A stretch of 64,000 nucleotides of DNA, from NCBI GenBank assembly GCA_963576735.1, contig OY755181.1, forward strand, positions 16,195,261 through 16,259,260, written 5' to 3'. The DNA is from Bedellia somnulentella. Lineage: Eukaryota > Arthropoda > Insecta > Lepidoptera > Bedelliidae. Shown piece after piece: positions 1 to 64,000 of this stretch. The notes under the pieces are model-generated. The model was not told the DNA's origin and made no database searches. It saw only the letters and a program-made list of their open reading frames with translations. Each line of letters begins with the position of its first letter. Within the stretch, counting starts at the first letter, position 1. The position numbers were made by a program, and so were the translations under genes.

Positions 1-1124
1 GCCGCCGACGCGCTCGCGCTGCCGCTGCTGGACGCGCTGCTCGATAACTGGCAGGAGCCGAGAGACGGTACCTGTTTAATAAGTCTAACATAGCGATAAC
101 ACTCTTAGCTTATTTTTTTAGGTCACACTATCAATTATATTACACTTTATGTATGAAATAAAAATAAGAAATGTTATTGAAGATTTATTGTAAAGTGTCT
201 TAAATATCTTGGATTTACATCATTTATAGAAAATTACTCAAAATTTTCTCGATTTTTTTTTCGAAATTCCTATTCTCGCTTTAAGTTGTTTTTAAATTCA
301 CGTTTAAAAAGTCGAATACATTACTATATATTCTGGCCCGCATCACATAATAATTACGGTGAGCTAGAAATGTGTCAGCGCTTGAAATAATACCATGATT
401 CACCTCTTACAAACACTAACATGAAGAAATAGGATAGTGCTATTCTGAGCTGACACTGCACACGTACATTCTTATCATTCAGCAATTAACTCTTTCGCCA
501 CCATACTACATACTCTATCACAACTGTTGCATTTGCATGTAAACGATTTGTCACCCAGATGCATTCACTTAGAACCTTAAAAAGGCGTTGTTCGTCCACG
601 CAAACTAGTAGGTTACTATTTAAATAAGAACCGTGCTAAAGTCTGATTTTTAATTCGAGTCAGTAAAATGACAGGTGCAACTGTCACTGATACATCTTTT
701 TGTATGTATCAGTGACAGTTGCACCTGTCATTTTACTGACTCGAATTAAAAATCAGACTATACAAACTCTGCCGCAACCGTTGTAATGTGTCACCCGGGT
801 GCATTCATTTTCAACCTTATAAAAGCGTTCTTTCACGCCAGCAAGTTGGTTCTTATAAAATTAAAAACGTGCTATAAACTCTATCGCAACCGTTGTAAGC
901 GATTTGTCATAGGTGCACTCATTCTCAACCTTAAAAAGTTCTTTTCACGCCAGCAAGTTGGTTACTATTTCAATGATAATATAATGAGATCAATGAGAAT
1001 GGTGTATATTCCAGAGGAGGAGATCCCGCAGTTTCCGTTTCCGGCGGTTTCGCTGCCGCCGCCGCCGCCGCCCGGCTCCCGCGACCAGACCAACACCTCC
1101 GACATGAGCATGAGCTTCGACTGA
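1..1124 (+). CDS. 3' end of an unrecognised gene (last two exons)
   Basis: Two exons are visible: 1-67 (enters from outside the window, open from base 1) and 1015-1124 (ends at TGA 1122-1124). The donor g|gtacctg at 67/68 and acceptor ttccag|agg at 1014/1015 join in frame (phase 1). The peptide starts with an alanine/leucine-rich helix-like stretch (LPLLDALLDNWQEP) and ends with an acidic EEE, a proline run (PPPPPP) and the C-terminus DMSMSFD. Both exons are much more GC-rich than the intron between them, as are several SMG8 exons here. I do not recognise the family; no domain can be named from about 58 residues. A minus-strand reading of the proline stretch (glycine/alanine run) is a shadow. 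Confidence 0.6.
505..980. repeat. Degenerate tandem repeat, three units of about 110-130 bp
   Basis: Three units lie in the intron upstream of exon 1015-1124, roughly 505-638, 761-870 and 871-975. Shared landmarks in each are a CAACYGTTG-like box, GTGCATTCA or GCACTCATT, AACCTTAWAAA, and a CACGCCAGCAAGTTGGTT-like end. The junction between the first two units is split by the hairpin element at 640-759. Confidence 0.6.
640..759. mobile_element. Perfect long hairpin, MITE-like
   Basis: The arms 640-695 and 704-759 are exact reverse complements (56 bp each) around an 8-nt loop (696-703). It sits at the junction of two tandem-repeat units whose intact junction reads GTGCTATAAACTCT further along, so it looks like an insertion at or near a TA dinucleotide. 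There is no coding capacity. Perfect arms imply a young element, or a recently corrected one. Confidence 0.7.
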
Positions 1125-1523
1125 GAACTCCTGAGAAGCCTCCTGCCTTGGGACACTTATTATAGTATATACTAAAACAAAGTCTTATATAGTAAAAATA
1201 AGGCACTTATTGTTATGGGGTTGGAAAATTCGCTATCCTGTTTTTTTAACAATTAGTGCCTTTGTTTTATTATTCATCTCATTGAGCATACCTTTTTATG
1301 CCTCTCTATGAATGTAACTCAATATCACTATTTTTCGTTGAGCCTCTTTCGTTCTGAGAGTGCGACTTGGTCGCTTCCTATGCTTCTGTTCGGAAAGTGG
1401 TTTTCTAATTTTACCTTTTTGTGGGATAATATTAACTGTTTTTTTACAGTTTAATGGATGATTAGGTATTAATACTAATTTATGCAAAATTGCTTGCATA
1501 CACTTCAGTTAAATAGACTGGTT
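1125..1523. other. Intergenic sequence, no gene seen
   Basis: This is the presumed 3' flank or 3' UTR of the gene ending at 1124. I see no convincing ORF. The minus-strand ORF at 1296-1499 has no recognisable content. Confidence 0.4.
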
Positions 1524-2006
1524 TGTACAGTCGCCATCAGATATATCAGAGCGGCCGAGGTACTCATATATTTCTAAGCAACAATAAATTCTTTACGGTA
1601 AATAAGATCAATAAAATCTGATCATCCAATTCGCCACAAATATATGAGCAGTGGGTTTTTAATTAAATCTGAACACACGACGAGACAATAATATCTGAAA
1701 GCACAAGTCATCAAATTTTCTGCTAAGACAGGGTGATCATAAATATCTGAAAATTTAAGGAAAATATACCTTAAAGCACTAGGCTTAGAGTTTAAAATTC
1801 TTTAACTTACTACGCTGGAATACATTTCTACACAACCAACATTTGGTTTTATCAATGTCAAAACTAAAAAGAGTTATCTGCTGGGAGGTACAGCTAGTTG
1901 TACGGTTAATACATTTATTTACCGTAAAGAAATAATTGAAATTTATTGCTGCTCAGAAATATTTGAGTACCTCGGTCGCTCCGATATATCTGATGGCGAC
2001 CGTACA
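1524..2006. mobile_element. 483-bp MITE with long terminal inverted repeats
   Basis: It starts TGTACAGTCGCCATCAGATA and ends with the near-perfect inverse (TATCTGATGGCGACCGTACA). Inverted similarity continues inward about 80 bp, through the TTACGGTAAATA motif at both inner ends. Internal sequence is AT-rich and non-coding. A TGTACAGTCGCCATCAGATATATC-type end is a common interspersed repeat in Lepidoptera (recalled, not searched). The target duplication cannot be separated from the termini. Confidence 0.8.
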
Positions 2007-2408
2007 TTGTTGATATATTCTTTGTAGGGTATTTTTAATGCTGCGTTTTGTTTGCATGAATTGGTAATTGTATTTACGTGGCTAAAATAAAGCTAGTTAT
2101 GTATATTGTTCAGAATTTTCTATAATTTTACTGTTTTAAAGCTTTTTCAAAATATAAATAGGTTTGGACCATAAGTCATTGAAACACGTGATAATAGGAT
2201 GACAAGCGAAAAATATGTACATATTATTGTGTACTTCTTAGGTGTAAAAGTTTTTAAACCATGGTGTCTCCCAAAATAGTTGAACGGTGGATTTATATCT
2301 TTACGATACCGTAATGAAGTTGTAAATATTCTTGTGAATTGTAAATATATGTTATTTAATTGTATTAGTCGTTGGTTTTCATTTCGTTCCATCTCAAGAC
2401 CTAAGACT

Positions 2409-2740
2409 CAAACGTTCACGAAGTATATCCCCGAAGGGGTGGCAGAGATACAGGTACTTCTGAATATCACGTGACATTGCTGTATACATCGTATTGCTTA
2501 GAATAGCATCACCTCATTTCTTCCCATGAGTGATCATAAGAGGCAACCAAGGGTATTCGGGATTTTAAGTGATTTTCGGCAATGTTAATGTGGTTTGAGA
2601 CCAATCACTGATATCTTTTATTTTATTTTTTTTCCTTACACAACTTAAAACAGTAGCTGAAGAATTTCTTATTGAGAAGCTCTGGCCATCCCTGTAAAGG
2701 ATTTATAGGTTATACCCGTGAGTTTATGTATATATGCATT
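2409..2740 (+). mobile_element. Decayed SINE fragments
   Basis: Positions 2409-2479 match the 3' part of the long SINE family described at 4773-5134, in reverse orientation. Positions 2489-2740 match, with many changes, the 245-bp repeat described at 2893-3138, including the terminal GTGAGTTTATGTATATATGC tail. Both look old. Confidence 0.6.
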
Positions 2741-2742
2741 AT

Positions 2743-3280
2743 TGTCACGGTGTTGAGAGTACCCACATTATGCTTGGACTGAGCAGACTTGCGATAGAAG
2801 ACGCCTATCGCCGCCGTTTTGAACGAATACACTGTCACATGGCTAACAACTACATGATTTCTGGGTTTCCTCACGATGTTTTCCCTCACCGTCGCCGTGT
2901 AGTGTCGGCTTAGAATAGCACTACCCCGTTTCTACCGAAAGGTGTACGTAAGAGGCGACTAACGGTATTGGGGCTTTAAAGGGATTTTTGGGCGATGCGG
3001 TTGGAAACCCATCACCAACAACCTTTACTTTACCATCTTTTCCCCACTCAATTTTCCAAAAGTGGCCGAGGGATTTTTAATTCCTTAGCTCTGGCTACCC
3101 CTTCTAGGGATTTATAGCCGTGAGTATATGTATGTATGTTTTCCCTCACCGTTAACAACCATGATAAATTAACTACACATTTTACTTTAGAAAAGAAACG
3201 TTGATGAAGGCCTGACTCGGGATTTGGACCCACGCCTCTCTGCATGAAATGCGGGTGTTTTACCAATTGAGCTTTACGTT
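2743..3280 (-). mobile_element. tRNA-derived SINE split by a younger repeat
   Basis: The SINE runs on the minus strand. Its body (CACTGTCACATGGCTAA, TTTTCCCTCACCGTTAACAA) and tRNA-like head (minus-strand reading of about 3210-3275, with GACTCGGGATTTGGACCCA on the plus strand) are recognisable. It is interrupted at 2893-3138 by the 245-bp repeat, which duplicated TTTTCCCTCACCGT (2879-2892 and 3139-3152). Confidence 0.7.
2893..3138 (+). mobile_element. 245-bp SINE-like repeat with RTE-type tail
   Basis: This is the reference copy of the most frequent short repeat in the window. It begins with GTGTAGTGTCGGCTTAGAAT, continues through GTAAGAGGCGACTAACGGTA and CCATCTTTTCCCCACTCAA, and ends GTGAGTATATGTATGTATG. 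A perfect 14-bp target duplication flanks it. The GTGAGTATATGTATG tail resembles the end of the RTE LINE fragments here (near 30920 and 47450), suggesting mobilisation by an RTE element. Confidence 0.75.
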
Positions 3281-4265
3281 TGTGCAATCCTTAAAATACA
3301 TTAAGACAAAGTACATAATCTATTTTTAAGACAAATTGCGCTTATCAGTACCACTCACTTCGTGAGACGTGTGAAGGCCCTACGCCATTCAAAGTTCTAT
3401 CCACAGGATGATTCATGTTCACGGTATCGGTATAAGTGGAAAACAGGATGTGGATAAGGGGTAGATCCAGCCCTCAAAAAAAGGTTGTAGGCATAGGCAC
3501 CCAATAATCCAGTGTTACTATGATGAGCAGCAAACCATAAAAGTGTGAGGTCGTAGGTCGGTTAGGGCTGTGGGCATGCCCATCTTGCCCATATGGTTGG
3601 ATCCGCGCATGATGTGGATACAGCAAACATGGCCAGTAACTCACCATTGTACACCTACAGACACCCATCGCGATGGGTCAACATGAGTAAGCCTGAAACA
3701 TAATGACTTACGAAGATCTTGATTTAGGTAGATAATGTCATAAATTTTAGTTACTAAAATAACTAGCTATATAGTTGTTTTAGAAATATAGGTATTCCAA
3801 AATTAGTCCGAAAACTATAAACACTGTTTCTTCAAAGAGTAGAAGCAACAAGAAACTTCTTTTTCATCAATTTTTGCTTTACATTATCATTCAAGGAAAA
3901 ATTAACTCTAAATCTAAATAAAATTATTGTTGGATTTGTTTTCTTAATATTTTTGTTACTAAAAGAAATGTCATCGTTCTTAAGAATAGATCTTCCCATG
4001 TCTTTGTTAAAAACTTTACCATACCGCCCTATCTTAACGGGCTATCCTGCATAATTATATCGTAGAACACTACTATACCATTCACGCCACCTGTAGTAGT
4101 CGCCAGATGCGCAGATTTTATTCAATACACGCTCTTTATTTCTTTTATCTTCATGACAGTAATATATATGGGGTAATATATGCAGATCAAGTAAAGTCAC
4201 GTAAATGCGAGCAAATATAGCAACCGAAAACAGCAAAGAATCCGTTCGTTTAAAGGTGTTCATAC
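3281..4265. other. Intergenic sequence, no gene seen
   Basis: AT-rich. A short AGAAGCAACAAGAAACTTC stretch near 3840 resembles the repeat at 14205-14345. No coding sequence, structured RNA or regulatory site could be supported. Confidence 0.35.
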
Positions 4266-4460
4266 ATACGCTATTACATACATACATATAATCACGGCCA
4301 TAAATCCCAAAAAGGGGTAGTAGCCAATCCAGAGCTTTAGAGCTAGAAACACCTCAGCAACATTTGGAAGTTGATACGGGAAAATATGTTGAAGTTAATT
4401 ATCGTTGGTGATGGGTCTCCAGTTGCATCGGCCAAAAACCACTTCAAAAAACTACCAGTA
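4266..4460 (-). mobile_element. 245-bp SINE-like repeat, diverged
   Basis: A minus-strand copy of the repeat at 2893-3138. The CATACATACATATAATCACG tail is at the left end, followed by TAAATCCCAAAAAGGGGTAG and GTTGGTGATGGGTCTCCAG. Confidence 0.65.
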
Positions 4461-4772
4461 CTTTTACTTTATTCATTAATTATATACTTGTTGTTTAATT
4501 ACATACGGTATGAAGTCAAATAAATGAGTTGTATCTAGTTAAGTGAGAGTATGCAAATTAGCAGTAGCCCCTGCACTGCAATGTCCGTGCAAAACGAGCG
4601 AGCTCTTAAACATCAGGTGACAATATAGGGAAAATGGCAAACTTGTGGCCTTCGATCATATTGATACCAAAGAAGCCGCACTCCATACAAATTCAACAGA
4701 ATTCAACGCACAAAGGTGGACCGCAAAAATGACAAGACTGTTTGATAATTAAATGTTTATTTTTCTTAAATT

Positions 4773-5134
4773 ACCGTGATAGCCCAGTGGGTAGAACACT
4801 CGGTTATCGTGCAAACGACTAGTGTTCAAATCCCGGGTCGGGCCTACACGTATTTGGCTTTTCTAAAGACATATGTGTGGTTAATTTATCATGGTTGTTA
4901 ACGGTGAGGGAAAACATCGTGAGGAAACCCACATGGCTGAGTTGTACTTAGTCATGTGACAGTGTATTCGTACAAAACGGCGATAGGCCTGCCCCCTATC
5001 ACGTGAGTACACTGTCCATGCAAAACGTGGGTACTCTGAACACCGGGTGATAAAGTCACGTGATGTTCAGAAGTATTAGTACCTCTGCCAACCCCTTCGG
5101 AAATATACGGCGTGAACGTTTATTTTATGTTATG
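4773..5134 (+). mobile_element. tRNA-derived SINE, full-length reference copy
   Basis: The plus strand begins with a tRNA-like head containing a box A-like GATAGCCCAGTGGGTAGAA and a box B-like GTTCAAATCCC at about 4834-4844. The body follows, and the 3' end is GGCGTGAACGTTTATTTTAT. TTTTCTTAAATTA occurs on both sides (4760-4772 and 5135-5147) and is a target duplication. Other copies lie near 8535, 12873, 18825, 24470, 25000, 48268, 50600, 51775 and 54380. Confidence 0.8.
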
Positions 5135-5859
5135 TTTTCTTAAATTATCGACCTTACAGCATTTTCTTAACACCTATTATTTATTGCGACTGTCAGTGAA
5201 AATATATAAAAGCACTGTTTGGCCGGGGCGTTTTTCGTGCTTTGTTGGTGTATCTTTGGTATATATGATCGAAGGTTGTGGCTCTTAATTTCTATTCAAT
5301 TAAAACACAGTGATATTTTAATTGATATTATATTTCTTTCTTATGCTGGCAAGATTTTGAAACAAATAAATTATACCAATACGTACAAAAATAATTATTT
5401 CATTTACTGACTGATAAATTTAAAGAAAATCATGGTTTATATTGCACAATGAACTTCAGTTATTCATCCTAATTATATAAGTAAATTATTAATTTACTCC
5501 CTTCACCCACCCTTTCTAATTATAGAGTAAATATACTTAATTATCAATTGCATTCGTTTCTATCTCTTTTATGCAGCACCAACAATGAACATATTAAATA
5601 AATAATATAATACAAAATTAAAGTATTTTTTAATATAAACATAAATAAAAAAGGGACATAACAGTAACAATAAATTAATTTTGTGATCTCATACAAGTGT
5701 AAAGCAAAGCAGATTTAAAATTCCTACATAAACCAGCCTTTATTGACTTTCTAACCTTTCACATATTTTACCAGCAATTGACTGGAAACTTCATACTCAG
5801 TGCCTTAAATTTAAAGCCACCAACCACAAGACCACAATTATATTGTAACATAACATAAA
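5135..5859. other. AT-rich intergenic sequence, no gene seen
   Basis: Very AT-rich, no recognisable coding or repeat family. The 63-codon ORF at 5219-5410 has no supporting features. Confidence 0.35.
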
Positions 5860-6035
5860 CATAACATATACTCACGGCTATAAATCCCTAGAAGGGATAG
5901 CCAGAGCTCAGGAATTAGAAATTCCTCAGCCACTTTTGGAAAATTGAATGGGGAAAAGATGGTAAAGTAAAGGTTGTTGGTGATGGCTTTCCAACCGCAT
6001 CGCCCAAAAATCCCTTAAAAGCCCCAATACCGTTT
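5860..6035 (-). mobile_element. 245-bp SINE-like repeat, truncated
   Basis: A minus-strand copy from ATACTCACGGCTATAAATCC to AAAGCCCCAATACCGTTTAG. The end that normally carries the AGTGTCGGCTTAGAATAG box is missing. Confidence 0.75.
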
Positions 6036-6426
6036 AGATTATATTGTAAATATTGGCTATTGCAGTTAAATCATATTGAACCTTACCGTTACCTAATTTT
6101 TAATTAAGATTTATATATGTACATTAATTGATCCATGCAGTAAACTAAAGCAAGGTCAAATTAAATATGTTACTATGTAATTTGACCTTGGGATATAGGC
6201 AAAAAATTGTTAATTTTAATATAAATAACTATATTAAGAAACCATTTTTGACTAAAAGTACCTTGAAAGTACCTGAACATTCTAAAAAACGTCTAGCTAT
6301 GTTACTAGCTAGTAATATTATTTACAACAATGTTATTAATTTGAATAACATAACTATTTCAACTGACTTGGATGCAGTTATTAGTACATGTACTAATGTA
6401 TCTGCAAATTTAGCTTTAAACTAGGT

Positions 6427-6918
6427 AGTAAGACAAAGGAAAAGGCATACATTTCTCTTGTTCATCAGAACATACAGAGCCTTTCCTGCAAACTATTAGA
6501 ATTAGAGTTATTCATTAATAAGTACAATGCCAAAATACTTTGTTTAACAGAACACTGGTTAAAAGCCGAACAAATGAAGTTTAGTTTAAAGAATTACACA
6601 GTGGGCAGTTGTTTTAACAGAGAGTCCATAATGTGTGGGGGTAGTATGATACTATTATATGTAGACATTAAATTTAAAGAAAGAAAAGACATCTGTAGAC
6701 TCTCTGTTGAACAACATGTAGAAATCTCATGCATTGAATTGAACAAGTACATAATTTTGTGTGTATATCGCCCACCCAAAGGTAACTATGACATCTTTGA
6801 AGCAGTGATGGAAGATGCTTTGAGGATGGCTTCCCGCAGCTCCAGAGAGGTTGTAGTTTGTGGGGATTTCAATGTTGACTTGTTGGGTGAGGGTCTAGTA
6901 AAGGAGAGAAAAAAATAA
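6427..6918 (+). pseudogene. LINE ORF2 fragment: endonuclease domain
   Basis: One open frame from 6427 to the stop near 6916 encodes the N-terminal half of an APE-type endonuclease of a jockey/I-group LINE. Visible motifs in order are a HQNIQSL-like start, CLTEHW, CVYRPPKGN and VVVCGDFNVDLL. After the GDFNVD box the sequence breaks into a poly-A-rich stretch (6905-6930), so the rest of ORF2 is absent. It is a dead fragment. A small stem (6151-6163 with 6178-6190) lies upstream. Confidence 0.75.
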
Positions 6919-7771
6919 AAAAAAAAAAATAATATTAACTTGCGAAACAAAAAACTTACGATATAGGATTCTCAGTTAATTGTAAGCTTTTGAATTGCTT
7001 CGGCTGCAACTGCGTACGTATGAAATTAGGATAATAATCTTATAACAATTATACAATCGGAATATGTAACAAAGGTATGCACAGAAAACAAATGTTGATT
7101 TTGATGTAACGTTTACATTAGGCGCATTGTCTGGATACGAAATCATAGTAGCAATATTTCTTAATTATGGTGTACATCATTATTTATTCAATTTTAAAGC
7201 AACCGTTTAGAATTAAATTCACGTTTTATACCTATAAGGTGAGTAAGTACCTATTTACAAAATAATATACATTAACCATTTCTTCTATCTATTTTACACT
7301 TTGAAGCTCATTTTCGCCCATCAACTTTTTGTAGCAGAAAGGTTAGACAAAAGTAGAAGTTTATTAAAAAGTCTTAGTTTTGGCACGGTATGTTAAAACT
7401 AAAGGTATAAGTGATAAAACAACGGAATAATTATATGATATAGCAAATTCTAAATAACAACCTCAGTTCATTATCCAAGCTTCATGCTAATGTTGTTACA
7501 ATTGAATCTAATTATTATATACCAATATACCACTTGATCTAAATTTAAAAGTAACAATCTTTTCTAGCATTTCATCAGCCCTCATTCTGTATAAAAAAAT
7601 CATAAGCATAACCACTACTGGTAACAATAACGTCATCATTGAACAATATCAAATACTTCGCAGTATTATTACCCAAATAATAAAATATAGTTTTGCATTG
7701 TTACATTATACTCTTATGTAACAATGCAAAACTAATGATTAGAGGTAAAGGCTCCTTACTTTCTATAAAAA
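6919..7771. other. 3' flank of PEX11G, with a small perfect stem-loop
   Basis: AT-rich, no gene seen. Positions 7688-7706 and 7716-7734 form a perfect 19-bp stem with a 9-nt loop, 38 bp beyond the PEX11G stop codon on the transcript strand. It would fall in the 3' UTR if the transcript extends that far; a clear polyadenylation signal could not be fixed. Confidence 0.4.
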
Positions 7772-10700
7772 TTACTTTAACATCCTTTTTTTCGCAAAGT
7801 ATAGTCCTATACCAATTAAAGAAGAAGTGGTCGCTATAGCTGCAACTTTAGTGGATCCTATCCTCTCCCCCCAAAGCCAGCCGTGGGGTAGGCAGCTCAC
7901 TGCATGCGTGATATCCAGACACAGTTTGACAGCTGTGACAGTTTGTAAATTGAATCTAGTGTCGAGGTCTTTTCTCGCTTCTGGAGATTTATCTTCGGTT
8001 GACTTCTGTAAGCATTCGCGTCGCCAGCCGAGGTGACTTAAAGAGCGCATTGTTCTGGGAAAAGAAAATTTTATTGATATAGATATAAACTTGGCAAGAG
8101 TTTGAGAACTATTTTTCTTTAGTTTTCTTTGAGATAACACATGCTAGGTTTGGCGCCTTTTTTTCTATTATAATAGTGTGTGATCATGATTTCAGCAGAT
8201 CTCTGGCACACTTTCAAACAGTCATCCAAGAACCACTTGTAGAGCCACAGAGAAGCTTTACAACCATGACGACCACCCTAGAGATCCCAAACAAGTCTAG
8301 GGTTTCCCCGTTTACACATGCATTGGAAGTCAAAGCACAAAAGTGACGGAGAAATCTCTTAATCTTAACCTGTATTCTGGCTACTTTTTTTTGAGATTTG
8401 TAGCTCAGAGTATTTGCAATCCATAAATATATTGTATGTACATACAGTTAAACCAACTACTATGCTACATGGACCTTTTACAATTCATTCACTCAGTTTG
8501 AGATTATGTAAACTTATATGAATTTTACAACATAAACGTTCACGCCGTTTATCCCCGGAGGGGTTGGCAGAGGTACCAATACTTATGAACAACGTGACAG
8601 CGCCACCTAGTGTCCAAAGTAGGTACCCACGTTTTATTTAGATAGTGTATCAAGTAGAGTTGTATCGTTCCGGACAGTAATAGTTCACGGATACATGTCT
8701 TCAGTCGGAACGATCTAGCTCCGGTCCGAATGGCTGAAGTAAATATACTCCACCATGTCCGGAGACGTCGACGAACAAACGCAACGCGGAACGAAACAAC
8801 TGACAAAGCGGAGATGGCTGTTTGCACTTTTTGATTCCATCTCGCTTCCATACTTTTTGATTTAGACTTTAATGACTTAGGTATAAGACACACTTTAGAT
8901 TGATTCAAAATTGAGATTGATGGAGTATACTCCGATAAGTATACTCCGCGGACTATATTAAGCGGAATTCGCCGCCGCGCCGCCGCCGCACCGGTCGCGA
9001 CCGAACGGCGACAGCTGCATTATATCTATCTCGCTTCCACACTATTTGGTTAAGATTTTATCATCATAGACATATTCTAGTGTTTTATGTTAAATACATT
9101 TTATCTCCCTTAAGATGGCGTTGTTTAAAGTTTTATATGAATATTAGTCCAATACTTACAACTATTTTATTCTTTTGATATTTGATTTCGATGCCATTTT
9201 GCATGGACTTAGATTACGAATTTTAAACGAGAAAATAGGTTTTTCATTCACATCATAAACTAGAAAAATCCGCATAGTGTTTCGATTTCAATGTGCGTAA
9301 TCTATTGTTATTAGTATTCACAAGTTTTTGTTTAAAAATATTTATATGTTATCAAATCAATTTATAATTCTTAACATATCATTTGTATTGTATATAATTT
9401 GAGTTGAAAGTCTAAGCCTAGTTAATGTTTAGTATGAAGGAATTGATTGGTTCGGATCGGAGAGGTTGATGAAGTATACTCCGATAGGTATACTCCGCGG
9501 AGTATATTAAAGGACATGTTTCCGAACTGGCAAAGAACCGTTCCATGTTCGGTCATTTCGTGGACATGGTTAGCGCATCTTTAGTATCAAGTGATTGGGG
9601 TCAGGCCTATCGCTGTTTGGTACAAATTCACTGTCACATGGCTAAGTACAGCTCGGCGATGTGGGTTTCCACACTATGTTTTCCCTCACCGTTGATGATA
9701 CCTTTCTTCACCATAATAAATTAACCACACATATGACTTTAGAAAAGACAAATTGGTTTAGGCCAGACCCGGGATTTGAACTCATGCCTGTCTGTTTACA
9801 GGCGGGTGTTCTACCCATTGAACTATCATGTCGAATTTTATATAATAATATACCTACCAAGTTATAAGATAACTTACTGTATAAAGGATATTAGTAATCC
9901 TAAGGCCCACAGCACAGTGCTAGCAATGTCTAGGGAGTCGGCATTTTTGTCTGTCAATTTAAGGACTCCCACTTCATGCAACCATAACACTTTTTCAACT
10001 GGTAAGAATACTTGGTCTACTAGGTTGCCCAAGACACCGAGAGCTGCTGCTGTTGAAGATGATTCCTGAAAGAATAGAAGAATGATAAAGTTAATCTAAT
10101 ATGCAATAATTGTAATAGTAAGTTGTTTCGAATACCACTACTCTATTATTCCCATGGGTATTGTTACAGTTTGGGGGCTTTTTAAGTGATTGTTGGGCAA
10201 TGAGGGTAGCAAACTAGATAGAAAAGATGGTAGAATAAAGGGTTGATGGATCCCCATCAACCCTTTATTCTACCATCTTTTCCATACTTAACTTCCAAAA
10301 GTCATTATGGATTTGTAACTCTGAAGCTACGGTTATCCTTTTTGGGAAGTGTATTTGTGATTATGTATGTACCTAGGTATATTGAAAAGTAACTTTTATT
10401 TTTGGTAGAACTCTTACCTACCCAATGAGAAAGAAGTACAGGATATTACTAAAGTTCCCATGAAAGTGAAAAAACTGTATATATGGTAATGAAAAAACTT
10501 ATACCTACATAAAGTTATGTGTCCAAAAATTACATAAAAGGATTATTAATCCTAAGATAAGTAAATAAGGCAATCATAAAATTGATTGACTGTGTAGTGT
10601 CGGCTTCGAATAGCACTACCCCATTTCTTCCAGTGGGTGTACGTAAGAGGCGGCGTATACTCATGGCTACAAATCCCTTAACGGGGTAGCCAGAGCTTTA

Positions 10701-11598
10701 GAATTTTGGAAGTTGATTGGGGAGAAAATGGTTTAAATAAATGTTTTTGGTGACGGGTCTCCAACCACATTGCCCTAAATCACTTAAAAAGCCCCTATAC
10801 CCTTAGTCGCCTCTTACGATCACCCACAGGTAGGAATGGAGTAGTGTTATTCTAAGCTGACACTACATGGCAAAGTAATTAAGTTTATTCAAAAGTTGTA
10901 GAATTCTTGATCTCGCAAGGCTCATGCTGTCACTAAGACCCAATATTTTAAAATAGTCATTACATCAAATTACTTACATGTCTTCCAAGTCCATAGCTTA
11001 GAGTTCCTTTAATAGTAGGTATATCATCAAAAAGTCTTAACATCATCCTCGCATTTGATAGTTTGGAACCAGCAGTTTGCCATCCTTTATTTTCTTTTAT
11101 ACATCCATATAACTTGAAAGTGTAACAAGCTAACCGCACCACCTGAAATGTAATGCAAACAGTATAGTGGTGAGTAGTGATTTTTGTTTACCCGCAATAC
11201 AAGCATATCAAAGTTTTTAATTCTAATTTTATCTTATTTGAGACCAAAGTTTTTGTCACTTATTCTTGTATAGCAAGTATATTAGAAAACAAGAGCTTAA
11301 ATTATTAATCCCACTTTTACTTCATTCCCATTGGATCCCGTGTTTATTTTTGTTATTTGGTGCATGGTGTCATTTTGTAAACTGTTCCTGTATTTATTAT
11401 AAGGCAATTTTTTGTCACTATCTCCTTAACCTACCACTATAGGTGAAAATTTGCCAGTATTTATTTAGCAAATGTTATATTCTTACATAGTTTGAAAATA
11501 AAATTTGATTTAAATTATACTACACTATTGTACAGTACCTTATCCCTTCCACTATACGTGTCTAGCAGTTCGCAGAAATCGTCACTTATAGAAGACAT
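7772..11598 (-). CDS. PEX11G: PEX11G, peroxisomal membrane protein 11 gamma (complete)
   Basis: Four minus-strand exons: 11598-11539, 11142-10978, 10065-9878 and 8054-7772, lengths 60, 165, 188 and 283, total 696 bases (231 residues plus TAA). All junctions are GT-AG and phases fit. The product matches the PEX11 gamma family (human about 240 residues): MSSISDDFCELLDTYSGRDK in exon 1, an RLACYTFKLYG amphipathic N-terminal segment and LSYGLGRH in exon 2, and hydrophobic helices in exon 3 (LWALGLLISFI) and exon 4 (a tail ending GLYFAKKRMLK). PEX11 proteins sit in the peroxisome membrane and help it elongate and divide (family knowledge). Introns 2 and 3 contain repeats. A second, partial copy lies at 61483-62101. 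Confidence 0.88.
8535..9845 (-). mobile_element. tRNA-derived SINE split by a DNA element
   Basis: Family of 4773-5134, minus strand, in PEX11G intron 3. The 3' part is 8535-8654; the remainder, including the tRNA-like head, is 9592-9845. The two parts rejoin at GTATCAAG, the duplicated target of the insertion at 8655-9583. Confidence 0.7.
8655..9583. mobile_element. hAT-like non-autonomous DNA element
   Basis: 929 bp inserted in a SINE, with an exact 8-bp target duplication GTATCAAG (8647-8654 and 9584-9591). Termini TAGAGTTGTA and, inverted, TAAAGATGCG are imperfectly complementary, in hAT style. Inside is a 45-bp direct repeat rich in GTATACTCCG (about 8917-8962 and 9465-9509) and a second weaker one (CATCTCGCTTCCA near 8835 and 9030). 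No transposase ORF was seen. Confidence 0.65.
10139..10365 (+). mobile_element. 245-bp SINE-like repeat with an internal palindrome
   Basis: A diverged copy in PEX11G intron 2. Positions about 10220-10281 form a near-perfect palindrome (29-bp arms, 4-nt centre) built from the CCATCTTTTC segment and its inverse, as if two halves of the repeat met head to head. Confidence 0.6.
10592..10868. mobile_element. Two 245-bp repeats, head to head
   Basis: Positions 10592-10655 are the 5' part of a plus-strand copy (GTGTAGTGTCGGCTTCGAAT to GTAAGAGGCG). Positions 10656-10868 are a minus-strand copy ending AGCTGACACTACATGG. The mirror image of the other arm stops inside this second copy: sequence from 10848 onward has a counterpart ending at 62235. 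Confidence 0.75.
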
Positions 11599-12258
11599 CT
11601 TCAACTATCTGTTTTTTGTAAATACGCCAATCTTGTAATAATACAAATCTCATAAATTAAATATGATAACCACAATCTCGGAATTAAGTCGATAGCATCA
11701 ATCGACTAACAAACCCATTACATTGTTCGTCAGCTCTGATTATTAGAAAGTTGAAGACCTTGAAATTAAAGCGATTGGTATTTTACGATAGCAAGAAAAC
11801 AGGAATGGAAAGTAGGAAGAACAATTTTGTTGAGCAAACTAGAGTTGACAACAATAAGATAACTATAACCTAAAAGTAAAACGTCATTTTGTCAGCTGTT
11901 TTTGACGTTATCAGAACTGAACTGAGTGTTCTGTTCTGTTCTACAATAATTATTATTAGAGGTATTGTGTAAATAGTTTATAATATATAATTATATAGAA
12001 TTTGTTAATATACAGTTAGCTAGATAGCTCCCCATAGGTTTCATTTTTATAATAAAAAACCTCAATAAAGTGTAGTAAAATTAGTTACACGATGTGTTGT
12101 TGTGACTAAATTTCTCGTTCTTCTCATTCTCATGTCAATGTCATTGTCTTTAACTAATGTCAATTGAAAAAACCTAACCTAAAAGAATAAAGTCAAAACA
12201 AACAAAAATAAATACTATTACTTTCATATTTTATGTTTTTGTGCTAATTATTGGAAAC
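11599..12258. promoter_or_regulatory. Shared intergenic region of PEX11G and SMG8
   Basis: 660 bp between the two start codons, transcribed outward in both directions, so probably a bidirectional promoter plus both 5' UTRs. No clear TATA box could be assigned. It is conserved in position and sequence in the other arm (60822-61482). Confidence 0.55.
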
Positions 12259-15200
12259 ATGAAAGAATTTCCGATAACAGAGGTACCGGCATTTTCTAAG
12301 AAGGATCGTATTGTGGTTGTTGGTATAATAGGAAAATCACCGTACCGATCACCTAATAAAACAACACCTTTACTGCCGAGAGTAGACACGAACGAGGTAT
12401 GTTGCTAACTAAGTGGTTTCTCTACATAAGGTTTCGGATTTCTGATACGCTTGAGGAGCTTTACACCACCACTAACCAATATTCTGCCAAGTCAGATAGG
12501 AAATAGTTGCAAATATATCTTCATTCTTACCTATGTAATTTGCTATAAGTAGGGGTCAGACACAAAGAACATAGATCGAGACTCAAAGATTCTGTAATGG
12601 TAGCCACATACTGGAAGACCTAGTGTGTATATGACTCCCATGAAGTAGACTTACTACATATTTAAACATAATATGAATGTTTTGGAAAGCTAGTAGATGA
12701 GGGCAGCGCAGAATTGGTATCAGTGAAGATGCTTGGGAATGTCTGTGTTCAGTAGTAAATATCTATAGCCTAAGGTGAATAATGCAATTAAAGAGAGCCT
12801 TATTGATAATAAGGATTTAAACTTGGTTAACATTATGTTTTTAAATACAACAAAATTAGTTCAAAATTTTACATAACATAACATAAACATAACATAAACG
12901 TTCACGCCGTTTTATCCCCGAAGGGGTTGGCAGAGGTACCAATGCTCCTGAACTCACATGGCAAGCGCCATCTAGTTTCCAGAGAAGGTACCCACGTTTT
13001 GCTTAGACAGTGTACTCACGTGATAGGGGGCAGGCCTATCGCCGTTTTGTACGAATACACTGTCACATGACTAAGTACAACTCAGCCATGTGGGTTTCCT
13101 CACGATGTTTTCCCTCACCGTTAGCAACCATGATAAATTAACCACACATATGACTTTAGAAAAGACAAATTGGTGTAGGCCCGTCCCAGGATTGGAACTC
13201 ACGCCCTTCTGTTTTTCGGGCGGGTGTTCTTACCCACTGGACTATCATGTCGCTAAAAAAATTCAAAATTCAAAATTTTACTTGCAATAATAAGAAAATA
13301 ATACTTGAATACACCTCATTAAAGTAGAATATTAAAGAAGAGGTAATGGTCAACAATTGACCAATTAATAATATGAAATGAAAGATCAATTGAACAATGA
13401 CCAAAAAATAGCACTTCTGTATTTCATCCCATTAGCTAGCATAAAAATTCTATTAGTGACTAAGTGATAATTGAAACTATTCACAAATTAACACATCATA
13501 TAGTTTGTAGAATCCCATAATTAATATGCATTTTATAGGCAGAACTTCAGGTCATGTTACAGTTAAAGTTTAGTATTTTTGTTCCATTTATGGTTCTATC
13601 CTTTTATTATATTTGCACTGTTGCAGTGTTTGTACTTAGTCAAGCCCTATACCTTGTTGCTAAATTTTGCTTCCACAGACCTCATTTATATATTTTTCAT
13701 AAATGCATGGGTGAAATTGATTTGTATAGTGGTAGTCTTCATGTATATTTATTTGGATCATTCATTTCCAAACTGATTTGATTCTGTATTTCAAGTATTA
13801 TAAAATAATAGGGTGATATATTGTTTCAGAATGGCATCAAATGTTACTGGGATGAAAGATCAAGTATTATGTACCTTCACACAACCACCTACTTGGACAC
13901 CAAACAGCTCACAGAACTTGCAGCTAACCTAAAGAAAGATGATTCCAATGAATCAGAAAAAGATATTGATCCATCCGACTGGCTGGTTGCAGCTGGTAAA
14001 CTGGCAACAGATTCTTGCAGGGCCATTGCATTGGTGTTCCATTTATCCCAGATAGTCATACTATCGTCCCCTACACCAGTTTTTGATCTTGGCTATTTGC
14101 AATTGTTTAAAGCTATTGATGCATACAGGTTAGTAAAGTGTGTGTTCCATTGAATGGTCAAGCATTCAAAACTCAAATGCTTTCAATATAAATTATGGGA
14201 AAAAAAAAAGTCAAAAAGTTTATTTTTCAAAATAAAGTTAAATACTAACATTTTCTGAACGTCAAAGTTTTAAATTAATCGTTAATCCGTTGCTTCGGAA
14301 GGTGTTCGTAAAAAGAAGAAGCATGGAATGTCGGCACATTTTACCAGATAGTAATAGTAATAGATAAAGGATCAAGGAAAGGCTTAATAAGGATTAAAAT
14401 TGAAGAAATGGTTTAGAGCTGTTTTAAGCTCACACTACACAGCTTAAATTAAAATCATTGACAATAATAAAAAAAACTGTACAGAATTTAACAAATCTTC
14501 TTACATTGTATTTGTGTTAAGTTCTAGAAAATTTACTGGTTATAAGATGGCTAAATGCCGTGTAGTGCCAGCTTAGAATGTCGCTACCCCTTTCTACCCA
14601 CGGGTGTCGTAAGAGGCGACTAAGGGTATTGGGGCTTTTTATTGGATTTTTGGGCGATGCGGTTGGAGACCCATCACCAAAAACCTTTATTTTACCATCT
14701 TTTCCCCACTCAACTTCCAAAAGTGGCTGAGGAATTTATATTTCCTTAGCTCTGGTAACCCCTTCTAGGGAAATATAGCCGTGAGTATATGTATGTATGT
14801 ATGTAAGATGGCTAAAATAAATAGGGAACTCTAAAAGTGAAATACAGACATGAACAAAGAAAAGATTTTTGGTTTATTTAGTTTCAGGGTTTCCCTTTCA
14901 AAACCATCTGCTGGGCCGTCCTATTCTTTTTTTTATATTGCAATATTGTCAATACAGAAAAGAAAGAAGAAAGAAAAGACGTTTATTTGCCATGTGTGGC
15001 ACAAAAAACCTACAAACAAAAATAATAATATAAATAATAACTATTAAAGTAAATTAAAACTAACACAATATTAAACATGAGAAAAAAACAAAACAAAAAT
15101 TCACACACACAATACAATACGACATTTCAGACTAGACCTATCTCCAAAGACCACCGAAGCCCTCTCATCATCCAACATAGGCGGCAACTGGGAGAGCCAC

Positions 15201-18200
15201 GGCCGCCCCTGCTGCCCCAGACTGCTGTTCCACTTCCACAGAGCTCCTCGACAACTCAAGAGAGCACCCGCTGCCTTGAAGAGATTGGAACATGCTGTGG
15301 AAGATCAGCTTTATTTTATATTAAGAAAAGCTAGGATTATTACTAATGTTTGGTGAGTTTCTTAAACGAGGGTAATAGAAAAACGTGATATAAGGTAGCA
15401 CGGTTTTTTTATTAATATTAACACTTAAATTTACATGATGACACTCAATGTTTGAAGTATCAAGTTTGGTCCAAAAGTATTTTATTTTGTATAGAAATAA
15501 GCAAATCTTTGGGTAACTCATATGATACTGAAACTTTTTGAATGTATGGTATGAATAGTATAACATCCTCAGTATTATTTATGCTAATGCTTTTCATCAG
15601 TGGTTATATGATAATTCTACTTCAAAAGAAGATAACATCACAGTTAGTGACTTAAATAATCATCTGGTCTAAAGCAAAGTTAATATATGTCAGTCCCTAG
15701 TATACATTATACGATACAATTATCTAATACATATATTTTTAAACTTCCAGTGCAAAATCTCTATTCGCCATCCCAAAGAACGAAGAATTCGTCTACATAA
15801 ACGCTAACGATGAAGCCTGCAGCGCCCGTGATGTTAGTTCCCTAGTGGCTGGTTTGGTTGGACTGTGTAATGGATCTATTGAAGAACCTACCACTGACAG
15901 GATTCCATTCAAACAGTTTCTTCAGGGTCATATAGACTTGGCTTTTTATGAGGGCTTTGATGACAATGTTGGGAAGTACGCTATGAGCACTTCGTTTTTC
16001 GAGGTAAGCTTTTTAAGTTAAGAAAGAAGGAAAGATATTTGTTTGTTGCCAACTCTGATAGAGAAAATTAATTTATAAAATGCATGCATGATAAGAATTA
16101 TAGATATAAACTAACCTAGAGGTTTGCCAGGCTCGTTAAAAGTGGCGTTCGTTAATCTCTGCCTACCCCAATGGGAAATAATGTACATACATACGTACAT
16201 ACTATGTCAAGATGGTTCGGGTGCATAGGTAGAATGGATGGTAGCCTAATGGTAAAAGATTTTAAAGAGCCAATGTGTTGATGGATGTAAACAAAGCTAA
16301 GGGGATCTGCCGGGCTCGTTTAAAATGGCGATTGATAATCTCTTCCAACTTCGATGGGAAATAATAGCGTGAGAATATGTTTGTAAGTTTAACATAAATA
16401 AATATAATAAAAATCAAACACAAAAATTTCGCCAAAAAACAGTTAAAAGGAAAAACATAAATGTATGTATATTAAGAGCTTGTCGCTTTGATTAGCTAAT
16501 AGAACTGTTAGAGTAACTTTTAAAAAATTCTATACAGTTTGAATGGCATAGCGGTAACATTAATCATTCCAACTCTGAAGTTCCGAACCGGAAACTTTCC
16601 CGAAACACAGTAGTGTAAACAAATGCTTTAACTATCTTTCTCATCTGGGAGGGCTAAGTTAAAATGTACTAAACAGTTTTATAAACGCTTATATTAGAGA
16701 TCGCTGTTTAGCGATAAGTCCGACTGTTGTTTACCTGCTTATTGTATTTCATTCTGTTTTTTGTCCGTGTATTGTTTTGGTGTTCAATAAAGTGTATTAT
16801 TATATGTGTCGTTCGATAGCTACCGAGTGCTAAAGGCTGGAAACGAGCAGCTGAAGTTTTAACTCCCATTTATCTTGAGAAGCCGGCTCCTGGAGATTCT
16901 AAGGAAGACCACGGAGCACTATACGACTCTCTGGCGACGGATGTTCGGTTCTCACATGCTAGATGTGCTAAGGTGACTTACAAAAAATATATGCATTATT
17001 ATAATTATAAATAGTTTCTGCCGACCTCAATGGGACTTAATCTTCTCATCATAAGTAGGTCAGTTAGGAAAAATATAAATAAATGTCGTGTCTCAAATGG
17101 CGCCTCATTATTTTTCTTTAACGGGCATTTTTCCCAATATATTTAAAATCATTTTGGATTCAGAGTAACTTTTGCTTAGTTTCTTTATATTTTATGAAAA
17201 CATCGATTAGTTTGGAATAATTAAATTAAACAAAGGGTTTCTTTGAATTATTTTCAGGTATTGCCGATAGCCCAAGCGTCGTACGCCGAAGGATTACCGT
17301 CACATTACTCCAGCCAACATCATGCTCATAAGGTATGATTTAAAGAATAATTAAAAGTAGTTAATCGTCCACTCCAAGATATTGACTGACTGATTTAAAT
17401 GAATCTATACTAACATTATACAGCCAGTTTGTTTGTTTGAGCTAGCTAGTAATTAATTTTTAAAATTTTGTATTGTCTCGCCTTTGTACACCAACTTTAA
17501 CATAGTTGGGTTGTGCTTAACAATTTTTATTGGTACTAAAATCAAGCATGATTGTAGGTCCGTGCCGCCTTACAAACTCTGCAGTCAATGGCGAGAGGTC
17601 CGGCGGCGGCGGCGGCGCGACGCTCACTGCGGGACGCCTGCGACGACGTGTGGCGAGCGAGACGGCTGTGTGAGGCGCTCTCGCTCACACACCATCCCTG
17701 CGTGGAGCCCGAGCAGTGCGTACACTACTACACTGTATTATACACTGACTATACGCGTGCGACGACGTGTGGCGAGCGAGACGGCTGTGTGAGGCGCTCT
17801 CGCTCACACACCATCCCTGCGTGGAGCCCGAGCAGTGCGTACACTACTACACTGTATTATACACTGACTATACGCGTGCGACGACGTGTGGCGAGCGAGA
17901 CGGCTGTGTGAGGCGCTCTCGCTTACACACCATCCCTGCGTGGAGCCCGAGCAGTGCGTACACTACTACACTGTATTATACACTGACTATACGCGTGCGA
18001 CGACGTGTGGCGAGCGAGACGGCTGTGTGAGGCGCTCTCGCTCACACACCATCCCTGCGTGGAGCCCGAGCAGTGCGTACACTACTACACTGTATTATAC
18101 ACTGACTATACGCGTGCGACGACGTGTGGCGAGCGAGACGGCTGTGTGAGGCGCTCTCGCTCACACACCATCCCTGCGTGGAGCCCGAGCAGTGCGTACA

Positions 18201-21200
18201 CTACTACACTGTATTATACACTGACTATACGCGTGCGACGACGTGTGGCGAGCGAGACGGCTGTGTGAGGCGCTCTCGCTCACACACCATCCCTGCGTGG
18301 AGCCCGAGCAGTGCGTACACTACTACACTGTATTATACACTGACTATACGCGTGCGACGACGTGTGGCGAGCGAGACGGCTGTGTGAGGCGCTCTCGCTC
18401 ACACACCATCCCTGCGTGGAGCCCGAGCAGTGCGTACACTACTACACTGTATTATACACTGACTATACGCGTGCGACGACGTGTGGCGAGCGAGACGGCT
18501 GTGTGAGGCGCTCTCGCTCACACACCATCCCTGCGTGGAGCCCGAGCAGTGCGTACACTACTACACTGTATTATACACTGACTATACGCGTCTTCTCAAT
18601 CCTGCAACTTCCAACCCAATCGACTGTTGCAAAAGGTTTCTAATCAGATATTGTAGGTTATATTAGAAAACTTTTATGATGCACTGGCTTAATATATTTC
18701 CATATGTGCCATTGTTATATTGAAACCCTTTTAATAACTTTTAATATTTTTATGGATATCCGGCGATTTTGAAATCTGATATTTCTGGCCACGTTCTTTA
18801 TGTATGAATTAATTATAGCACGGTTGAGGCATTAATACCTCTGAAACTTAAATATTTTTTGACACACGTTTTGTTTGGATAGCGCACTCACTAGATAAGA
18901 GCCTTGTTACCGTTATTTACACTGACTTATGATAAAAAGTCAAAAATTCAAAAAAAAGTCAAAAAGTTTATTTTTCAAAATAAAGTTAATAACTAAAATT
19001 TTTAGAACGTCAAAGTTTTAAATTAATCTTTAATCCGTTGCTTCGGAAGGTGTTCGTAAAGAGAAGAAGCAACAAAGAAACTCTTTACATTCACATTTTT
19101 TCATTTTTTCATTGAACACCATTCAGCTATCTGGGTTCCCTGCGATGTTATTCCCCACCGTTAACAACCATGATAAATCAACCGCACATAGGTCCTTAAA
19201 AAGAACTGTTGTAGGCACGACCCCAGATTAAAATACACCCCTCTCACCTCTCACTCTTCAAATTTCCAGTGACTCCTCAACCCCTCACAAATCTGCCGCG
19301 CGCATCATCTCAGCCTGCGACTGCGGCCGCTCCCGCCTCCCGCGCGACGACCCGTACTGCGTCAAGTCCGCCAACTGCAGCTTCTACGAGCGGGCGGCCA
19401 GACACTGCGGACACTGCCAAACGCATAACACCAAACATTTCCCTGTGTTTCAGCCTTCCACCAACACTTATAAGTGAGTATTTGCATCGACCAACGAACA
19501 TGAATTACTTTAAAAATATTATAAGTATTTACACCAACGAACATGTGTCCCCACCCGTACTGCGTAAAGTCCGCCAACTGAAACTTCTACGAGCGCGCCG
19601 CCAGATACTGCGGACACTGCCAATCGCATAACACCAAACATTTCCCAGTGTTCCAGCCTTCTACCAACACTTATAAGTGAGTATATAGAGCAACGAACGA
19701 GAGAGTGTCACGTTCTATGTTGGTAACACTTAAAGGGCCATTTACACTTTGCGAAGTGTGAAGTGATAAGTGTAAGCGTTCACTTAACGCGATAAGTCTC
19801 AAGTGTTAAGTAGTCTTTCTATCTCCGTTTACAAAGTGTTTAGAACAAGCTCAAAGTGGTAGTATCTGTTGTGCATAGTGTTTCTAAAAATGGACGACGA
19901 ACAGCGCTTAGTATTGAGAAGAATAATAATAAAAAGTATGTGGTTCGGTCCACTTCATTTTCGCTTTTTGAACTTGACACTGCACAGACACACACGTGTT
20001 TACACACTGATTAGTACAGGCGAACTGCGAGTGAGGGGAGCGGAACAGTGCAAGGGGGGAGGTAACTTAACAGCAAAAGTAGAACTGATTCTATTCACTC
20101 GCACTAATCGCTCGCACTTAACACTTAACACTAATCACTTCTCGCTTCCGTTCACACTTTGATAACTAAACACCTGCACTAATCACCTGCAGTGTTAACT
20201 AATCAAAGTGTAAACCGCCCTTGTGAGTAGACGGACCAACGAAAATGAGTAATTTTACAAATGCGAACAAAACTTGTACGAGCGAGCGGCCACACACTGT
20301 GGACACTGCCAAACGCACAACACCATTGTTCCCACAACACTTCCCGGTGTTTCAACCTTCTACCAACACTTTTAAGTAAGTATTTTAATCAAACCTCGAA
20401 AAAGTGTCACTTTTCACGCTCGTGACACTTGTAAGAAAGTATTGACACCGATAAAAATATGAGTCTCTTTACAAATGCGAACAAAATTTGTACGAGCGAA
20501 CGGCCAGACACGGACACTGCCAAACGAATAACACCAAACACTCCCCTATGTTCCAGCCTTCTACCAACACTCATAAGTGAGTATTTACATCGACCAACGA
20601 ACATGAGGCACTTCACAAATGTTATAAATGAGTATTTACAATTGCGAACCAAACTTTTACGAACGGGCGGCCAGACACTGCGGATACTGCCAAACGCACA
20701 ACACCAAACATTTTTCAGTGTTTGACTTATAAGTGATATAGTGTAAGACCAACGAAAACTCTATCCGATTTAGCTTAATAATAATAATAAAACGTTTATT
20801 TCAGATAAGTCACATCCATATTACATAAAATTCAAAACAATTAAATTAAAAATTAATTAAAATAAATAAATTAAATTAAACAAAAATAATACTAATTAAA
20901 AATTACAATTAAAAATTAAACATCAGCTCGTAAATATTATATTTTAGTCAGTAAATGAATCATACTGCAATGATTCATGTACTGACAGTCAAATCTACCT
21001 GAAAATGCCCTCAGAATGGTGTTGGGACTGGCCCGAACCCTACTCACCAGGGATGTGCACCTCTTTCGCATGGTTGCATAAAAACAGTCAACCCCCGCCT
21101 CGGCGAACATCCCTGATGCGCTACAGTATCGAGGCAGTCCCATCAACACCCGGAAAGCATTATTGTATTGAACACGAAGAGCGCTGTACTGCTTCTGCGT

Positions 21201-24200
21201 GTATGTCACCCACAGACTGCTGGTGTAGAATGATGTACAGTAAGATTTGAACAGAGTCAGCTTTACGTTTCTAGAACACCTGGCAAATCTGCGGGCAAGC
21301 ATATTAGCCCTCACAGACAACGCTCTCCGCTCTCTTTCGATGTCTGCATCGTCTTTTAGATCACTGGTGACCAAATTACCGAGATATATAAATGTAGACA
21401 CTCTTTGTAGTACTTTACCATTTAGTTTTATCTGCGGAATTTCTATTAAATCCCTGCCCTTGACCTGAAACACCATGCATTCGCTCTTCTTCTCGTTATA
21501 TACAAGACCATGTTTTAGTGCATAGCTCTCACATATTTTTATCAATTTAGTCAAACCACAGACCGACGCACTCAGCAGCACCATGTCATCAGCGTAACTA
21601 AAATTGTTCATACAAATGTCTCAATGTGGCATCCGACGTGAGTGCTGCTCAGTTCCTCTATTAGCGCATTCACATATAGGTTGAAGAGCCTTGGAGAAGT
21701 TAGCCCCCCCTGTCTCAATCCGCACTCCAACGTATATGGTTCAGACACCCCATCCGACCATCGAACAACATTTACCTGGTTCAAATACCAATATTTAAAT
21801 ATTTCCAGAATTTCGTCTGACATACATATGTTTGACAGTTTATCCCATAAAACATCGTAATGAACCAGGTCAAATGCTTTCGACAAATCGAGAAAACAAG
21901 CATAAATAGGTGTATTACGCCCAGTATAGTACTTGACAGTTTGCTTAAGACATAAGATTGCTGTTTCAGTTGAAAGTCCAGCCTTGAATCCAAACTGATT
22001 GTCATGTATTTTTAAATATCTATCAAGTTCTTTATTAAGCAAACTGTCGAGTACTTTAGCCATTATCGTCGCTAAAGAGATCGGTCTGTAGTTATTCCTG
22101 TCGCTCACATCTCCATTTTTATTTTTAACAATAGGGACTACTACTGTCCTCATCATATCTTCGGGTATGTAGGAGTGACTCAGGCATAAAGAGTAAAACA
22201 TCGCAAGTACACGGGGCAGGCGAACACCAGCATACTTGAGATGTTCCAGACTGAGGCTGTCATTGCCAGGAGACTTACCTCTTGATATCGATTGAATGCA
22301 GATTTTAACATCTTTAGCCGTAAATCTGGTCTTCATCTCCTGTCCATCCAGGCCCTCGGCCATAGTCGACTGAGCTTTGCCTATTGGCGACTTAACAATG
22401 AATTGTTCCTTGAACAGTTCAGCAATACATTTAGCATTACTAAGTCCGTTTACACTGATGGGTAAGCTTTGTTTAGGTTTAAGTTTATTTGTTGATTTCC
22501 AAAAACTACGAAAGTCTTGCCGAGTATGGTGAGATGCGAGAATATCCATTTTAATTTGATCTTCATTATTTTGACACCATTTGACGCGTAACTTAAACAT
22601 TTTTCTACTTTCTCGCATCTCATTCCAGGCAGTACCCTCTATATGCTTACCACTTAATACCCATATTTTGTATTTATCCCTAGCCACCTCATGAGCTTCC
22701 CTTACATGTTTATTCCACCCTATAATATGCTTTTTCTTTCTCACCCTACTAACAAAACTATCAGTTGCGGCCTTACATAAAACATCAATAATATTATTAT
22801 ACAATTTATCAATATAAAGTCTATGTTTAAAATAATTACATTTATTATCACAACAATTTGAAAATTCTTGAGGAAAATCTATTCTTTTTAAACCATCATT
22901 GCAAAGATTACTGTAAATGTCAATTTGATCGCTTTCTCTATTACCCCGTTTTATCCTATTAAATTCGTTAAAATTACATGTCAATATTTTTGTATTAATT
23001 ATGTTTATGTTACATTGAATAACTAATGGTAAGTGGTCAGACCAGACTGGTTCATACTTAACATAGGTATTGACAACTGTTTGCAAAGCTGACTTCGTAA
23101 CCACGCAATGGTCCAGCCAGCTCAAACATCCATTCGCATCACTAACAAAAGTGTACGAGTTAGAGGATACACCCAATTTCATTACGTCGGCACATGCCCA
23201 CTCAAAATCGTAACAAAAGTTAGTTAGTTCATAATAAAATTGCTCACCGGGGTGCTTAGGTACACTCCTTTGCCCTCAGCTGCCCGGCACACATAAAGTC
23301 ATGGTGAAGCCGCACAGGCCACAGGGCCAGCAGCAACCAATACTTTCGAAAACAAGACTAACGAAACAATGTCACTTTCCACGTGCGAAGGCGGAAAAAA
23401 AGATCACAGAGACACAATCGACTTGAAACTATCTTATTATTGATATTGGAGGAGGACGCATCTATCTTTCATTCTTTCCATCGACTAAGTAAAACTATCG
23501 CTCGTAAACCGGTTTTAGGGCAACCAACTGAAAACTACTCTGGGATCCATTAGGGCCGATTTTTTTAACAGTTAATAAATAATATCCATTCGTCACTTCG
23601 TAAAGACTATTTCTTATTAATTATGTATGATATCTATAAATCATATCAAGGCTAAACATTCAGATCACTTCACATCCACTCTTCAAAAACCTCACTCATT
23701 TACTCTCTCTCTCTAACCATTCATCCTCAGAGAAGCGTCAGTAAAAGAACAAAAGTCCCAAGAACCGGTAGACGGCGAAGTGCGCGTCGAGGAAGGATCG
23801 CCGGATGGCTGGTCGGGATCGCCGGAATCACTATCGCCGGGGTCGCAACGGGGGAGCAATACACCGGATGAGAAGGTATTGATGGTGATGTTCAGCTTTT
23901 TCTGTCATGTCATGAGGATAGAATAGTTCAACCCAATTCTTTTCCTGGTTGTTTGTTAAATGACAATGTTGAACCAAAAGGCTCGGAAAAGTTATGAGCC
24001 ACTTCTTTTTTTAGCTTAATGATGGAAATGTGAAGCCCTTAAGGCTTATGCTTGACTTGTATATTTTATTAAAAAATATGAAAAAGACCCTGTTGTCCTT
24101 TTTAGTTCGCAAATTTGGTTTAAAATAGCTTTCATAGCTCAATGGGAGAACAACCACAAAATTATGCAAATGGGTAAAAATTCCGAGTTGAGCTAACACT

Positions 24201-27200
24201 AAGGGCCGGCGCTGACTGCCGGCATGGCATGGCAAAGGATTTCGGTAAGATATAGCCATTTTTAATCTTATTTCCATGAGTATAGAATTCATTTTACTTT
24301 ATTTTGACACAACGATGCCGAGGGAGGCCGCGGTAGGACAGAACGTCGGCATCGTTGTGTAAAATGAATTCTATACTCATGGAAATAAGATTAAAAATGG
24401 CTATATCTTACCGAAATCCTTTGCCATGCCATGCCGGCAGTCAGCACCGGCCCTTATGTGTCTTTTCTAAAGTCACTTGTGTGGTAATTAGTCTTAGTAA
24501 TTAACCGTGGGCAAAAACATCGTGAGGAAACCCACATGGGTATATTGTACTTAGTCATTTGGCAGTGTATACATACAAGACGGTGATAGGCCTGCCAATT
24601 AACGTGCTGTTCAGAAGTTTAAGTACATTCGCCACCCCTTTGGGGATACACAGTGTAAACGTTTGAGATTATTATATTATATATTTAGTATTGAATATTG
24701 GGAATTCATGCAAATTAGATTCACAACTAAATATACTATGATACGAATTTCAGATACCGAGCTCACCGAAAAGATACGATGTGGTTGCTGTGAGAGAAGA
24801 TAACTCTTTGGGTAATATTATTTCAATTGTGCACTTGCTTTATGAAATGTTTTGAAATATTAGTATTCTAAAGCGAAAACCGTTGTGATGTGATCGATAT
24901 CTTTAATTAATAGTGATGATGTGTTGAGCCTTGATAGTTCAGTGAGGACATAACTGGTTTTTATACAGGAGACTTAATTATACATCCAGGGTTAGACCTT
25001 CACTAATGTGTCTTTTCTGAAGTTATTTGTGTGCTTAATTTATCAAGTTAGTTATCAAATTTACATAGTCGTATGACAAAGCACTGGTGTAAAACGTTGA
25101 TATGTCTGCCCTGTAGCACGGGGATCCACTTTCCTAGCAAAACGTTGGTAACACCAGGTATTAAAAATTACAGGTGACGTTCGAAAGTGTGAGAACCCCT
25201 TCCTTCGGAGTTATACGAAGTTAACCTTGAGTTAAGTTGATATGTTGACTTGGATGTTTACCGTTGTGGGAAGAGAACCGACTGAGATGCTAAAGATGGA
25301 ATGTAGTTCTGAAATGAACTTACCTCTTTTAGTTGAAGTTCCCACCTTAAAATTATGTTGACCGCGCTGATTAAGTTAAAATGTATGAACGAATGGAACA
25401 TTTCCTTAGCTTTTGGAAGTTAATTAAAGAGATGATGGTAAAAATAAAAAGTCTTTTCTGAAGGGAAAGCACGAGCGCTATTTTATCGACACGATAACGG
25501 TTAGAATGAGATGGCAGTATACGATACTAAGTAAGTGCGTAAGAGATGGCTGCTTTATCCCACGCGATCACTGGTTTAAACACGGCTCGTACTAGCCGGG
25601 CTGATGGGTCTCCAACATATATCCATAGTCGCCTTGTAGGTCATCTGCGGGAATAAGTGGGTAGTAGCATCAAACAGAAATAGCTTAAGTAATAATTTTA
25701 TTACAACAGACAAGAAGAGTCGTGGCAGGCGGTGCAATAAAACTTGTAAATGAGAGATCTTACACTAGGTTTCATTTGTGACATCACAAAGTGTTATGCG
25801 GCGTTCGCACTCGCGTTTTAGTATTTCAATCAAAGAAATATAGTTCAAATGGGCGCACAAGAGAGCAGTTCCTATTCGTTCTGCCATTACCTTTTGTTTT
25901 AAGCTATTACTTTTCCAGGGAACAAGTTTTTAACAATTTGTACTTAAACCTTTGCAGAGCGCATAGGCCGTCAATGGTCGACCACCGAATACCTTCCTGG
26001 CATGCTCCACCTTACAAGCCCTGATGGTCTTCTTCCTGCCTTCTCATCATGGTCATTAAAACAACTGGGAGCATCCTCATTATACTCACACTGCGCCGGC
26101 CTCCCAGACCATCTGCAGCCCGGGATGCTGCCGCATGCCGCCGCGCTCGTGCCATGGGACTGCGCTGTCAGGTGATACAGATTTTAGGAACAACAAAGAA
26201 CTGGCCGATTCCCATCGTTTTCTATCAACTTAAAATTTGTATTTGTACAAAGCTTGAGGGATTGTTTGATACCGCGATGTATGATATGAAAGAGACGTCG
26301 CTAGTGTGCGAGTAAATTTGCCATTGTGAGCACGAGCTGACGCTTGATGCGCGGACTAGAGATCGCTCCACTAAAATACTCGTCGTCGTCACAGGACAGA
26401 ACCTCATATACTTAATTATATAATAATCATATTTTTTAATATTGCGCTAGGTACATTTTAGGGCCATGACCTTTTTGGTATCATTACATGTTGTATCTAA
26501 TAGGCTATTTGACTACGTTTTGAAAACTATCTTACGGTGTTAATTTGTTTACTAGGAGCCCTAAAAAAAGATTTTTCTGTCTTCATTATAGCTATTTTAT
26601 TAAAAAATCGAAAAAGAAAATGCAATATTTAAATGTGCCGCGAAAACGCGACTTGAATTAATATGGCGGCTGTAGCACAAATGACGTCAATTCCGCATTA
26701 TGCACCAATGAGCAAAGCGATACACAGTCTGTTTATGCGTGATTTACGTCATTATAGAAATAACCAATCACGGTCGTTTTTAGTCACGTGACAGTTGCAT
26801 CAAAAATTATTATTGTAGAAGACGCTTATTGTAGAAGACGGATTTTAGTGAAATAATGCAATATTTTAATCTCGCATTATTACATAATAATATTGCTCCA
26901 CAAAAGAATTATTAAGACTAATAAGACAGCCTATTGTTAAATACTGTTTCTAATTTTGTTTTTAATAACAAATAAACATTTCACTTACTTACTTACTAAA
27001 TAGAGTGGTTGAACATGATGCTATCCAGTGTAGGTTGGCGGACTGACATACCGTGATTGTAACCGAGGGCGACATTTTTAGGTCCCCTTCTTAACACGGA
27101 AACACCTTTTTTCAAATAATCAGGTGATTTAAGTCAGCACCCTTATCAAATTGGATTGAATCTCACAGATTGAATTTGTCAGTGATTGAGCACTCATTTT

Positions 27201-30200
27201 GTGTTTGCTTTTAAAAGTGTGACTTAAGTATCTTTTCAATACCATTCTATTTGGATACAATATCTGAATCGGTTCCCTTCTCACGAATTCCAATAGTGGT
27301 TGACCTATAAAATGCGAAGTCACATATGCAAATTCACATTTAAATTAGTAAATTAAGTGTTATAATGTTTTCTAAAACTCAAGACTCAAAGTTAACGTCG
27401 TATTTACTTGAACTTCAGAAAATCACGTGTCATTATTGACACTTAATTTCTAATAGATAGTAGTATGATAGTCTCTAAGCAATTTAGGAAAGCTGAAACA
27501 TACATAACTCTTTTCCAATCTTTGGTACGTTCAAACTTAGAGTATGCGTCGGTCGCCATCTAATTACTGTTTAAATTTATCTGAAGAATGTTGTGTATTT
27601 ACTTTTGTCTATTTACGCGTTGTGGTTGTGATCCTTTTTCAAGTTTTATTTCTGTTTTTCTTGTTGTATTTCTGTAAAGATAACTTTTTGTATTGATTGT
27701 TTTTGTTACTATCTGTGAGAAAAGTTAAGGAGATACCAAAATTTATTTACTTATGTTCTATGTGTTGTTATTTTATATTCTTTTTGCTATTTCTGTTTTT
27801 TCTTCTTAATAAATAAATTAAACTTATTATTTTCGTTATAAATATTGCTTAACACTATATTACATTTCAGTCGCAGCGAGCAGGCGGGGGCATGGCGTGG
27901 CCGGGGGAGGGGGCGGGGGGGCGCCGCGCCGCTCACCGTCAAGATCTTCTTTGGGTACGAGTACGAGTGCCCGCGGGGACACAGGTGCGTGTCTATTTGT
28001 ACACATACATATGTACATTTTTTTGCTATATAATAGCCTTTATAATTTCTGATTTATGGCCTATTAATCGGCCGTTCAGAGAATCCGTTCCTGACACATG
28101 TCAGTTAGTCATAATAAAGTCAACATAAAGCGCCGACATAACCCTGTAAAAGCGCAGTATAGATTTAGAAAACTATTGTTTATCAAGTTATTTGACACTC
28201 AGTTAGGCACAAAATCACAACATTAATTGATTATTGATATAATAATGTTGTTTTAATGCTCATCAATTGTTAAAACCATAATCAACCAGCAAAAATATTT
28301 TTATCGTAACTGCAACGCCATTACAAAGTTACGTCGTTAGTTCAATCGCGACGTGTTAGGAACGCATAGTTTCTGTAACCACAGAACATATACCTACATT
28401 TTTAGCATGTTATTTTATTTTACGTTTGTTGTAGTATATGTTGTAATTGTATTAATGATTGTTGTGATAACATATACACACATTTTTATTAGATAATAAG
28501 AAATTATTATTCTGATAGTTTCAAATAGATTATTGGAAATAACTTAAGACTTTCCCAAGAAATCAATGGAGTCTCTTCTTCTAAAAGCAGACTGCAATTG
28601 CTAGTTGTAATAAACTTTGTGAACAATTAATGAAAACTATTGCTTATAGAATTTAAACCTTGTGTTAGCAGGGGATCCCTAGCTACTCGAAAATCACTCG
28701 CCACTTCACTCCAATTTGGCTCTGCGAAGCATTCATGCCCACCTTAGTATTATATGATATAAATTTTCAAATCGGACCATAATCTCCGCAGACAAATCCT
28801 GCAATCCCCCACCGCGAACACAGGGGTAGGCAGCACGGGCGCCCGGCTGGCGAGCAGTCCCGTGCCGCTGTACGTCCCGTGCGCGTGTCGGCCGCACTCG
28901 CTGGCGTACTGCGCGCGCCTGCACGTCGTCACGCCCAAAGCGCCCGTGCACGTTACGTTGCATCCTAAGGTATGTAACTCTCTATAGACAGATACTGTAG
29001 CGACACGCTATTAATTCACAATGACGCGCAGTACATAGATTCGCTGACAGAGCAAGAAGCATCACATTATACAGCAACACGTAACCATATACGTCACACT
29101 CGGCATCAAAACTTGCCATAAAAACGTTGTCACGCCGAAAGCGTCCGTATATGTTATGTTGCGTCCTAAGGTAGCTATGTTTCTTTAGATCGATACTCAT
29201 GTCCCGGAATGATAGAGGATAGGAGGGAACAGGGGCGGGGGGAAGCTAGAGACTGCACGGCGTCGTTCCTCCTAAACCACATAGTCATTGCCAAGCGTCA
29301 TTTTCTCTTGAAACAGATCCTCCAATCGCCCACAGGGGTTAGAGAGTAAACTAAGGTGAGAATTGTTTATATAGACAGATGATCTAATCTACTACAGTGG
29401 AGAGAACGGTAATGAGTCTTATGTCTTTATAGATGCTCCAATCTACGACTGTGGGAGTTTTTAAAAGTCCCACAATGGATTAAATCCGCAACGAGAAGGT
29501 TGCCAAGAGTTGAGAAATCTTAGAATTTAACCACGCACTAGACAACGCATTTAGGATAGACCTTATTCTAGAAACATATTGTTTCTATACATGGACGATC
29601 TAATCTCCACAATAGATAAGGGTAGGTAGTATGTCTATCTAGCATCCCCTTGCCGCTGTCGGCCGCACTCGCTGGCGTACTGCGCCAGACTGTACGTCGT
29701 CACGCCGAAAGCGCCCGTGCATTTTACGTTGCATCCTAAGGTAAAAAAATGGCATCAATATTGGAAAGGTATAAGCAATCAAAGAGGTTTTGTTAAAAAA
29801 AACACTCTGTGCAACTAGCAAAGAAAATTGCAAAATTTGAGATCCGGTTGCGGGGCACATCATCTAGTCTAAAACACCCATACATGTTACACTGCATCCT
29901 AGCGTATGGAGATATATAATTGACTAAATGAGCGACTGAATTTCAATGAGTGGGACACATCTTCAGCAGAATCTAGGGTTTTGGGATTTCTAAAGTTCTT
30001 GTACTTTACTATTGAGTAGTCGCGCACGCAGTGAGATTAGACCTCACTCGAAGTGAACAGAAATCTTGGTGATTATTGCGTGTGAGATAAAGAAAACTCA
30101 ATGTTTTATCTTGGCTTAATTTTTCTGAGTAAAATTATCTTTTTCAACCACTGACCTCCATTATACTATATAAGTACGCTGGACTAATGATACGTATTAA

Positions 30201-32556
30201 AATGAGAGCTATTTATTGTGCCGATTTGAAGCTCCCCCAATGAGGGGGAAAGGAACTAAATCTGACGTAAACTGCAAATTGGCCAGTGCTTTTTTTACTA
30301 TTGTTTACTAGGGATGAAAAGTGTGATGAAGATATCGAGAGAAGAGTGAAAAAGGGTAATGCGGTAAATGGAGCACTGGATAGTCTAATGTCTAGTCAGT
30401 CGGTGTCTGAAAAGGCCCGAATGGCTGTGCATGATGCTGTCCTCGTTCCTACGCTTATGTATGGCAGTGAATGTTGGGTGTGGCAGAAGAAGCATGAAAG
30501 TAGAGTGAATGCAGTAGAAATGAGATCCCTCAGAAAAGTGTGTAATGTAAGGTTATGTGATCGTGTGAGGAATGATGTGATTCGTGAAAGGTGTGGTGTA
30601 AAAGATGATATTGTAAGAAAGATAGAAAAAGGAATGTTGAGATGGTTTGGGCACATAGAGAGGATGGATGACAGTATATTGGTGAAAGAGATATATAGAG
30701 CCAGTGTGGAAGGTAATATTAGTAGAGGACGACCTCGGAGGACACATTTGGATCAAAAAGAAAATGTGCTCAAAAAGGCAGGTGTCCGCAGTATGAAGAA
30801 TAAAAGAGCATGTATGAAAAGATTGATGGATGTAAACGAAGCCAGAGAGGTTTGCCAGGATCGTACAAAGTGGCGATCGATAGTCTCTGCCTACCCCAAT
30901 GGGAACTAACGGCGTGAGAATATGTATGTATGTATGTATGTTTTTTTACCATAAAGCGTAATATATCTATGGTTTTAATAATTAAAAAAAATCAATAGTG
31001 CTGTGACCATGCTGTGAAATTCAGTTTCGATAAAACTTGCCGATGCAGACCGTGTAGTGCCTACAGACAGATTGTTAAACATAGATAGTCTTTTAATTTA
31101 CAGGTTTCTAACTTTGGAATTATGGCTGAAAAGTATTAATAAGTCTAGCTCACGTCCAAAAGAATATGATTACATATGCTCAAAACACTTCACTGACGTC
31201 TGTTTTATTAAGCATAAGCATACTCTTTGAGAAAGTGAAAAACTTTATTTTGTTTGTATTTAATATAATAAATAATAAAATTATGTTTATTTTCTATAAA
31301 TACGTCACCTAATCTATTTATTGGATTGTCACAGGCAAGTGTAACGGATAGCAGCTCATTACGTACTGAAGTTGAAGTTTCATATATATTAAAAAAACGT
31401 TCCTCCCGCACTACGGGCAACCCTTTTGGGAGGCAGTGCATTGTAATTTTATTTTATATTATGTGTAATATTTGGATCCAATAAATCTTTTTTTTTTTTT
31501 TTGTTCCCTATTTATTGTTGGATCTAGCTAGCTATACATAAACTACCCACATTTCCCGGCTTCGGCTTATCCTACGATTACTCAATCCTTGGTTAGTTAT
31601 AGTATTAGCGATCAATGTAATTAGTTTGGACATTAGCCTTGATTAATGCATTACGAGCACTGACCTCCATTATACTATATAAGTACGCTGGACTAATGAT
31701 ACGTATCAAAATGACAGCTATTTACTGTGCCAATTTGAAGCGCCCCCAATGAAGGAACGAGGAACTAAATATGACGTAAACTGCAAAATGGCCAGTGTTT
31801 TTTTTACCATAAAGCATAATATATCTATGGTTTTTAGAAACAATTATAAATCAATAGTGCTGTAAAGTTTCGTTTCGATAAAACTTAGCCTTTCCTTTAA
31901 GCAGAAACATTTTATCGATATATTTTATCTTCCTGTCCCATCTCTTTTATTAGTTCCTTGTTCCTTCACTGCTGCCGTAAGCGCCAAAATGGCGAAAATC
32001 AAATCGCCTCACTGTCACCCGGCCTATAATTAGTCCAGCGTACTTACATAGTATAATGGAGGTCAGTGATTACGAGTAATATGATCCATTCCTTTAAGTA
32101 AAAGCTTTTATCGATATATTCTATCTTACCGTCCCATAAGCGCCAAAATGGCGAAAATCAAATTGCCTCAACATGTCACGGCCTATAATTTGCCTTTCCC
32201 AGCTTACTTACATAGTATAATGGAGGTCAGTGTGTTCAACGTATTAAAAATTCTCCCCTATTTCTAGTATTTCGATAGCATTCTTTACGATCAATACCAA
32301 TCAATACGGTGCACTTTTGCTATCATATATTAACCCCACCCAAACTTGCTTCCAGGTGCAACCAACCCCAGGCGGACCCGTCTTCATCCCGCAACCAGAA
32401 AGCGACCCGCCAATTAAACTGTCTTCCTCCGCTTACTGGGTACTTCGCTTCCCGTTTGTGTACTGCGATGAGAAGGGACCTCTTCCCAGACCGGAACCTA
32501 ACGCTGCGCATGCGCCTGGGAAGATATTGGCACCTATGTTCGGATTGGCTGATTAG
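12259..32556 (+). CDS. SMG8: SMG8, nonsense-mediated decay factor (left-arm copy, complete)
   Basis: Fourteen exons: 12259-12396, 13830-14128, 15131-15352, 15751-16003, 16820-16972, 17258-17332, 17558-17715, 19270-19473, 23731-23875, 24754-24811, 25958-26171, 27871-27984, 28792-28969 and 32356-32556; 2412 bases, 803 residues plus TAG. All junctions are GT-AG with matching phases. It follows the SMG8 family in order: N-terminal G-like fold (IVVVGIIGKS), PCCPRLLFHF and HAVEDQLYFILRKARI in exon 3, NEEFVYIN in exon 4, LCEALSLTHHPC in exon 7, the cysteine-rich ACDCGRSRLPRDDPYC and FPVFQPST in exon 8, TEYLPGMLH and FSSWSLKQLG in exon 11, FFGYEYECPRG in exon 12, and the C-terminal YWVLRFPFVYCDEKGPLP. 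SMG8 joins SMG9 on the SMG1 kinase and restrains it during mRNA decay (family knowledge). It is shorter than human SMG8 (about 990 residues). Exons 7, 8, 13 and 14 have duplicated tails downstream. Confidence 0.92.
12873..13268 (-). mobile_element. tRNA-derived SINE in SMG8 intron 1, left arm only
   Basis: A near full-length minus-strand copy of the SINE at 4773-5134. It is flanked by the exact 13-bp duplication TTCAAAATTTTAC (12860-12872 and 13269-13281). The other arm (near 60200) has one copy of this site and no SINE. Confidence 0.85.
14205..14345 (+). repeat. Short interspersed repeat, third family
   Basis: Begins AGTCAAAAAGTTTATTTTTC and contains CGTTGCTTCGGAAGGTGTTC. Further copies are at 18935-19120 and, mirrored, 59150-59285. 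Identity unknown. Confidence 0.55.
14556..14804 (+). mobile_element. 245-bp SINE-like repeat in SMG8 intron 2, left arm only
   Basis: A full-length plus-strand copy flanked by the 12-bp duplication AAGATGGCTAAA (14544-14555 and 14805-14816). The other arm has an unoccupied site near 58930. Confidence 0.85.
16100..16390 (+). mobile_element. Two RTE LINE 3' tails
   Basis: Two short 3' ends of the RTE family at 30299-30941 (CTCGTTAAAAGTGGCGTTCG and CTCGTTTAAAATGGCGATTG, each followed by a variant of CTACCCCAATGGGAAATAAT). Both are in SMG8 intron 4 and have counterparts in the other arm (57370-57610), so they predate the split of the arms. Confidence 0.65.
17642..18591 (+). repeat. 119-bp tandem repeat made from SMG8 exon 7 tail and donor, 8 units
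   Basis: Units start at 17642, 17761, 17880, 17999, 18118, 18237, 18356 and 18475. Each unit begins GACGACGTGTGGCGAGCGAG inside exon 7, runs through the last 74 bases of the exon and the 5' splice site (CCCGAGCA|GTGCGTAC), and ends about 45 bases into the intron at TATACGCGTG. The first unit holds the real exon end (17715). Units are nearly identical; the third has a visible T-for-C change at about 17923. The period is not a multiple of three and one frame carries a TGA, so no frame reads through; the 87-codon ORFs in it are by-products. Confidence 0.95.
18825..19265 (-). mobile_element. Old SINE interrupted by another repeat
   Basis: A decayed minus-strand SINE of the 4773-5134 family, split at about 18935-19120 by the repeat family of 14205-14345. 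In the other arm (54375-54600) the SINE is uninterrupted, so the inner insertion is specific to this arm. Confidence 0.6.
19554..20732 (+). repeat. Four degenerate copies of the SMG8 exon 8 tail with donors
   Basis: Downstream of the real exon 8 end (19473) its 3' half recurs at 19554-19676, about 20265-20376, about 20480-20576 and about 20650-20732. Each ends with the exon tail ACACTTATAA or a variant directly followed by a donor-like GTGAGT, GTAAGT or GTGATA. The first copy has TGA in place of the TGC codon of SANC. The second has an insertion around TTGTTCCCACAA, and the fourth lacks the CAGCCTTC segment. They are in the order and orientation of the gene. Confidence 0.88.
19733..20222. mobile_element. 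Non-autonomous DNA element between exon 8 tail copies
   Basis: Termini AAGGGCCATTTACACTTTG and the inverse of CAAAGTGTAAACCGCCCTT form an inverted repeat. It lies between two copies of the exon 8 tail and is absent from the other arm (near 53680). The 97-codon ORF inside has no recognisable content. Superfamily not assigned. Confidence 0.65.
20776..23280 (-). mobile_element. 5'-truncated LINE in SMG8 intron 8, left arm only
   Basis: Minus strand. An ORF from 23182 to 21608 carries the end of an APE endonuclease (WSDHLPLVIQ) and a reverse transcriptase (NNYRPISLATIMAKVLD, FLDLSKAFDLVHYDVLW, GLRQGGLTSPRLFNLY). After a one-base frameshift near 21610, a second ORF (21611-20937) continues with FSYADDMVLLSASV and the thumb and C-terminal region. 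It is a jockey/CR1-group element that is nearly intact except for the frameshift and missing 5' part. The 3' tail is an ATT-type microsatellite (20776-20790). The other arm has an uninterrupted site near 53215. Confidence 0.88.
24200..24456. mobile_element. Foldback hairpin element, 98-bp arms
   Basis: Arms 24200-24297 and 24359-24456 are nearly perfect reverse complements (TAAGGGCCGG outer end). The loop contains a second, smaller inverted repeat (GATGCCG with CGGCATC). It lies in SMG8 intron 9 and is not seen in the other arm. A 93-codon ORF on one arm is a by-product. Confidence 0.75.
24470..24668 (+). mobile_element. tRNA-derived SINE, 5'-truncated
   Basis: A diverged plus-strand copy lacking the tRNA head (ATGTGTCTTTTCTAAAGTCA to GTGTAAACGTTTGAG). 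Its counterpart in the other arm is at about 51775-51985. A still more diverged copy lies at about 25000-25230. Confidence 0.6.
26502..26932. mobile_element. MITE in SMG8 intron 11, left arm only
   Basis: Termini AGGCTATTTGAC and the inverse of GACAGCCT. The other arm reads through the site without it (near 48950). About 430 bp, non-coding. Confidence 0.65.
27475..27600 (+). mobile_element. LINE reverse-transcriptase remnant
   Basis: A short piece of the LINE described at 47590-48150, with most of it deleted here; the deletion point follows the GTCGGTCGCC segment at about 27555. Confidence 0.6.
29121..29912 (+). repeat. Three degenerate copies of the SMG8 exon 13 tail with donors
   Basis: Downstream of the real exon 13 end (28969) the tail recurs at about 29125-29170, 29650-29740 and 29870-29912. 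The longest, 29650-29740, preserves the frame over the GGCCGCACTCGCTGGCGTAC segment down to CATCCTAAG|GTAAAA. The second ends CGTCCTAAG|GTAGCT, and the third CATCCTAGC|GTATGG. All are in gene orientation within intron 13. Confidence 0.85.
30299..30941 (+). mobile_element. 5'-truncated RTE LINE, left arm only
   Basis: The open frame to 30909 carries the C-terminal part of an RTE-type reverse transcriptase (TLMYGSECWVWQKKHESRVN, MLRWFGHIERMDD, SRGRPRRTHLDQ). It ends CTACCCCAATGGGAACTAAC and then ATGTATGTATGTATG. TTTTTTAC is duplicated at 30291-30298 and 30942-30949. The other arm has the uninterrupted site near 42000. Confidence 0.88.
31658..32068. mobile_element. 411-bp MITE of the P-like family, left arm only
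   Basis: It has the same CACTGACCTCCATTATACTA termini as its host element. It is flanked by the exact 8-bp duplication ATTACGAG (31650-31657 and 32069-32076). The other arm has a single ATTACGAG (reverse complement near 41390), an empty site. Confidence 0.92.
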
Positions 32557-32715
32557 GTTATGTCTTTTTATATGTATTTCTTAACTGTATGTTTGGGGAG
32601 ATGGAGATGGGTTATCAGTGTAGATACAAAGACATATGTTTGGGGAGAAGTTGTCTTGTGTTTCTGATTGGCCATCAATTGGCAACTATGTTCGGATTGG
32701 CTGATTAGGTTGTAA
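32527..32715 (+). repeat. Direct duplicate of the SMG8 exon 14 tail and stop codon
   Basis: The last coding bases and stop (TATGTTCGGATTGGCTGATT then AGG, about 32535-32559) recur at about 32690-32713, roughly 155 bp downstream, in the 3' UTR. TATGTTTGGGGAGA and TGATTGG blocks in between also repeat. The other arm has the same arrangement (40913-40942 with about 40768-40798). Confidence 0.75.
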
Positions 32716-33663
32716 GGTTTTGTAAAGGTATGCTTGTAACTATATGTTTGATGGGTTGTGAAGACCTATGTAAGGGAGAAGGTCTCGGAAGGTGTATTGT
32801 GTTTGTGATTGGGAATGTTAGGTTTATCGCTCATGTGAGCCTATAAGTCAAGAGTAAAGTCAGACATTCTTCTTGTGAAATGATTGTGATACGAATTCTA
32901 TAGATACGAATGCTAAATATACGTCTAAAAATCTTCACGTAAACAAAAAGTTTACGAAAACCATACATTACATAAATTACTAAATTACAGAGTATGATTA
33001 AATAAAATAAGTTTAATAACTCATTTATTCGGCAAATTTTCAAAAGAGTAAAAAATAAACTGTGTATGATTTATTACGTAATTTTAAGCACGATAATTAA
33101 TATGTATTCGACTCGAAGGACCAAACTAACATTAGTCACATTATGTGACTAATTATGTGACATATTTGGAAAATACTTAATTTTAAGTACAGCTAAGTTT
33201 ATGAAATAACGGTACCAAATATAAAATGTTCCATCGCTGATTATTTTCGTAAATTTTTTATATAGTTTTTTAGTAACTATAGAATTTCTTGTAAAGTGAA
33301 TCCAACTAAATCCATTGTTTTAAATTTAAGGATGTAAAATATAGGATCTTAAGTTAAAAAAACTAGGTCTTCTAGTCTTGTCTAAAATTACCCTTCTAAT
33401 ATTATATATCGTTGGGTTATGATCCATAAACGTAAACTTATGTCATTTAAGTAATATCTCGTTAAAATGTATAATAAACATTTTGTATAATCATAGTAAT
33501 AAACACCATTTAAACATAATCTGTTATATTATTCAAACATCCATTCCTTTAGCAGTAATACTTAATTGTTGAGCTAAGCGTTTAATGAATCGTTAATGCC
33601 CGAATGTTATGTTAGTCCTAGAGGGCACGCTTACTAAATTAGTATAAGTGCAATTTTTCCGGC

Positions 33664-35159
33664 TATTCCCAGTAGTCTTACTGGATAGTCTTACCAGTAG
33701 TACTAATGGGATTTTTATTCCCAATAGTCTTACCGAAAGTAGGACATTGTCTATGGCGTATATTTCCCATTAGTCTTACTTGACATTTGTTTTAGATACA
33801 TAGACCTCGTAACTATTAGACATAGACAGTACCTTATTAGTATATTTAATACAAACAACGCATACAACACTTGTTTGTAATTTTCGGGTTTACTGATTTA
33901 TTACTGAGGAATGTACATGTTAGACACGATTTTTTTCTATTATTTTAATAAATGAGAAGTTATAACGTTTAAAAAGTTTTTTGGAAATTATAACATAAGC
34001 AGCAAAAAAATGTACGTAAATTTAACTCTCAATTGAAGTACCAGGAACGCATAAACTAAAAGTTGTTATGACTAATAAACTGGAAAATCTGTACAAATAT
34101 TTTTCCGATGCTTAATTTATCTTACCTATTTTAGTGTCTGCTGTCTCTATGTCCAGAGGTCGACGTGATATTTTTATATGAATCAGGTTATTAATAGGGT
34201 TCTTGTGGTCGGTTTGTTTGTTCGCGTAGGTCTCCCATAAGTTTGACCGACGACTTCGTCGTGGTAAAATTTTTGGGCAGCGCAGAACCGGTTTTTATGG
34301 AGATCTTTCGGAAAAGCCTTTCTCCACCTGTGGACGTCTTTTGGTTGATTCTTCTGTCTGATTATTCAATAATTCTGATTTTGATAAAATCCAACTGATT
34401 ATTGTGTATAAAACCAATAAGCTTTTTTATTTATGCTGCTTTTATGTTTATGCTACCCTGGTACTTTAAAGACAAAAAATGATAAAAAAATATACTATAA
34501 ATACATACATACATATACTCACGGCTATATTTCCCTAGAAGAGGTAGCCAGAGCTAAGGAATTATAAATTCCTCAGCTACTTTTGGAAGTTAAGTGGGGA
34601 AAAGATGGTAAAAATAAAGGTTTTTGGTGATGGGTCTCCAACAACATCGCCCAAAAATCCAATAAAAAGCCCCAATACCCATAGTCGTCTCTTACGACAT
34701 CCGTGGGTAGAAAGAGGTAGCGACATTCTAAGCCGGCACTACACGGCAATAACTTTACTAAAATCAAACAAATAACTCAAAACTATAAATACATAGTTAT
34801 TTTACCTTTTGAGGACTGTATTTTGGCGGAAAATATATTACAACCACAAGCTCATTACCATGTATATTGTTCATGTATATGTAAATTATTTAGTTCATGG
34901 CAAATACACCTCAATAAAATATAATGTGACTGGAAATCAGCAAAAAAAAAATATTTGATTTTAAATCATACATTTAATTTCACTAAGGAGGTATGTCTAT
35001 TAATCTTATTTGGTCTACATAAAAGTTGGAGCATTTAGAGGTACCAAAAAGTTTTGATTGGTTAGTAAGACTACTGGGAATTATTTTCTTAATAGTCTTA
35101 CTAGTAAGTCTATTGGGACAAAAAATCCCAATAGTCCTACTGGTAAGACTATCGAGTAA
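33664..35159. mobile_element. Foldback-type element, truncated by the gap
   Basis: Positions 33664-33735 carry short alternating motifs (AGTCTTACCAGTAGTACTAA, TGGGATTTTTATTCCCA). Their reverse complement is at about 35060-35159, ending on the first N. The internal 1.2 kb has no gene and contains a 245-bp SINE-like repeat (about 34500-34745, minus strand). The same structure in the other arm is at about 36145-39830, where a P-type element has inserted. Confidence 0.65.
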
Positions 35160-35359
35160 NNNNNNNNNNNNNNNNNNNNNNNNNNNNNNNNNNNNNNNNN
35201 NNNNNNNNNNNNNNNNNNNNNNNNNNNNNNNNNNNNNNNNNNNNNNNNNNNNNNNNNNNNNNNNNNNNNNNNNNNNNNNNNNNNNNNNNNNNNNNNNNNN
35301 NNNNNNNNNNNNNNNNNNNNNNNNNNNNNNNNNNNNNNNNNNNNNNNNNNNNNNNNNNN
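35160..35359. other. Assembly gap, exactly 200 N
   Basis: The round length is typical of a placeholder inserted by scaffolding software, so the real distance and adjacency are unknown. It lies at the axis between the two arms. ORFs drawn across it are not real. Confidence 0.97.
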
Positions 35360-35818
35360 AGTTACTCGCCAGCACAGTTACTCAGGGGAAGACGACTAAT
35401 CGATAAGTTGCCAGTGAGTGATAAAAAACTTGACCCACTGAGCTACGACCCGCAGTTAGTAGGTAAAGAACGTCACAAGCGAATAGACGTTATGAAAAAA
35501 AATGATGACGTAGGGTCACTGCCACTGGAGGCCGGCGAGAGGGTAAGCATGCGTCGCGGCGCGAGCTGGCAAACGGCGCGGGTGCTGCGCGCCGCCGCCG
35601 AAACGCGCTTCTACTGGGTGCGCGCCGACGCGGGCGGCACGTACCGCCGCAACAGACAGCATCTGTTGCGCGTGCGCGACCACTCTGTACCGAGTTATCA
35701 TTTCGACCACGATGAGTCGGCCGAAACAGAACCGAGTCCGGGGACATCTCCTGCGCGCGCTGTAGCTAACCCACCACCACCGGCGGCACCGCAGCCCGGT
35801 AGCTCCGGTTACGTGTGA
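35360..35818 (+). pseudogene. Ty3/Gypsy integrase C-terminal fragment
   Basis: The frame is open from the gap edge with no need for an internal start. It begins SPAQLLRGRRLIDKLPVSDK and continues with LDPLSYDPQLVGKERHKR, then a GERVSMRR box and a TYRRNRQHLLRV box. This is the C-terminal tail of Gypsy-type integrase polyproteins (family resemblance from memory). A proline-rich end and stop at 35816-35818 follow, then a purine-rich GGTCGGGGAGGCGAG that may be a polypurine tract. The N-terminal part is lost in the gap. The left arm has no counterpart. Confidence 0.75.
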
Positions 35819-36236
35819 CTAGGTCGGGGAGGCGAGTTAAACCCCTAATTCGTTACGGTTATACGAATATATAAATAAATCTTTTGTTTGTATACATTTT
35901 CAAGTAAAACAATAAATAAATATAGGTGAAGGATGAAATAAAGAGATTAATTTAAATAACAAACTATTTACTTGTTAAGAGTGTTAAATATAATATTTGT
36001 TAAGTTACAATAAGAACTTATTTGTGAGAAGGAAGATGTTGTAGGTAGTATCACAATAATATTATGTTTGGGGTACTTATGAAATAAATTAGTTGCTTTG
36101 AGTACACAGGCCGTTTCACTGCATCTCCTCTGCTCCCTATACTACAGTCTTACTCGATAGTCTTACCAGTAGGACTATTGGGATTTTTTGTCCCAATAGA
36201 CTTACTAGTAAGACAATTGGGAAAATAATTCCCAGT

Positions 36237-38400
36237 CACAGACATATATTTGAATAGATGCCGCAAGTGCATGTACTTCGCGTGTAAAAACTGAGTAAAA
36301 TTATCTTAGTTTATCGCCATTTGATTGAGTCCGTGCTCGAACGTTCTCGGTGACAAATGTCAAGCTAAATATAAAAAATGCCTAATTGTGCCGTATTGAG
36401 TTGCAAAAAGAATCTAAATAAAGCGGGACTAATTAATAGAAAGATTTCCTTTCATCGGTAGGTCACTTTATTATTAGATTATGTGGTTTTTATTGCAAAA
36501 TCAATTATTTCGTGTTCGTTGTGGTTTTACACTGAAAAACTTTTAAACGAGTGTGTATCGCTTAATTTATAATACATTGCCGCTTTTAGTTACAAAGCTA
36601 TCTAGTATGGCTTATCTATTAAAACACGCAATGAACATCAAAATGAACGATATTTTCACCTGTCAATCAGCTACATGGTACGGTAGCTATTGTCATATTT
36701 CTGACATTTTAAGCAAAATGTGTTGTACCTACACAGATAGTTGTATTCGATTCTAATTCTAATCGATTTTGGGAACAGAGAAATGATAATATTCGCGATG
36801 GATGTTCCATGTATCTAAAATATTTTTATTACTACAATGTTTCTGTTAAATAATTAATTGGAATACTCTTGTTTTAACTTTGTTTTTATTTAATAAAAGA
36901 ACAGCTTAATTTTAGTTACAAGTTTTTCTCTAAGCTACATTTCTTAACGTGTGGTATGTGTCAGTCTTTATTTACTTCCTTCCTTCACTCAGTGTTGCCG
37001 ATATAAATGTACATATATACACGAACACGCCTCCTTACATAAGTTCAAAGCTTCTTAAGTACTACAGTAATTATAATCAATTAGGGAACTATACTCCTTT
37101 AAATTTAGCATTTTTAAGTAAGTGAATTTAAAATTTCCCACAGGTTTTGTAAATATATCTGCATTTTTTTTTCTGACTCTATTTTGTATACTTCCCTGCT
37201 AAACATTTTAATTTACAAAATGATAGTGAACTTCAATGTGCTTAGAATTCTTTGTAAAGTTTCCATACTTAGAAATAGCTACAGCTGCTGAATTATCTTC
37301 ATAGATTTTAACTGGTTTACAAACCATAGTAAAGACATCATTCATTATCATTACACAAATGAGAAAATTTAATTTTGTTACTGCTTCTGATAATTCTACA
37401 TATTCAGCAAATGTTGAAGAGTTTGTTACACTACTTTGTTTTTTTTTTTATTTCCAATATTGAACAAACGATGAGTTCCGTACTATCATCTATAATAGAA
37501 AATAACGTTTTTATATGGGAGCCCCTTTGATATTTGCTTTACTGTTATTAATTATTTATTTAGGTGATAGGTATACAAGTAAATATACTCTGAAAATTTT
37601 AAGTATCTACTTATTAACGTTTTAATATTGAGCAAACAATTACGGAAAAAAACACGTTTATTGTCAGGAGCCCCCCTTAAAATCCTTTTTTACTTGTATT
37701 TGTTGTTATAGCGGCAACAGAAATACGTCATTTGTGAAAATTTCAGCTTTCTAGTTATCACTGTTTATGAGATACAACCTGGAGAAAAACAGACAACGAA
37801 AAAAAAATTGATTATTTTTCCTTCTCTACAAGTTATTTTATTTGTTTTTTTTTTCAAATCCGAATTAGTTCTGGGTTGTATTATATTTTGTCATAGCGCG
37901 TTCTACTGGCTTTCCTTTTTGTAGATAAAATTACTTCTCGGGGTTTTTTTAAATCATTTCGTAACTTTCCGAGAACAAATTATTAAAACTAGTTAATTAG
38001 GTAGGTTATCAATAAGGACACGTTATTATAATAATAAAGGCTACTGAACTACTCACTGACTAACTGACTTATTAACTCACTGATTTAGATCGTTGTTCTG
38101 CGAGAAGATGTAGTGGTGGAGGAAAATAATGTAGGAAGAGTTGCTCAGAATAAAAATGAGACCATGAGAAAATAGCGTTATTAAAAAACAGGTATAATTC
38201 TAGATTTATCATTCTTCTGTCAATTTATCATTCGTCTGTCGATGCACTCGAATATAATCGATTGAATCGTTTACGCGCTGACGGGGAGTTACCATCACTA
38301 AATTGCTCATGTGACGTCACAGTAGGTGGAAAAATAATGGCACGCTTGGTTTCTATACAAGAAATGACACTTGCGTTATCTATTCAAATACAGATCTGTG
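36237..38400 (+). mobile_element. P-type DNA transposon, internally deleted, right arm only
   Basis: Terminal inverted repeats CACAGACATATATTTGAATA and CACAGATCTGTATTTGAATA are flanked by the exact 8-bp duplication TTCCCAGT (36229-36236 and 38401-38408). The left arm has the intact, unoccupied site near 35080. At 36378-36457 a start codon opens a THAP-type first exon (MPNCAVLSCKKN to KISFHR) followed by a donor CG|GTAGGT. The rest (about 1.9 kb) shows no transposase core in any frame, so it is non-autonomous or badly decayed. Confidence 0.85.
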
Positions 38401-38732
38401 TTCCCAGTAGTCTTACTAACCAATCAAAACTTTTTGGTACATCTAAATGCTCCAACTTTTATGTAGACCAAATAAGATTAATAGACATACCTCCTTAGTG
38501 AAATTAAATGTATGATTTAAAATCAAGTATTTTTTTTTGCTGATTTCCAGTAACATTATATTTTATTGAGGTGTATTTGCCATGAACTAAATAATTTACA
38601 TATACATGATTAATATACATGGTAATGAGCTTGTGGTTGTAATATATTTTCCGCCAAAATACAGTCCTCAAAAGGTAAAATAACTATGTATTTATAGTTT
38701 TGAGTTATTTGTTTGATTTTAGTAAAGTTATT

Positions 38733-38972
38733 GCCGTGTAGTGCCGGCTTAGAATGTCGCTACCTCTTTCTACCCACGGATGTCGTAAGAGGCGAATATG
38801 GGTATTGGGGCTTTTTATTGGATTTTTGGGCGATGTTGTTGGAGACCCATCACCAAAAACCTTTATTTTTACCATCTTTTCCCCACTTAACTTCCAAAAG
38901 TAGCTGAGGAATTTATAATTCCTTAGCTCTGGCTACCTCTTCTAGGGAAATATAGCCGTGAGTTTATGTATG
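38733..38972 (+). mobile_element. 245-bp SINE-like repeat
   Basis: Counterpart of 34500-34745 in the other arm; full length, from TGTAGTGCCGGCTTAGAATG to GTGAGTTTATGTATGTATG. It is nested in the foldback-type element. Confidence 0.8.
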
Positions 38973-40767
38973 TATGTATTTATAGTATATTTTTTTATCA
39001 TTTTTTGTCTTTAAAGTACCAGGGTAGCATAAACATAAAAGCAGCATAAATAAAAAAGCTTATTGGTTTTATACACAATCATAAGTTGGATTTTATCAAA
39101 ATCAGAATTATTGAATAATCAGACAGAAGAATCAACCAAAAGACGTCCACAGGTGGAGAAAGGCTTTTCCGAAAGATCTCCATAAAAACCGGATCTGCGC
39201 TGCCCAAAAATTTTACCACGACGAAGCGTCGGTCAAACTTATGGGAGACCTACGCGAACAAACAAACCGACCACAAGAACCCTATTAATAACCTGATTCA
39301 TATAAAAATATCACGTCGACCTCTGGACATAGAGACAGCAGACACTAAAATAGGTAAGATAAATTAAGCATCGGAAAAATATTTGTACAGATTTTCCAGT
39401 TTATTAGTCATAACAACTTTTAGTTTATGCGTTCCTGGTACTTCAATTGAGAGTTAAATTTACGTACATTTTTTTTGCTGCTTAAGTTATAATTTCCAAA
39501 AAACTTTTTAAACGTTATAACTTCTCATTCATCAAAATAATAGAAAAAAATCGTGTCTAACATGTACATTCCTCAGTAATAAATCAGTAAACCCGAAAAT
39601 TACAAACAAGTGTTGTATGCGTTGTATGTATTAAATATATTAATAAGGTACTGTCTATGTCTAATAGTTACGAGGTCTATGTATCTAAAACAAATGTCAA
39701 GTAAGACTAATGGGAAATATACGCCATAGACAATGTCCTACTTTCGGTAAGACTATTGGGAATAAAAATCCCATTAGTACTACTGGTAAGACTATCCAGT
39801 AAGACTACTGGGAATAGCCGGAAAAATTGCACTTATACTAATATAGTAAGCGTGCCCTCTAGGACTAACATAACATTCGGGCATTAACGATTCATTAAAC
39901 GCTTAGCTCAACAATTAAGTATTACTGCTAAAGGAATGGATGTTTGAATAATATAACAGATTATGTTTAAATGGTGTTTATTACTATGATTATACAAAAT
40001 GTTTATTATACATTTTAACGAGATATTACTTAAATGACATAAGTTTACGTTTATGGATCATAACCCAACGATATATAATATTAGAAGGGTAATTTTAGAC
40101 AAGACTAGAAGACCTAGTTTTTTTAACTTAAGATCCTATATTTTACATCCTTAAATTTAAAACAATGGATTTAGTTGGATTCACTTTACAAGAAATTCTA
40201 TAGTTACTAAAAAACTATATTAAAAATTTACGAAAATAATCAGCGATGGAACATTTTGTATTTGGTACCGTTATTTCATAAACTTAGCTGTATTTAAAAT
40301 TAAGTATTTTCCAAATATGTCACATAATTAGTCACATAATGTGACTAATGTTAGTTTGGTCCTGCGAGTCGAATACATATTAATTATCGTGCTTAAAATT
40401 ACGTAATAAATCATACACAGTTTATTTTTTACTCTTTTGAAAATTTGCCGAATAAATGAGTTATTAAACTTATTATATTTAATCATACTCTGTAATTTAG
40501 TAATTTATGTAATGTATGCTTTTCGTAAACTTTTTGTTTACGTGAAGATTTTTAGACGTATATTTAGCATTCGTATCTATAGAATTCGTATCACAATCAT
40601 TTCACAAGAAGAATGTCTGACTTTACTCTTGACTTATAGGCTCACATGAGCGATAAACCTAACATTCCCAATCACAAACACAATACACCTTCGGAGACCT
40701 TCTCCCTTACATAGGTCTTCACAACCCATCAAACATATAGTTACAAGCATACCTTTACAAAACCTTA
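38973..40767. other. 3' flank of right-arm SMG8 and end of the foldback element
   Basis: No gene seen. Positions 39690-39830 hold the GTAAGACTA-TGGGA inverted motifs of the foldback element; the remainder mirrors 32716-34500. Confidence 0.5.
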
Positions 40768-40942
40768 CAACCTAATCAGCCAATCCGAACATAGTTGCCA
40801 ATTGATGGCCAATCAGAAACACAAGACAACTTCTCCCCAAACATATGTCTTTGTATCTACACTGACAACCCATCAAACATACAGTTAAGAAATACATATA
40901 AAAAGACATAACCTAATCAGCCAATCCGAACATAGGTGCCAA
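40768..40942 (-). repeat. Duplicate of the SMG8 exon 14 tail, right arm
   Basis: Mirror of 32527-32715: the stop-codon segment (reverse complement AATCAGCCAATCCGAACATA) occurs at 40915-40938 and again at about 40774-40793. Confidence 0.7.
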
Positions 40943-43900
40943 TATCTTCCCAGGCGCATGCGCAGCATTAGGTTCCGGTCTGGGAAGAGGTCCCTTCTCA
41001 TCGCAGTACACAAACGGGAAGCGAAGTACCCAGTAAGCGGAGGAAGACAGTTTAATTGGCGGGTCGCTTTCTGGTTGCGGGATGAAGACGGGTCCGCCTG
41101 GGGTTGGTTGCACCTGGAAGCAAGTTTGGGTGGGGTTAATATATGATAGCAAAAGTGCACCGTATTGATTGGTATTGATCGTAAAGAATGCTATCGAAAT
41201 ACTAGAAATAGGGGAGAATTTTTAATACGTTGAACACACTGACCTCCATTATACTATGTAAGTAAGCTGGACAAATTATAGGCCGTGACATGTTGAGGCA
41301 ATTTGATTTTCGCCATTTTGGCGCTTATGGGACGGTAAGATAGAATATATCGATAAAAGCTTTTACTTAAAGGAATGGATCATATTACTCGTAATGCATT
41401 AATCATGGCTAATGTCCAAACTAATTACATTGATCGCTAATACTATAACTAACCAAGGATTGAGTAATCGTAGGATAAGCCGAAGCCGGGAAATGTGGGT
41501 AGTTTATGTATAGCTAGCTAGATCCAACAATAAATAGGGAACGTTTTTTTTTAATATATATGGAACTTCAACTTCAGTACGTAATGAGCTGCTATCCGTT
41601 ACACTTGCCTGTGACAATCCAATAAATAGATTAGGTGAGGTATTTATAGAAAATAAACATAATTTTATTATTTATTATATTAAATACAAACAAAATAAAG
41701 TTTTTCACTTTCTCAAAGAGTATGCTTATGCTTAATAAAACAGACGTCAGTGAAGTGTTTTGAGCATATGTAATCATATTCTTTTGGACGTGAGCTAGAC
41801 GTATTAATACTTTTCAGCCATAATTCCAAAGTTAGAAACCTGTAAATTAAAAGACTATCTATGTTTAACAATCTGTCTGTAGGCACTACACGGTCTGCAT
41901 CGGCAAGTTTTATCGAAACTGAATTTCAGAGCATGGTCACAGCACTATTGATTTTTTTTAATTATAAAAACCATAGATATATTACGCTTTATGGTAAAAA
42001 AAGCACTGGCCAATTTGCAGTTTACGTCAGATTTAGTTCCTTTCCCCCACATTGGGGGAGCTTCAAATCGGCACAATAAATAGCTGTCATTTTAATACGT
42101 ATCATTAGTCCAGCGTACTTATATAGTATAATGGAAGTCAGTGGTTGAACAAGATAATTTTACTCAGAAAAAATAAGCCAAGATAAAACATTGAGTTTTC
42201 TTTATCTCACACGCAATAATCACCAAGATTTCTGTTCACTTCGAGTGAGGTCTAATCTCACTGCGTGCGCGACTACTCAATAGTAAAGTACAAGAACTTT
42301 AGAAATCCCAAAACCCTAGATTCTGCTGAAGATGTGTCCCACTCATTGAAATTCAGTCGCTCATTTAGTCAATTATATATCTCCATACCCTAGGATGCAG
42401 TGCAACATGTACGGGTGTTTTAGACTAGATGATGTGCCCCGCAATCGGATCTAAAATTTTGCAATTTTCTTTGCGAGTTGCACATAGTGTTTTTTTTCAA
42501 CAAATCCTCTTTGATTGCTTATACCTTTCCAATTTTGATGCCATTTTTTTAACTTAGGATGTAACGTAACATGCTCGGGCGCTTTAGGCGTGACGACGTG
42601 CAGTGTGGCGCAGTACGTCAAAGAGTGCGTTTTAAAACTATGTCTAAGATCATGATCGTGTATTGTGGGATATATCTATGGCGACAATACGAACCTTAGG
42701 ATGCAACGTAACTTGGACAAGCGCCTTAGGAAAGACCCTCGTCGCCGTTCAGTTTCTAGCCCCTCCCCCTGCAGCCTCTAGAACCTCCCCCTGCACTATC
42801 TAGCCCACCCCCTGCAGTCTCTAGCCCCTCCCCCTGCAGTCTCTAACCCATCCCCCCTGCAGTCTCTAGCCTCGCCCCCTGCAGTCTCTAACCCATCCCG
42901 CCTGCAGTCTCTAGCCTCTCCCACTGCAGTCTCTAGCCTCTCCCCCTGCAGTCTCTAACACATCCCGCCTGCATTCTTTAGCCTCTCCCCCTGCAGTCTC
43001 TAACCTCTCCCCCTGCAGTCTCTAACCCATCCCGCCTGCAGTCTAGCCTCTCCCCCTGCAGTCTCTAGCCTCTCCCCCTACAGTCTCTAACCCATCCCGC
43101 CTGCAGTCTCTAGCCTCTCCCCCTGCAGTCCCTAGCCTCTCCCCCTGCAGTCTCTAACCCATCCCGCCTGCAGTCTCTAGCCTCTCCCCCTGCAGTCTCT
43201 AGCCTCTCCCCCTGCAGTCTTTAACCCATCCCGCCTGCAGTCTCTAGCCTCTCCCCCTGCAGTCTCTAGCCCATCCCCCCTGCAGTCTCTAGCCCCTCCC
43301 CCCGCATCTATACCTCCTCATCCCCGTTCCCTCCAGTGTCTGGGATTGAAAAATTTGTGTACAAAGACAGTTCATACCTAAGGATGCAACGAAATATGCA
43401 CGGGTGCATTCGGCGTGACGACGTGCAGTCGACAACGGCAAAGGGGATGCTAGATAGACATACTACCTACCCTTATCTATTGTGGAGATTGGATCGTCCA
43501 TCTATAGAAACAATATATTTCTAGAATAAGGTCTATCCTAACTGCGTTCTCTAGTACGTGGCGCAATTCTAAGATTTCTCAACTCTTGGGAATCTTCTCG
43601 TTGCGGATTCAATCCATCGAGAGACTTTTAAAAACTCCCACAGTCGTAGATTGGAGCATCTATAGAGACATAAGACTCTTTACCGTTCTCTCCACTGTAG
43701 TAGATTAGATTATCTGTCTATATAGACAATTTTCACCTAAGTTTACTCTCTAACCCCCGTGGGCGATTGGAGGATCTGTTTCAAGAGAAAATGACGCTTG
43801 GCAATGACTATGTGCTTTAGGAGTGACGACGCCGTGCAGTCTCTAGCTTCCCCCCGCCCCTGTTCCCCTATCCTCTATCATTCCGGGACATTATTATCGA

Positions 43901-46900
43901 TCTAAAGTAACATAGCTACCTTAGGACGCAACATAACATGTACGGACGCTTTCGGCGTGACAACGTTTTTATGGCAAGTTTTGATGCCGAGTGTGACGTA
44001 TATGGTTACGTGTTGCTGTATAATGTGATACTTCTTGCTCTGTCAGCGTATCTATGTACTGCGCGTCATTGTGAATTAATAGCGTGTCGCTACAGTATCT
44101 GTCTATAGAGAGTTACATACCTTAGGATGCAACGTAACGTGCACGGGCGCTTTGGGCGTGACGACGTGCAGGCGCGCGCAGTACGCCAGCGAGTGCGGCC
44201 GACACGCGCACGGGACGTACAGCGGCACGGGACTGCTCGCCAGCCGGGCGCCCGTGCTGCCTACCCCTGTGTTCGCGGTGGGGGATTGCAGGATTTGTCT
44301 GCGGAGATTATGGTCCGATTTGAAAATTTATATCATATAATACTAAGGTGGGCATGAATGCTTCGCAGAGCCAAATTGGAGTGAAGTGGCGAGTGATTTT
44401 CGAGTAGCTAGGGATCCCCTGCTAACACAAGGTTTAAATTCTATAAGCAATAGTTTTCATTAATTGTTCACAAAGTTTATTACAACTAGCAATTGCAGTC
44501 TGCTTTTAGAAGAAGAGACTCCATTGATTTCTTGGGAAAGTCTTAAGTTATTTCCAATAATCTATTTGAAACTATCAGAATAATAATTTCTTATTATCTA
44601 ATAAAAATGTGTGTACATGTTATCACAACAATCATTAAAACAATTACAACATATACTACAACAAACGTAAAATAAAATAACATGCTAAAAATGTAGGTAT
44701 ATGTTCTGTGGTGACAGAAACTATGCGTTCCTAACACGTCGCGATTGAACTAACGACGTAACTTTGTAATGACGTTGCAGTTACGATAAAAATATTTTTG
44801 CTGGTTGATTATGGTTTTAACAATTGATGAGCATTAAAACAACATTATTATATCAATAATCAATTAATGTTGTGATTTTGTGCCTAACTGAGTGTCAAAT
44901 AACTTGGTAAACAATAGATTTCTAAATCTATACTGCGCTTTTACAGGGTTATGTCGGCGCTTTATGTTGACTTTATTATGACTAACTGACATGTGTCAGG
45001 AACGGATTCTCTGAACGGCCGATTAATAGGCCATAAATCAGAAATTATAAAGGCTATTATATAGCAAAAAAATGTATATATGTATGTGTACAAATAGACA
45101 CGCACCTGTGTCCCCGCGGGCACTCGTACTCGTACCCAAAGAAGATCTTGACGGTGAGCGGCGCCGCGCCCCCCCGCCCCCTCCCCCGGCCACGCCATGC
45201 CCCCGCCTGCTCGCTGCGACTGAAATGTAATATAGTGTTAAGCAATATTTATAACGTGAATAATAAGTTTAATTTATTTATTAAGGAGAAAAAACAAAAA
45301 TAGCAAAAAGAATATAAAATAACAACACATACGAGGGCTGCTATTTATGTATCCGGAACTGGCCACTTACAGAACAATAATTTAAAAAGTAATTACATCA
45401 TTTAAAAATAGAACTCTTTAGCTTTAGAATACATTTATTTTTATGTGACTGTCAATTGTTTTCACATCGTAGCGTCATTTTGAAAATTGCGTGTCTTCAC
45501 CACCATGGATTTAACTCGTGAACATTTTCGTGCCATGATTTTTTACGATTTTCGGCGTGGTCTAACTCAAAAACAGTGCATCGATCAGCTTACTTCAACT
45601 TTTGGGGATGAAGCACCCTCAAAGACCACTGTGTATCACTGGTTTAGCGAGTTTAATCGTGGACGATCTAAGCTTACTGATGAAATTAAAGAAGGTCGCC
45701 CTAAAACGGTCGTTGTACCTCAAAACATCGATGCTGTCCGGGAACTAATAACTCAAGATCGTCATGTTACATATCGTGAGATAGAGGCATCTCTGGGCAT
45801 TAGTATGACGAGCATACATAAGATACTTCATGAACATTTAGCTGTAAAAAAAATTTGCTCCCGTTGGATTCCGCACAACTTGAGTATTGATCAAAAACAG
45901 GCTCGTGTCGATTGGTGCAAAGAAATGTTAAAAAAATACAACCGTGGTGCGTCAAAAGCTGTTTATAATATCTACACAGGTGACGAATCTTGGATCTACG
46001 CTTACGACCCCGAAACTAAGCAGCAGTCCACGGTGTGGGTGTTCCAAGATGAGCCGAACCCAACAAAAGTTATTCGTGCAAAAAGCACATTGAAGCAAAT
46101 GGTCGCTTGTTTTTTTGGTATAAATGGCCATGTAGCTACAGTGCCTTTAGAGAATCGTAAAACTGTTAATTCGGAGTGGTATACGACCATTTGTTTGCCG
46201 GAAGTCTTTGAACAAATAAGAAAGACTAACCGACAACGTAGAATCATTCTGCATCACGACAATGCTAGCTGTCACAGGTCGGCCGTCACAACTCAGTTTT
46301 TAGAAGCTCAAAAGATCGAATTGACAGGTCATCCGCCGTACAGCCCTGATTTGGCACCCAATGATTTTTATTTATTTCCAAATGTGAAGAAAAAATTACG
46401 TGGTCAACGTTTTTCGAGCCGCGAAGAGGCAGTCGATGCGTTCAAAATGCACGTTTTGGAGATACCTCAGTCTGAGTGGAAAAAGTGCTATGAAAATTGG
46501 TTTCAACGCATGCAAAAGTGTATAGATCTGAGCGGCGAATATTTTGAGAAGCAATAAAACCATATTAATTGATATATGTTTGTTTCTTTTTTTTATTCCG
46601 GATACATAAATAGCAGCCCTCGTACAACATAAGTAAAAAAATTTTGGTATCTCCTTAACTTTTCCCACAGATAGGTAACAAAAAGTTGATACAATAATAA
46701 TCAATACAAGAGATGATGAATACTGCATGTGCGTCATTTGAAAGAAAGGGAATGAAGGTGAATGTGGATAAAACTAAAACTATGGTTTTTGAAAGAGAGG
46801 AGAATATGACCGAATGCGTGATTGAGATTAATGGTAAGAGAGTGGAACAAGTAAATGAGTTTGTATATCAGGGAAGTATGTTTACTAGAGATGGAAAGTG

Positions 46901-49900
46901 TGTTGAAGATATTGAGAGATGAGTGAAAAAGGGTAATGCGATTAATGGAGCATTGCATAGACTAATGTCTAGTCAATCGGTGTGTCCGAAAGGGCCCGAA
47001 TGGCTGTGCTTGATGCCGTTCTTGTTCCTACGCTTATGTATGGCAGTGAATGTTGGGTGAGGCAGAAGAAGCATGAAAGCAGAGTGAATGCAGTAGGTTG
47101 TAATGTAAGGTTATGTGATCGTGTGAGGAACGATTGATTCGTGAAAGGTGTGGTGTAAAAGATGATATTGTAAGTAAGATAGAAAAAGGAATGTTGAGAT
47201 GGTTTGGGCACATCGAGAGGATGGATGATAGGAAATTGTTAAAAGGTATCTATAGTGCTAATGTGGAAGATAATGTTAGTAGAGGACGGCCACTAAAGAC
47301 ACACTTGGACCAAATTGAAAGTGTGCTCAAAAAGGCAGGCATCCGAAGTATGAAGAATAAAAGAGCATGTATGAAAAGATTTGCCAGGATCATACGAGGT
47401 GGCGATCGATAGTCTTTGCCTACCCCAATGGGAATTAACGGCGTGAGTATATGTATGTATGTATGTACAAAAAAGTTATCTTTACAGAAATACAACAAGA
47501 AAAACATAAATAAAATATGAAAAAGGATAACAACCACAACGAACATAAATAGACAAAAATGAATACACAACATTCTTCTGATAAATTTAAACAATCATTA
47601 TAATAATTAATAATATACACACACATTAAAGACTTTTTAAAATAAGTAAGAACATTTTCTTGCAGCGCTGCTTCGAAAAGCGGAATAAATGCACATCCGT
47701 GAAATAAATATTATATGTATCGCACATCCTGCACAAAGGAGCCCTCTTACCTACATTGGTCGTGCTGACCCCTAGGGCGAATACATGTTTATTCCTTGCA
47801 GCGTGACTCGGAACGCGCAAACTAAGCTTTGCCAGTAAGTCGAGGCAGTTGAGCTGGGAAGAACATATACCCTGCAGAACTATTAAGTCAGTCAGGATAC
47901 GACGGTCGTGCAAAGATATCAGTTTGTATTTAATTAAGAGGTCTCTATAACACAGCCTAGGACACCGCATACGGAAATTAAGGGTGCGAAGGAACTTTTT
48001 CTGTATAAGATCTAACCGTTTTTTGTAAATTTCATATAGAGGATTCCAAACGACCGACGCATACTCTAAGTTTGAACGTACCAAAGATTGGAAAAGAGTT
48101 ATGTATGTTTCAGCTTTCCTAAATTGCTTAGAGACTACTATCTATTAGAAATGAAGTGTAAATAATGACACGTGATTTTCTGAAGTTCAAGTAAATACGA
48201 CGTTAACTTTGAGTCTTGAGTTTTAGAAAAAAATATAACAAGTAAATTAATAGCATAAGTATAATAGCATAAACGTTCACGCCGAATATCCCCAAAGGGG
48301 TCGGCAGAGGTACTAATACTTCTGAACATCACGTGACTTTGTCACCTGGTGTTCAGATTACCCACGTTTTGCATGGACAGTGTACTCACGTGATAGGGGG
48401 CAAGCCTATCGCCGTTTTGTACGAATACACTGTCACATGACTAAGTACAACTCAGCCATGTGGGTTTCCTCACGATGTTTTCCCTCACCGTTAACAACCA
48501 TGATAAATTAACCACACATATGTCTTTAGAAAAGACAAATTGGTGTAGGCCCGACCCAGGATTTGAACACTAGTCGTTTGCACGTTAACCGAGTGTTCTA
48601 CCCACTAGGCTATCACGGTTGTTATTAGTAGTAAATTAAGTTACTAATAAAAATGTGCATCAACTACTATTGGAATTCGTGAGAAGAGAACCGATTTAGA
48701 TATAGTATCAAAATTATATGGTGAGATTCAATCCAATTTGGTAAGGGTGCTAACTTAAATCACCTGATTATTTGAAAAAAGGTGTTTCCGTGTTTCAAAG
48801 GGAACCTAAAAATGTCGCCCTCGGTTACAATCACGGTATGTCAGTCCGCCAACCTACACTGGATAGCCAACCACTCTATTTAGTAAGTAAGTAAGTGAAA
48901 TGTTTATTTGGTATTAAAAACAAAATTAGAAACAGTATTTAACAATTAGATACAACATGTAATGATACCAAAAAGGTCTTGACCCAGCATAAAATGAACC
49001 TAGCGCAATATTAAAAAATATTATTATTATATAATTTAGTATATGAGGTTCTGTCCTGTGACGACGACGAGTATTTTAGTGGAGCGATCTCTAGTCCGCG
49101 CATCAAGCGTCAGCTCGTCAGCACAATGGCAAATTTACTCGCACACTAGCGACGTCTCTTTCATATCATACATCGCGGTATCAAACAATCCCTCAAGTTT
49201 GTACAAATACAAATTTTAAGTTGATAGAAAACGATGGGAATCGGCCAGTTCTTTGTTGTTCCTAAAATCTGTATCACCTGACAGCGCAGTCCCATGGCAC
49301 GAGCGCGGCGGCATGCGGCAGCATCCCGGGCTGCAGATGGTCTGGGAGGCCGGCGCAGTGTGAGTATAATGAGGATGCTCCTAGTTGTTTTAATGACCAT
49401 GATGAGAAGGCAGGAAGAAGACCATCAGGGCTTGTAAGGTGGAGCATGCCGGGTAGGTATTCTGTGGTTGACCATTGACGGCCTATGCGCTCTGCAAAGG
49501 TTTAAGTACAAATGTTAGACAAATGTTTCCTAGAAAAGTTATTACAAAGCTTAAGACAAAAGAAAATGGCAGACCGAATAGGAGCTGCTTTCTTGTGCGC
49601 GCATTTGAACTATATTTCTTTGATTGAAATACTAAAACGCGAGTGCGAATGCCGCATAAGACCTTGTGATGTCACTCATGAACAATGTAAGTACAAACTC
49701 ATGACGACAGCCGTGGCCAAGTGGATTGGTGACTAGCTTCTCGGTCCGGAGGTTGCGGGTTTGATCTTCGCTGAGGGCAACATTTATGTGACGAGCATAA
49801 ATGATTGTTTCTTAGTCTTGGATGTTATGTATATGTGTATTATATAATATAACGTTGAGTTAGTATCCCATAATACAAGTTATACTTAGTTTGGGGCTAA

Positions 49901-52900
49901 CTTGATCTGTGTATGATATGTCCGTATATATATTTATTATTATTATTATTTACAACGGAGAGAGAGAGTCTAAGATCTCTCATTTCCAAGTTTTATGTAC
50001 CGTCAACTACCAGTCTTCTTATCTGTTGTAAAAATAAAATTACTTAATTAATTGAGGGTGGCCTACGAGGCGACTATGGATATATGTAGGAGAACCATCA
50101 GTTGCATCAACTGCTGTGTAGTGTCGGCTTAGAATAGCACTACTCCATTTCTTCCGGTGGGTGTACGTAAGAGGCGACTAACGGTATTGGGGCTTTTAAG
50201 GGATTTTTGGGCGATGAGGTTGGAGACCCATCACCAACAACCTTTATTTTACCATCTTTTCCCCACTTAACTTTCCAAAAGTGGCTGAGGATTTTCTAAT
50301 TCTTTAGCTCTGGCTACCCCATCTAGGGATTTATAATCATGAGTATATGTATGTATGTAACCATCAGTTAATACTGTTTATTTTTTGCATTTTCTGTTAA
50401 ATCAACATCTAAAAGCAGCTAAGAAAATGTTTCCTTCATTCATACATTCTAACTCCAATAATCAGCCCGGTCAACATAATTTTAAGGTGGGAACTTCAAC
50501 TAAAAGAGGTAAGTTCTTTTTAGAACTACATTCCATTTTTTAGCATCTCAGTCTGTTCTCTTCCCACAACGGTACACATCGAAGTCAACATATCAACTCA
50601 ACTCAAGGTTCACTTCGCATAACTCTGAAGGAAGGGGTTCTCACACTTTCGAACATCACCTGTCATTTTTTTTACCTGGTGTTCGGAGTACCATTGTTTT
50701 GCTACGAAAGTTGATCCCCTAGCTACAGAGTTGATGTATTAACGTTTTACACCAGTACTTTGTCATACGACTATGCAAATTTGATAAATAACTTGATTAA
50801 TAAAGCACACATATGACTTCAGAAAATACACATTAGTGGAGATCCAGCTCAGGATATATACTCACATCTCCTAATAAATAGAGGAAGGAAAAATTTCGAC
50901 ACCAGCGGGAATCGAACCCGCGACCTCGGGTATACGCCCCCGTCGCTCTGCCAATTGAGCTACCGTGTCAATGGCTGCCAGCGCGAAATTCTTCTATCCT
51001 TTGTTTCTTTTTACACTTTTAAGTAGTGTTTGCGTTCCCTACCTCCGATTTATTTACAAATTCGGAAGGCCACTTGTCTACCTTTTCAGATAGAATGCAA
51101 GAGAACGCTTAAATATCACATAATTTGAATGTTATTGTTCATGAAAACCTCTTTTTTTTTTCTTTATTTATTAGTAATAATCCCCACATGAGGTGAACAA
51201 AAACATTCAAATTTATATTCACGTTTCGTGCATGGAAAGCTGTGATTTTCCTAGTAAACTATCAAGGCAAAACACATCAACATTAAAGATATCAATCACA
51301 TCACAACAGTTTGTTCTGTAGAATACTAATATTTCAAAACATTTCATTAAGCAAGTGCAAGTGAAATCTATTAAAATCACAGTTGCAATAATTACCCAAA
51401 GAGTTGTCTTCTCTCACAGCGACCACGTCGTATCTTTTCGGTGAGCTCGGAATCTGTAATTCGTACCATAATTTAGTTGTGAATCTAATTTGCATGAATT
51501 ACCAATATTCGATTTAAACATACATACATACAAAAATATACATACATACACACACTCACGGCTGTAAATCCCTAGAAGGGGTAGCCAGAGCTAAGGAACT
51601 AGAAGTTCCTCGGCCACTTTTGGAAAGTTAAGTGGGGAAAAGATGATAAAATAAAGGTTAAACAAAAATCTACTCACACCATTATTTCCCATTGGGGTAG
51701 GCAGAGACGCTTACATCCATCAATATTTTCATACATGCTCTTCTATTCTTCATACTTCGATTTCGATTTAAACTCAAACGTTTACACCGGGTATCCTCAA
51801 TGGGGTGGCAAAGGTACTTTAACTTCTGAACAGCACGTGACATACAGTCACCTGGTGTTCTGAGTACCCACGTTTTATTTGACTTGAAAAATTACTAAGT
51901 ACAACATAGATATGTGGGTTTCCCCACGATGTTTTTGTTCACGATTATTTACCAAGACTAATGACTTTAGAAATGACAGATTAGTGACAGCCCGCAACAG
52001 TGATTAGTGTGTGTAGTGTTGGCTTAGAATAACACTACCCCATTTCTACCCGTGGGTGATCGTAAGAGGCGACTAAGGGTATAAGGGCTTTTCAAGTGAT
52101 TTTTGGGCGATGTGGTTGGAGACCTGTCACCAAAAACATTTATTATTACCATCTTTTCCCCACTCAACTTCCAAAAGTGGCTGAGGAATTTCACATTCCA
52201 AAGCTCTGGCTACCCCGTTTAGGGAATTATAGCCGTGAGTATATGTATGTATGTATGACAGCCCAACTCGGAATTTGAACCCACTTGCATGATATTGTGG
52301 TTGTTCTCCCATTGAGCTATCAAAGCTGTTCTGAACCAAATTTGCGAACTAAAATGGACATCAAGCCATTTTTACTATCGTTTTTTTTCATACAATCCAC
52401 AATTAAATCATAATATGTCTTGAGGGATTCACATGTCCATCATTAAGCCAACGAAATAATTGGTCATAACTTTTTTGAATCATTTGGTTCAATATCGTCA
52501 TTTAACGATATCCTATGAAAGAATTGGGTTTGACTATTCTAACACACAGCTCATGATAAAACAGTGATTGCTGAACATCATCAATACCTTCTCATCCGGT
52601 GTATTGCTCCCCCGTTGCGACCCCGGTGATAGTGATTCCGGCGATCCCGACCAGCCATCCGGCGATCCTTCGTCTACTCGCACTTCACCGTCTACTGCTT
52701 CTTGGGACTTCTGTTCTTTTACTGACGCTTCTCTGTGGATGAATGGTTAGGGAGAGAATGAATGAATGAGGTTTTTGAAGAGCGGGTGATAAATAATCTT
52801 CATTTTTGGTGTTGGTATGATTTATAGATATCATAATCAATAAGAAATAGATTTTACGAAGTGACGTATGGATATTTTTATTACCTGTTAAAAAAAACTG

Positions 52901-55900
52901 TCCTAATGGATCAGAGAGTAATTTGCAGTTGATTGTCTTTAAAATCGATTTACGGACGATACTTTTACATGGTCGATAGAGAGAATGAAAGATAGATGCG
53001 TCACTTAAAATGGCAGTAGAGTTACCAATTGCGGAAACCGCCTTCAATGTCAATAATAAGAGAGATTCAAGCCGACTGTGTCTCTATGATCTTTTTTTCC
53101 GCCTTTGGACGTGGAACGTGACATTGTTTCGTTGGTCTTTTTTTCGAAAGTATTGGTTCCTCCTGGCCCTGTGGCCTTTGCGTCTTCACCATGACTTTAT
53201 GTGTGCCGGGTTAGCTAAATCGGATAGAGTTTTCGTTGGTCTTACACTATATCACATATAAGTTAAACACTGAAAATTTTTTGGTGTTGTGCGTTTAGCA
53301 GCGTCCGCAGTGTCTAGCGGCTCGCTAGGTGCAGTTGGCGGACTTCACGCAGTACGGGTGGGGACACATGGTCGTTGGTCGGTGTAAATACTTACATATA
53401 ATATCTTTAAACTGACTCATGTTCGTTAGTCGGTGTAAATACTCACTAATAACATTGGTAAAGTGACTCATGTTCGTTGGTCGATGTATATACTCACTTA
53501 TAAGTGTTGGTAGAAGGCTGGAACACAGGGAAGTGTTTGGTGTTATGCATTTGGCAGTGTCCGCAGTGTCTGGCCGCTCATTCTTACAAATTTTATTCAC
53601 ATTGGTAAAGTGAATCTTGTCCGCTGGTTGGTGGTAAATACTCGCTTATGAGTGTTGCGATCATGGAACGTGACACTTTTTCGTTCGTTGCTCGTGATAC
53701 TTACTTATAAGCGTAAGTCGAAGGTTGAAGACTGGGAAGTGTTTGGTGTTATGCGTTTGGCAGTGACCGCAGTGTCTGGCCGCTAGCTCGTAGAAGGTAC
53801 AGTTAGCTGACTTCACGCAGTACGGGTGTAGACATATGGTCGTTGGTCGGTGTAAATACTCACTTATAATATTTGTAAAGTGCCTCGTGTCTGTTGGTCG
53901 ATGTAAATACTTACTTATAAGTGTTGGTGGAAGGTTGGAATTCAGGAAAGTGTTTGGTGTTATGCGTCTGGCAGTGTCTAGCCACCCGCTCGTAGAAGGT
54001 GCAGTTGGCGGACTTCACGCAGCACGGGAGGGGACACATGGTCGTTGGTCGGTGTTAATACTTACTTATAATATCTTTAAACTGCCTCATGTCCGTTGGT
54101 TGATGTAAATACTCACTTATAAGTGTTGGTAGATGGCTGGAACACTGGGAAGTGTTTGGTGTTATGCGTTTGGCAGTGTCCGCAGTGTCTGGCGGCGCGC
54201 TCGTAGAAGGTGCAGTTAGCGGACTTCACGCAGTACGGGTCGTCGCGCGGGAGGCGGGAGCGGCCGCAGTCGCAGGCTGAGATGATGCGCGCGGCAGATT
54301 TGTGAGGGGTTGAGGAGTCACTGGAAATTTGAAGAGTGAGAGGTGAAAGGGGTGTATTTTAATCTGGGGTCGTGCCTACAACAGTTCTTTTTAAGGTCCT
54401 ATGTGCGGTTGATTTATCATAGTTGTTAACGGTGTGGAATAACATCGCAGGGAACCCCAGATAGCTGAATGGTATTCAATCGTAAGTCAGTGTAAAAAAC
54501 CGGTAATAAGGCTCCTATCTAGTGAGTGCGCTATCCAAACAAAATGTGTGTCAAAAATATTTAAGGTTCAGAGGTATTAATGCCTCAACCGTGCTATAAT
54601 TAATTCATACACAAAGAACGTGGCCAGAAATATCAGATTTCAAAATCGCCGGATATCCATAAAAATATTAAAAGTTTCAATATAACAATGGAACATATGG
54701 AAATATAATAAGCCAGTGCATCATAAACGTTTTCTAATATAGCCTTTAATATCTGATTAGAAACCTTTTGCAACAGTCGATTGTGTTGGAAGTTGCAAGA
54801 TTGAGAAGACGCGTATAGTCAGTGTATAATACAGTGTAGTAGTGTACGCACTGCTCGGGCTCCACGCAGGGATGGTGTGTGAGCGAGAGCGCCTCACACA
54901 GCCGTCTCGCTCGCCACACGTCGTCGCACGCGTATAGTCAGTGTATAATACAGTGTAGTAGTGTACGCACTGCTCGGGCTCCACGCAGGGATGGTGTGTG
55001 AGCGAGAGCGCCTCACACAGCCGTCTCGCTCGCCACACGTCGTCGCACGCGTATAGTCAGTGTATAATACAGTGTAGTAGTGTACGCACTGCTCGGGCTC
55101 CACGCAGGGATGGTGTGTGAGCGAGAGCGCCTCACACAGCCGTCTCGCTCGCCACACGTCGTCGCACGCGTATAGTCAGTGTATAATACAGTGTAGTAGT
55201 GTACGCACTGCTCGGGCTCCACGCAGGGATGGTGTGTGAGCGAGAGCGCCTCACACAGCCGTCTCGCTCGCCACACGTCGTCGCACGCGTATAGTCAGTG
55301 TATAATACAGTGTAGTAGTGTACGCACTGCTCGGGCTCCACGCAGGGATGGTGTGTGAGCGAGAGCGCCTCACACAGCCGTCTCGCTCGCCACACGTCGT
55401 CGCACGCGTATAGTCAGTGTATAATACAGTGTAGTAGTGTACGCACTGCTCGGGCTCCACGCAGGGATGGTGTGTGAGCGAGAGCGCCTCACACAGCCGT
55501 CTCGCTCGCCACACGTCGTCGCACGCGTATAGTCAGTGTATAATACAGTGTAGTAGTGTACGCACTGCTCGGGCTCCACGCAGGGATGGTGTGTGAGCGA
55601 GAGCGCCTCACACAGCCGTCTCGCTCGCCACACGTCGTCGCACGCGTATAGTCAGTGTATAATACAGTGTAGTAGTGTACGCACTGCTCGGGCTCCACGC
55701 AGGGATGGTGTGTGAGCGAGAGCGCCTCACACAGCCGTCTCGCTCGCCACACGTCGTCGCACGCGTATAGTCAGTGTATAATACAGTGTAGTAGTGTACG
55801 CACTGCTCGGGCTCCACGCAGGGATGGTGTGTGAGCGAGAGCGCCTCACACAGCCGTCTCGCTCGCCACACGTCGTCGCACGCGTATAGTCAGTGTATAA

Positions 55901-58900
55901 TACAGTGTAGTAGTGTACGCACTGCTCGGGCTCCACGCAGGGATGGTGTGTGAGCGAGAGCGCCTCACACAGCCGTCTCGCTCGCCACACGTCGTCGCAC
56001 GCGTATAGTCAGTGTATAATACAGTGTAGTAGTGTACGCACTGCTCGGGCTCCACGCAGGGATGGTGTGTGAGCGAGAGCGCCTCACACAGCCGTCTCGC
56101 TCGCCACACGTCGTCGCAGGCGTCCCGCAGTGAGCGTCGCGCCGCCGCCGCCGCCGGACCTCTCGCCATTGACTGCAGAGTTTGTAAGGCGGCACGGACC
56201 TACAATCATATTTGATTTTAGTACCAATAAAAATTGTTAAGCACAACCCAACTATGTAAAAGTTGGTGTACAAAGGCGAGACAATAATTTTTTTTAAAAA
56301 TTAATTACTATCTAGCTTAAAGAAACAAACTAGCTGTATAATGATAGTAAAGATTCATTTAAATCAGTCAGTCAATATCTTGGAGTGGACGATTAACAAC
56401 TTTTATTTATTCTTTAAATCATACCTTATGAGCATGATGTTGGCTGGAGTAATGTGACGGTAATCCTTCAGCGTACGACGCTTGGGCTATCGGCAATACC
56501 TGAAAATAATTCAAAGATACCTTATGTTTAATTTAATTATTCCAAACTAATCGATGTTTTCATAAAATATAAAGAAACTAAGCAAAAGTTACTCTGAATC
56601 CAAAATGATTTTAAATATATTGGGAAAAATGCCCGTAAAAGAAAAATAATAAGGCGCCATTTGAGACACGACATTTATTTATATTTTTCCTAACTGACCT
56701 ACTTATGATGAGAAGATTAAGTCCCATTGAGGTCGGCAGAAACTATTTATAATTATAATAATGCATATATTTTTTGTAAGTCACCTTAGCACATCTAGCA
56801 TGTGAGAACCGAACATCCGTCGCCAGAGAGTCGTATAGTGCTCCGTGGTCTTCCTTAGAATCTCCAGGAGCCGGCTTCTCAAGATAAATGGGAGTTAAAA
56901 CTTCAGCTGCTCGTTTCCAGCCTTTAGCACTCGGTAGCTATCGAACGACACATGTAATAATACACTTTATTGAACACCAAAACCATACACGGACAAAAAA
57001 CAGAAAGAAATACAATAAGCAGGTAAACAACAGTCGGACTTATCGCTAAACAGCGATCTCTAATATAAGCGTTTATAAAACTGTTTAGTACATTTTAACT
57101 TAGCCCTCCCAGATGAGAAAGATAGTTAAAGCATTTGTTTACACTACTGTGTTTCGGGAAAGTTTCCGGTTCGGAACTTCAGAGTTGGAATGATTAATGT
57201 TACCGCTATGCCATTCAAACTGTATAGAATTTTTTAAAAGTTACTCTAACAGTTCTATTAGCTAATCAAAGCGACAAGCGGCTTAATATACATACATTTA
57301 TGTTTTTCCTTTTAACTGTTTTTTGCCGAAATTTTTGTGTTTGATTTTTATTATATTTATTTATGTTAAACTTACAAACATATTCTCACGCTATTATTTC
57401 CCATCGAAGTTGGCAGAGATTATCAATCGCCATTTTAAACGAGCCTGGAAGATCTCCTTTACATCCATCAATACAATGGCTCTTTAAAATCTTTTACCAT
57501 TAGGCTACCATCCATTCTACCTATGTACCCGAACCATCTTGACATAGTATGTACGTATGTATGTACATTATTTCCCATTGGGGTAGGCAGAGATTAACGA
57601 ACGCCACTTTTAACGAGCCAGGCAAACATCTAGGTTAGTTTATATCCATAATTCTTATCATGCATGCATTTTATGAATTAATTTTCTCTATAAGAGTTGG
57701 CAACAAACAAATATCTTTCCTTCTTTCTTAACTTAAAAAGCTTACCTCGAAAAACGAAGTGCTCATAGCATACTTCCCAACATTGTCATCAAAGCCCTCA
57801 TTAAAAGCCAAGTCTATATGACCCTGAAGAAACTGTTTGAATGGAATCCTGTCAGTGGTAGGTTCTTCACTAGATCCATTACACAGTCCAACCAAACCAG
57901 CTACTAGGGAACTAACATCACGGGCGCTGCAGGCTTCATCGTTAGCGTTTATGTAGACGAATTCTTCGTTCTTTGGGATGGCGAATAGGGATTTTGCACT
58001 GGAAGTTTAAAAATATATGTATTAGATAATTGTGTCGTATAATGTATACTAGGGACTGACATATATTAACTTTGCAGATGGTTATTTAAGTCACTAACTG
58101 TGATGTTATCTTCTTGTGAAGTAGAATTATCATATAACCACTGATGCAAAGCATTAGCATAAATAATACTGAGGATGTTATACTATTCATACCATACATT
58201 CAAAAAGTTTCAGTATCATATGAGTTACACAAAGACTTGCTTATTTCTATACAAAATAAAAAACTTTTGGACCAAACTTGATACTTCAAACATTGAGTGT
58301 CATCATGTAAATTTAAGTGATAATATTAATAAAAAACCGTGCTACCTTATATCACGTTTTTCTATTACCCTCGTTTAAGAAACTCACCAAACATTAGTAA
58401 TAATCCTAGCTTTTCTTAATATAAAATAAAGCTGATCTTCCACAGCATGTTCCAATCTCTTCAAGGCAGCGGGTGCTCTCTTGAGTTGTCGAGGAGCTCT
58501 GTGGAAGTGGAACAGCAGTCTGGGGCAGCAGGGGCGGCCGTGGCTCTCCCAGTTGCCGCCTATGTTGGATGAAGAGAGGGCTTCGGTGGTCTTTGGAGAT
58601 AGGTCTAGTCTGAAATGGCGTATTGTATTGTGTGTGTGAATTTTTGTTTTGTTTTTTTTTCATATTTAATATTGTGTTAGTTTTAATTTACTTTAATAGT
58701 TATTATTTATATTATTATTTTTGTTTGTATGTTTTTTGTGCCACACATGGCAAATAAACGTCTTTTCTTGCTTCTCTCTTTTCTGTATTGACAATATTGC
58801 AATATAAAAAAAAGAATAGGACAGCCCAGCAGATGGTTTTGAAAGGGAAACCCTGAAACTAAATAAAGCAAAAATCTTTTCTTAGTTCATGTCTGTATTT

Positions 58901-60821
58901 CACTTTTAGAGTTCCGTATTTATTTTAGCCATCTTATAACCAGTTAATTTTCTAGAACTTAACACAAATACAATGTAAGAAGATTTGTTAAATTCTGTAC
59001 AGTTTTTTTTATTATTGTCAATGATTTTAATTTAAGCTGTGTAGTGTGAGCTTAAAACAGCACTAAACCATTTCTTCAATTTTAATCCTAATTAAGCCTT
59101 TCCTTGATCCTTTATCTATTACTATTACTATCTGGTAAAATGTGCCGACATTCCATGCTTCTTCTCTTTACAAACACCTTCCAAAGCAACGGATTAACGA
59201 TTAATTTAAAACTTTGACGTTCAGAAAATGTTAGTATTTAACTTTATTTTGAAAAATAAACTTTTTGACTTTTTTTTTTTCCATAATTTATATTGAAAGC
59301 ATTTGAGTTTTGAATGCTTGACCATTCAATGGAACACACACTTTACTAACCTGTATGCATCAATAGCTTTAAACAATTGCAAATAGCCAAGATCAAAAAC
59401 TGGTGTAGGGGACGATAGTATGACTATCTGGGATAAATGGAACACCAATGCAATGGCCCTGCAAGAATCTGTTGCCAGTTTACCAGCTGCAACCAGCCAG
59501 TCGGATGGATCAATATCTTTTTCTGAATCATTGGAATCATCTTTCTTTAGGTTAGCTGCAAGTTCTGTGAGCTGTTTGGTGTCCAAGTAGGTGGTTGTGT
59601 GAAGGTACATAATACTTGATCTTTCATCCCAGTAACATTTGATGCCATTCTGAAACAATATATCACCCTATTATTTTATAATACTGGAAATACAGAATCA
59701 TATCAGTTTGGAAATGAATGATCCAAATGAATATACATGAAGATTACCACTATAGAAATCAATTTCACCCAATCATTTATGAAAAATATATAAATGAGGT
59801 CTGTGGCATCAAAATTTAGCAACAAGGTATAGGGCTTGACTAAGTACAAACACTGCAACAGTGCAAATACAATAAAAGGATAGAACCATAAATGGCACAA
59901 AAATACTAAACTTTAATTGTAATATGACCTGAAGTTCTACCTATAAAATGCATATTAATTATGGGATTCTACAAACTATATGATGTGTTAATTTGTGAAT
60001 AGTTTCAATTATCACTTAGTCACTAATAGAATTTTTATGCTAGCTAATGGGATGAAATACAGAAGTGCTATTTTTTGGTCATTGTTCAATTGATCTTTCA
60101 TTTCATATTATTAATTGGTCAATTGTTGACCATTACCTCTTCTTTAATATTCTACTTTAATGAGGTGTATTCAATTATTATTTTCTTATTATTGCAAGTA
60201 AAATTTTGAACTAATTTTGTTGTATTTAAGAACATAATGTTAACCAAGTTTAAATCCTTATTATCAATAAGGCTCTCTTTAATTGCATTATTCATCTTAG
60301 GCTATAGATATTTACTACTGAACACAGACATTCCCAAGCATCTTCACTGATACCAATTCTGCGCTGCCCTCATCTACTAGCTTTCCAAAACATTCATATT
60401 ATGTTTAAATATGTAGTAAGTCTACTTCATGGGAGTCATATACACACTAGGTCTTCCAGTATGTGGCTACCATTACAGAATCTTTGAGTCTCGATCTATG
60501 TTCTTTGTGTCTGACCCCTACTTATAGCAAATTACATAGGTAAGAATGAAGATATATTTGCAACTCTTTGGATCTATTTCCTATCTGACTTGGCAGAATA
60601 TTGGTTAGTGGTGGTGTAAAGCTCCTCAAGCGTATCAGAAATCCGAAACCTTATGTAGAGAAACCACTTAGTTAGCAACATACCTCGTTCGTGTCTACTC
60701 TCGGCAGTAAAGGTGTTGTTTTATTAGGTGATCGGTACGGTGATTTTCCTATTATACCAACAACCACAATACGATCCTTCTTAGAAAATGCCGGTACCTC
60801 TGTTATCGGAAATTCTTTCAT
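40913..60821 (-). CDS. SMG8: SMG8, nonsense-mediated decay factor (right-arm copy, complete)
   Basis: Exons on the minus strand: 60821-60684, 59649-59351, 58609-58388, 57998-57746, 56937-56785, 56499-56425, 56199-56042, 54320-54117, 52732-52588, 51453-51396, 49491-49278, 45219-45106, 44298-44121 and 41113-40913. Every exon has the same length as its left-arm counterpart (total 2412 bases), and GT-AG junctions are kept. The exon 9 acceptor is CACAG here against CTCAG in the left copy. A one-base difference creates an ATG at 60890, in frame with and 23 codons upstream of the conserved start. I keep 60821 because the left copy lacks the upstream ATG and the extension is a plain hydrophobic stretch. 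Intron 11 is longer than in the left arm because of mariner, RTE and SINE insertions. Confidence 0.9.
41237..42143. mobile_element. P-like DNA element with a THAP-type exon, right arm
   Basis: Counterpart of 30149-32232 without the two later insertions and without about 110 bp. Termini begin CACTGACCTCC, and an exact duplication GTTGAACA flanks it (41229-41236 and 42144-42151). The THAP second-half exon is on the minus strand at about 41842-41735. Confidence 0.8.
42390..43970 (-). repeat. Five degenerate copies of the SMG8 exon 13 tail, right arm
   Basis: Downstream of the real exon 13 (44298-44121) its tail (minus strand; plus-strand mark CTTAGGATGCAACGTAAC or a variant) recurs near 43920, 43378, 42710, 42556 and 42392. 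Several retain the GGCGTGACGACGTGCA segment. The left arm has three copies, so the number varies between arms. Confidence 0.82.
42745..43310. repeat. CT-rich minisatellite, right arm only
   Basis: About 25 head-to-tail units of roughly 22 bp with the core CCCTGCAGTCTCTAGCC and alternating ends CTCCC or CATCCCGC. It lies between two exon 13 tail copies. A single similar unit is present in both arms near 29250 and 43840 (reverse complement GCTAGAGACTGCACGG), a possible source. Confidence 0.9.
45332..46622 (+). mobile_element. Mariner transposon, apparently complete, right arm only
   Basis: 1291 bp. Terminal inverted repeats CGAGGGCTGCTATTTATGTA at the left and its exact inverse at the right are flanked by TA (45330-45331 and 46623-46624). 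The left arm has a single TA at the same place (near 27757), an empty site. It lies in SMG8 intron 11, on the strand opposite to SMG8. Confidence 0.96.
45505..46557 (+). CDS. Mariner transposase, intact reading frame
   Basis: 350 residues from ATG 45505 (start MDLTREHFRAMIFYDFRRGL); a TTG six codons upstream is not needed. It has an N-terminal helix-turn-helix region (LTQKQCIDQL, TVYHWFSEF), a linker around GRPKTVV, and a second helix-turn-helix (REIEASLGISMTSIHKIL). The DDD catalytic core shows TGDESWIY, HHDNASC and YSPDLAPNDFYLFP. The second and third aspartates are separated by 34 residues, the DD34D signature of mariner. Length is close to Mos1 (345). No frameshift or stop was seen, so the enzyme may be functional. 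It cuts and pastes the element at TA (family knowledge). Confidence 0.96.
   Translation: MDLTREHFRAMIFYDFRRGLTQKQCIDQLTSTFGDEAPSKTTVYHWFSEFNRGRSKLTDEIKEGRPKTVVVPQNIDAVRELITQDRHVTYREIEASLGISMTSIHKILHEHLAVKKICSRWIPHNLSIDQKQARVDWCKEMLKKYNRGASKAVYNIYTGDESWIYAYDPETKQQSTVWVFQDEPNPTKVIRAKSTLKQMVACFFGINGHVATVPLENRKTVNSEWYTTICLPEVFEQIRKTNRQRRIILHHDNASCHRSAVTTQFLEAQKIELTGHPPYSPDLAPNDFYLFPNVKKKLRGQRFSSREEAVDAFKMHVLEIPQSEWKKCYENWFQRMQKCIDLSGEYFEKQ
46711..47466 (+). pseudogene. 5'-truncated RTE LINE with stops and indels, right arm only
   Basis: Frames 46713-46922 (NVDKTKTMVFERE, CVIEINGKRVEQVNEFVYQG) and 47134-47412 (MLRWFGHIERMDDRKL) are broken by a TGA after DIER (46920), a frameshift near 46980 and a deletion near 47095. 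It ends CTACCCCAATGGGAATTAAC and ATGTATGTATGTATG. The left arm lacks it (near 27690). Confidence 0.85.
47590..48150 (-). pseudogene. LINE reverse-transcriptase C-terminal fragment
   Basis: The minus-strand frame (ORF 48084-47626, continuing upstream with FRKAETYITLFQSL) encodes the post-palm region of a jockey-group LINE: SNLEYASVVWNPLYEIYKKR, then LIQKKFLRTLNFRM. The left arm keeps only the edges (27475-27600). Confidence 0.75.
48268..48622 (-). mobile_element. tRNA-derived SINE, near full length
   Basis: Family of 4773-5134, minus strand. It runs from AAACGTTCACGCCGAATATC to the tRNA-like head (reverse complement CGTGATAGCCTAGTGGGTAG). No full copy is at the corresponding left-arm position (near 27365). 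Confidence 0.8.
49700..49955 (+). mobile_element. Second tRNA-derived SINE family
   Basis: The head has a box A-like GCCGTGGCCAAGTGGATTGG and a box B-like GGTTGCGGGTTTGATC, with an unrelated body and an ATT-repeat tail (about 49935-49952). That tail resembles the 3' tail of the LINE at 20776-23280, a possible partner. Right arm only. Confidence 0.65.
50113..50360 (+). mobile_element. 245-bp SINE-like repeat
   Basis: A full-length plus-strand copy, from TGTGTAGTGTCGGCTTAGAA to GAGTATATGTATGTATG. Confidence 0.8.
50880..50975 (-). mobile_element. tRNA-like head of a third SINE family
   Basis: The minus-strand reading has D-arm-like GCTCAATTGGCAGAGC and T-arm-like GCGGGTTCGATTCCCGC segments. 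The outer stem GACAC pairs with GTGTC, but the remaining two acceptor pairs fail and the anticodon arm is poor. It is better read as a tRNA-derived SINE head than a working tRNA gene. Confidence 0.55.
51525..51760 (-). mobile_element. Truncated 245-bp repeat followed by an RTE tail
   Basis: Positions 51525-51660 are a minus-strand 245-bp repeat truncated after AAAATAAAGGTT. Positions 51665-51760 are an inverted RTE 3' end (ATTTCCCATTGGGGTAGGCA then CATGCTCTTCTATTCTTCAT). Confidence 0.65.
52012..52258 (+). mobile_element. 245-bp SINE-like repeat
   Basis: A full-length plus-strand copy, from TGTGTAGTGTTGGCTTAGAA to GTATATGTATGTATGTATG. Confidence 0.8.
53270..54040 (-). repeat. Degenerate copies of the SMG8 exon 8 tail, right arm
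   Basis: Downstream of real exon 8 (54320-54117), tail copies occur at about 54030-53910, 53825-53700, 53590-53495 and 53355-53270. On the plus strand each shows ACTTATAAGTGTTGG or a variant (donor and tail) and GTGTTTGGTGTTATGCG. Their spacing differs from the left-arm array. Confidence 0.82.
54809..56115 (-). repeat. 119-bp tandem repeat made from SMG8 exon 7 tail and donor, 11 units
   Basis: Mirror of 17642-18591 but with 11 units (1307 bp) instead of 8. The real exon 7 end is in the first unit at 56042. I saw no variant positions between units. Confidence 0.95.
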
Positions 60822-61482
60822 GTTTCCAATAATTAGCACAAAAACATAAAATATGAAAGTAATAGTATTTATTTTTGTTTGTTTTGACATTATTCTTTTA
60901 GGTTAGGTTTTTTCAATTGACATTAGTTAATGACAATGACATTGACATGAGAATGAGAAGAACGAGAAATTTTAGTCACAACAACACATCGTGTAACTAA
61001 TTTTACTACACATTATTGAGGTTTTTTATTATAAAAATGAAACCTATGGGGAGCTATCTAGCTAACTGTATATTAACAAATTCTATATAATTATATATTA
61101 TAAACTATTTACACAATACCTCTAATAATAATTATTGTAGAACAGAACAGAACACTCAGTTCAGTTCTGATAACGTCAAAAACAGCTGACAAAATGACGT
61201 TTTACTTTTAGGTTATAGTTATCTTATTGTTGTCAACTCTAGTTTGCTCAACAAAATTGTTCTTCCTACTTTCCATTCCTGTTTTCTTGCTATCGTAAAA
61301 TACCAATCGCTTTAATTTCAAGGTCTTCAACTTTCTAATAATCAGAGCTGACGAACAATGTAATGGGTTTGTTGGTCGATTGATGCTATCGACTTAATTC
61401 CGAGATTGTGGTTATCATATTTAATTTATTTGATTTGTATTATTACAAAATTGGCGTATTTACAAAAAACAGATAGTTGAAG
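60822..61482. promoter_or_regulatory. Shared SMG8 / PEX11G intergenic region, right arm
   Basis: Mirror of 11599-12258 with scattered single-base differences, one of which creates the upstream ATG at 60890. Confidence 0.5.
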
Positions 61483-62101
61483 ATGTCTTCTATAAGTGAC
61501 GATTTCTGCGAACTGCTAGACACGTATAGTGGAAGGGATAAGGTACTGTACAATAGTGTAGTATAATTTAAATCAAATTTTATTTTCAAACTATGTAAGA
61601 ATATAACATTTGCTAAATAAATACTGGCAAATTTTCACCTATAGTGGTAGGTTAAGGAGATAGACAAAAAATTGCCTTATAATAAATACAGGAACAGTTT
61701 ACAAAATGACACCATGCACCAAATAACAAAAATAAACACGGGATCCAATGGGAATGAAGTAAAAGTGGGATTAATAATTTAAGCTCTTGTTTTCTAATAT
61801 ACTTGCTATACAAGAATAAGTGACAAAAACTTTGGTCTCAAATAAGATAAAATTAGAATTAAAAACTTTGATATGCTTGTATTGCGGGTAAACAAAAATC
61901 ACTACTCACCACTATACTGTTTGCATTACATTTCAGGTGGTGCGGTTAGCTTGTTACACTTTCAAGTTATATGGATGTATAAAAGAAAATAAAGGATGGC
62001 AAACTGCTGGTTCCAAACTATCAAATGCGAGGATGATGTTAAGACTTTTTGATGATATACCTACTATTAAAGGAACTCTAAGCTATGGACTTGGAAGACA
62101 T
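61483..62101 (+). CDS. PEX11G: PEX11G, partial right-arm copy (exons 1 and 2 only)
   Basis: Exon 1 is 61483-61542 and exon 2 is 61937-62101, with the same residues as the left-arm copy and intact donors. Exons 3 and 4 are not found before the window ends: from 62236 the sequence is a Gypsy element. Either the missing exons lie beyond the element, outside the window, making this an insertion in intron 2, or this copy is truncated. Confidence 0.8.
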
Positions 62102-62235
62102 GTAAGTAATTTGATGTAATGACTATTTTAAAATATTGGGTCTTAGTGACAGCATGAGCCTTGCGAGATCAAGAATTCTACAACTTTTGAATAAACTTAA
62201 TTACTTTGCCATGTAGTGTCAGCTTAGAATAACAC

Positions 62236-63804
62236 AAATAAAAGACGTGTGTTTCCTTCAATCATGTATTATAGACTAAAATCCTAAACTACCTTAACAT
62301 ATAAATATAAATCTAACTCTGACAACTACTAACATACATTACACCTCCGCCCTTATTTACAAAATACAACATGTTCACATAAAACTTATTAACCTAAATA
62401 AAAACCTAATAAAAAGAAAAGAATAATTAAAAACTAAAACAAAACAACTTATATGACAAATAATATTTACACCTGAGCAGTATTGCTAAAACCATAACGA
62501 TCAGGTGCTTTACGTTGCCGTAACGGGTAACAACGTACATCCTGACTAGTATTTGTTTCCGAGTCAATCGGCACACTGGGCACACACATAGGATTTGGAG
62601 TCAAATCGACGATAGCGGTTTCGTTAGGTTCTGTGTTTGTTGCAGACGAATCCCTTACTCTACTTTCTTCCGAGATAATTAATCTATTTTCCCTCTCCGT
62701 ACCACTGGTTATAGGAAAACTTAAAGGAATTTGTGATAAATCTGATGACTGATTGACTAATTTATCACTTACAATAGAATTTGACTTAGGAACCCTTTCT
62801 CTTAATTGATCGATGTGCCGATGGATTTCCGTTCCCAAAGTAGTTGTCACGCTATAATCCGTACTACCTAGCTGTTTACTAATAGTACCTGCCGACCATT
62901 TGTCTGAACCCCTATAGTCACGATACCACACCGCGTCCCCCGGCTCCAGTGCACGGTGCGCGCCCCCCGCATCCGCCTCCATGCGAGCCTGCCGCGACCT
63001 AACTCGCGCTTCGCGCTCAGGTTTAATGTTATCTAACCGCATACGCAGCTTGCGACCTAATAAAATTTTAGCCGGACTTTCACCGGTTGTGGTATGCTCC
63101 GTATTTCTATAAGCTAACAAAAACCTACATAATGCCGTATGTATATCCATATTTTGTTTCACCCCCTTCTGAATGGCCCGTTTACACTGTTTAACAGCGT
63201 TTTCTGCAGCCCCGTTAGAAGCTGGGTGGTAAGGAGCCGAAAAAATATGCTCTATGCCGTTATGTTTTAAAAAATTACGTAATTCTGAACTGGAAAAGGG
63301 AGGCCCGTTGTCACTAACAATTTGCTTAGGTAAACCAAACTTAGCCCAGATATCTCTTAAAACTGCTATCACTGCTAGTGCGGTTGTCCTTTTCATTTCA
63401 ACCGCTTCGATCCATTTTGAACATGAATCTATCATAACTAAAAAACTCTTACCGTAGATAGGTCCCAGAAAATCGAGATGTAAACGCGACCAGGGCCGGG
63501 ACGGCCACGGCCAGGACTGCGGCGCGTGTCCCGGCGGCACGTCCGCCACGACGGCGCACACCTCGCACTCGCGGCACGCCGCCTCCACCGCTTCGTCTAC
63601 ACCGGGCCACCACACGTAACTCCGCGCTAGACATTTAGTTTTTACTATTCCCATATGTGGGTCATGTAACTCTAATAACACCTTTGCTCGACATGAAGAT
63701 GGAATGACTACCCGGTGACCCCACATTATGCAACCTAACTCTACGTATAACTCGTTCTTTCTATTGAAATATGGTTTTAATTTAGTATTTTCTAAGATTT
63801 TCAC
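62236..63804 (-). mobile_element. Ty3/Gypsy element, 3' part, interrupting PEX11G intron 2
   Basis: The insertion point lies inside a 245-bp SINE-like repeat: the arm homology stops after GCTTAGAATAACAC. In element orientation the pol ORF ends at 62467. A polypurine-like AAGGGCGGAGG (about 62347-62357, reverse complement) follows, then TGTAATGT, a plausible LTR start, leaving about 110 bp as a short or truncated 3' LTR. The 5' side breaks at about 63815, where a stop and an unrelated repeat follow. Confidence 0.75.
62467..63804 (-). pseudogene. Gypsy pol fragment: integrase
   Basis: About 445 residues, 5'-truncated (an in-frame TAA lies just upstream of the GTG-like beginning). In order: a zinc-binding HHCC-like segment (LELHDPHMGIVKTK, CRECEVCA), then the integrase core with LHLDFLGPIYG, VSDNGPPFSS and YHPASNGAAENAVKQ (D, D, E residues visible). 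The tail has SPAKILLGRKLRMRL and a GDAVWYRDYRG box. The C-terminal 120 residues are low-complexity. It is related in organisation to the fragment at 35360-35818, but not the same copy. Confidence 0.85.
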
Positions 63805-64000
63805 GATTGCACATTATAATTGAAACAACTATTGATTTTCGGATATTTTAATCGCGTGTTATTACATTATTTTTAAAGCCCGACGTTTCGAAAACTTTTC
63901 AGTTATCATGGTCACGGGAAGACTGAGGTGTTATTTGTCATTATACAGTACTATAAAATTATTAATACTAACTACCTTCACAAAATTTTAAGTTACATTT
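63805..64000. repeat. Interspersed repeat of unknown type
   Basis: Contains CGACGTTTCGAAAACTTTTC followed by ATCATGGTCACGGGAAGACT, a combination I associate with a common lepidopteran repeat (recalled, not searched). It abuts the broken 5' edge of the Gypsy fragment. Confidence 0.4.

Follow-up and report, generated by a model that had tools for sequence, protein, structure and literature searches.

The window, by which we mean the whole 64,000 nt stretch of Bedellia somnulentella DNA analyzed here, holds two copies of lepidopteran SMG8 arranged head to head across a gap of 200 Ns (Table 1). The product of this gene is an mRNA quality-control protein. Inspection of the two copies, referred to as half A and half B, reveals an unbroken coding frame in each, with exons numbered as in the original prediction. 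Homology search and a Pfam scan were performed with a 729-aa SMG8 model lacking exon 3 as the query, and the scan returned a match to the Smg8_Smg9 domain. The two halves are most likely two haplotypes, with half B the probable second haplotype.

Table 1 Features of the two SMG8 copies and of their exon-tail repeats (positions are those of the window).
Feature	Half	Positions	Strand	Details
SMG8	A	12259..32556	+	14 coding exons, 803 aa, stop TAG 32554-32556; spliced model, frame intact
SMG8	B	40916..60821 (stop codon excluded)	-	14 exons, intact, 6 aa differences vs A
200-N gap		35160..35359	.	separates inverted halves A and B
Exon 7 array	A	17640..18591	+	8 units of 119 bp
Exon 7 array	B	54809..56117	-	11 units, all identical
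Exon 8 tail and four decayed copies	A	19350..20770 (right boundary approximate)	+	first period 203 bp
Exon 8 tail and four copies	B	53232..54240	-	first period 211 bp
Exon 13 tail and copies	A	28876..29970	+	copies 29124-29197, 29647-29743, about 29855-29970
Exon 13 copy	A	29524..29760	+	alignment spans upstream intron, acceptor, head and tail
Exon 13 tail and five copies	B	42343..44197	-	VNTR between copies
Exon 14 duplication	A	32526..32812	+	one copy, period 152 bp
Exon 14 duplication	B	40668..40943	-	period 141 bp

The original prediction held that exons 7, 8, 13 and 14 are each followed by same-orientation copies of their own 3' tails, and this is confirmed in both halves. The counts and stages of decay also agree, with a homogeneous array at exon 7, four decayed copies at exon 8, three to five copies at exon 13 and one at exon 14. 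To quantify the pattern, each exon end was taken as a 60-nt probe and compared with the following intron or 3' flank, with 60 shuffles as the control. These four exons alone (4/14, in both halves) have a local tail copy, where match scores of 26-60 and z values of 10-28 compare with 14-21 for the best of 60 shuffles.

The first unit of the exon 7 array consists of the exon's own last 76 nt, the donor and 43 nt of adjoining intron. Across the arrays of A and B there is a single mismatch in 2261 bp of array, and the introns flanking the array differ between the halves by ~4-5%. The near-identical unit edges, ACGCCT and ACGCGT, provide the only clear junction microhomology, the older junctions having decayed. 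The copies of exon 8 are interrupted in half A by a 486-bp insertion. All of the A/B differences in exon 8 (10/10) fall inside its duplicated part, and at 7 of these 10 sites the copies show both states (P 0.0009), a signal that is accounted for in part by a block of old divergence because exons 9 and 10 diverge between A and B about as much as the exon 8 tail.

Exon 13 has three copies in A and five in B, with a first period of 201 bp. For the first copy, no extension of homology was found into the upstream intron, acceptor or head. One later copy probably also includes the acceptor and head, judging by its alignment from the upstream intron onward, a correction to the predicted composition of the copies, exon tail plus following sequence. 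The A copy at 29647-29743 combines the left flank of one B copy with the right part of a second one, and about 800 bp present in B are missing from A around this recombinant copy. At exon 14, the last 28 nt of coding sequence, the stop codon and 3' flank were duplicated once.

All four exon-tail repeats look like tandem duplications. Copies lie head to tail in the same orientation and in constant register, with the later exon 8 and exon 13 copies irregularly spaced, and homology does not extend leftward at exons 7, 8 and 14 (z -1.6 to 0.9). Turnover is indicated by the difference in exon 7 unit number (8 vs 11), by the recombinant exon 13 copy and by exon 8 tail variants common to the copies. 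Copy-number variation and unequal exchange, as in a minisatellite or VNTR, are likewise found if A and B are taken as alleles. Recurrent local duplication, as had been proposed, is supported, comprising four tandem duplications of clearly unequal decay with later exchange. The SMG8 model needs no added exon segment to align with six relatives, and 0/55 of the relatives' SMG8 proteins contain internal repeats, a search that reveals only duplications reaching the protein. Searches with a 173-aa piece gave no match to relatives' DNA in the genome contigs or viral contigs covered.

It is most improbable that these repeats are an artefact of assembly. A single scaffolding or purging error may have occurred nearby, to judge by the inverted duplicate and the N gap, and a near-identical array is open to a misassembled number of units, but all four features are present in both halves, with half B serving as a stand-in for an independent assembly, and the copies of exons 8, 13 and 14 are decayed and individually distinct.

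We also examined exon heads. Head probes revealed no convincing copies in the preceding introns (0/14 in A and in B). The closest candidate, exon 3, scores 13 in A against a best shuffle of 12 and fails in B (6 vs 15). The head of exon 13 weakly matches the following intron, with a score of 15 vs 14 for the best shuffle in both halves. Intron probes outside the arrays have a downstream copy in 9 of 236 cases, which gives P=0.0016 against the 4/14 exon tails, an optimistic figure because the gene was chosen for its pattern. The count of four tails to no heads within SMG8 favors the original prediction, yet with n=4 the two-sided Fisher value is 0.098, or 0.22 without exon 13. That is to say, the asymmetry rests on four events and is weak. 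The same probes found copies at 0/4 tails and 0/4 heads of a neighboring PEX11-like gene, whose exon splicing is off by at least one base such that the joined frame breaks, with hardly any effect on the probes.

The four repeats could have arisen from random tandem duplications without polarity, their position at tails in 4/4 cases being luck aided by the longer recognizability of copies of constrained exons. We regard this as possible but rather unlikely. The small sample, the exon 13 copy that is probably not tail-only and the local repeats carried by introns all agree with it; heads, however, would share the same advantage in detection, and none is copied in either half.

The original prediction instead invoked a special process at GC-rich exon tails. 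Such a directional mutational process, acting through replication or break repair at exon 3' ends, would fit four events on the same side in one gene, and whole-exon GC is indeed higher in duplicated exons (one-sided P=0.028). GC in the last 60 nt, in contrast, fails to set the duplicated exons apart from the others (28/40 pairs, one-sided P=0.15). Exons 9, 11 and 12 have tail GC of 0.62, 0.72 and 0.63 and no copies, and the tail of exon 8 reaches only 0.43. GC-rich tails fail to explain which exons carry copies. Exons 1-6, 9 and 10 are free of copies, as had been stated, although the accompanying claim that they lack GC-rich tails is incorrect for exon 9, and exons 11 and 12 had been passed over. 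Among exons, GACGAC or GTCGTC occurs only in 7, 8 and 13, at or near the unit starts, an observation made post hoc. Breakpoint windows resemble one another somewhat more closely than do positions drawn at random from these exons, with 38/1000 (four exons) and 50/1000 (three exons) reaching their similarity, but 702/1000 dinucleotide-preserving shuffles match the similarity of the three breakpoint windows. A common breakpoint motif was accordingly rejected and is kept as a post hoc lead only. Taken together, we consider a directional process improbable. Folding of the DNA was also considered, where five strands of four units gave z values of -2.1 to 0.1, which is unconvincing as a sign of unusual structure.

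A functional role for the extra donors was weighed from the sequence of the copies. Frame-shifted or truncated isoforms might feed nonsense-mediated decay and so allow SMG8 to tune itself. Extension of exon 7 to the second donor would shift the frame and to the third donor onward would meet a stop; extension to a copy donor would bring an immediate stop at exon 8 and a stop within 20 nt at exon 13. The donor GT is kept at 16/16 bases in eight exon 8 copies and at 17/18 in nine exon 13 pieces. Selective retention of donors in the decayed exon 8 copies was nevertheless rejected, given that 14/92 exon dinucleotides are equally invariant there. The exon 14 copy, moreover, follows a stop codon rather than a donor, and copy number varies freely between A and B. 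We therefore judge this role very unlikely.

The reading we favor, and consider reasonably probable, is that ordinary small tandem duplications are kept where the first copy, the one in use, stays intact. Duplications with a unit of about 120-210 bp would have arisen several times in SMG8, presumably initiated by slippage or microhomology. Unequal exchange between copies would then have driven turnover at exons 7, 8 and 13 at least, and the copies of exon 8 probably exchanged sequence with exon 8 itself. Duplications across exon 3' ends would survive since it is the first copy that is put to use ('first copy wins'). Given two equal donors, exon definition selects the upstream one, presumably in the moth as well, and the ribosome halts at the first stop codon, so that spare tail copies would remain in introns or the 3' UTR, free to decay. 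With a unit across an acceptor or start codon, in contrast, the spare copy would lie upstream and be prone to use, at the cost of a disrupted protein. On this reading, selection would be the cause of the tail polarity.

Splicing studies bear on this reading from both sides. In PMC9225289, five minigenes with two identical strong donors used the upstream donor exclusively under exon definition. Strength-matched donors led to the upstream site in only 60% of events and unmatched donors to the downstream site in about 60%, while weakening the donors of large exons caused skipping. Competing acceptors prefer the upstream site, less so under exon definition. The summary of that work states that exon definition favors sites nearest across the exon, and head duplications might therefore be tolerated too. 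The exon 7 donor is the weakest of 13 in the gene, and intron 6 measures only 225 nt; both count against the proposed use of the first copy, as does the human source of the minigene data. Concerning supply, PMC2891723 cites Emerson et al. for 1901 duplications in 15 fly lines, mostly tandem and with a median of 367 nt, where 624 include exonic sequence but no whole gene. Against the favored reading, PMC6380325 found tandem small duplications to be less abundant in flies than interspersed ones.

More tentatively, gene anatomy itself may be polar in its tolerance of small tandem duplications. Those that span a donor or stop would be silent since the first copy is read, such that decaying exon-tail ladders accumulate in introns, exchange back into the coding exon, as at exon 8, and raise local coding polymorphism. 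If the polarity proves general, one could read from such ladders the rate at which short tandem duplications strike genes, and which splice site wins among identical competitors. They would also explain one source of alternative donors and give decayed intronic copies a way to pass changes back to coding exons.

The original prediction knew of no named phenomenon covering the pattern, which overstates the case. Both minisatellite unequal exchange and partial tandem duplication across exon-intron borders are already known, and the literature matches listed, among which no description of tail-only polarity was found, suggest this polarity to be the undescribed part. Turnover of minisatellites or VNTRs involves tandem units, length variation, homogenization and recombinant copies. 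The SMG8 arrays share these features, including unequal length in the two halves, but differ in that purifying selection acts on their first unit, a coding exon end. In the published intron-gain duplication, a small tandem unit likewise lies across an exon-intron border and inherits splice signals from the parent border; that unit spans an acceptor and exon head and yields a new intron, whereas the SMG8 units span donors or the stop and appear silent. Partial exon duplication with a proto-splice site in Drosophila (PMC2891723) also involves short tandem units that include part of an exon, though the duplicated stretch lies within coding sequence and gave new introns, where SMG8 has neither new introns nor coding change in evidence. 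Small segmental duplications in Drosophila (PMC6380325) are more often interspersed than tandem, and exon-end polarity does not appear among the results in the excerpt of that work. Their diverged sites are enriched in coding sequence and 3' UTRs and depleted in 5' UTRs and introns, and, like those of SMG8, these duplications are small, in some cases tandem, frequent and mostly purged by selection.

Each half of the window, A and B, carries a complete SMG8 gene (the gene for an mRNA quality-control protein; 14 exons, 803 aa), whose product gives a Pfam match to Smg8_Smg9 and whose closest relatives are moth and butterfly SMG8 (55 matches, scored among the 7992 candidates sharing most words). 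The two genes differ at 37 of 2409 nt, 33 of these at third codon positions, and at 6 amino acids. The last 87 bases of A before the gap match B, as expected for haplotype contigs joined by a scaffolder, which A and B probably are, where a true inverted duplication may be the alternative. A haplotypic duplication probably left in the assembly around the 200-N gap would inflate gene counts taken from it. B was treated as another copy of SMG8, where A and B are not independent samples.

Layout of the window and elements found in and beside the SMG8 genes
Feature	Position	Strand	Remarks
Half A	1-35159	+	inverted copy of B
Gap	35160-35359		200 N, between inverted halves A and B
Half B	35360-64000	-	inverted copy of A
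PEX11-like gene	7773-11598	-	lies upstream of SMG8; two of its ORFs match Pfam PEX11
Insertion, MITE-like	19735-20220		486 bp, inside exon 8 array of A; inverted ends GGGCCATTTACACTTTG / CAAAGTGTAAACCGCCC
Reverse-transcriptase element	20776-23282	antisense	intron 8 of A; Pfam RVT_1 in two ORFs, second below curated cut-off
Long inverted repeat	24204-24460		intron 9 of A; ~110 bp arms, spotted by eye
VNTR	42750-43306		67-bp (3 x 22-bp) unit, ~8 copies in B

Probing with 60-nt exon tails (3' ends) reveals downstream local copies at exons 7, 8, 13 and 14, the four originally noted, in both halves, and at none of the remaining tails in A or B; local BLAST is consistent with these results. At exon 7, exon position 83 opens the first of a run of 119 bp units, 8 in A and 11 in B, and all 19 together contain one mismatch. 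At exon 8, the unit begins near exon position 81 with a first period of 203 (A) or 211 (B), and four decayed copies are present in each half. The first exon 13 copy lies at 201 bp, followed by irregularly spaced further copies. At exon 14, one old event duplicated 28 coding nt together with the stop codon and ~118 nt of 3' flank, giving a period of 152 in A and 141 in B. Leftward extension of homology is absent at exons 7, 8 and 14 (z -1.6 to 0.9). Probes for exon heads (5' ends) found no convincing copy in the preceding introns of A or B, the nearest candidate being exon 3 in A (score 13 versus 12 for the best of 60 shuffles), which fails in B. In a sliding scan at score 22, 0 of 56 head-spanning probes had a copy on either side, upstream or downstream, in A or B.

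Four tails versus no heads across 14 exons gives a two-sided Fisher value of 0.098, or 0.22 with exon 13 left out. Downstream local copies follow 4/14 exon tails versus 9/236 intron probes outside arrays (P 0.0016), where SMG8 was chosen for showing the pattern. The adjoining PEX11-like gene has no such copies at 4 exons. The proposal that GC-rich tails mark the duplicated exons did not hold: exons 9, 11 and 12 have GC-rich tails without copies, the exon 8 tail is 43% GC despite its copies, and tail GC does not separate duplicated from unduplicated exons (one-sided P 0.15). Whole-exon GC separates them weakly (one-sided P 0.028).

Inspection of exon 13 qualifies the description of its copies as tails, since the copy at 29524-29760 aligns with upstream intron, acceptor, head and tail. 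Its upstream-intron part is matched by 11/2000 probe shuffles in A and 1/2000 in B, and by 2/437 and 2/423 other intron windows. The head part is weaker in A (23/2000 shuffles, 29/464 windows); in B the counts are 0/2000 and 1/446. A whole-intron search with the 50 nt preceding exon 13 is not significant in A (76/500) and weakly so in B (10/500), and 3/500 shuffles reach the score of a head match at 29299-29333. Anchored leftward, the copy is weak in A (32/1000 at 85 nt, 70/1000 at 130 nt) and its B counterpart strong (0/1000 at 120 nt); the first exon 13 copy is negative in both halves. That is to say, on these alignments one unit probably took in the whole exon, and the remaining copies look like tails only.

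Within each half and between the two, the exon 7 array hardly varies although the adjoining introns differ by ~4-5%, and recent spread or homogenisation is therefore needed. A's exon 13 copy at 29647-29743 is a composite, with a left flank derived from one B copy and a right part from a second, such that one haplotype is an exchange product. Around the exon 13 copies, ~800 bp of B (intron 13) are missing from A; the VNTR lies within them. At exon 8, all 10 A/B differences fall at positions 94-190, the duplicated part, and both states occur among the copies at 7 of the 10 (P 0.0009, null from unvaried sites). Exons 9 and 10, which lack copies, differ about as much (8/145 and 4/58), and divergence between the halves is higher throughout ~19-27.7 kb. 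From sequence comparison, shared states more than the difference count speak for exchange in exon 8, with no direction indicated. The divergent block itself (19111-27689, exons 8-11) differs by ~6-26% between flanks of 96-99% identity and may represent an old haplotype, introgression or exchange. A same-orientation search of B with shortened exact end strings of the 486-bp insertion gave no match, and the reverse-transcriptase element has no counterpart in B's intron 8.

Donor-like sites are kept in many copies. If exon 7 were extended to its second donor, the reading frame would shift, and an extension to the third donor or any later one would contain a stop; extensions meet a stop directly past the exon 8 donor and within 20 nt at exon 13. 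The exon 7 donor (17716-17721, GCA/GTGCGT) has the lowest score of the 13 SMG8 donors and is the one repeated 8-11 times. Given a conserved, intact protein, splicing presumably relies on the first donors, at least to a good extent. This agrees with minigene results in the excerpted text of PMC9225289, where of two identical strong donors under exon definition the upstream one is used exclusively. According to the same excerpts, upstream acceptors are preferred, less so under exon definition, and in transcriptome data the upstream one of matched donors is favoured in no more than 60% of events. Taken together, presumed first-donor use and these preferences suggest a first-come rule for duplicated exon ends, whereby the earlier copy would tend to win, leaving a duplicated tail silent and a duplicated head not. 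Exon 14, with its duplicated stop codon, conforms to such a rule.

No description of tail-only ladders was recognised in titles and abstract starts among the matches listed in a search of limited reach, restricted to open-licence papers. Tandem duplications that cross exon borders are already known. In potato, as excerpted from PMC4974935, such a duplication across an acceptor gave a new intron, the mirror image of SMG8 in that the acceptor was crossed there, and excerpts on flies describe small duplications as frequent (PMC2891723, PMC6380325). The SMG8 copies are best read as ordinary duplications of this kind, and their polarity, with tail copies present and no convincing head copies upstream, is unexplained yet testable.
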